A DNA stretch of 33,501 nt from Peptoniphilaceae bacterium (GTDB lineage: Bacteria; Bacillota; Clostridia; Tissierellales; Peptoniphilaceae), in contig JAQYEZ010000044.1 of the NCBI GenBank assembly GCA_028723425.1, forward strand, positions 32,001 through 65,501, written 5' to 3'. Position numbers and translations under genes: made by a program. Shown piece after piece: positions 1 through 33,501 of this stretch (positions are counted from its first letter, which is position 1; every line of letters begins with the position of its first letter). The notes beneath the pieces were generated by a model, which saw only the letters and a program-made list of their open reading frames with translations, did no database searches and was not told the origin of the DNA.

Positions 1-131
1 ATGGTCAAGATATCAGTGATAGGGAAGCAAAAAAATTCCATAAATTCATATCTAAAAAATTCAAGGGCGTAGATGTTGATTTAATATACGGTGGTCAACC
101 AGTATATTATTATACAATCACTATAGAATAG
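1..131 (+). CDS. fakA: Fatty acid kinase FakA / YloV (DAK2-family), C-terminal fragment
   Basis: This reading frame is open from the left edge (codons start at base 3) and stops with TAG at 129-131, leaving about 42 codons. The last residues read GGQPVYYYTITIE, the characteristic C-terminal signature of the YloV/FakA family, preceded by the usual segment GQDISDREA. In that family the protein is the ATP-dependent subunit that phosphorylates fatty acids carried by FakB. The gene commonly lies next to recG, which starts 7 bases downstream here, so the neighbourhood agrees. The kinase domain lies outside the window, so function rests on the C-terminal signature and synteny only. Confidence 0.7.
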   Translation, partial: GQDISDREAKKFHKFISKKFKGVDVDLIYGGQPVYYYTITIE

Positions 132-138
132 GGATAAT

Positions 139-2124
139 ATGGATCTAAAAGATCTAAAAGGTATAGGAAAAAAAAGAGAAGAAGCACTTAATAAGCTTGA
201 TATTTATACAATAAGTGATCTATACAATTATTATCCTCGTGAATACGAAGATAGGTCAAAAAAAATGATTCTACCTAAAGCAAGAGAAGATATTAAGTAT
301 TTTTTTAGGTGGAAGATTGAAAGTAAGCTTTATTATCATAGGAGTGGATCATATCAATTAAGCTATTTATATGCAAGTGAGAAAAAGGAAAAAATTAAAA
401 TTATATATTTTAATGATAAATTTACTCCGCAAAAGCTCCTAATAGGCAAAACTTACAATTTTTATTGTAAGATTGTAAGAAAAAATGGTTTTTATGAAGC
501 CTATAACCCGATTTTTTCAGAGCTTGATGATAAAAAAACAATTGGGTCAATAATTGCACTTTATCCTCTGACTAAGGGTTTAAATTTAAAGACCCTAAGG
601 AAACTTATACAAGAATCCCTAAAATATTATGATAAAAATGAAGAAGTTATAGATAAAGAAACTTTAGAATATTTTAAGTTAAATAAGAGAGAAGAAAACC
701 TAAATCAAATTCATTTTCCAAAAACTATTAAAGACTTAAAAAAAGCAAAAAGTCAAATAAAGATAAATGACTTATTAAAAGATTTATACTTTTTGGATCT
801 GGTAAAAAATCAAAAGTATACAAAACAAAGCCTAAAACTATCTTATAATTTGCCAGAAATTTTGAATAAGCTTGATTTTGCTTTGACTAGGGGGCAGAAA
901 AGATCTCTTTTAGAAATACTAAAGGATTCTTTGTCAGAAAAGCCAATGAATAGGCTTTTGTGTGGTGATGTTGGCTCTGGTAAGACTATAGTTGCTATTT
1001 TGACTATGATAATATTTGCCATAAATGGCTATCAATCTGCTATGATGGTTCCAACTGAAGTATTAGCTATACAACAATTTGAAAAAAATAAAGATTTTAT
1101 AGAATCTTTTGGGCTTAAAGTTTCTTTGATTACATCATCAAGTAAAGATAAAAAAACTTTAAAAGATTTTTTAGCAGATGGGAAAATAGATATTATTATA
1201 GGTACTCATGCTTTGATACAAGAAGATGTTTCTTTTAAAAATCTAAAACTTGTTGTTAATGATGAACAACACAGGTTTGGTGTTATGCAAAGGCAAAAAC
1301 TTGCCCAAAAAGGAATAAATCCTAACTATTTAACCATGACAGCAACTCCCATACCCAGAACTCTCTATTTAAAAATTGCCAAGCTTTTGGATATATCAAT
1401 TATAGATGAATTACCCAAAAACAGACTCCCAATAGAAACTGAGATTATTTCTAATACAATGGAAGAAACTTTATTTGAAAAGTTATTTGAAAATCTTAGA
1501 AATAAAAGACAGATTTATGTCGTTTCAAATAATATAGATGGAGAAGACCGATATTCAGTTGAAAATCTTTACAAAAAATACAAAAAAGTTTTTAGAGACT
1601 ATAGAATTGAAAAACTCCACGGTAAGCTCAATCCTAACGAAAAAGAACAGATTTTAAAAGATTTTTCTAAAGGCATAATTGATATATTGATTACTACAAC
1701 CGTTATAGAAGTAGGCATAGATGTAAAAAATGCTTCTGTTATGGTTATTTATAATGCTAGTATGTTTGGCTTATCAACTCTTCACCAACTTAGAGGTAGA
1801 GTAGGTAGGGGGCCATACAAATCTTATTGTTATCTTGTTAGCAATAAAGAAAGCCCTAGCAAAAAGCTTGAAATTTTAAAGAAAAGCAATGATGGCTTTG
1901 AAATAGCAAAATATGATTTGGAAATGAGAGGTGGTGGAAAAATTCTATCAACTATTCAACATGGTAAAAATTTGGAAAACATCGACTATCTCTCAATGAC
2001 CAAAGAAGAAATAGATAAGGCCTTTGAAATTTATTTCTATACTAAGGAAAATAATTTTTGCGGTGTAAATTTTAACTATATAAAGAAGTATTTTAATTTA
2101 GATAGAGGGATTATTTTAAACTAA
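139..2124 (+). CDS. recG: ATP-dependent DNA helicase RecG
   Basis: RecG is a superfamily 2 helicase that remodels stalled replication forks and branch-migrates Holliday junctions. The protein has 661 residues, close to the family norm of about 680. The N-terminal wedge/OB region covers roughly residues 1-250. The motor follows, with Walker A GDVGSGKT at 276-283, a DEQH box at 375-378, TATPIPRTL at 401-409 and motif VI QLRGRVGRG near 550-558. The C-terminal RecG-specific region (EMRGGGKILSTIQHG) reads GGGKIL where many homologues have GPGDFLG. The gene sits between fakA and rsmD, a common Firmicute order, and its stop shares one base with the rsmD start, suggesting coupled translation. Confidence 0.97.
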   Translation: MDLKDLKGIGKKREEALNKLDIYTISDLYNYYPREYEDRSKKMILPKAREDIKYFFRWKIESKLYYHRSGSYQLSYLYASEKKEKIKIIYFNDKFTPQKLLIGKTYNFYCKIVRKNGFYEAYNPIFSELDDKKTIGSIIALYPLTKGLNLKTLRKLIQESLKYYDKNEEVIDKETLEYFKLNKREENLNQIHFPKTIKDLKKAKSQIKINDLLKDLYFLDLVKNQKYTKQSLKLSYNLPEILNKLDFALTRGQKRSLLEILKDSLSEKPMNRLLCGDVGSGKTIVAILTMIIFAINGYQSAMMVPTEVLAIQQFEKNKDFIESFGLKVSLITSSSKDKKTLKDFLADGKIDIIIGTHALIQEDVSFKNLKLVVNDEQHRFGVMQRQKLAQKGINPNYLTMTATPIPRTLYLKIAKLLDISIIDELPKNRLPIETEIISNTMEETLFEKLFENLRNKRQIYVVSNNIDGEDRYSVENLYKKYKKVFRDYRIEKLHGKLNPNEKEQILKDFSKGIIDILITTTVIEVGIDVKNASVMVIYNASMFGLSTLHQLRGRVGRGPYKSYCYLVSNKESPSKKLEILKKSNDGFEIAKYDLEMRGGGKILSTIQHGKNLENIDYLSMTKEEIDKAFEIYFYTKENNFCGVNFNYIKKYFNLDRGIILN

Positions 2125-2687
2125 TGAGAGTAGTAGCAGGAAAATATAAAGGATACAATATAAAATCACCAAAAGCAACAAATTCCAGGCCTACTGACAA
2201 TAAGGTAAAAGAGGCAATTTTTGCTATGCTCTATCCTATAAAAGATGAAGCATGTGCTCTTGATCTATTCGCATGCACTGGTCAGATGGGTATAGAGTTT
2301 TTGTCAAGGGGAGCAAAATACGTTGTTTTTAACGAATTAAACTTTAAAAACTATGATGTACTAAAAGAAAATCTTTCAAATATTAAGGCATTAAATTTTA
2401 AGACCTACAAGAAAGATTTTAGAAAATGTTTAGAAAGTCTAAATGAACTTGGTGAATCTTTTGACTATATTTTTTTAGATCCTCCCTATAAGGATGATTA
2501 TATTTATACAAGCTTGAAATTAATTTTAAAATATGATTTACTAAGTAAAGAAGGTATAATAATTACCGAATCAGATAGAAATTTAGATTTTTCTGATGAA
2601 TTTGCTTTACAAATTATTAAAGAAAAATCTTATGGAAGGAAAGTAATAAAGTTTTACAAACAATATGAGAGCGATATATCCAGGTAG
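2124..2687 (+). CDS. rsmD: 16S rRNA (guanine966-N2)-methyltransferase RsmD
   Basis: RsmD is a SAM-dependent methyltransferase acting on G966 of 16S rRNA in the small subunit. The 187-residue protein begins with the typical MRVVAGKYKGYNIKSP. It then has the substrate region SRPTDNKVKEAIF, a SAM-binding loop DLFACTGQMGIEFLSRGA, and catalytic motif IV DPPY at residues 119-122. Length is normal. The start overlaps the recG stop by one base, and the 3' end overlaps coaD by 23 bases. The rsmD-coaD pairing is widespread in bacteria and supports the call. Confidence 0.96.
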   Translation: MRVVAGKYKGYNIKSPKATNSRPTDNKVKEAIFAMLYPIKDEACALDLFACTGQMGIEFLSRGAKYVVFNELNFKNYDVLKENLSNIKALNFKTYKKDFRKCLESLNELGESFDYIFLDPPYKDDYIYTSLKLILKYDLLSKEGIIITESDRNLDFSDEFALQIIKEKSYGRKVIKFYKQYESDISR

Positions 2688-3144
2688 CTTTGATCCCTTG
2701 ACTATTGGACATTTAGATATAATTACAAGAATGAACGAAATGTTCGATGAGGTTATCGTTGCTATATTAATTAATGAAGAAAAAAAACATTTCTTTACTT
2801 TGCAAGAAAGAAAAGAAATGATTCTAAAAGAAATAGAAAATTATAATTTAGACAAGGTTACTGTTATGATCTTTGATGGACTTTTGGTAAATTTTGCCAA
2901 AAAAGTTGGAGCAAAAGTTGTTGTTAGAGGGCTTAGAGCTGTAACTGATTATGAATATGAAACCAAAATTGCACAATTTAACTCAAGCCTATATCCAGGT
3001 CTTGAGACAGTGTTTTTGTTGAGTGATCCTAGATATTCATACATAAGTTCTAGTGGTGTTAGAGAAGTTGCACATTTTAAAGGCGATGTTTCACCTTATG
3101 TTACTCAAAATGTGGAACAAGAGATAAAGAAGAAATTTTATTAG
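2665..3144 (+). CDS. coaD: Phosphopantetheine adenylyltransferase CoaD
   Basis: CoaD transfers AMP from ATP to 4'-phosphopantetheine, the penultimate step of coenzyme A synthesis, in the cytoplasm. The 159-residue protein has the nucleotidyltransferase signature GSFDPLTIGH (TxGH at residues 13-16), the mid-protein GLRAVTDYEYE and the C-terminal ISSSGVRE loop, all typical. The start lies inside rsmD in another frame. No close Shine-Dalgarno is visible (GGAAGG lies about 20 bases upstream), so translation probably depends on coupling to rsmD. Confidence 0.97.
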   Translation: MRAIYPGSFDPLTIGHLDIITRMNEMFDEVIVAILINEEKKHFFTLQERKEMILKEIENYNLDKVTVMIFDGLLVNFAKKVGAKVVVRGLRAVTDYEYETKIAQFNSSLYPGLETVFLLSDPRYSYISSSGVREVAHFKGDVSPYVTQNVEQEIKKKFY

Positions 3145-3161
3145 CATAAGAGGAGGAAACG

Positions 3162-3644
3162 ATGGCAAATATTAATGAATTAATTAATGAGATTGAAGAC
3201 ATAATGGATGAGGCAAGCTCTGTCCCATTTTCAAGAAAGGTATCTGTAGATCCAGATGAGATTTATGAGATAACTAAGGAAATGAGAGAATCTTTGCCAG
3301 AAGAAATTAAGAGTGCTCAATGGGTGGAATCTGAAAAAGATAGAATCTTGTCAGAGGCAAAGTCAGAAGCAAAATCTGTAATTGATAAGGCAAATAACGA
3401 CATTTCAACTTTTAAAGAACAAGCTAGAAACCAATACCAACAAATGGTTAGCGAACATGAAATTACAATGCAAGCTAAACAAGAAGCAAATAGAATTATC
3501 CAAGAAGCTAAAACAGAAGCTTTGAGTATCAGAAAGCAATCTTATGATTATGTTGACAGGCTATTTTCTTCATCTGCCGAAAACTTTAGCCAATTAGCAC
3601 AATCGCTAGATAAGAACAGAAGACATATTTTAGAAGATAAATAA
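3162..3644 (+). CDS. Conserved coiled-coil protein downstream of coaD
   Basis: This 160-residue protein is highly charged and mostly alpha-helical. An N-terminal amphipathic segment (residues 1-50, with the conserved-looking VPFSRKVSVDPDEI) precedes a long coiled coil (about 55-130) rich in EAKSEAKS/EANRIIQEAKTEA repeats. There is no signal peptide or membrane segment. Similar proteins follow coaD in many clostridia and are often annotated as ATPase or V-ATPase subunit H-like because of the coiled coil. The segment also recalls DivIVA-type proteins, so a scaffold role is possible but unproven. A strong AGGAGG lies 9 bases before the ATG. It is last in the fakA-recG-rsmD-coaD transcript, followed by a terminator. 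Confidence 0.8.
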   Translation: MANINELINEIEDIMDEASSVPFSRKVSVDPDEIYEITKEMRESLPEEIKSAQWVESEKDRILSEAKSEAKSVIDKANNDISTFKEQARNQYQQMVSEHEITMQAKQEANRIIQEAKTEALSIRKQSYDYVDRLFSSSAENFSQLAQSLDKNRRHILEDK

Positions 3645-3650
3645 GAAATG

Positions 3651-3695
3651 AAAGCTCTTGTAGAATAAATTTTTCCCTGCAAGAGCTTTTGCTTA
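3651..3695. terminator. Rho-independent terminator between convergent genes
   Basis: AAAGCTCTTG at 3651-3660 pairs perfectly with CAAGAGCTTT at 3680-3689. The stem extends through one GU wobble to 13 bp around a 13-base loop and is followed by TTTTGCTTATTT. It lies between the plus-strand coiled-coil gene and the minus-strand tmcAL. The A-rich 5' flank lets it act in both directions. Confidence 0.85.
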
Positions 3696-3708
3696 TTTAG
3701 GCTTGTAT

Positions 3709-4875
3709 TTACTGCAAAATAAATTTTCTAGTAAAGTCAAAGTCAATAGGTCTTCCAATATTCATATTATATAGGTTGGAAGCTTTTATATTTGATTCTA
3801 AGGCTATTTTTTCATAATCCTTTAAGTTTTTCAAATCTTTTTTACTTATTACTTTTTTTATAGGTCTAGATGCCAAAAATTTCATAGCACTTTTCTTGCA
3901 GCAAAGAACTCTTACAAAGTCTATATCAAACTGGTTAAAAGATTTTTTGTTTTCAAGTAAATAGTTTAGAGAAAGTCTTCGTATCCTAGAGGAAGTAAAT
4001 CTTGTAGCAGTGGACTTATTAACAAATTCATCAAAAGAATTACAAGTTTTAATATTTTTGTAAAACAAATTATCCATACCGTCTTCAAAACAAAGTATAT
4101 CTGTCATTTCTGTTTTTTCTATCAAAAGTTTATACCTTAATAGATTGTAGAAATCATTAAGCTTAGGATAGGTCATATAAGTATTATAAAAGTTGTTTAA
4201 ATAATAATAAGAGGCCTTAGGTAAGAGATTTTGCATGTTTTTCCTACAAAGATTTTTTCTTATTGCTGTTGAAGATGCATAAGTTTCATTGTTAATTTCT
4301 CTATCGCTATTTTTTGATAAAACTCTTTCTATTGGGACAAATTTAATATCTGCCTTTAATTGTTTAATCGCTTTTATATACTCAAAAGCCAAGATATTAT
4401 TTGAAGTAAGAACTTTTTTATCTTCTAGGATATCTCCTACACTTAGATAAGAACTTTTGGTATATGAGTAACCTTGCTTGAGGTATTTTTTGAGATTTTG
4501 CTCTATATTTTCTTGGTGATTCAATATATAATTTATTAGTTCTTTAAAGTCTTTAGCGGATATATTTTCTATACCAAAGCAAAGGAAATCGACTCCTATT
4601 TTATTTAGTAGCTCTATATTTTTTTTAGCAAAAAAATTTGCTGCTTGTAGGCTTACAAAGTTTGGCATCTCTAAAACTAAGTCAAAACCAGCATATATGG
4701 CAGCTTGAGCCCTCCTAAATTTGTCTATAATAGCTGGCTCTCCTCTTTGAACAAAATCACCGCTCATTATAGTTAGAGCAAGGTCTGCCTTTGTTATTTC
4801 TTTTGATTTATCTAATAGATATTTATGGCCATTGTGAAATGGGTTAAATTCCGAAATTATTGCTAGAGTTTTCAT
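3709..4875 (-). CDS. tmcAL: tRNA(Met) cytidine acetate ligase TmcAL (YlbM family)
   Basis: TmcAL activates acetate with ATP and forms N4-acetylcytidine at the wobble position of elongator tRNA-Met. The 388-residue protein has the nucleotidyltransferase HxGH motif as FNPFHNGHKYLL (HNGH at 14-17), then MSGDFVQRGEPAI and the LVLEMPNFVSLQAA segment, all diagnostic of the YlbM/TmcAL family. Length is normal (about 390-420). It is transcribed alone, divergent from efp and convergent with the coaD cluster. The ATG at 4875 matches the family start but lacks a clear Shine-Dalgarno. A short out-of-frame upstream reading frame overlaps it (see findings). Confidence 0.94.
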   Translation of the reverse strand: MKTLAIISEFNPFHNGHKYLLDKSKEITKADLALTIMSGDFVQRGEPAIIDKFRRAQAAIYAGFDLVLEMPNFVSLQAANFFAKKNIELLNKIGVDFLCFGIENISAKDFKELINYILNHQENIEQNLKKYLKQGYSYTKSSYLSVGDILEDKKVLTSNNILAFEYIKAIKQLKADIKFVPIERVLSKNSDREINNETYASSTAIRKNLCRKNMQNLLPKASYYYLNNFYNTYMTYPKLNDFYNLLRYKLLIEKTEMTDILCFEDGMDNLFYKNIKTCNSFDEFVNKSTATRFTSSRIRRLSLNYLLENKKSFNQFDIDFVRVLCCKKSAMKFLASRPIKKVISKKDLKNLKDYEKIALESNIKASNLYNMNIGRPIDFDFTRKFILQ

Positions 4876-4953
4876 ATATTAAGTTTACCATATATTAATT
4901 TTCCTTTATAGGGTACTTATAGTTATAGCTTAAAATATCTGCGGTAAAATATT

Positions 4954-5104
4954 ATAAATTCCTATAAAAAAATAACATTGAAAGTTAAAGAGATGATTTA
5001 AAATTTCATTTTTCAAATAATAAAATCTTTAATAATTATTGATAAATCAGGAATAAATAATTAAAAAATATGCCTATAAATCTAAAATGATTATAGGAAT
5101 TTAT
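4954..5104. repeat. 14-bp inverted repeat in the tmcAL-efp intergenic region
   Basis: The 361-bp gap 4876-5236 holds no convincing gene. ATAAATTCCTATAA at 4954-4967 and its exact reverse complement TTATAGGAATTTAT at 5091-5104 bracket 123 bases. CCTATAA recurs at 5073-5079 and forms a local 7-bp hairpin with the right arm (loop 5080-5090). Just beyond, GCCTA 5115-5119 pairs with TAGGC 5125-5129. The two inverted arms are seen directly; no function is claimed. In such AT-rich DNA part of this could be chance. Confidence 0.5.
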
Positions 5105-5179
5105 GAGCTTCTTTGCCTAGATTGTAGGCTTTAGGCGACTTTACAATTTAAAAATATAATTTAAAATTATTTATATCTA

Positions 5180-5208
5180 TTTAAACTTATGAGATGATAT
5201 GGTATAAT
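5180..5208 (+). promoter_or_regulatory. Promoter of the efp cluster (extended -10)
   Basis: TATAAT at 5203-5208 is preceded by TGG at 5200-5202, giving an extended -10 (TGnTATAAT). A weak -35 TTTAAA lies at 5180-5185 with 17-base spacing. The efp AGGAGG ribosome site follows at 5227-5232. It is the only good promoter seen before the 12-kb gene cluster. Confidence 0.8.
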
Positions 5209-5236
5209 AATGTAAAACAAAAACTTAGGAGGACTT

Positions 5237-5794
5237 ATGATTTCAGCAAATGATTTAAGAAAAGGTGTAACCTTTGAATATAATAATGATGTATACCAAG
5301 TGGTGGATTTTCAACATGTTAAGCCAGGAAAAGGTGCTGCATTTGTAAGAGCAAAAATTAGATCTGTAATGCAAGGTGGTACCAAAGATGTAACTTTTAA
5401 CCCTAACGAAAAATTTGAACCAGCTCATATTTCTACAAAAGATATGCAATATTTATACAATGATGGAACTTTATATTACTTTATGGATCCAGAAAGCTTT
5501 GAACAAATTCCTGTAGAAAAAGAATCTGTATCAGAAGCTATTCCATATGTAAGAGAAAATGATATGGTCCAAATGAAATTTTACCAAGATAAACCATTTT
5601 CAATTGAAGCACCAAACTTTGTAGAGTTAAAAGTTGTAGAAACTGAGCCTGCTGTTAAGGGAGATACAGCTACAAATGTTACAAAACCTGCCACAGTAGA
5701 AACAGGAGCGGTTATTAATGTTCCAGTATTCGTATCTGAGGGAGATGTTATAAAAATTGATACCAGAAGTGGAGAGTACTTATCAAGAGTTTAA
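5237..5794 (+). CDS. efp: Translation elongation factor P
   Basis: EF-P binds between the ribosomal P and E sites and rescues ribosomes stalled at polyproline stretches. The 185-residue protein has the three-domain layout: a KOW-like N-terminal domain (about 1-63), a central OB domain (67-127) and a C-terminal OB domain carrying the signature around [16 protein letters not shown]. The tip residue is Lys32 in [10 protein letters not shown]. That fits lysine-type EF-Ps, which may be modified; the sequence cannot say which modification is used. The AGGAGG at 5227 with 4-base spacing fixes the start. It is the first gene of a long operon. Confidence 0.98.
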
Positions 5795-5803
5795 GGAGAT
5801 ATA

Positions 5804-6124
5804 ATGAGCAATTCATTTAAAAATGGAAGTGTGAAAATAGCCAATGAAACTATTGAGTTTATAGCTAAAGAAGCTGCGGAAGAAATTAATGGTGTTTATG
5901 CATCTGAGGGAGGTTCTTTAAATAAAGAAAAACAAACACAAGCAAAATTAGTCTTTACAGAAAAAGGAATTGAAGTCAATTTATTTGTAGTTTTGTTTAA
6001 AAATGTAGAAGTCAGAAAAACTGTCAAAAAAATTCAAGAAAGAGTTAAGAAACAAATTGAAGTTATGACTGGTATAACAGTTAAAAGAGTAAATGTTTCT
6101 GTTGAGAAACTAATAATCTTATGA
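5804..6124 (+). CDS. Asp23/Gls24 family protein (YqhY-like)
   Basis: The 106-residue protein carries the compact Asp23/Gls24 domain, with IANETIEFIAKEAAEEINGV, the central VNLFVVLFKNVEVRK and the C-terminal VKRVNVSVEKL. The family includes Asp23, AmaP partners and B. subtilis YqhY. Position just before nusB matches YqhY, which in Bacillus is linked to control of acetyl-CoA carboxylase and lipid synthesis; that role is inference from synteny. An AAGGAG site precedes the ATG, and the 3' end overlaps nusB by 4 bases (ATGA). Confidence 0.88.
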   Translation: MSNSFKNGSVKIANETIEFIAKEAAEEINGVYASEGGSLNKEKQTQAKLVFTEKGIEVNLFVVLFKNVEVRKTVKKIQERVKKQIEVMTGITVKRVNVSVEKLIIL

Positions 6125-6510
6125 CTAGGGTGGAAGAAAGAGAATGGGTTTTTAAAATAATTTTTGGAAATCTCTTTGATAGCCAAATGGATTTACAGGA
6201 AATTTTTGATAATTATGGTTTAGATTTTAATAAGGATGGTTTCATTTACAAGTCCTTGTCTTCCTATTTAAATGAAAAAGAAATAATCAATCAAATACTT
6301 ATCGAAGAACTTGGTAAAAACTCATTTAATCGATTAAATAAAATAGATAAGTCAATCTTATCTTTGAGCATTAATGAAATTAAATTTTTGGCTATACCTG
6401 CTAGTGTTTCTATAAACGAAGCAGTTAATATCTCAAAAAAATATGCAGCACAAGATAGCTATAAATATATTAATAGTGTTTTAGGGTCTATAGTTAGAAA
6501 AGGTATGTAA
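6121..6510 (+). CDS. nusB: Transcription antitermination factor NusB
   Basis: NusB pairs with NusE (S10) and binds boxA RNA to prevent premature termination in rRNA operons. The protein has 129 residues, near the usual 130-145, and is all-helical. The C-terminal half is characteristic: NRLNKIDKSILSLSINEIKF, then IPASVSINEAVNISKKYA and YKYINSVLGSIVRK. The N-terminal half is divergent (TRVEEREWVFKIIFG replaces the usual RR.AREAALQ pattern). It starts at an ATGA overlap with the Asp23-like gene, and its stop overlaps the xseA start by one base. Confidence 0.93.
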   Translation: MTRVEEREWVFKIIFGNLFDSQMDLQEIFDNYGLDFNKDGFIYKSLSSYLNEKEIINQILIEELGKNSFNRLNKIDKSILSLSINEIKFLAIPASVSINEAVNISKKYAAQDSYKYINSVLGSIVRKGM

Positions 6511-7697
6511 TGAGAAAAGCTTTAAGCGTTAAGCAATTTAATGAATATATCAAGTCATCTTTAAAACATGACCCTATCTTTCAAAACCTCCATGTAAAAG
6601 GTCAGGTCGCAAATTACAGAATATCACATGAGCACCTATACTTTTCCTTAAAAGAGGGGGATGATATTATTGACTGTGTTATCTATTATTACATAGATAA
6701 AGATATCAATACATCCTTTGATACAGGGGATGAAATTGAAATATACGGAAATCTTCTTTTTAATAATTATTCATCAAGGCTTGTAATAAATATAACAAAA
6801 ATTGAGGAATTTGGAATATCAGAAGACTATAAGATTTTTATAAAATTAAGGGAAAATTTTCAAAAAAAAGGATATTTTGATTCTGATAAGAAAAAAGAAA
6901 TACCAAAACTTCCTAAAAACATCGGCCTCATTACTTCCAAGGATGGGGCAGCTGTTGAGGACTATCTTAATGTGATAAATCAAGTTCCAAACGATATCAC
7001 CGTTAGCTTTTATCCAGTAAAAGTTCAAGGCAAGAATTCAATTTATGAAATAATAAAGGCTTTAGATTACCTTGATAAGAAAAATTTAGATTTACTAGTA
7101 ATAACAAGGGGCGGCGGCTCAAAGGAAGATTTAAATGTTTTTAATAGTCCTGAAATTGTTGAAAAAGTGTTTTCTTTGAAAACTCCTTTAATATCAGCTA
7201 TAGGACATAAAATTGATCAGACTTTGATAGACTTGGTAGCAGATTTAAGTTTACAAACGCCCACAGAGGCAGCAAGCGTCACAGTAAGAAACTATTCATT
7301 TTTATTAAGAGATATAGATAATATCTATACTAAAATATTGAAGGCATATAGAGATAAGTTGTACTTATCTGATATAAAACTTTCTTTTTTGAAAAAAGAT
7401 TTATATAAATTTGATCCTAAAAATTTAGTAAAAAAAAGGATAGATGATTTAAATGAATTAAACAAATCCTTTGAAAAACAAATTTTAGATATGCTTAATA
7501 CTGAGAAAAATAAGCTTAATATCTTAGCTTATAGACTTAAATCAATTAAAAAAATGCTTGATATAGAAAAAAATAAGATACAAATTAAAGATATGGAAGG
7601 AAGGGAAATTTTCTCCAAGTTTTCACTTAAAAAAGGACAAGATATTAAAATTATCTTTAGTGATGGAGAAGTATTAGCGATAGTTAAAGATGAATGA
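6510..7697 (+). CDS. xseA: Exodeoxyribonuclease VII large subunit
   Basis: XseA is the catalytic subunit of exonuclease VII, which degrades single-stranded DNA to oligonucleotides in repair. The 395-residue protein has an N-terminal OB-fold (about 1-100, QVANYRISHEHLYFSLKE). The nuclease region is marked by IGLITSKDGAAVEDY, ITRGGGSKEDL and ADLSLQTPTEAA, followed by a long C-terminal coiled coil. The usual GHExD motif reads GHKID at 232-236, with Lys in place of Glu. It overlaps nusB by one base and xseB by 8, consistent with coupled production of the two subunits. Confidence 0.95.
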   Translation: MRKALSVKQFNEYIKSSLKHDPIFQNLHVKGQVANYRISHEHLYFSLKEGDDIIDCVIYYYIDKDINTSFDTGDEIEIYGNLLFNNYSSRLVINITKIEEFGISEDYKIFIKLRENFQKKGYFDSDKKKEIPKLPKNIGLITSKDGAAVEDYLNVINQVPNDITVSFYPVKVQGKNSIYEIIKALDYLDKKNLDLLVITRGGGSKEDLNVFNSPEIVEKVFSLKTPLISAIGHKIDQTLIDLVADLSLQTPTEAASVTVRNYSFLLRDIDNIYTKILKAYRDKLYLSDIKLSFLKKDLYKFDPKNLVKKRIDDLNELNKSFEKQILDMLNTEKNKLNILAYRLKSIKKMLDIEKNKIQIKDMEGREIFSKFSLKKGQDIKIIFSDGEVLAIVKDE

Positions 7698-7884
7698 AAC
7701 ATTTGAAGAGAATTACGAGAAGTTAAAAAAACTTTTAGAAGATTTAGAAAATACAAAAGATAATCTAGATCAATCTTTTAAAATATACTCTGAGGCCAAA
7801 GAATTGTATCAGAAATTAGAGAAGCAACTCGAGGACTACAAGGCTAAGGTTGATATAATAAGTGAGGAAAAATCAGTTGACTAA
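7690..7884 (+). CDS. xseB: Exodeoxyribonuclease VII small subunit
   Basis: XseB is the small helical subunit that binds the coiled coil of XseA in multiple copies. The 64-residue protein matches family length and pattern: NETFEENYEKLKKLLEDLE, then an LDQSFKIYSEAKELYQKLE helix. It begins 8 bases before the xseA stop and its own 3' end overlaps ispA, so it lies within a tightly coupled trio. Confidence 0.94.
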   Translation: MNETFEENYEKLKKLLEDLENTKDNLDQSFKIYSEAKELYQKLEKQLEDYKAKVDIISEEKSVD

Positions 7885-8710
7885 AGAAGATTTTTTAAAA
7901 CTTTTAGCAGATGATAAAAAAATAATTGACAAAAGAATAGAAGAATTTTTCTCCAAACAAGAAAATAGGCTTGATCAAGCTGTTTATTATGCTATTGATG
8001 GCGGCAAAAGAATAAGACCTATAGTTTTTTTGGAAACTATAAAGATGTTAAGAGGTCAAGATTTTAACTTAATAGATTTAGATCTTGCTATTTCTTTAGA
8101 GATGATACATGCTTATTCTTTGATACATGATGATATGCCTAGTATGGATAATGATGATTTTCGCAGAGGTAAAGAAACTGTTCATAAAAAATACGGAGAA
8201 AGTATTGCCCTTTTGGCAGGAGATTATCTACTAAATACAGCTTATGAAAATATATTTAAACAAGCTATTAATGATTTAAATATTGGAAAAGCTGGTTACT
8301 ATATGGCTAAATGTGCTGGAAAAAATGGCATGATAGATGGTCAATATTATGATATCTTTAAAAAAACATCTTATGATCTTTCTTATGTTTTAAAGGTCTA
8401 TGAGAAAAAAACTGCTGGTCTTTTTATGGCAGCTTTAGTAGCAGCTGGTTTATCTTTGGGAAAGGACTGTGATACTATTCTTAAACTAAAAACATACGGC
8501 AAGTATCTAGGCCTATCATTCCAATTACAAGATGATTTGTTAGAAACTGAAACTGAAGATGAGCTAAATATTTTAAATGTCATATCAAAAGATAAGGCTA
8601 AAGAATACTTAGCTAAGTTTAACCAAGAAGCTAAAGAAGCAGTTAAGAATTTTGATAAAAATGATTTTCATGTTTTTTTAATTGATTATTTGTCAACAAG
8701 AACTAATTAA
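7877..8710 (+). CDS. ispA: Polyprenyl (farnesyl/geranyl) diphosphate synthase
   Basis: This is a short-chain trans-prenyltransferase that condenses IPP with allylic diphosphates to make farnesyl diphosphate, precursor of undecaprenyl and quinone-type lipids. I place the start at TTG 7877, which has a GTGAGGA site about 8 bases upstream and gives 277 residues. A longer frame starts at GTG 7862 but its ribosome site is weak. Visible motifs are GGKRIRP, the first aspartate-rich motif HDDMPSMDNDD (DDxxxxD at 85-91) and a second at 219-223 reading DDLLE instead of DDxxD. The region after it is also divergent. The start overlaps xseB by 8 bases. dxs, often next in this cluster, is absent. Confidence 0.9.
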   Translation: MTKEDFLKLLADDKKIIDKRIEEFFSKQENRLDQAVYYAIDGGKRIRPIVFLETIKMLRGQDFNLIDLDLAISLEMIHAYSLIHDDMPSMDNDDFRRGKETVHKKYGESIALLAGDYLLNTAYENIFKQAINDLNIGKAGYYMAKCAGKNGMIDGQYYDIFKKTSYDLSYVLKVYEKKTAGLFMAALVAAGLSLGKDCDTILKLKTYGKYLGLSFQLQDDLLETETEDELNILNVISKDKAKEYLAKFNQEAKEAVKNFDKNDFHVFLIDYLSTRTN

Positions 8711-8719
8711 GAGGATTAT

Positions 8720-9172
8720 ATGAAAAAATACACTAGACAGAGATTAATATTAGATATTATTCAAAACAATGAAGTTAAGACTCAAAGTCAATTATCAGAA
8801 ATCCTTAGGGACCATGGGGTAGATGCAACCCAAGCTACTATTTCTAGGGATATAAAAGAATTAAGAATATCAAAAGTACAAACAGATGATTACGATTATA
8901 GATATACAGTTGTAGATACAGTTTATGATTCTTTAAATGAAAGAATGGAAAAAATATTTAAGGAGTCTGTTCTTTCTGTAGAAAAATACCATTCTTTGAT
9001 TGTAGTTAAAACTATAGCCTATACGGCAGCTGTTTGTGGTCAATTTATCACTAATGCTAAATTAGACAATATTGGTGGTATAGTCACAGGTCTTGACACA
9101 ATATTTATAACACCAATCAGATTAGAAGGAATTGAAGAAGTGGTTGAAGAGTTAAGGGATATGGTGAAATAG
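8720..9172 (+). CDS. argR: ArgR-family transcriptional regulator
   Basis: ArgR/AhrC proteins are hexameric regulators that bind ARG boxes with arginine as co-repressor. The 150-residue protein has the N-terminal winged helix-turn-helix (about 1-70; KTQSQLSEILRDHGV, then ATQATISRDIKELRI). The C-terminal hexamerisation/ligand domain covers about 80-150. The usual ligand residues are altered: the GDDT motif reads GLDT (124-127) and the T.PG.A segment reads TIAYTA (98-103). DNA binding looks intact while arginine sensing is doubtful. Location before recN is the standard Firmicute arrangement. A GAGG ribosome site precedes the ATG. Confidence 0.93.
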   Translation: MKKYTRQRLILDIIQNNEVKTQSQLSEILRDHGVDATQATISRDIKELRISKVQTDDYDYRYTVVDTVYDSLNERMEKIFKESVLSVEKYHSLIVVKTIAYTAAVCGQFITNAKLDNIGGIVTGLDTIFITPIRLEGIEEVVEELRDMVK

Positions 9173-9174
9173 CA

Positions 9175-10863
9175 ATGTTATCAGAACTTTTTATCGATAA
9201 CTTTGTGATAATAAAAAGACAACATATGTTTTTTGAGAATGGTTTTAATGTAATTACTGGAGAAACTGGTAGTGGTAAATCTTTAATATTAAATGCCATA
9301 AACTTACTTTTAGGCAAAAGAAGCGATAAGGATGTCGTTGGAAAGTTTTCTGATAAAACTATAATTGAAGGGGTATTTGAACTTAAGCCTAGGCAAATAA
9401 AAAATCTTGAGGAGAAAGATATTTCTTTTGATGATAATAAACTTATCATAACAAGGACTATTAGGAAAAACTCTTCATATGTTAGAATAAATTCTAGAGC
9501 TGCTAATCTTTCTTTGGTCAAAGAAATAACTGATAGCCTTATCGATATCTATAAGCAAGGCGACTCATCAAACTTCATGGATAAGAAAAATTATTTAGAT
9601 ATAATTGATTCCTATAGTAAAGATAAGGAAACTATAGATTTAAGAAAAGAATTAAAAAATTTATATGAAGAAAAAATTAAGTTAATAGAAAAATATGAGC
9701 ACTTTGATTTATCTGAAGAGGAAATTCAAAGAGAAAAAGAACTAATAAACTATCAGATAGATGATATTAGAGAAATTGATTTGGATACCCTTGATGAAGA
9801 GGCTTTAGATGAAGAATATAAGAAGCTAAACAATATTACAGATTTAAAAGAGGCAATAGAAAAAAGTTCTGATCTAATTTCAAGCATATCTTATGATTCT
9901 GTTACAATATCTACTCTTTTATCAGAAGTTGATTACAACCTTTCAAAATATGCAGATTTTGATAATGAAACCAGAGATTTCTACTCAAGATTAACTAATA
10001 TAGCCGATGAACTTGATCAACTGTATATGGATTTAGATTCTTATAAAAATCGACTTGACCAAGATCCAGAAAGACTTAATCAGCTTGAGCTTCTTACACA
10101 AAAGATTTTTGATTTGAAAAGAAAGTATGGAAACACAATTGATGAGATTAAAACTTATAATGATTCAATCATAAGAAGACTAGAAGAGCTTGATGAAATA
10201 ACAGATTTAAAGGCAAATATCAATAATAAAATTTCAGAACTTGATAGAAAACTTCAAAGTAAAGCCAAAAATTTACATGAAATAAGAGTAAAAAAAAGTA
10301 AGATACTAGAAGAAAAAATCAAAGATGAAATTAAGTCATTAAATATTGTAAATGCTAAATTTAAAATTTTATTTAAACAAAGTCCAAATATAGGACCAAA
10401 AGGCAATGACGATTTGGATTTTTTAATAAGAACAAACAAGGGAGAAGATTTAAAAAGTTTGTCTAAAACAGCTTCAGGAGGAGAAATATCAAGAATTATG
10501 CTATCTTTCAAAAAAGTTTTTGCAGACTTTGATGACATAGATACCCTAATATTTGATGAAATAGATGCTGGTATATCAGGTAGGACTGCCCAAATAGTAG
10601 GTGAAAAAATCTTAGACTTATCTAAAAAAAGACAAATCATTGCAATAAGTCACTTGCCTCAGATAGCAACTTTGTCCAATAACCATATTTTGATATCAAA
10701 AACTGACCTAGATGAGTACACTGTTAGCCAACAAAAAACAATAAGTGGATCAGAGAGAATAGACGAAATAGCAAGGCTTATAGGTGGAGTAGATATTACT
10801 CCTACAACCATTAAGTCAGCTAAAGAAATGTTAGAAATGGCAGAGGAGTTAAAGAATGGATAA
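9175..10863 (+). CDS. recN: DNA repair protein RecN
   Basis: RecN is an SMC-like ATPase that gathers double-strand breaks early in recombinational repair. The 562-residue length is normal. Walker A is GETGSGKS at residues 29-36. A long central coiled coil (about 160-380) follows, then the ABC signature TASGGEISRIML and Walker B LIFDEIDAGISG, with the D-loop/H region AISHLPQIA. It starts 2 bases after the argR stop, and its end overlaps the NUDIX gene by 8 bases. No spoIVB or spo0A follows, unlike in spore-formers. Confidence 0.97.
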   Translation: MLSELFIDNFVIIKRQHMFFENGFNVITGETGSGKSLILNAINLLLGKRSDKDVVGKFSDKTIIEGVFELKPRQIKNLEEKDISFDDNKLIITRTIRKNSSYVRINSRAANLSLVKEITDSLIDIYKQGDSSNFMDKKNYLDIIDSYSKDKETIDLRKELKNLYEEKIKLIEKYEHFDLSEEEIQREKELINYQIDDIREIDLDTLDEEALDEEYKKLNNITDLKEAIEKSSDLISSISYDSVTISTLLSEVDYNLSKYADFDNETRDFYSRLTNIADELDQLYMDLDSYKNRLDQDPERLNQLELLTQKIFDLKRKYGNTIDEIKTYNDSIIRRLEELDEITDLKANINNKISELDRKLQSKAKNLHEIRVKKSKILEEKIKDEIKSLNIVNAKFKILFKQSPNIGPKGNDDLDFLIRTNKGEDLKSLSKTASGGEISRIMLSFKKVFADFDDIDTLIFDEIDAGISGRTAQIVGEKILDLSKKRQIIAISHLPQIATLSNNHILISKTDLDEYTVSQQKTISGSERIDEIARLIGGVDITPTTIKSAKEMLEMAEELKNG

Positions 10864-11410
10864 GAATACTAATTCTTATGAAACAACTATAAAATCCGAA
10901 CAAATTTATGATGGTAAAATTTTAAGTCTTAGAGTAGATACTGTAGAATTACCTGACAAAAAATATTCTAAAAGAGAAATTGTTGACCATAAAAAAGGTG
11001 TTGGTATAATTGCCTTTGATGGTGATGATTCTTTATTTCTAGTAAGACAATATAGAAAAGCTATAGACACATATACTCTTGAAATTCCAGCAGGCTTAGT
11101 TGATGCCAATGAGGTGCCTATAGAAGCTGCAAAAAGAGAATTACAAGAAGAAATTGGATTTTATCCTGTAGATATAGAATATCTTTTTGATATGCATTCT
11201 TCTCCAGGATTTACCAATGATAAATTGTCATTTTTCATGGCTAAAGACCTAAAAGAATCCAAACTAGAACAAGATGAAGATGAATTTGTAGAAAAACTAT
11301 CTTATAAGATTGATGATTTATTTGATATGGTTCAAAATGGGGAAATCACTGATGCAAAAACAATCATTGGCATAATGTATGCCATGAAAGTTAGAAATGA
11401 AGTAAAATGA
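10856..11410 (+). CDS. nudF: NUDIX hydrolase, ADP-ribose pyrophosphatase type
   Basis: The protein has 184 residues with a complete NUDIX box starting at G80: GLVDANE, seven residues, then RELQEEIGF, matching Gx5Ex7REUxEExGU. The upstream strands KYSKREIVDHKKGVGIIAF and the VRQYRKAI segment are typical of the ADP-ribose pyrophosphatase subgroup, which hydrolyses ADP-ribose to AMP and ribose 5-phosphate. The SPGFTNDKL segment after the box is common in this subgroup. Substrate is inferred from family likeness. It overlaps recN by 8 bases and scpA by 4 (ATGA). Confidence 0.9.
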   Translation: MDKNTNSYETTIKSEQIYDGKILSLRVDTVELPDKKYSKREIVDHKKGVGIIAFDGDDSLFLVRQYRKAIDTYTLEIPAGLVDANEVPIEAAKRELQEEIGFYPVDIEYLFDMHSSPGFTNDKLSFFMAKDLKESKLEQDEDEFVEKLSYKIDDLFDMVQNGEITDAKTIIGIMYAMKVRNEVK

Positions 11411-12096
11411 ATTTAAAGATTGATATAGAGGCTTATACAGGTCCTTTTGACGTTTTATTAAGGCTAATAGAAAAACAAAAACTTGATATCTATGATATAA
11501 AGATAGAAGATATTACTGCTCCTTACCTTGAAGAAATAAAAAAGATTGACATTCCTTTGGATGAGTTAAGTGAGTTTATTTACATATCTTCTATTTTGCT
11601 TGCTATAAAATCCAATAAACTTTTACCCAAAGAAGAAGACAATGACTTGGAAGAAGACCTGATAAAGTATTTAATAGAATACAAAAAAATAAAGTCTGTA
11701 CAAGATGAATTTAAATATTTAGAAGAAGAAGGTTTGAAATATTTTTCAAAATATCAAGAAGACTTGTCAAAATACTCAGGGAAAGATGAGCTAATTATCC
11801 ATGATGTTGGACTATTATCTAAAGAGTTTCAAAAACTAATGTTAAAGATTGGTGATAAGCCTTATACGAATCAAGTGATAAATCAAATAAAGGAGCTTGA
11901 TGTCAATGATTATGTTGAAAAAATTAGAAAAACTCTAAATTTTTCAAGATCAATCAAGCTTATTGATATCACCAAAGAGATTAAAGACAAAAAAGCTTGC
12001 ATAGCTACTTTTTTAGCTCTTTTAGAGTTGGTCAGAACTAAAGAGATATTCCTTAATGAAATTAAAGATAATTCTTTTGCAATCGTAAAGAGGTAA
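11407..12096 (+). CDS. scpA: Segregation and condensation protein A (ScpA)
   Basis: ScpA is the kleisin that bridges the two SMC heads in bacterial condensin. The 229-residue protein opens with the characteristic EAYTGPFDVLLRLIEKQKLDIYDI. The kleisin N-terminal helices follow (DELSEFIYISSILLAIKS), and the C-terminal winged helix ends in AIVKR. It is paired with scpB 2 bases downstream, as is usual, and starts at an ATGA overlap with the NUDIX gene. Confidence 0.96.
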   Translation: MNLKIDIEAYTGPFDVLLRLIEKQKLDIYDIKIEDITAPYLEEIKKIDIPLDELSEFIYISSILLAIKSNKLLPKEEDNDLEEDLIKYLIEYKKIKSVQDEFKYLEEEGLKYFSKYQEDLSKYSGKDELIIHDVGLLSKEFQKLMLKIGDKPYTNQVINQIKELDVNDYVEKIRKTLNFSRSIKLIDITKEIKDKKACIATFLALLELVRTKEIFLNEIKDNSFAIVKR

Positions 12097-12098
12097 GT

Positions 12099-12644
12099 AT
12101 GGATAAAGACTATTTAAAAGGAATTATTGAAGAAATTTTATATATTTGGGCTGATCCCATAGACTTGGATGATTTGTCAAAAATTATCTATGATTTCGAT
12201 AAAAAAGATATCAAGATATGTTTGGAAGAGATGATAAAAGAAAGAAAAGAGAAAAATTCTGGATTATTGATAAAAGTATTTGATGGTAGATTTCAATTTG
12301 TAACTAGAAAAAAACATGAAAAATATATGGAAAAGCTAGTAAAATCATCTCCCAAAAAACTTACAAACTCAGCCATGGAGACCCTATCAATTATCGCCTA
12401 TAAACAACCAATTACTAGGGCAGAAATTGACAAAATAAGAGGGATGAATTCTCAGTCAACTATAGATTCACTTATAACAAAGGGACTTATCAAGGAAAAT
12501 GGTAGGCTTGATAAGATAGGAAAGCCAATAATATATGTTACAACTAGTCAGTTTCTAAGATATTTTGATATAGAAAGCCTAGATCAATTGCCAGAAATTG
12601 AATATGTGGATTTGCTAGAAGAAGATGATAAAGATGAGAATTAA
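12099..12644 (+). CDS. scpB: Segregation and condensation protein B (ScpB)
   Basis: ScpB dimerises and binds ScpA to complete the SMC-ScpAB condensin. The 181-residue protein has two winged-helix domains. The second carries the conserved LSIIAYKQPITRAEIDKIRG followed by GLIKENGRLDKIGKPIIY. An AGAGG site lies before the start. Its last 11 bases overlap the pseudouridine synthase gene, the same scpA-scpB-rluB order as in Bacillus. Confidence 0.96.
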   Translation: MDKDYLKGIIEEILYIWADPIDLDDLSKIIYDFDKKDIKICLEEMIKERKEKNSGLLIKVFDGRFQFVTRKKHEKYMEKLVKSSPKKLTNSAMETLSIIAYKQPITRAEIDKIRGMNSQSTIDSLITKGLIKENGRLDKIGKPIIYVTTSQFLRYFDIESLDQLPEIEYVDLLEEDDKDEN

Positions 12645-13329
12645 TAAGTATATAGCTCAATCAGGCATCTGTTCAAGAAGAAAAGCAGAAGAACTTATAA
12701 AAGATAAAAGAGTAGAGGTCAATGGAATAATTGTGGATGATTTATCCTTTAAGGTTGACAAAGATGACACAATCTTTGTTGATGGGAAGCGAATAGATAT
12801 AGAAAATAAATTTTATTACAAATTAAATAAGCCTGTTGGTTATATCAGTTCAAACTATGACCCGCATAATAATAAAAATTTGGAAACTTTATTAGATATT
12901 GATCAAAGATTTTTTTGTGCTGGAAGACTTGATATGGATAGTCATGGGCTAATGATAATAACTAATGATGGCTACATGGTTAATAGACTTATACACCCTA
13001 AGTTTGAAGTGAAAAAAGAATACATAGTTAAGGTTGATAAACTACTTAACAATAAACAAGAATATCTTTTTGAAAAGCCACTCAAGCTTGGCCATGGTCA
13101 AATAGCTTACAAGCAAGAATTGAAAATCATTAACAAAAAAGATAAAATATACAAGGTTATTATAAGTCAAGGTTATAAGAGACAGATTAGAAGAATGTTT
13201 GCTATGTTTTCTTCCCAAGTAATTGATTTAAAAAGAATAAAAATAGGGCAAATAGAGCTAGGAAATTTGGAAGATGGTTCTTATGAAAAACTTAGCAAAA
13301 AAGAAATGGAATTTTTATCAAGTCTATAA
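12634..13329 (+). CDS. rluB: 23S rRNA pseudouridine synthase, RsuA/RluB family
   Basis: The protein converts uridine to pseudouridine in rRNA; in Bacillus the gene at this position is RluB. From ATG 12634 it has 231 residues. That start gives the family N-terminus MRINKYIAQSG, whereas ATG 12625 would only add three residues. An S4 RNA-binding domain (about 1-58, CSRRKAEELIKDKRVEVNG) is followed by the catalytic domain with GRLDMDSHGL, where Asp100 is the predicted nucleophile. The KRQIRRM segment near the C-terminus is typical. RluB versus RsuA specificity is inferred from synteny with scpAB. Confidence 0.92.
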   Translation: MRINKYIAQSGICSRRKAEELIKDKRVEVNGIIVDDLSFKVDKDDTIFVDGKRIDIENKFYYKLNKPVGYISSNYDPHNNKNLETLLDIDQRFFCAGRLDMDSHGLMIITNDGYMVNRLIHPKFEVKKEYIVKVDKLLNNKQEYLFEKPLKLGHGQIAYKQELKIINKKDKIYKVIISQGYKRQIRRMFAMFSSQVIDLKRIKIGQIELGNLEDGSYEKLSKKEMEFLSSL

Positions 13330-13350
13330 ATTAAAATCTAAGAGGAAATA

Positions 13351-14571
13351 ATGGTAGATATAGCAGTAATAGGTGGTGGACCTTCAGGGGCTTTTGCAGC
13401 GATTTGGTCAAAAAATGCTAATAATAGGGTTACAATTTTTGAAAAAAACGAAAAATTGGGAAAAAAACTATATATAACTGGCAAAGGTAGATGTAATCTT
13501 ACAAATGCCAAAATTTACGATGAATTTTTGGAAAATATAGTAGTAAATAAAAAATTTCTTTATAGCTCTTTTAATAAGTTTGATAATTTTTCTATGATAG
13601 ATTATTGTCAAAATAATGGCCTAAAACTTGAAATTCAAAGGGGTGCAAGGGTCTTTCCAAAAAGTGAAAAATCTTCTGATGTGATTAAATTTTTGGAAGA
13701 TAGATTAAATGAAAAGGGTGTTTTGATAAAATATAGAGAAGAGGTAAAGAGCGTTTATAAAGAGAATTCATGCTTCTATATAAAAACATCCAAGACATCT
13801 TATAAGTTTGATAAAGTAGTTATTGCTACTGGAGGCCTATCTTATCCTCTTACAGGATCTACAGGTGATGGATATAAATTCGCCTATAAATTTGGTCATA
13901 AGATAATAGATCCTGTTCCAGGTCTTTGTCCTATAAGGATAAAAAACAACGATACTAAAAACCTAGAAGGTATTAGTTTAAAAAATATAAATTTACATGT
14001 AAAGACAAAAAATAAAGATTTGGATGAATTTGGCGATTTATTGTTTACAAAAGATGGTATATCTGGCCCCGTTACTTTAACCATGTCATCTAGAATAAAT
14101 AGACTTAAAGTATCTCAAATGTTTATAGACCTAAAGCCAGCCTTATCTTTCCAAAAGCTTGAGAAAAGAATACTTAGAGATATAGAGCAAAACCCAAATC
14201 TAGATATAGCAAACAATTTGAAAAAATTACTATTAAATGCCTTTATTCCTATAATATTAGTTAGATCAAAAATAGGGGCTCATAAAAAATCTAATCAAAT
14301 AACTAAAGCAGAAAGAGAAAATTTGGTCAAAAATATAAAAGAGTTTTATCTTGATTTTAATGGCTTAGAAAAAATATCAAGGGCAGTAATTACATCTGGC
14401 GGTATAGACTTAAAAGATGTAGATCCAAAAACTATGGAATCTAAGTTAATTGAGGGTCTTTATTTTGTGGGTGAGGTTTTGGACCTTGATGGTTTTACTG
14501 GTGGCTATAATTTACAAATAGCTTTTACAACAGCATATGCTTGTGGCATTTCTATAAAGGAGAGGACATGA
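13351..14571 (+). CDS. FAD-dependent oxidoreductase, BaiN/HI0933 family
   Basis: The 406-residue protein is a flavoprotein of the HI0933/BaiN/YhiN family. The N-terminal Rossmann motif is GGGPSGAFAA (about residues 8-17), followed by LGKKLYITGKGRCNLTNA, diagnostic of the family. The C-terminal FAD-contacting segment reads GLYFVGEVLDLDGFTGGYN. Members are widespread; one clostridial member is named for bile-acid 3-oxo reduction, but the general physiological substrate is unclear. No membrane segments are seen. It lies between rluB and cmk, a frequent clostridial context, and its stop overlaps the cmk start (ATGA). Confidence 0.9.
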   Translation: MVDIAVIGGGPSGAFAAIWSKNANNRVTIFEKNEKLGKKLYITGKGRCNLTNAKIYDEFLENIVVNKKFLYSSFNKFDNFSMIDYCQNNGLKLEIQRGARVFPKSEKSSDVIKFLEDRLNEKGVLIKYREEVKSVYKENSCFYIKTSKTSYKFDKVVIATGGLSYPLTGSTGDGYKFAYKFGHKIIDPVPGLCPIRIKNNDTKNLEGISLKNINLHVKTKNKDLDEFGDLLFTKDGISGPVTLTMSSRINRLKVSQMFIDLKPALSFQKLEKRILRDIEQNPNLDIANNLKKLLLNAFIPIILVRSKIGAHKKSNQITKAERENLVKNIKEFYLDFNGLEKISRAVITSGGIDLKDVDPKTMESKLIEGLYFVGEVLDLDGFTGGYNLQIAFTTAYACGISIKERT

Positions 14572-15224
14572 AAGATAATTATATAATAGCTATTGATGGA
14601 CCAAGTGGTTCTGGAAAATCGACAATTTCAAAAAAATTGGCTGAAAAATTAAATATAGAATATCTAAATACAGGTTCAATGTATAGGGCTGTAACCAAGT
14701 ATTTTTTGGATAATGATATAAAAAAAACAGATCATATTGATTTTTCCAAGGTATTTTGTAAGATAAAAATTAAGTTTGATAATAATAGAATATATTTAAA
14801 TGATAAAGATATTACAGATGAGATTAGAAATGATATGATAACTAAAAATGTTTCTTGGGTTTCTTCTATTAGAGAAGTTAGGGAGTTTTTAGTTGACAGT
14901 CAAAGACAAATAGCTAAAGATTCTTCTTTTATTTTGGATGGTAGAGATATAGCAACAGTAGTTTTCCCTGATGCAAGGTATAAATTTTATCTAACGGCAA
15001 GTCCTAGGGTTAGGGCTCAAAGAAGATTTGATCAAGGAGAGCTTGATAAAAGTATTGATGAAATAGAAAAAGATATAATAAAAAGAGATGAGTACGACTC
15101 TACCAGAGCTTATTCTCCTTTAAAAAAAGCAAAAGATGCTATAGAGATAGACAGTTCAAAGCTTACAATAGATCAAACTATTGCTTTGATTATAAAAAAA
15201 ATGGAAGAAAAAGATGCTTTATAA
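14568..15224 (+). CDS. cmk: Cytidylate kinase
   Basis: Cmk phosphorylates CMP and dCMP with ATP, feeding pyrimidine nucleotides to RNA, DNA and phospholipid synthesis. I choose ATG 14568, which follows AAGGAGAGG at the right distance and overlaps the previous stop as ATGA; an in-frame ATG 27 bases earlier has no support. The resulting 218 residues match the family. The P-loop GPSGSGKS is at residues 11-18, followed by LNTGSMYRA, DGRDIATVVFPDA in the CMP-binding region and the lid with RRFDQGE. plsC and ispH-rpsA follow, the usual clostridial order. Confidence 0.96.
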   Translation: MKDNYIIAIDGPSGSGKSTISKKLAEKLNIEYLNTGSMYRAVTKYFLDNDIKKTDHIDFSKVFCKIKIKFDNNRIYLNDKDITDEIRNDMITKNVSWVSSIREVREFLVDSQRQIAKDSSFILDGRDIATVVFPDARYKFYLTASPRVRAQRRFDQGELDKSIDEIEKDIIKRDEYDSTRAYSPLKKAKDAIEIDSSKLTIDQTIALIIKKMEEKDAL

Positions 15225-15807
15225 GTTTTTGAAAGTATTAGTAAAAATTATCATTTTTCCACTTTTTAGGATTGAAGTGCATGGTAAGGAAAATTTGCCA
15301 GCTGATGGAGCCTATATTATTTGTGGTAATCATTGGAGTAATTGGGACCCAATTATGGTTGCAGGAGCAATTGATAGAACCATATCATTTATGGCAAAGA
15401 AAGAATTATTTGAAATAAAGATAATTAAGGGACTTTTAAAAAAACTTTATGCCTTTCCTGTTGATAGGGATAAGACGGATTTAAAATCCTTAAGATATGC
15501 TGTTGACTTGATAAAGCAAGGTAAAATTTTGTGTATTTTCCCTGAAGGAACTAGAGTAAAACTTGCTCAAAGAAAAAATATCAAGGATGGTGCAGGCTAT
15601 ATAGCCCTAAGGGCCAAGGCTAATATTATACCAGTTGAGATTATTTCAACATATAAACCATTTAAAAAATCTTATATATATTTTAAAAAGCCACTTTATA
15701 TAAGTGATTATACTAGTTATAAGAAAAAAGAAGCAATGGAGCTTTTAATGGATGATACATTTAAAGCTATATATGAAAATAGATTAGCTTTAATAGACAG
15801 TAAATAA
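15214..15807 (+). CDS. plsC: 1-acyl-sn-glycerol-3-phosphate acyltransferase
   Basis: PlsC adds the second acyl chain to lysophosphatidic acid, giving phosphatidic acid at the cytoplasmic membrane. The 197-residue protein has a short hydrophobic N-terminus (about residues 4-18). The catalytic motif is NHWSNWD (His40, Asp45) and the substrate-binding FPEGTR is at 109-114. A VPVEI-like motif IV appears as IIPVEII. Length is at the short end of the family but complete. It overlaps cmk by 11 bases and precedes ispH-rpsA. Confidence 0.93.
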   Translation: MLYKFLKVLVKIIIFPLFRIEVHGKENLPADGAYIICGNHWSNWDPIMVAGAIDRTISFMAKKELFEIKIIKGLLKKLYAFPVDRDKTDLKSLRYAVDLIKQGKILCIFPEGTRVKLAQRKNIKDGAGYIALRAKANIIPVEIISTYKPFKKSYIYFKKPLYISDYTSYKKKEAMELLMDDTFKAIYENRLALIDSK

Positions 15808-15811
15808 AATT

Positions 15812-15848
15812 AGGAGGATTTTCTATCTTTATAGATAGGTCAATTAGA
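15812..15848 (+). promoter_or_regulatory. Hairpin between a strong Shine-Dalgarno and the ispH-rpsA start
   Basis: AGGAGG at 15812-15817 is 31 bases from the ATG at 15849, too far for normal initiation. Between them CTATCT 15823-15828 and AGATAG 15833-15838 form a 6-bp hairpin with a TTAT loop. No ATG, GTG or TTG in the ispH frame lies near the AGGAGG. A weak AGG lies 9 bases from the ATG, inside the 3' side of the hairpin. Confidence 0.6.
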
Positions 15849-17924
15849 ATGAAAGTAATTGTAGCAGAAAATTCAGGATTTTGTGGTGGAGTAAGAAGAT
15901 CTGTAGAGCTTGCAGAGAAAGCTATAGAAAATAATGATAAGGTCTATTGTCTTGGAGAAATTGTTCATAATCCTAGTCAAGTTAAAATTTTAGAAGAGAT
16001 GGGCATGGTCACAATAGATAAAGATGCTCTAGAAAGAATACATGATTCGACAGTTGTAATAAGAGCCCATGGTATAGATCAAAAAACAAAAGATCAAATA
16101 GTAAGAAATAATAACCAATTAATAGATGCTACTTGTCCAGTGCTCATAAATATATATAAAAAAATACAAGAAAAAGAAAAAGAAGGTTATAAGATAATAA
16201 TTGTTGGAGATAAGAACCATCCTGAGATAAAAGCTATGGCATCTTACATAAAAAATGGTATAATAATAGTAGATGAGTCTGAAGCAAAAAATATTACAAA
16301 TCAGTCAAAACTTTATGTTGTAAGTCAGACAACAAACAGAATTGATTTTTTTGAGAATATTGCTCATGAATTAGAGAAGAAAAATGATGATGTAGTAATA
16401 GAAAACACAATCTGCAAGGCTACAAAAATTAGACAAGACTCATGCCAAAGTCTATCTAAACAAGTGGATTGTATGGTTGTAGTTGGTGGTTTTAATAGTT
16501 CGAATACCAATAAGCTTTATCAAATAGCACAAAAGAATTGTAATAATGTTCTTAGAATTGAAACTGTTAAAGATCTACCTTTGCAAAAGCTCACTAATTT
16601 TAATATAATAGGGGTAATCGCTGGTGCGTCCACGCCAGATTTGGTTATCGAGGAGGTAGTAAGTAGGATGGAAGATTTAACAAACGAAGAATTTATGAAC
16701 AGCATTGAAGATAGTATGAAAAAGATTTATCCTAGAGATGTTGTTAAAGGAACTATTATTGATGTGAAAGATGATGAAGTTTTCGTTGATATTCAATACA
16801 GATTTGATGGTATTGTAAAACTTGATGAAATGACAGAAGAAGAAGCTTCAAATCCAAAAGAACATTTTAATGTAGGTGATGAAGTAGATGTTTATGTAAT
16901 TAAGTTGGACGATGGTGAAGGTAATGTTTCATTATCAACAAGAAGAGTTGAAGGTGTTAAAAACTGGAAAGTTCTTATAGAAAAATTTGAAAATGAAGAA
17001 AGTGTTGAAGGTGAAATTACAGGATTCAATAAAGGTGGTTTAACTGCAAAAGTTCTTGGAATCAATGGATTTATTCCTGCAAGCCACATAGCAACATATT
17101 TTGTTAAAAATTTCAAAAAATTTGTTGGTGAAACTTGGGAATTAAAAATCATCAGTATTGATGAAAGAAAAAATAGACTTGTTTTATCTAGAAAAGAAAT
17201 TCTTGAAAGCTTATTAGATGAACAATGGGAAGGGCTAGAAGAAGGTCAAGTTGTAACAGGTAAGGTTGCAAGATTAACTGACTTTGGAGCTTTCATTGAA
17301 ATCGGTAATCTAGATGGTTTACTTCACGTTTCAGATATTTCATGGAACAGAGTTGAACATCCTTCTGATGTTTTAAATGTTGGAGATGAAATTGAAGTAA
17401 AAATCCTTAAACTAAACAAAGAAAGAAATAGAATCTCTCTTGGAAGAAAGCAACTTTTAGATAAGCCATTTGATAGCTTTACAAAAGAACACGCTGTTGG
17501 AGATGTTGTTAAGGGTAAAGTTGTTAACCTATTAGACTTTGGTGCTTTTGTTGAAGTAAGCCAAGGGGTAGAAGGCTTGGTTCACGTTTCTGAAATTTCT
17601 TGGGAGCATGTAGAAAAACCATCTGATGAACTCAATGTTGGCGATGAAATTGATGTTAAGATTATTTCTATCGACAAAGATGAAGAGAAAATTGGTTTAA
17701 GTATTAAAGCTTTAACTGAACAACCAGAAAGACCAGAAAGAAAAGTAAGAAAACAAAATAATGATGAATCTAGAAAAGCTAATAGAGCTAATAGAAAAGC
17801 TGAAAGAAAAGCTAAGGATGATTCATTCGGAGATGAAGATCTAAATAATAATATAGGATTTGCTATAGAAGAAATGTTATCTGGTATTAAAATCGAAGAT
17901 GACGATGATTCAAGCGAAGAATAA
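15849..17924 (+). CDS. ispH: IspH (HMBPP reductase) fused to ribosomal protein S1
   Basis: The 691-residue protein joins two functions. Residues 1 to about 280 are IspH, the [4Fe-4S] reductase that makes IPP and DMAPP in the last MEP-pathway step. Cluster ligands Cys12 (GFCGG), Cys96 (DATCPV) and Cys189 (NTICKAT) and the expected histidines His40 and His74 are present. Residues about 297-640 hold four S1 OB domains starting near 297, 384, 466 and 552; the last two carry the classic DFGAF/HVS.ISW pattern. A charged tail follows. Such fusions are known in clostridia, so this is a genuine fusion rather than a frame error. S1 has a role in mRNA binding at initiation. A terminator follows. Confidence 0.96.
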   Translation: MKVIVAENSGFCGGVRRSVELAEKAIENNDKVYCLGEIVHNPSQVKILEEMGMVTIDKDALERIHDSTVVIRAHGIDQKTKDQIVRNNNQLIDATCPVLINIYKKIQEKEKEGYKIIIVGDKNHPEIKAMASYIKNGIIIVDESEAKNITNQSKLYVVSQTTNRIDFFENIAHELEKKNDDVVIENTICKATKIRQDSCQSLSKQVDCMVVVGGFNSSNTNKLYQIAQKNCNNVLRIETVKDLPLQKLTNFNIIGVIAGASTPDLVIEEVVSRMEDLTNEEFMNSIEDSMKKIYPRDVVKGTIIDVKDDEVFVDIQYRFDGIVKLDEMTEEEASNPKEHFNVGDEVDVYVIKLDDGEGNVSLSTRRVEGVKNWKVLIEKFENEESVEGEITGFNKGGLTAKVLGINGFIPASHIATYFVKNFKKFVGETWELKIISIDERKNRLVLSRKEILESLLDEQWEGLEEGQVVTGKVARLTDFGAFIEIGNLDGLLHVSDISWNRVEHPSDVLNVGDEIEVKILKLNKERNRISLGRKQLLDKPFDSFTKEHAVGDVVKGKVVNLLDFGAFVEVSQGVEGLVHVSEISWEHVEKPSDELNVGDEIDVKIISIDKDEEKIGLSIKALTEQPERPERKVRKQNNDESRKANRANRKAERKAKDDSFGDEDLNNNIGFAIEEMLSGIKIEDDDDSSEE

Positions 17925-17942
17925 GCTTATATTTTAATAGAG

Positions 17943-17981
17943 GGGACTGTTGTAGATTTTTTTACAGCAGACCCTTTTTTT
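17943..17981 (+). terminator. Rho-independent terminator between ispH-rpsA and miaB
   Basis: GGGACTGTTGTA at 17943-17954 pairs with TACAGCAGACCC at 17963-17974 (one A/A mismatch and one GU), followed by seven T. Only 5 bases separate the T-run from the miaB ribosome site AAGGAG (17987-17992). miaB must therefore rely on read-through or on a promoter upstream of the hairpin. Confidence 0.9.
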
Positions 17982-18001
17982 CTGTCAAGGAGTATATATA
18001 T

Positions 18002-19363
18002 ATGAATTTGAAAGCTTTAGAAAAATATAAAGATTATTTTAAAGGTAAAACTTACAATGTTACAACCTTTGGATGTCAAATGAATGAGCATGATTCTGAG
18101 CGCATTTCGTACTTATTAGAGGATTTAGGCTATAAGCATACTGACATTAGAGAAGAAGCTGATTTTATTCTATTTAATACATGTTTAGTAAGAGAGAATG
18201 CAGAGCTTAAACTTGTAGGTCAAATTTCTAGTCTCAAAAAAATTAAACAAGCTCATCCAGAAAAAATAATTGCTGTTTCTGGTTGTATGATGCAAACATC
18301 TACGGCTAGAGAAATGATAGAAAAAAATCATAAAGAAGTAGATATAATTTTTGGAACAAAAAATATAAATTCACTTCAAAATCTTATCTTTAAATATCTA
18401 GAAACTGGGGAAAGAGTTGTTGATGTTTCAACAGACCTTGTAAAAGATGATTTTGTAAAATATAATAGCAAAAATAATTTTCAAGCCTATGTAAATATTA
18501 TGAGAGGTTGCGATAATTTCTGTTCCTATTGTATTGTCCCTCAAGCAAGGGGAAGAGAAGAATCCAGAAGACCTTCAAATATAATAGAAGAGGTTGAATA
18601 TTTGGTGGCAAATGGTTATAAAGAAATAACTCTTTTGGGACAAAATGTAAACTCCTATGGTAATAAATCCGATTTTAATGTTACTTTCCCACAACTTTTA
18701 GATAAAATAGCATCTATAGATGGTCTTGAAAGACTTAGATTTACTACAAGTCATCCTAAGGATTTATCCAAAGACTTAATTAAGGTAATGAAAAACCACG
18801 ACAATATATGTAAGTACTTCCATCTTCCACTTCAAAGCGGCTCTGATAAGGTGCTCAAAGATATGAATAGACGTTATACCCAAAAAGATTATATAGAAAA
18901 GGTAAAGATGCTTAGAGAAGAAATCCCAGAAATTGCCATATCTACAGATATTATTGTTGGTTTTCCAACAGAAACGGAAGAAGATTTCCTAGAAACTTTA
19001 AATGTTTGTAGAAAAGTTGGTTTTGATTATGCTTTTACCTTTATCTATTCACCAAGACCTAAAACCAAGGCTTACAAGCTTGCTACTATAGATAAAGATA
19101 TAGTTCAGGATAGGTTCCAAAGACTATTGGATGAATTATATCCTACCTTCTATGAAAAAAATAAGGCCTATATAGGAACAAGGCATAAGGTCTTATTGGA
19201 ATCAGTAAGTAAAAATGATCCTGATGTATTAACAGGAAGGACAGATACCAATAAATTAGTTCATGTTAAGGCTAGCAAATCTTTGGTTGGAAAAATTGTT
19301 GAAGTAGATATTAAAGAAAATACTTCCTTTACAATTACTGGAGATTTAGTTAAAATATATTAG
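18002..19363 (+). CDS. miaB: tRNA-2-methylthio-N6-dimethylallyladenosine synthase MiaB
   Basis: MiaB is a radical-SAM enzyme that adds a methylthio group to i6A37 of tRNAs reading UNN codons. The 453-residue protein has an N-terminal UPF0004 domain with three cluster cysteines (Cys25 in TFGCQMNEHDS, then NTCLVRENAE and SGCMMQ). The radical-SAM motif is CDNFCSYC (Cys170, Cys174, Cys177) followed by VPQARGREESRRP, and a C-terminal TRAM domain ends the protein. All key cysteines are present. The AAGGAG site 9 bases before the ATG supports the start. It follows a terminator closely. Confidence 0.97.
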   Translation: MNLKALEKYKDYFKGKTYNVTTFGCQMNEHDSERISYLLEDLGYKHTDIREEADFILFNTCLVRENAELKLVGQISSLKKIKQAHPEKIIAVSGCMMQTSTAREMIEKNHKEVDIIFGTKNINSLQNLIFKYLETGERVVDVSTDLVKDDFVKYNSKNNFQAYVNIMRGCDNFCSYCIVPQARGREESRRPSNIIEEVEYLVANGYKEITLLGQNVNSYGNKSDFNVTFPQLLDKIASIDGLERLRFTTSHPKDLSKDLIKVMKNHDNICKYFHLPLQSGSDKVLKDMNRRYTQKDYIEKVKMLREEIPEIAISTDIIVGFPTETEEDFLETLNVCRKVGFDYAFTFIYSPRPKTKAYKLATIDKDIVQDRFQRLLDELYPTFYEKNKAYIGTRHKVLLESVSKNDPDVLTGRTDTNKLVHVKASKSLVGKIVEVDIKENTSFTITGDLVKIY

Positions 19364-19401
19364 TTATTATATATTGCAAATTGAAAGAATATAATAAAAA
19401 T

Positions 19402-19443
19402 ATTTCAATTTAAATTGAAATGAAATTAAATTTAGAGTATTAT
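19402..19443 (+). promoter_or_regulatory. V-ATPase operon promoter overlapping a perfect palindrome
   Basis: TTGAAA at 19415-19420 and TATTAT at 19438-19443, spaced 17 bases, form a good sigma-A-type promoter. The -35 lies in the right half of a perfect 20-bp palindrome, ATTTCAATTTAAATTGAAAT, at 19402-19421. The rest of the 116-bp miaB-ntpC gap is AT-rich without another feature. The ribosome site is AAGGAG near 19469-19474. Confidence 0.75.
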
Positions 19444-19479
19444 TACTAATGTAGTTTAAGAGCAAAATAAGGAGTTAGG

Positions 19480-20454
19480 ATGAAAGCTTATGTTGTAAAA
19501 GCTAGAGCTAAACTTGGGAATTTGCCTAATCTAATAAATTATAAAAATTTAATAGGTGAACAAGATTTATATAGAAAATTTGATAAGGTCAAACAACTGC
19601 ATCCATCTTTGCAAAAGATTAAAGATATAGATCAGGTTGAACATGAATTAGATTTTGAAATTAGTAGAAATATCAAATCTTTATCATATTTTCTAAATGG
19701 TTATGAAGAAGAATTTTTTGAAAAGTATGTTTCTGCATTTGAGATAAGGCTTATTCAAAATGTCATTCAAGGCATATTGAATAAGTCTTTAAACAATAGT
19801 TTATACTTATTTACAAATAATCCATTTTCTAAGAATCTTGTTATTAAAAAAGATATGAAATTTGAAGATTTCGTGGCTAGTTTAAAAAACACTCGATATC
19901 ATAGAACTTTAGTACCGTTTTTAAATGAAAATATGTCAAAAGATTCTATGATTTTTTTAATTTCAAATTCTTTGACAAAATTTTATTTTAGAGATTTATT
20001 AGACTATTCTTCCAAATTTCCAAAAGATTTAGCCAAAAAAATACGAATATTTATAGGTAAGGAGATAGACTTATATAATATCGAGATGCTATATAGATTA
20101 ATTTCATATTTTGACCTACCAGCCTATGAAATTTTTAACTATCTGATAGAAGGTGGTTACAAGTTAAAGGCTTATAAGTTAAAGAAATTATCAAATATGA
20201 CCATTGATAAATTCAAAAAGGAGATGAAAGAAACTCCTTATGGTCATATTTTTTCTGGAATTTTCGATATTAATAAGGCTCTTATGGAAGAAAAACATAA
20301 AATTTACAAAGATTTAAGTAAAGAAGATAATGTTTTATATTTGATTTATGCAGTAAATTTATTAGTAATTTCAAATAATAATATTATATCAATCCTAAAT
20401 ATGGACGATAGCTTTACTAAGGAAGAACAAGAAAGTTTAATTGTAACGGGGTAA
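19480..20454 (+). CDS. ntpC: V/A-type ATPase subunit C (AC39 family)
   Basis: Subunit C links the central rotor shaft to the membrane ring. The 324-residue helical protein begins AYVVKARAKLGNL, matching the AC39/NtpC N-terminus. It continues with long helical repeats such as EFFEKYVSAFEIRLIQNVIQG (helix with the EI.xIKxIIRG-type pattern) and ends in a helical LYLIYAVNLLVISNNNI. Length is near the family norm (about 330-350). It is the first gene of the operon here, whereas I or G usually comes first in other bacteria. The following gene starts 4 bases after its stop. Confidence 0.88.
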   Translation: MKAYVVKARAKLGNLPNLINYKNLIGEQDLYRKFDKVKQLHPSLQKIKDIDQVEHELDFEISRNIKSLSYFLNGYEEEFFEKYVSAFEIRLIQNVIQGILNKSLNNSLYLFTNNPFSKNLVIKKDMKFEDFVASLKNTRYHRTLVPFLNENMSKDSMIFLISNSLTKFYFRDLLDYSSKFPKDLAKKIRIFIGKEIDLYNIEMLYRLISYFDLPAYEIFNYLIEGGYKLKAYKLKKLSNMTIDKFKKEMKETPYGHIFSGIFDINKALMEEKHKIYKDLSKEDNVLYLIYAVNLLVISNNNIISILNMDDSFTKEEQESLIVTG

Positions 20455-20458
20455 TATT

Positions 20459-21331
20459 ATGGCAGTTGAAAAAATGAGACTTGTAAATATTATGGGTCGA
20501 CTCAAATATATAGATGATTTCTTGGAAGATGTCATAAAAATTGACGAGCTTGATCAGGTCGGAGCTTTAACGGAAATTCAAAATAGGGATTTTTCAATTA
20601 AAGCAACCGAGGAAAACATTGATAGAATTGAAGATTTTAACGATATTGAATCTTTTTTAGATAACGACCAAGAAATTATAGACAAGTTAGAAGATATTAA
20701 AGAAAATTTTGCTATTGCTGATAAAAAAGAAGGCCATAGAATAAGCACAGATGAAATAGATAAGATGTATTCTAAGCTTTCAGACCTAATAGCAAAGAAA
20801 AAAGAATTAGAAGAGCAAAAAGAAGAACTTGAAACATATGTCAAAAATTATGAAATCTTAAATAGAGAATCAATTGACATAGACAAGATTCAAAAGCTTA
20901 AATATTTTTCCTATAGGTTTGGTGAAATAAGTAAGGAAGGTAGATTTATCCTAAAGAATAATTACGAAAATATTCCTTCTACTATTATTCACTTAAACAA
21001 CAGTGAAATAGCTGCAAATGCCTATAAGGAATATATCGATGAGATTATATCTATAGACGAATCTACTGTAGAGCTTAGAGAACAAACAGATAAAATTCTT
21101 GCAAATGAAAAAGAAAATGTTAATAATGTATCTGTTCATATGGAAAAAGAATTTTATAAGTCAACGAAAGATAGAGCTCAAGAACTTTATGATTCAATTA
21201 TTTCAGAGGTAGATCAAGAAGTTAAGGATATAGAAAATCAATATAAGGATGAAAGTAAAAAGACTAAGGAAATATTTGATGCTAACAAAGATAAATTAGT
21301 GAAAAAATTCCTAAGAAAGATTACAAAGTAA
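20459..21331 (+). CDS. V/A-type ATPase subunit I N-terminal part fused to a G/H-like stalk helix
   Basis: Residues 1 to about 183 of this 290-residue protein match the start of subunit I: the opening AVEKMRLVNIMGRLKYID, the coiled-coil hairpin around 100-135 and the strand region LKYFSYRFGEISKEG through NIPSTIIHLNNSE. Canonical subunit I would then continue into the strand with (V/I)YP/FTP. Here it instead enters a charged helix (about 200-290, ESTVELREQTDKILANEKENV to DKLVKKFLRKITK) resembling the peripheral-stalk subunit G/H. There are no membrane segments. The rest of subunit I is in the next gene. The frame is continuous and the DNA shows no break. The G/H likeness is judged by eye. Confidence 0.75.
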   Translation: MAVEKMRLVNIMGRLKYIDDFLEDVIKIDELDQVGALTEIQNRDFSIKATEENIDRIEDFNDIESFLDNDQEIIDKLEDIKENFAIADKKEGHRISTDEIDKMYSKLSDLIAKKKELEEQKEELETYVKNYEILNRESIDIDKIQKLKYFSYRFGEISKEGRFILKNNYENIPSTIIHLNNSEIAANAYKEYIDEIISIDESTVELREQTDKILANEKENVNNVSVHMEKEFYKSTKDRAQELYDSIISEVDQEVKDIENQYKDESKKTKEIFDANKDKLVKKFLRKITK

Positions 21332-21347
21332 GAGAAAGGAGGAAAGA

Positions 21348-22781
21348 TTGAAGTTTTTAGAAAAACTTGGTTTTAAGGTAGGTAATGGCAAAAAAACTAA
21401 GAAAAATGAGATTAATGAAAGCTTCGGTAATGAAAATTATATTTTAATTTATCCAAAATCAGTTGAAGATGAAGTTAATCGTTCTGTAAACTCTATGGGC
21501 TTTATTGATAAAGAAATACCAAAGGACCTATCCTATGATAGTTTGGTAGAAAAACTAAATGAAACCGAGAGAGAGCTTAAAGTCTTAGACCAAGATCTCG
21601 AAAAAATTAAAGAAAAGAATAAAGAAGCCTTGGACAATGTTTCATATACCTTAGATTATTATAAAAAATCTTCAAAACTAAAGGATAAGATGGTAAAAGG
21701 AGAAAAATATTTCTACTTATCATCATGGGTTCCTGAAACAAAAATTGAGCAAGTAAGAAAGCTTGCAAATAAATATGAGGATACTTTAGTTTTGGAAAAA
21801 AAAGATCATGAGGTAGGACTGGTACCTCCAACCAAACTTAATAATAACAAACTTGTAAAGCCCTTCGAATTTCTAGTAAATATGTATGGCGCTCCAAATT
21901 ATAACGAAATAGATCCAACTGGATTTTTTGCACTTACCTATTTGCTTTTATATGGAATGATGTTTGGAGATTTAGGGCAAGGCTTAATTTTTGTTATTTT
22001 AAGCTATTTTATAGGCAAAAAGAATGAAGTGTTTGGTAGCTTAATAAGAAGAATAGGAATATCAGCTTCCATATTTGGTCTCTTATATGGATCAGTATTT
22101 GGTATAGAAACTTTAATACCAACACTATTAATTAAGCCATTTGATAATATAATGACTGTCTTAATAGCGGCAGTAGGATTTGGTATAATTCTTTTAATTA
22201 CATCTTATTGTTTGGGAATTTATAACAAATTAGTAAAACAAAAAGATTTGGAAGAAGGATTTTTTGGCAAAGAAGGCTTTGCTGGTCTTTTGATGATGAT
22301 TTCTTTTGTATTTATTATTTTAAATTTGGTAGGCAAAAAAATTGTTGGTATGCCAATAGCAATAGGACTTTTAGTTATTTCTATTATTATGATGGTATTT
22401 AAAGAACCACTTTCTAATAGCTTATTAAGAAATTATCCACTTTACAGCACTAAAAAGAGCGATTATTATGTAGAAAGTTCCTTTTCTATCATAGAAGCCT
22501 TGTTATCAGTTTTCTCTAACCTAGTTTCATTTACCAGAGTTGGGGCCTTTGCTATAAACCACGTTGGCTTATATATGGCCTTTGAAGTAATTAGTAAACT
22601 TGTTGGGGGAGGATTTGTTGGTCTAATAATTTTGATTTTAGGAAATATTTTGATTATTGGACTTGAAGGAATGATAGTCTTCATTCAAGGATTGAGACTA
22701 GAGTTTTATGAAATGTTTAGTAAATATTATAAGGGCGATGGCTATAAATTTAGCCCAATCAGCCAAATAAATGAAAAATAA
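21348..22781 (+). CDS. ntpI: V/A-type ATPase subunit I, C-terminal membrane part
   Basis: The 477-residue protein starts at TTG 21348, with AAAGGAGG 5 bases upstream. After a 29-residue basic leader it resumes subunit I at NYILIYPKSVEDEVNRS. A coiled coil (about 65-95) and the distal-lobe WVPE motif (127-130) follow, then seven or eight membrane helices from about 190. FGDLGQGLIF and SFTRVGAFAINHVGL are present; Arg397 in the latter corresponds to the essential arginine facing the c-ring carboxylate. The end LEFYEMFSKYYKGDGYKF.P is typical. Together with residues 1-183 of the previous gene it adds up to about 630 residues, the size of one ordinary subunit I. Confidence 0.88.
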   Translation: MKFLEKLGFKVGNGKKTKKNEINESFGNENYILIYPKSVEDEVNRSVNSMGFIDKEIPKDLSYDSLVEKLNETERELKVLDQDLEKIKEKNKEALDNVSYTLDYYKKSSKLKDKMVKGEKYFYLSSWVPETKIEQVRKLANKYEDTLVLEKKDHEVGLVPPTKLNNNKLVKPFEFLVNMYGAPNYNEIDPTGFFALTYLLLYGMMFGDLGQGLIFVILSYFIGKKNEVFGSLIRRIGISASIFGLLYGSVFGIETLIPTLLIKPFDNIMTVLIAAVGFGIILLITSYCLGIYNKLVKQKDLEEGFFGKEGFAGLLMMISFVFIILNLVGKKIVGMPIAIGLLVISIIMMVFKEPLSNSLLRNYPLYSTKKSDYYVESSFSIIEALLSVFSNLVSFTRVGAFAINHVGLYMAFEVISKLVGGGFVGLIILILGNILIIGLEGMIVFIQGLRLEFYEMFSKYYKGDGYKFSPISQINEK

Positions 22782-22793
22782 GGAGTTTAAATA

Positions 22794-23237
22794 ATGATAT
22801 TATATATAGCTTTACTAGCTTTAGCAGTAGTAACAATTACAATTTATTCAGGTTTATACCTATTAAAAAACAATGAAGATTCATCAAAAGCAAAAATTAA
22901 AAAAGCCTTAAAAATTAATTTATCTACCTTTTTACCTTTAATGATTATGATTATTGTATTAATCTTACCTTTCTCTTCAAAGGCAGCATCTACTGATGCA
23001 GCTGGTATGATGGCTACAAGTGCTGGTGCAGATGGGCTAAAATTCATAGGCGCAGCTTTATCAACAGGACTTGCAACAATTGGTACAGGTTATGCGGTAG
23101 GTACAGTAGGTTCTGCAGCTCTTGGTGCTATTTCAGAAGATGCATCTATCTTAGGTAGAACTATAATCTTCGTAGGACTTGCAGAAGGTATTGCTATCTT
23201 TGGTGTAATTATTTCTATCTTAATCCTTTACGCATAA
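22794..23237 (+). CDS. ntpK: V/A-type ATPase subunit K (c-ring proteolipid)
   Basis: This 147-residue membrane protein forms the rotor ring. The C-terminal half is a single c-type hairpin: a glycine-rich helix from about 82 (ALSTGLATIGTGYAVGTVGSAALGA), the polar loop ISEDASILGR, and a second helix with FVGLAEGIAIFG, where Glu131 is the predicted ion carrier. Residues 1-65 add two further hydrophobic helices (about 3-24 and 46-62) that lack c-subunit motifs, ending in a signal-like FSSKAAS. Similar extended forms occur in some bacteria. Ion specificity (H+ or Na+) cannot be settled here. Confidence 0.92.
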   Translation: MILYIALLALAVVTITIYSGLYLLKNNEDSSKAKIKKALKINLSTFLPLMIMIIVLILPFSSKAASTDAAGMMATSAGADGLKFIGAALSTGLATIGTGYAVGTVGSAALGAISEDASILGRTIIFVGLAEGIAIFGVIISILILYA

Positions 23238-23238
23238 A

Positions 23239-23475
23239 ATGAAAGCAAAAATCATTACAGATAATAACAGTTTGCTACTTGGATTCAGACTGGGCGGCAT
23301 AACAGGAGAGTTAATTACTGATAAGACTTTGCTTGCTGAAACCTTCTATAAATTCTCAAAAGAAAAGGATCTAGCCTTGATTATTTTTACCAAGTCTTCC
23401 TATAATCCTATTAGTGAGCTTGTAGAAGATTTCAGAGAACATCATACTACTCCACTTATAGTAGTATTAGATTGA
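23239..23475 (+). CDS. ntpF: V/A-type ATPase subunit F, short form
   Basis: Subunit F sits on the central shaft next to D. The 78-residue protein has the family fold: strand KAKIITDNNSLLLGFRLGGITG, the helix around AETFYKFSKEKD, strand LALIIFTKS and a final PLIVVLD strand. Usual members have about 100 residues and continue with a C-terminal helix that reaches into the A3B3 head; that segment is missing. A GGAGG for the next gene begins 4 bases after the stop, so the short end looks genuine. The symbol follows subunit letter F, not the E. hirae naming, where NtpF means another subunit. Confidence 0.82.
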   Translation: MKAKIITDNNSLLLGFRLGGITGELITDKTLLAETFYKFSKEKDLALIIFTKSSYNPISELVEDFREHHTTPLIVVLD

Positions 23476-23487
23476 AATGGAGGACTT

Positions 23488-24099
23488 ATGATAGATATTA
23501 GTTCTAAACTCTCAAGCTTTAGAAGATTAGTTTGGGATGTTGAGAAAAAAAAGAGCGAAAAACAACTCTATGATTCTATTAATATATCAACGGATATTAT
23601 TGAAAATAAAAAATCTGAACTAGAAAAATATATGAAAACTTATCTAGAAAAGAGAAAAGTTTTTGCCACTACAAGAAAAAATGAAATTGTTGCTAGAAAA
23701 ACTGAAGAAGAAAAATCAACCTACAATTTATATAAGGAAGAACTTTTAAAAACAACTATAGATGAAATTAAAAAAGAACTTTTGGCCTATAGTAAAACTA
23801 GTGAGTATAAGACAAAATTGAAAGAAGAAGTCGAAGAAACATTTAATAAATTAAAGAAAAATTCAGACCAAGCTTACATCCTTCTGGTAAAAGAAGAAGA
23901 TTTAAATCTTTTTGAAAAATATGATACAGAAATAATGAGTGATGCTAATCTAGGTGGTTTTATAATAGAGGATACAAACAAAACTTACCAATACGACTAC
24001 ACTTTAAAAAGAAAGCTAGATAATGAAAAATACGAAATAGGTAAAAAACTATATTCTCTAATGGAAGGCGGTGACTTAAACAATGACACCAACAATTAA
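23488..24099 (+). CDS. ntpE: V/A-type ATPase subunit E (peripheral stalk)
   Basis: Subunit E is the long helical half of the EG peripheral stalk that holds the catalytic head. The 203-residue protein is charged and helical over the first 110 residues. The C-terminal globular part includes ANLGGFIIEDTNKTYQYDYTLKRKLD, matching the GGvvl....g.i.v.nTle.rl pattern of the family. A GGAGG lies 6 bases before the ATG. Its 3' end overlaps the A gene by 17 bases. The normal partner G has no separate gene in this operon. Confidence 0.85.
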   Translation: MIDISSKLSSFRRLVWDVEKKKSEKQLYDSINISTDIIENKKSELEKYMKTYLEKRKVFATTRKNEIVARKTEEEKSTYNLYKEELLKTTIDEIKKELLAYSKTSEYKTKLKEEVEETFNKLKKNSDQAYILLVKEEDLNLFEKYDTEIMSDANLGGFIIEDTNKTYQYDYTLKRKLDNEKYEIGKKLYSLMEGGDLNNDTNN

Positions 24100-25837
24100 A
24101 GTAATTAATGGACCTGTAGTTACAGCTAGAAATGCTAGCGGCCTAAAAATTAGAGAAATGGTTACAGTAGGTAGTTTAAAATTAATAGGAGAGGTAGTTT
24201 CTATCGAAAAAGACTTGGCTACTATACAAGTTTATGAAGATACAGCAGGTCTAAAAGTAGGAGAAGAGATAGAAACTACAGGAAGAGCTTTGTCTGTAAA
24301 GCTTGGACCAGGTATGGTTGGAAATATGTTCGATGGTATCCAAAGGCCTCTAAATCTGATAAAGCAAGAAAATGGATCTTTCATACCTTCTGGAGTAGGG
24401 CTTAAAAGCTTGGATGATGAAAAAATCTGGCAAGTCAATATTAAGGTAAAAGAAGGGGACAAGTTAAAATTTGGGGATATCTATGCTACTATAAAAGAAA
24501 CCGAAACCATAGAGCATAAGCTTCTTTCTAATCTTGAAGGCCAAGTTGTTTCTGTTAAAGAATCTGGAAACTATAGACTTGAAGATACTATAGTAAAAGT
24601 AAAAACTGAACAAGGAGAAGAAGATTTAAAACTTTATCAATATTGGCCTGTTAGAAATCCTAGACCAGTAAAGAAAAATTTACCTTTATCAGAAGTTTTA
24701 GTTACTGGACAAAGAGTACTTGATATTTTCTTTCCAATAGCTAAGGGAGGTACTGTAGCTATCCCTGGAGGATTTGGTACTGGTAAAACTATGCTCCAAC
24801 ACCAACTTGCTCAATACGCTGATGCAGATATTATCGTTTATATTGGCTGTGGAGAACGTGGCAATGAGATGACTCAAGTATTGGAAGATTTCCCTAACCT
24901 TATAGATCCTAATACAGGAAGAGGTCTAATGGAAAGAACAATACTTATAGCAAATACTTCAAATATGCCTGTAGCAGCAAGAGAAGCCTCAATTTATACT
25001 GGTATAACAATAGCAGAATATTTTAGAGATATGGGATATGATGTTGCCTTAATGGCAGATTCTTCATCACGTTGGGCAGAAGCTCTAAGAGAAATCTCAG
25101 CAAGGCTTGAAGAAATACCAGCAGAAGAAGGCTATCCAGCATATTTAGGATCAAGACTTTCTCAATTCTATGAAAGAGCAGGATCTGTAGAAAACCTAAA
25201 TGGGACAAAAGGCTCTGTAACTTTGATTGGAGCTGTAAGTCCTACAGGTGGTGATTTTTCAGAACCTGTTACAGAAAACACCAGAAGATGTGTAAATGTA
25301 TTTTTGGGACTTGATAAGAACTTGGCATACTCAAGACATTATCCAGCTATAAACTGGTTATCCTCATATTCAAATTACTTAAATCAAATGAGAGATTTCT
25401 ATGAAGATTTGACAGGTGAAGATGTAATTTCTTTGAGAAATGAAATGATGGAAATATTAACTGAAGAAGAAAAACTTCAATCCATAGTAATGCTAGTAGG
25501 TAGAGATGCTCTTTCTGCCTCACAAAAAAATGTTATGGATACAGCAAGCTTACTTAGAGTTGGTTATTTACAACAAAATGCCTTTAATGATGTAGATAAA
25601 TATGTACCCCTTGAAAAACAAATACAAATGTTAAAACTAATAAAACATTACTATACTAGATCAAAAGAAGCTATAGACAAGGGTATATACTACGATAAAG
25701 TATACAATCCAAATTTAATCGCAGAGCTAACCAACATTAAATATAATATAGAAAATGACCAATTAGACAAATTTGTAGACATAAACACAAAAATTGATTC
25801 TTATTTCCAAAGCATTGAAGAGGGTGAAAATATATGA
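24083..25837 (+). CDS. ntpA: V/A-type ATPase catalytic subunit A
   Basis: Subunit A hydrolyses or makes ATP in the A3B3 head. The 584-residue protein starts with the beta-barrel ([23 protein letters not shown]). It contains the non-homologous bulge region after GLKSL, then Walker A GGFGTGKT at 229-236, followed by [13 protein letters not shown] and [19 protein letters not shown]. All catalytic motifs, including the Glu of GERGNE, are present. Length is normal. The start overlaps E by 17 bases, and the end overlaps B by 4 (ATGA), as expected for subunits made in fixed ratio. Confidence 0.98.
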
Positions 25838-27213
25838 AAAAACAATATACAAAAATTAAAAAAATTGAATCTTCAATCATAGAATTAGAGAGAGTTGTTG
25901 ATGTAGCCTATAAAGCTGTTGTAGAAATTCATGCTTTAAATATGGATTTTATAGGTCAAGTAGTAAAAATAGATGATGATACAATAACTGTAGAAGTATT
26001 TGCCGATACACAAGACTTCTCCTTAAATGACATTGTGGTTAGATTTGAAGAAAAGCCACTTGAAATTCCTTTATCAGAAAAAATCCTAGGTAGAACTTTT
26101 AATGGTATAGCAAGACCAATAGATGGTGGTGGGGAAATCTATAGTGACAATTTCTATACTGTAGAAGGTCAACCTTTAAACCCTGTATCAAGACTTTATC
26201 CAAGAGACTTCATACAAACAGGCATTTCTGCCATAGATTCACTAACAACTCTAATTCGTGGGCAAAAATTACCTATATTTTCTGGATCTGGTCTACCACA
26301 CAATGAAATAGCTGCCCAAATAGTTAGACAAGCCAAGTTAAAAACCAATGAAGATTTCTGCTTTGTATTCGCAGCTATGGGAATCAAAAAAGATGAAGCC
26401 ATGTTCTTTGATGATGCTTTCAAAAAAGCTGGTGTAAAAAATAAAGTAGTTATGTATGAAAATTTGGCAGATGATCCTATTATGGAAAGGATAATTACCC
26501 CAAAATGTGCCCTAACAGCAGCAGAATACCTTGCTTTTGAAAGACATAAGCATGTTTTGGTAATAATAACTGATATGACTTCCTATGCCGAAGCTTTAAG
26601 GGAAGTTTCTTCAATCAGACAAGAAGTTCCATCTCGTAAAGGCTATCCAGGATATCTATATTCTGATCTTGCAAGTTTATATGAAAGAGCTGGCATGATA
26701 GAAGGTGTAAAAGGCTCTGTAACGCTGATACCAATATTAACTATGCCAAATGATGACATAACCCATCCTGTTCCTGATCTTACAGGTTATATTACAGAAG
26801 GACAAATAGTAATAGATAGAAATCTTTATCAAAAAGGTGTATATCCACCTATCAATGTATTGCCATCTCTATCAAGGCTTATGAAAGATGGTATTGGTGA
26901 AGGCTATACAAGAGCTGACCATGAAGATTTGATGAACCAACTATATGAATCCTATTCTAAAGTACAAGATGTTAGAAGTATTTCTCAAATTGTTGGAGAA
27001 GATGACCTTTCAGATGTAGATAAAAAATACTTGGAATTTGGAAAAGTATTTGAAGAAAAGTTTTTATCTCAAGATCAATACGAAAATAGGGAGTTAGAAA
27101 AAACCCTGGATATGGGCTGGGATATTTTAAAAATTCTTCCAATTACAGAAATTCACAGAGTTTCAAATGAAAATAAGACTAAGTATTTAGGGGAAAATTA
27201 TGGCACAAATTAA
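25834..27213 (+). CDS. ntpB: V/A-type ATPase regulatory subunit B
   Basis: Subunit B alternates with A in the head and binds nucleotide without catalysis. The 459-residue protein has a degenerate P-loop [17 protein letters not shown], as expected for B. It also has [14 protein letters not shown] near the N-terminus, [22 protein letters not shown] and [18 protein letters not shown]. Length matches the family. It starts at an ATGA overlap with A and its end overlaps D by 14 bases. Confidence 0.98.
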
Positions 27214-27829
27214 GCTACCTGCAACCAAGGCTAATCTAATAAAAGCTCAAGATCAATTGGGCCTTATGAATCAAGGCTATGATATACTTGATAAAAAAAG
27301 AAAAGCGTTGTTGCAACAATATAACCTAAAAATAGATGAAAGAAACAAGGTTAACGAAGAAGTAAACAAAACTATAAAATCTGTTTATAAGGTTATAAAA
27401 AAAGCCATTATTTCAGTTGGAGAAGAAAGCTTAAAAGAAGTAGCAGGATCTATTCCAGAAGATGACTCTCTAAGTCTTGAACAAATAAGTTTTATGCAAA
27501 CAACCCTATACAAAATTAGCATGAAAGAAAAAAAACTTAGCCTTTCTTACTCATTCTATTCTACAAATGTATTATTTGACCAAGCCCTCATAGCCTTAAA
27601 TGACTTAAAGAAAAAAGTTTACAGGTTAGCAGAACTTGATACAACAATAAATAACTTGAATAAGGAAATGAAAAAAACCTCTAAGAAAGTAAACTCTTTA
27701 GATAAGGTACAAATTCCAAAATACAACGATTTAATCAAAGAAATTTCTTCTCAAATAGAAGAAAGAGAAAGAGAAGAGTTTTCAAAAACAAAGATGGTCA
27801 AGGATAGAAAGCTAAAAGAAGAAAATTAA
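27200..27829 (+). CDS. ntpD: V/A-type ATPase subunit D (central shaft)
   Basis: Subunit D is the rotating coiled-coil axle inside the A3B3 head, functionally like F-ATPase gamma. The 209-residue protein opens with the conserved [32 protein letters not shown]. It closes with a second long helix containing RRVNSLDKV-like [22 protein letters not shown] and a charged tail [18 protein letters not shown]. Length is normal. It is the last gene before a strong terminator. Confidence 0.95.
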
Positions 27830-27908
27830 AAAGTTAGATGTAATAGCTTGTGTCAAAAATTTGAACTCTTCAATAAAGCATATTCGTTAACCACTATTAA
27901 CAATCTTA

Positions 27909-27947
27909 TTTATCTGGTATAGAAATTTCTATACTAGATAAATTTTT
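27909..27947 (+). terminator. Terminator of the V-ATPase operon
   Basis: TTTATCTG plus GTATAGAA at 27909-27924 pair with the complement at 27927-27942 to give about 16 bp, including one GU, closed by a tiny loop and followed by TTTTT. The hairpin core GTATAGAAATTTCTATAC is perfectly self-complementary. The remaining 27830-28077 bases hold no supported gene. Confidence 0.92.
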
Positions 27948-28077
27948 ATTATATTTTTTAGTTATCTTTCAATTTTTAAGTAAATAATTATATTTCAAAC
28001 ACAATTTTACAATTGACCCTACAAAAGCGGAAATACTAATAAGCTCATAGGTATTTTTTCGACATTTATACTAGTTA

Positions 28078-28392
28078 TTATTTTTTAACTGGTCTACTAA
28101 TAAAAACAAAAATCAATAAGGACAATACCACTATAAGCATGTAAAATTTTGAGTCAATTTTTGTTAGATAAGAAAGAAGAAGAGAAACTGTGCTAATCAA
28201 GAAGCATAGTAAATAACCAATTTTTGTCCTTTCTATTGTTTTGTCCCAATCATAATTTTTTCTATCTTTTCCTAAGCTATTGTACCAAGTATATGTTTTT
28301 AAAAGTTTTTCTTTCTTTACATAAGTATGAAAAAAGAAAGATATACCACTAACCAATAATACAATTAAAATAAATATTTGAACACTAGTCAT
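28078..28392 (-). CDS. Small three-helix membrane protein, unknown function
   Basis: I do not recognise this 104-residue protein. From ATG 28392, which has AGGAGG 7 bases upstream (plus positions 28400-28405), it has an N-terminal hydrophobic helix (about 3-23). A basic, tyrosine-rich cytoplasmic segment (KLLKTYTWYNSLGKDRKNYD) follows, and then two further helices (about 60-80 and 83-101) ending in RPVKK. There is no Cys/His cluster or known motif. It is divergent from the flavin-binding lipoprotein gene and shares its 288-bp control region, so co-regulation is possible. The layout recalls DUF3784/YdhI-type membrane proteins, without firm support. Confidence 0.7.
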   Translation of the reverse strand: MTSVQIFILIVLLVSGISFFFHTYVKKEKLLKTYTWYNSLGKDRKNYDWDKTIERTKIGYLLCFLISTVSLLLSYLTKIDSKFYMLIVVLSLLIFVFISRPVKK

Positions 28393-28507
28393 CAAATTTC
28401 CTCCTAAATTATCAATCTTATATAATATACCGAATTCTAATTGATAATGAAAGTTTAAAATATTTATTATAATATGTGATTTAAAAATAAGAAAAAAATG
28501 CTAGTAT

Positions 28508-28525
28508 TTGGTATTTTATTAACAA
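28508..28525. promoter_or_regulatory. Rex-like operator candidate
   Basis: TTGGTATTTTATTAACAA matches 12 of 14 defined positions of the clostridial Rex consensus TTGTTAANNNNTTAACAA, with the right half perfect. It lies between the divergent membrane-protein and lipoprotein genes, about 70 bases upstream of the lipoprotein promoter. A second TATAAT at 28536-28541 could make a closer promoter. No rex gene is in the window. Confidence 0.4.
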
Positions 28526-28592
28526 TTTAGCTATATATAATAAATATGAATATATTAAAGATTATCATATTAAATATAAAAGACATATAAAG

Positions 28593-28620
28593 TTGACTTT
28601 TGTTCTATATAATTTATAAT
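28593..28620 (+). promoter_or_regulatory. Promoter of the flavin-binding lipoprotein gene
   Basis: TTGACT at 28593-28598 and TATAAT at 28615-28620 with 16-base spacing form a good vegetative promoter 61 bases before the ATG at 28681. Upstream, TATTAAAGATTATCA at 28553-28567 matches 11 of 14 positions of a Fur box, with a perfect right half. Confidence 0.75.
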
Positions 28621-28680
28621 AGAAAAGTATTAATGTTTTAATAAACATAGGCGATGAAGAAATTAATAGAGAGGGAAAAA

Positions 28681-29784
28681 ATGAATAACAAACTAAAAGT
28701 AACAGGATTAGCATTAGCTTTATCACTTACATTTGCAGCATGCTCAAATAATAAAGATAAAAAAGAAAATGCTAGTTCTACATCAAGCGTAGAAACAAAC
28801 GCAAGCACAGATCAAAAAGTATTGGCACCTACAAGTGTGGAAAAGGGATCAGCTGAAAAAGTAGAAATGTCTGATGCGCTTCTACATAGATCTTATCAAA
28901 CTCCACACGGAGATAAATCTATTGCTAGAGTAGTTGTCTTAACTTCTGGAGATAAGATTGTAGATGTATCTTTAGATGAAATGCAATATTTTGATAAAGA
29001 TTCTGACTTTGTAGGCTTACCAAGCTCAGATGGAGCATTTGGAAAAGGTGCAGCAGAGGGTAAAATCCTAGGTTCAAAAGTTGAAAATAGCGATGCATAT
29101 TCTAAAAATATGGCAGAAAAAGCTGGTTCAAAAGTTAGCTTAGCTGACAATTACAAAGCAATAATTGACTTTGCAAAGGGTAAAACAATCTCTGAACTCG
29201 AAGATGTTTTAGCAAATGCCAATGAAGATGGAACAATTGACGGAGTTACAGGAGCAACACTTGCTGATACAGCTAATTATATCAAAGCTATAGTTGCTAC
29301 AGCCAAAGATGATAAAATGGTTTCACCTGTTAAAGCAAAAGACATTAACAAAGTAAGCTTATACCAAAAATACGGTGCTCCTCATGGAGATCAATCCTTT
29401 GCTGATGTTGTTGTAGCTGTTGAAGATGGAGTTATAGTTGCTGCAAATATTGATGAATTACAATATTTTGGTGAAAATGGTATCGCTAAAGAAGGCACAG
29501 GATTCACAGAAGGTTATGCTGACCAAAAGAATCAATTAGCATCAAAACTAATGTCAAATGAAGAATATTCTAAACTTATGGCAGAAAAAGCTGGTTCAAA
29601 ACATAGCCTAGCTGATAACTATAAGGCTATTGAAAACTTTGCTGTTGGTAAAACTACTGATGAAATTCAATCAGTAATTGACGAAAGTGAAAAAGGAAAA
29701 CCAGTAGATGCTGTTTCTGAAGCTACTTTAGTAGATACAGCTAACTACCTACAATTAATTGTAGATGCAGTAAAAGAAAAATAA
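28681..29784 (+). CDS. Lipoprotein with two FMN-binding-like repeats (PplA/Cad-like)
   Basis: From ATG 28681 (GAGAGGG upstream; an in-frame ATG at 28654 lacks a spaced site) the protein has 367 residues. It has a lipoprotein signal peptide with Cys21 in LTFAAC and a Ser/Asn/Lys linker. Two tandem repeats of about 145-150 residues follow (about 64-215 and 221-367). Both contain PHGD, LDEMQYF/IDELQYF, MAEKAGSK and SLADNYKAI. Repeat 1 ends in DGVTGAT (187-193), fitting the ApbE flavinylation motif Dxx(S/T)GAT. Repeat 2 has DAVSEAT (343-349), with Gly replaced by Glu. This layout resembles Listeria PplA and enterococcal Cad, extracellular flavoproteins of electron transfer. The role is inferred; no apbE or ndh2 is in the window. 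Confidence 0.82.
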   Translation: MNNKLKVTGLALALSLTFAACSNNKDKKENASSTSSVETNASTDQKVLAPTSVEKGSAEKVEMSDALLHRSYQTPHGDKSIARVVVLTSGDKIVDVSLDEMQYFDKDSDFVGLPSSDGAFGKGAAEGKILGSKVENSDAYSKNMAEKAGSKVSLADNYKAIIDFAKGKTISELEDVLANANEDGTIDGVTGATLADTANYIKAIVATAKDDKMVSPVKAKDINKVSLYQKYGAPHGDQSFADVVVAVEDGVIVAANIDELQYFGENGIAKEGTGFTEGYADQKNQLASKLMSNEEYSKLMAEKAGSKHSLADNYKAIENFAVGKTTDEIQSVIDESEKGKPVDAVSEATLVDTANYLQLIVDAVKEK

Positions 29785-29802
29785 ATAGTTAAAATATCGC
29801 CT

Positions 29803-29833
29803 AAAACACCTTGCTTAATGTGGGGTGTTTTTT
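29803..29833 (+). terminator. Terminator after the lipoprotein gene
   Basis: AAAACACC at 29803-29810 pairs with GGTGTTTT at 29824-29831, followed by further T residues. The loop is 13 bases. It closes the lipoprotein transcript 19 bases past its stop. Confidence 0.88.
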
Positions 29834-29948
29834 ATTTTAGCTAAAAATTTAGAGAAGATTTTTATAAGACATAAATCTTTAAAACTAGAATCAAAGTTTA
29901 TAAGATCTTAAGCATAAAAAATCGTAAAATAATTTCTAATTATTTGAC

Positions 29949-29976
29949 TTACAAATTCAAAATTTATAGGTATAAT
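29949..29976 (+). promoter_or_regulatory. Promoter of ldh
   Basis: TATAAT at 29971-29976 is clear. The -35 is uncertain: TTACAA at 29949-29954 gives 16-base spacing, while a better TTGACT at 29944-29949 would need 21. The transcript would start near 29983, directly at the Fur-like site. Confidence 0.6.
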
Positions 29977-29983
29977 TATATAG

Positions 29984-29998
29984 TAATAATCATTTTCA
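29984..29998. promoter_or_regulatory. Fur-box-like operator at the ldh start site
   Basis: TAATAATCATTTTCA matches 12 of 14 defined positions of the 7-1-7 Fur consensus TGATAATNATTATCA. It starts at the expected +1 of the ldh promoter, a position suited to repression. Fur itself is not encoded here. Confidence 0.45.
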
Positions 29999-30028
29999 AT
30001 TAAATATTTCTTGTTAGAGGAGGAGTTT

Positions 30029-30964
30029 ATGAAAGATTATAAAGTGATTTTAGTAGGTGATGGGGCAGTAGGCTCATCTTTTGCTTATGCATGTACAATT
30101 CTAGGAATAGGTAGGGAATTTGGAATTATAGATATAAATGAAGATAAGGCTAGTGGTGATGCCATGGACTTATCAGATATATTGAGTTTTTCAAATCCTA
30201 AGAATATATATAAAGCATCTTATGATGATTGTAAAGATGCAAAGGTTGTTGTGATAACAGCTGGTGCTGCTCAAAAAAAGGGAGAAACTAGACTTGATTT
30301 AGTTTATAAAAATTTAAAAATATTTAAAGATATGATAGGTAAAATTGTAGAAAGTGGTTTTGATGGAATATTTTTAGTAGCTTCAAATCCTGTAGATATA
30401 TTAACTTATGCAACATGGAAATACTCAGGTTTTCATGCCAATAAGGTAATAGGATCAGGAACAACTTTAGACTCATCAAGATTTAAAAAAGAAATTGCTA
30501 AACTTGTAGGAGTTGACCCAAGATCTGTTGAAGCTTATATTTTGGGAGAACATGGTGATACAGAATTTCCAGTTTGGTCCCATACAAATATAGGTGGACT
30601 GCCCTTATATGAATGGGTTAAAAATAATAAAACGGATGAACTAGCTTTACTTGATGCATTTGATAAGGTTAAAAATGCAGGCTATGTTATTATTGAAAAA
30701 AAGGGAGCAACTTTTTATGGCATTGGTATGGCACTTGCCAAACTTACGCAAGCTATCCTAAATGATGAGAATTCTATATATCCTGTTTCTGTATATATGG
30801 ATGGAGAATACGGTCTAAATAATCTATATATTAGTTCACCTGCGGTTATAAATAAAGATGGAATAAAATGGGTTATAGAAGTTCCATTAACCGAAACTGA
30901 GAATGAAAGGATGCAAAAATCAGCAAAAATTTTAAAATCCCTTATAAATGATACTATAGATTAA
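30029..30964 (+). CDS. ldh: L-lactate dehydrogenase
   Basis: LDH reduces pyruvate to L-lactate with NADH, recycling NAD+ in fermentation. ATG 30029 follows AGAGGAGGAG and gives 311 residues; an in-frame TTG 18 bases earlier has no support. The NAD fold has GDGAVGSSFA (10-19) and the acidic IIDINED. The substrate loop AQKKGETR has Gln82, marking lactate rather than malate dehydrogenase, and Arg88. Asn120, Arg151 and the catalytic His175 in GEHGDTEFPVWS are present. It has its own promoter and is followed 10 bases later by a DUF4298 gene, probably cotranscribed. Confidence 0.95.
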   Translation: MKDYKVILVGDGAVGSSFAYACTILGIGREFGIIDINEDKASGDAMDLSDILSFSNPKNIYKASYDDCKDAKVVVITAGAAQKKGETRLDLVYKNLKIFKDMIGKIVESGFDGIFLVASNPVDILTYATWKYSGFHANKVIGSGTTLDSSRFKKEIAKLVGVDPRSVEAYILGEHGDTEFPVWSHTNIGGLPLYEWVKNNKTDELALLDAFDKVKNAGYVIIEKKGATFYGIGMALAKLTQAILNDENSIYPVSVYMDGEYGLNNLYISSPAVINKDGIKWVIEVPLTETENERMQKSAKILKSLINDTID

Positions 30965-30974
30965 TGAGGTTTTC

Positions 30975-31280
30975 ATGAAAAATTATGAGCATATTATCAA
31001 AATGGAAGCAGTACTTGATAAGCATAGTGAAATTATAAAGAACTTTAATAGGCTTTTAGACGAATTTGAAAAAAGTCAAGAAGATTATCAAAAACTAAAA
31101 GATTACTATCTAAGTGATCAAATTAATGAAGATTTAGATAGATTAAACAAAGAAGAATTTCCTAAAGATTTAAAATGTGGGGTATTAAGTGAAGATGAAG
31201 TCTTTAATTTGATAGGAGATAACTACCAAACGGCTATTCACATGCTTGAAGTCGCTACAAAAATAATAAAAAATCATTAG
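30975..31280 (+). CDS. DUF4298 domain protein
   Basis: The 101-residue protein has the DUF4298 pattern: an N-terminal helix IIKMEAVLDKHSEIIKNF, the middle DYQKLKDYYLSDQINEDLDR and the C-terminal KCGVLSEDEVFNLIGD. It is small, acidic, helical and without membrane segments. Function is unknown for the family. It begins 10 bases after the ldh stop with a GAGG-type site, so it probably shares the ldh transcript, and it is followed by a strong terminator. Confidence 0.85.
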   Translation: MKNYEHIIKMEAVLDKHSEIIKNFNRLLDEFEKSQEDYQKLKDYYLSDQINEDLDRLNKEEFPKDLKCGVLSEDEVFNLIGDNYQTAIHMLEVATKIIKNH

Positions 31281-31284
31281 AAAA

Positions 31285-31320
31285 GGGGTTGTTGTAGAAA
31301 AGTGTACAACAACCCTATAT
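31285..31320. terminator. Bidirectional terminator
   Basis: GGGTTGTTGTA at 31286-31296 pairs perfectly with TACAACAACCC at 31305-31315 around an 8-base loop, with A-runs on the left and a T-rich right flank. It separates the ldh-DUF4298 transcript from the convergent ECF transporter gene. Confidence 0.9.
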
Positions 31321-31321
31321 T

Positions 31322-32062
31322 TTATCTTTTTCTTTTTAAAGATTTAACAACAGCTGAAACTAATACTATTGAAAGTATTGCTTCTGGGATACCGTTGGTG
31401 ATTATTGCACCAAATATGGTAGACCTAGCAGCTTCTACTGGGATAGAGAGGCGAGCTACATATTTTTCTGCATATAATAGATATATAAGTCCTAATACTA
31501 AGATGCTATTTGTCATAGTTCCTAAGAATGAAGAAATAGCAATGGCAAAATTATTATCTTTGTATTTTGCTGTTAAATACAACATTATAAGCGATATTAG
31601 CAAAAATACTACTGATAAAATTAGCTGATAAGCTTCTTTTTTTCCATTTATATTTTTATATAAAAGTGAAATTAAGAATGCAGATACTATTATCCATATA
31701 GCCATAGTAAACTTCCTAATTAAGGCATTATCTTTATTTTTTAAAGCCTTATATACATAAGCACTAACAAGGCCAATTAAAATTCTAGGAACCACAGCTA
31801 TTAGTGGATTATAAAAAACAAATGAAATTGGACCTGGTCTAAGAACCGCATTTGCCATACTAGAAAGACCGAATAAAAGTCCAACAATACCTCCAACAAG
31901 AGGGCCTTCTACAATCGCTGCTATTATTACTGGTATATGCATGGTCGTAATGTTAATAAAACCTAGTGGTATAAAACCTAATGGAGTCAATCCTAATACT
32001 ATAGTGATAGCTCCAAGCATCGCTGTAATTACTAATTGTCTTGTCTTTTTTTTATTATTCAT
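31322..32062 (-). CDS. ECF transporter S component (substrate unassigned)
   Basis: The 246-residue protein is an integral membrane protein of the energy-coupling-factor S type, which binds a vitamin or similar nutrient and docks on the shared EcfT-EcfA1A2 module. The N-terminal part is diagnostic: LGLTPLGFIPLGFINITTMHIPVIIAAI, then VEGPLVGGIVGLLFGLSS and a NPLIAVVPRILIGLVSAYVYK helix. A variable middle with two more helices (about 116-166) follows, and the protein ends in the basic KSLKRKR. No EcfA or EcfT genes are adjacent, as expected for group II systems. The substrate cannot be read from sequence; PanT-like pantothenate carriers look similar. Confidence 0.85.
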   Translation of the reverse strand: MNNKKKTRQLVITAMLGAITIVLGLTPLGFIPLGFINITTMHIPVIIAAIVEGPLVGGIVGLLFGLSSMANAVLRPGPISFVFYNPLIAVVPRILIGLVSAYVYKALKNKDNALIRKFTMAIWIIVSAFLISLLYKNINGKKEAYQLILSVVFLLISLIMLYLTAKYKDNNFAIAISSFLGTMTNSILVLGLIYLLYAEKYVARLSIPVEAARSTIFGAIITNGIPEAILSIVLVSAVVKSLKRKR

Positions 32063-32105
32063 ATTTACCTCCTGATGCGATTCAAAAATGATATCGCTCG
32101 ATTAA

Positions 32106-32133
32106 ATTATATAACATAAATTGAATAATTCAA
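32106..32133 (-). promoter_or_regulatory. Promoter of the ECF S component with a palindrome on the -35
   Basis: On the minus strand TTGAAT (32133-32128) and TATAAT (32111-32106), spaced 16 bases, form the promoter. The -35 is half of the perfect 13-bp palindrome TTGAATAATTCAA at 32121-32133. Downstream, GCGAT/ATCGC arms at 32077-32081 and 32093-32097 form a hairpin just before the AGGAGG site. No known riboswitch is recognised. Confidence 0.65.
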
Positions 32134-32172
32134 AAAAATTCTAAAGAGGCTAATATTTTTTTGATTTAAATT

Positions 32173-32197
32173 AAAAAAAACTACCCTTAATGAGTAG
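32173..32197 (-). terminator. Terminator of the tRNA-Lys transcript
   Basis: On the minus strand CTACTC (32197-32192) pairs with GGGTAG (32186-32181), one GU, around a 5-base loop, followed by eight U. It lies 70 bases past the tRNA 3' end, with nothing else recognised between. Confidence 0.82.
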
Positions 32198-32266
32198 CTA
32201 AATTTTATACCTTATATTAAAGTATTGATATTTACTGAAATATAAAATGTTCTAATTGATTTTTTT

Positions 32267-32342
32267 TGGTGCGCCATCAGGGATTCGAACCCTGGACACC
32301 CTGATTAAGAGTCAGGTGCTCTACCAACTGAGCTAATGGCAC
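32267..32342 (-). tRNA. tRNA-Lys (anticodon CTT)
   Basis: The 76-base minus-strand sequence folds into a standard cloverleaf. Acceptor GTGCCAT pairs with ATGGCGC (one GU), the D-arm has AGCTCAGTTGGTAGAGC, and the anticodon loop CTCTTAA is closed by CCTGA/TCAGG. The T-arm has GGTTCGAATCC, and CCA is encoded (32267-32269). The anticodon CTT at 32307-32309 reads AAG lysine codons. It has its own promoter and terminator. Confidence 0.98.
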
Positions 32343-32359
32343 TTAACAAGTACTTATAT

Positions 32360-32388
32360 ATAATACCATTAACTTCTTGCTTTGTCAA
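32360..32388 (-). promoter_or_regulatory. Consensus promoter of tRNA-Lys
   Basis: On the minus strand TTGACA (32388-32383) and TATTAT (32365-32360) are spaced exactly 17 bases. The -10 lies 17 bases before the tRNA 5' end. The -35 begins 5 bases past the stop codon of the C39 peptidase gene. Confidence 0.9.
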
Positions 32389-32393
32389 ATTTT

Positions 32394-33200
32394 TTAATAA
32401 ATTAACCAAATACTCACTATTTGATCTTTTAGTTGGTCAAAGCTCCGCGAATTTTCAGTATTTTTTAGGGAGTTTGGATCGTTAATAATAAACTTTCCAT
32501 TTTCATAAGTATCTATAACCAAGATATGTCCTGATAAAGTAAAATTACCAGGTCCAACAGAAACAATTAAAGGCCCTTTTTCTAAAGCATTTATCATACT
32601 TTCTTCATCTATAGATATATTTTCTATAGACCTTTGATATTTATTAGCTTCATCTGTAAAAAATTGCCATGATATGCCATTTTCACTCATATAAGAATTT
32701 GCATCTTCTGCAATGGTTAGGGGAGTGATGGAAGAATCATTTTCTAATCTTGCTAAGACCATAGCCATTGATGTAGGTCCACATCCGGCAAAACCAATAT
32801 TAGAGGAAGATAATGATTTATAAGCCCATCTTTTGTCCCGTTGGATATAGTAAGGTGTTAGTCTATTATAGTCTTTGCTTACTCCTTCTTGATAAGGAAA
32901 ATCTGTAATATTATTTTCATAGTTATATACGAATTCTATTGTATCTGAATCATTGCCAATGAGTTTTTGTTCAATGTCACTTAAAGAATCAAAATTTTCC
33001 CAAAGCCATAGAACCATAGGATTATTATTAGCTTCTTTTTCGAGATTATTTTTTAGCTTACTATAATCAGCAGTTTTTTCTTGTCTGTAAGATAAATCAA
33101 AAATGCTAGCTAAATTAAAAGTTTCTCTAATTTTAAAAAAAGAAATAAGACCTACAAAGAGTATTGAAATTAGTAAGAGTCTTTTTATGAATTTTTTCAT
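32394..33200 (-). CDS. Membrane-anchored C39-like cysteine peptidase
   Basis: The 268-residue protein has a basic N-terminus and one hydrophobic segment (about 8-23), acting as anchor or signal. A helical linker leads to a papain-like C39_2 domain (about 112-268). Predicted active-site residues are Gln120 in YYIQRDKRW, Cys140 in GCGPTSMAM, His225 in GHILVID and Asp241 in NDPN. It is a stand-alone domain, not the ABC-exporter type that trims double-glycine leaders. It probably acts outside the cell, with substrate unknown. A weak TTAGGT precedes the ATG. The tRNA-Lys promoter follows immediately. Confidence 0.85.
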   Translation of the reverse strand: MKKFIKRLLLISILFVGLISFFKIRETFNLASIFDLSYRQEKTADYSKLKNNLEKEANNNPMVLWLWENFDSLSDIEQKLIGNDSDTIEFVYNYENNITDFPYQEGVSKDYNRLTPYYIQRDKRWAYKSLSSSNIGFAGCGPTSMAMVLARLENDSSITPLTIAEDANSYMSENGISWQFFTDEANKYQRSIENISIDEESMINALEKGPLIVSVGPGNFTLSGHILVIDTYENGKFIINDPNSLKNTENSRSFDQLKDQIVSIWLIY

Positions 33201-33306
33201 ATTTTACCTAACTTTCTATAATGCTATCTATTTTCCTATCACGATCTTACTACAAAGGTTTCTATTTAACAATTAAAGAGATTTTACTTTAAAAATATGA
33301 GAATTG

Positions 33307-33315
33307 TGATATAAT
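33307..33315 (+). promoter_or_regulatory. Extended -10 promoter at the right edge
   Basis: TGATATAAT at 33307-33315 fits TGnTATAAT; no good -35 is visible. It would transcribe the leader and the truncated gene at 33462. The preceding 33201-33306 bases hold no other supported feature. Confidence 0.55.
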
Positions 33316-33325
33316 GTAAAAATAA

Positions 33326-33396
33326 TGTTTCTTGGCACCCATTATAAAAAAATCAAGGAGGTGTAGAACGCAAGTGATATTGTCATAGTAGAAACA
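33326..33396 (+). other. Possible structured leader with a buried Shine-Dalgarno
   Basis: TGTTTCT at 33326-33332 pairs with AGAAACA at 33390-33396, enclosing CACC (33336-33339), which can pair with GGTG (33360-33363) at the end of an AAGGAGG site (33355-33361). Only a 4-codon frame (GTG at 33374) follows that site before a stop. This could be an RNA regulator, or the remains of a host gene start interrupted by a mobile element. Confidence 0.35.
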
Positions 33397-33461
33397 CAAA
33401 TAAATTTGTCAGTAATTCAATTAAAAATATTGTAAAATTATCTCTTAGGAGGTAATTGAAA

Positions 33462-33501
33462 ATGAAAAAGGTGGATTTGACTATGAATGAGTATTTTGAA
33501 T
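33462..33501 (+). CDS. N-terminal 13 codons of a truncated gene, possibly a transposase
   Basis: ATG 33462 has AGGAGG (33447-33452) 9 bases upstream and reads MKKVDLTMNEYFE to the window edge. The opening resembles the N-termini of ISNCY/IS1202-type transposases, which begin with MKK(V/I)xLxM and then a helix-turn-helix. Thirteen residues are too few to be sure, and another gene type is possible. Confidence 0.4.
   Translation, partial: MKKVDLTMNEYFE

What the first reader, a model, noticed from the sequence alone, without database searches (positions are those of the whole stretch)
20459..22781. Subunit I of the V-ATPase is split, with a G/H-like stalk helix apparently fused to its first half
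Canonical subunit I runs without a break from the strand ending NIPSTIIHLNNSE to the strand starting NYILIYPKSVEDEV. Here those two pieces lie in different genes: residue 183 of the first protein and residue 30 of the second. Between them are about 105 residues of charged helix resembling subunit G/H, a stop codon, a strong AAAGGAGG with a TTG start, and a 29-residue basic leader. Removing these inserts leaves about 630 residues, one normal subunit I. No separate G gene exists in the operon. In known A/V-ATPases the EG stalk docks on the soluble lobe of subunit I, so a physical I-G fusion at this lobe makes mechanical sense. I know of no described enzyme built this way.
Basis: partly seen in the sequence, partly recalled or inferred. 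Interest (0 to 1): 0.82.

Follow-up and report, generated by a model that had tools for sequence, protein, structure and literature searches.

The report
Ion-pump arm split, stalk fused on
In the bacterium Anaerococcus, one large part of a rotary ion pump is encoded as two separate genes, and the first ends in a stretch related to the pump's normally separate stalk protein, so that anchoring arm and stalk are likely one continuous piece, an arrangement for which our literature searches listed no description.

Summary
In this V-ATPase operon subunit I is encoded as two proteins: IN-G (290 aa; residues 1-183 are the first half of the arm) and IC (477 aa; the second half plus the membrane part). 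Residues 184-290 of IN-G are the stalk subunit G/H: a profile made only from separate G genes of other genera finds them as best match in 31 of 31 Anaerococcus genomes searched whole (E 3e-18 here), and profile-profile comparison links those G genes to the G/H family (hhalign 90.6%; 14 controls at most 6.5%). 49 related genomes have a separate counterpart of the tail. The fusion is in 31 of 31 Anaerococcus genomes and 2 of 2 of one neighbouring genus, under purifying selection. The cut lies, by extrapolation, in the lobe that holds a stalk in Thermus. Two extensions: 10 of 33 such operons encode two tandem copies of IC's soluble half, and one distant relative has an independent fusion of a soluble arm with G. 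A separate G gene exists elsewhere in this genome, inside a complete second V-ATPase operon. Docking, stoichiometry and function are untested; modelling of both chains together was unavailable.

The parts
19480..20454 (+). V/A-ATPase subunit C (324 aa), first gene of the operon; in nine outgroup operons the separate G gene lies just before it
   Evidence: PF01992 104.6 bits; order in relatives
20459..21007 (+). IN-G residues 1-183: N-terminal half of the soluble arm of subunit I
   Evidence: profile of this part matches the N-terminal part of intact subunit I in 9 of 9 outgroup operons, E 2e-35 to 1e-20
21008..21331 (+). IN-G residues 184-290 plus stop: fused stalk subunit G/H
   Evidence: predicted as one helix 183-289, ten-residue block pLDDT 59 at its start, then 76-92
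21335..21342 (+). AAAGGAGG ribosome-binding site of IC, 5 nt before the TTG start
   Evidence: sequence; scored
21348..21428 (+). basic leader of IC, 27 residues
   Evidence: M(K/N)xLE(K/R)(L/F)GFK-type start shared by L047, L048, L049, L059, L062, L072, L073, L074; related in L102
21429..21803 (+). IC residues 28-152: second half of the soluble arm (return strand, helix, proximal strand); this unit is duplicated in 10 of 33 operons
   Evidence: lobe profile; lines up with intact subunit I from ~190 on
21804..22781 (+). IC residues 153-477 plus stop: membrane part of subunit I
   Evidence: PF01496 91.7 bits for the whole protein; two arginines in this part invariant in 29 of 29 rows of A3 (their functional role is recalled)
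22794..23237 (+). subunit K (rotor ring)
   Evidence: PF00137
23239..23475 (+). subunit F
   Evidence: PF01990
23488..24099 (+). subunit E, inferred partner of the fused G helix
   Evidence: NF003049 E 4.6e-4, far below its cut-off; position in operon; BLASTP to E of relatives
24083..25837 (+). subunit A
   Evidence: PF00006 261.6 bits, PF16886, PF22919
25834..27213 (+). subunit B
   Evidence: PF00006 260.4 bits, PF22919
27200..27829 (+). subunit D, last gene
   Evidence: PF01813 133.2 bits

Best explanation
Subunit I of this V/A-type rotary ATPase is encoded as two chains, IN-G and IC, and the C-terminal 107 residues of IN-G are homologous to the peripheral-stalk subunit G/H, so the two chains likely reassemble into one soluble arm from which the stalk helix grows without a joint. 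Shown: the split, the homology of each piece, absence of another G gene of this type, conservation through the genus, purifying selection. Inferred: IN (1-183) pairs with the soluble half of IC to rebuild the two-lobed arm; the chain leaves the distal lobe, where the N-terminal end of a stalk sits in Thermus, runs up as the G helix paired with subunit E, and reaches the catalytic head, which makes the arm-stalk contact covalent. Translation as two proteins, with IC started at its own site, is inferred from the start sites. A further inference: where IC carries two copies of its soluble half, two IN-G chains can each complete an arm, which would fit the two stalks per enzyme known in Thermus.
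For: Separate-G profile has the tail as best whole-genome match in 31 of 31 genus genomes, E 3e-18 in this one. Reverse direction: tail profile finds a separate 102-116-aa ORF next to C in 9 of 9 outgroup operons, E 5e-15 to 2e-8. Profile-profile link to G/H with controls. Fused in 33 of 130 family genomes, among them 31 of 31 of the genus; 49 of the 57 others with a match show a separate tail-type match. Fused genomes form one clade with FastTree support 1.000; G065, in the clade, is broken by a contig edge there. dN/dS of the tail 0.05-0.28 in 7 of 8 pairs (the eighth saturated), of the head 0.04-0.18 in 8 of 8. The insert falls at one point of the alignment in 7 of 7 read-through rows. Thermus: stator a1E2G2, two globular arm subdomains bind the two stalks, N-terminal region of the stalk bound to the distal one (PMC7367684, passages seen).
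Against: The window tail alone reaches no G/H model, and TIGR02926 and PF16999 did not find it in the genome. The G of the second operon also stays below those cut-offs, and 0 of 196 class genomes exceed TIGR02926's. The AlphaFold model has pTM 0.30 and pLDDT under 50 for most of residues 1-68, and the structure search found only generic helices. If two G are needed per enzyme, the window's single-lobed IC leaves a second IN unpaired. Three of 31 genus genomes have frame breaks in IN-G or IC.
Confidence: 0.82

Rival explanations
1. The tail is an unrelated charged helix, and the stalk of this enzyme uses the G subunit of the second V-ATPase operon (contig C3).
For: A separate G (107 aa, TIGR02926 E 3e-6) exists on C3; the window tail alone hits no G/H model; long helices give weak matches easily.
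Against: hhalign 99.2 to separate G genes with controls at most 6.5; separate-G profile gives the tail as the only match at E<=0.01 in this genome; the C3 operon has its own nine ORFs and its G matches the tail profile only at E 0.061.
Confidence: 0.05
2. IN-G and IC are made as one polypeptide by stop read-through or frameshift, so that G is an insertion within a continuous subunit I.
For: In several genomes the two genes are in one frame, separated by a single stop codon directly followed by a start codon.
Against: The relation of the frames differs between species: IC ORF offsets of -44, -17, 0, 3, 5, 9, 11, 12, 14, 15, 16, 17 and 102 (145 in the frame-broken L047) cover all three frames. 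30 of 33 have at least 4 nt of Shine-Dalgarno sequence before a listed IC start, which is weak, but 10 of 33 have 7-8 nt, the window among them. The stop is TAA, TAG or TGA by species.
Confidence: 0.05
3. The genes are decaying remnants, and the second V-ATPase does the work.
For: Each of the 31 genus genomes has 4 or 5 PF01496 matches, in this one from two loci; three have frame breaks (L047, L062, L073).
Against: Unbroken in 28 of 31; dN/dS well below 1 for head and tail; the other operon genes are present.
Confidence: 0.03
4. IN-G is a free second arm rather than half of the only arm, comparable with the soluble-only subunit I of L094-L096, and does not pair with IC.
For: Soluble-only subunit I genes occur next to an intact one in an order-mate family.
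Against: In Anaerococcus IC itself lacks the N-terminal half, so no complete arm would exist without IN; the split is exact.
Confidence: 0.05

Closest known systems
Thermus thermophilus V/A-ATPase (subunits I and EG stalks)
   Same: Same subunit set; two-lobed soluble arm that carries the stalks; N-terminal end of a stalk on the distal lobe (PMC7367684 passages; PMC5758568 passages)
   Different: There I is one chain and G a separate protein; a1E2G2
Enterococcus hirae Na+ V-ATPase subunit I (8wci_P)
   Same: Full-length homolog of the intact subunit I of relatives, E 4e-53
   Different: I continuous (672 aa); a separate G subunit (recalled); dual peripheral stalks (PMC10382590, passages)
Peptoniphilaceae and other order-mate operons with order G-C-I-K(-F)-E-A-B-D
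   Same: Orthologous operon and subunits
   Different: G separate, before C; I continuous, 641-663 aa
Mycobacterial b-delta fusion of F-ATP synthase (recalled; PMC11672644 seen only as a search listing)
   Same: A peripheral-stalk part fused to a neighbouring stator part
   Different: F-type; joins the stalk at the head end, not at the membrane-anchored arm, and splits no subunit (recalled)

Membership tests
V/A-type rotary ATPase | Operon with A, B, C, D, E, F, K and I | tested here: met
   E only weakly by model (E 4.6e-4) but by position and BLASTP
Subunit I (a) | PF01496 membrane part and soluble arm present in full | tested here: met
   IC PF01496 91.7 bits; IN and IC together cover intact subunit I without gap
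Subunit I (a) | One continuous chain, as in the relatives | tested here: not met
   separate ORFs in 31 of 31 genomes of the genus; this is the variant
Peripheral-stalk subunit G/H | Profile homology to G/H | tested here: met
   hhalign tail to separate G 99.2; separate G to AhaH type 90.6; tail to AhaH type 77.9; 14 controls at most 6.5
Peripheral-stalk subunit G/H | Match above curated TIGR02926 or PF16999 cut-off | tested here: inconclusive
   not reached, but the G of the second operon also misses both, and 0 of 196 class genomes exceed TIGR02926's
Peripheral-stalk subunit G/H | About 100-residue continuous helix | tested here: met
   helix 183-289 predicted, 10 of its 11 ten-residue blocks at pLDDT 76-92
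Peripheral-stalk subunit G/H | Coiled coil with subunit E | not testable with these tools
   no complex prediction offered
Peripheral-stalk subunit G/H | Fold match to solved EG stalks | tested here: inconclusive

The most novel reading that the evidence does not exclude
A rotary ATPase with a modular covalent stator: each IN-G chain is half an arm plus a stalk, and the number of IC half-arms (one, two, in two records three plus a partial one) sets how many covalently built-in stalks the enzyme carries. The arm-stalk fusion arose at least twice: in the Anaerococcus clade at the distal lobe, and in the order-mate genome G220 (L097) as a soluble arm fused to G at its proximal end.
Probability: 0.35. 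Interest if true: 0.87.

Novelty: new variant of a known kind. Interest (0 to 1): 0.74.

Why it matters
Peripheral stalks hold the head of a rotary ATPase still against torque, and how stiff the arm-stalk joint must be is a live question. Here evolution has likely removed that joint by fusing the stalk to the arm. Related species with one, two or three half-arms, and relatives with a separate G, form a natural series for testing stator stiffness, stalk number and coupling. Where one search shows a source's name for the 290-aa protein it is mostly 'hypothetical protein' (two entries say 'ATP synthase subunit I'), so by annotation the enzyme looks as if it lacked half of subunit I and all of G.

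Tried and rejected
Single-sequence scans of the tail against Pfam and NCBIfam: no G/H match. Profile search of solved structures with the separate-G alignment: apolipoprotein and other helices first; eukaryotic V-ATPase G co-linear (13-97 to 20-100) but E 2.5 to 3.7. With the IN-G alignment: nothing meaningful. With the N-terminal half of intact subunit I: no hit at 1e-5, so the position of the cut in Thermus numbering is extrapolated (profile 229 aligned to Thermus 214; profile 167-355 to 160-354 of 3rrk). Structure comparison of the IN-G model: generic long helices only; no V-ATPase stalk or arm among the 50 rows shown. Rfam and tRNA scans: one tRNA-Lys, unrelated. Promoter scan: 47 found, 45.6 expected; terminator-like sites 8 against 3.4, one just after D at 27908-27943. 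Read-through, frameshift, decay and assembly error were considered and set aside (see rivals).

Rows dropped before counts: one search used 31 of 32 IN sequences (the frame-broken L047 left out). The AhaH-type set used 28 of 30 fetched loci (L135 and L139 gave no fitting ORF) plus the C3 G, which was also its seed. One search kept lobes over 100 residues at E<1e-5 (71 pieces). In one search one of eight tail pairs had saturated dS. Searches list the best 120 of 484 and of 176 hits; of the 120, 117 have two lobes, 2 three and 1 one, but the query was two-lobed, so this is no prevalence. Searches list only part of their matches; searches list 20 of 59 and 20 of 43 papers.

Full report
WHAT IS THERE. 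The window holds an operon C - IN-G - IC - K - F - E - A - B - D (19480-27829). IN-G (20459-21331, 290 aa) and IC (21348-22781, 477 aa) are both complete ORFs; IC starts with TTG five bases after AAGGAGG. By library models IC is subunit I (PF01496 91.7 bits) and IN-G reaches no cut-off. The genome is an unnamed member of the genus Anaerococcus: the source names shown for the nearest proteins, and all but one of the 26 named records that encode a relative, carry that name; the exception is a Tissierellia MAG.

THE SPLIT. I took 30 further same-genus genomes and ten from other genera of the family, one of them (L085, g17) with the same fusion. A profile of IN-G residues 1-183, made from 31 genomes of the clade, hits the N-terminal part (to residue 179-187, 203 in L080) of a continuous subunit I (641-658 aa) in 9 of 9 outgroup operons at E 2e-35 to 1e-20. 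A profile of IC residues 28-152 hits the same proteins from residue 188-207 to 312-333. In an alignment of seven read-through pairs with 22 intact subunit I sequences the surplus falls at one point, between the strand ...NIPSLILHL and the strand ...ENYLLVYP. So the two proteins together are one subunit I, with nothing missing.

THE TAIL IS SUBUNIT G. In the outgroups the tail profile hits one separate ORF of 102-116 aa immediately before C, end to end, in 9 of 9 (E 5e-15 to 2e-8); the next-best ORF is the G of the second operon in the window's own genome, at E 0.061. The reverse test uses no fused sequence: a profile of the nine separate ORFs, run over whole genomes, has the IN-G tail as best match in 31 of 31 Anaerococcus genomes, E 3e-18 in the window's own and 1.7e-5 in the weakest, the frame-broken G010, which gives two readings of the same locus; the only other matches at E<=0.01 are six frames of 432-459 aa at E 4e-4 to 6e-3. 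So no free G of this type was found. hhalign: 31 tails against 26 separate G, probability 99.2, E 8e-20, 104 columns; the 26 against 29 AhaH-type G/H sequences (loci taken with TIGR02926, extracted), 90.6, E 1.3e-6, 104 columns, co-linear; tail against AhaH type 77.9 over 63 columns. Fourteen control comparisons (reversed alignments; tail or separate G with subunits E, D and C; tail with head; AhaH type with E, D and reversed E) gave 0.1 to 6.5 (E-values are for one pair). Results against: curated G/H models do not reach the tail on its own, but at cut-off they also miss the G of the second operon, and TIGR02926 exceeds its cut-off in 0 of 196 class genomes.

DISTRIBUTION. Of 130 family genomes searched with the IN-G alignment, 90 match. 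In 33 (31 of 31 of the genus, 2 of 2 of genus g17) one match spans residues 1 to 288-290, with frame breaks in G010. In 49 of the other 57 there is a separate tail-type match besides, or (G058) instead of, the head match in an intact subunit I; of the remaining 8, G065 is cut by a contig edge. Over 249 order genomes the top-scoring matches, all fused, are the same 33. An A+B FastTree of 48 loci puts the fused genomes, with G065, in one clade with support 1.000, which suggests one origin. dN/dS (NG86) is 0.04-0.18 for the head in eight pairs and 0.05-0.28 for the tail in the seven pairs that could be computed; dS exceeds 1.5 in some. Three of 31 genus genomes have frame breaks: L047 in both genes, L062 and L073 in IC. 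In L073 the IC break lies at a run of nine A, so an error of sequencing or a real phase change are both possible; the others were not examined at base level.

TWO PROTEINS, NOT ONE. Leaving aside the frame-broken L047, the IC ORF begins -44 to +102 bases from the IN-G stop, in all three relative frames, so no single read-through or frameshift rule fits. 30 of 33 have at least 4 nt of Shine-Dalgarno sequence before a listed start (10 of 33 have 7-8 nt); the exceptions are L061, L069 and L071. Where the stop is directly followed by the start, translational coupling is the likely mode (inference).

HOW IT LIKELY WORKS. In Thermus the stator is a1E2G2; the arm has two globular subdomains, joined by a coiled coil, which bind the proximal and distal stalks; the N-terminal region of a stalk sits on the distal subdomain, and its C-terminal globular domain on the head (PMC7367684, passages seen; PMC5758568, passages seen). 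The cut in Anaerococcus corresponds to about residue 170-180 of Thermus I by extrapolation, between the coiled-coil kinks at 119 and 246 named in that paper, that is in the distal subdomain. The fused order, lobe then N-terminus of G, is the one that geometry asks for. I therefore infer that IN and the soluble half of IC rebuild the arm and that the G helix leaves the distal lobe without a joint, paired with E. AlphaFold gives residues 183-289 as one helix, mostly at pLDDT 76-92, but the half-arm alone is poorly modelled (pTM 0.30), and the structure comparison finds only generic helices. No complex was modelled.

STOICHIOMETRY, AND A STRIKING EXTENSION. If two G are needed, two IN-G chains meet one IC. 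In 9 of 31 genus genomes and in L085 of g17, IC carries two tandem copies of its soluble half; the other g17 genome, L102, has one. In the nine, both ends of the unit (distal strand and proximal strand) are still recognisable in both copies, copy 1 being the less conserved (18 of 38 positions kept against 26), and both copies have dN/dS below 0.4 in four pairs. Two database proteins (P0188, P0189) carry three copies and a partial one. The lobe tree groups the two copies of the Anaerococcus subclade together (SH-aLRT 86.8, UFBoot 96), within the genus and apart from those of L085, so duplication likely followed the split and happened more than once. Two half-arms would let two IN-G chains each complete an arm. 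The window itself has one copy, so the place of a second IN-G there, or its absence, is open.

AN INDEPENDENT FUSION. In order-mate family f18, L094-L096 carry, between C and the intact subunit I, a 344-aa soluble-only subunit I. In G220 (L097) a 468-aa soluble arm ends in a G-like tail. For: 39.2 bits with the profile of 26 separate G (which includes that genome's own free G) against 0.8 for the reversed tail; 16.2 against -4.0 bits with the nine-sequence profile, which does not include it; hhalign with the 26, 93.8 against 0.7; and as query it finds the separate G of all four genomes of its genus at E 4e-12 to 2e-10. Against: hhalign of this single tail with the Anaerococcus tails gives 2.5 and with the AhaH type 1.2. 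That genome keeps a free G and an intact I as well, and is 1 of 4 in its genus. Its gene order (G, arm-G, C, I) and that of Anaerococcus (C, IN-G, IC) would both follow from tandem duplication of G-C-I with a deletion from inside the first I to the second G (inference).

LITERATURE. Ten searches of the open library (one search failed on a term) listed no paper that, by its title or the start of its abstract, describes a split subunit I or an I-G fusion; two searches returned none, and 55 and 56 were capped lists. I saw passages, not whole texts, of PMC7367684, PMC5758568, PMC6131620, PMC5709465 and PMC10382590. Subscription journals are mostly not in this library.

VERDICT. It is a new variant of a known machine. 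Assembly, copy number and mechanical effect remain predictions.

Noticed in passing
L005 (contig C3 of the same genome), 405-8860: A complete second V-ATPase operon with intact subunit I (658 aa) and its own 107-aa G; order G-I-K-E-C-F-A-B-D. Its K carries a motif that I recall from the E. hirae Na+ enzyme.
   Followed up: partly
L053, L056, L057, L058, L061, L067, L068, L069, L071 (same genus), L085 (g17); P0188 and P0189: IC with two tandem copies of its soluble half; three copies plus a partial one in the two database proteins.
   Followed up: partly
L097:3278-4684; L094:4464-5498; L095:4203-5237; L096:6405-7439: Soluble-only subunit I genes next to, or near, an intact one in another family; the one in L097 is fused to a G-like tail.
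   Followed up: partly
window 21348-21428: The IC leader begins M(K/N)xLE(K/R)(L/F)GFK in the window and eight relatives, similar in L102, not seen in the other subclades' leaders; function unknown.
   Followed up: no
L047, L062, L073: Frame breaks in IN-G or IC; in L073 the IC break is at a run of nine A.
   Followed up: partly
window 22794-23237: Subunit K: the c-ring match covers residues 85-144 only and is preceded by about 80 residues with further hydrophobic stretches.
   Followed up: no
window 15849-17924: 691-aa protein: LytB/IspH (PF02401, residues 3-275) joined to four S1 RNA-binding domains (PF00575), a combination I recall from other Firmicutes.
   Followed up: partly
window 28654-29784: 376-aa lipoprotein-like ORF with two internal repeats (each with PHGD and a C-terminal DTANYxxxIV stretch); no Pfam match at 1e-5.
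   Followed up: partly
L113 (G058), 2352-4175: Divergent subunit I locus: the head profile finds no match and the tm profile matches a 346-aa frame after a frame change near 3150; a tail-type G ORF lies at 962-1288.
   Followed up: no
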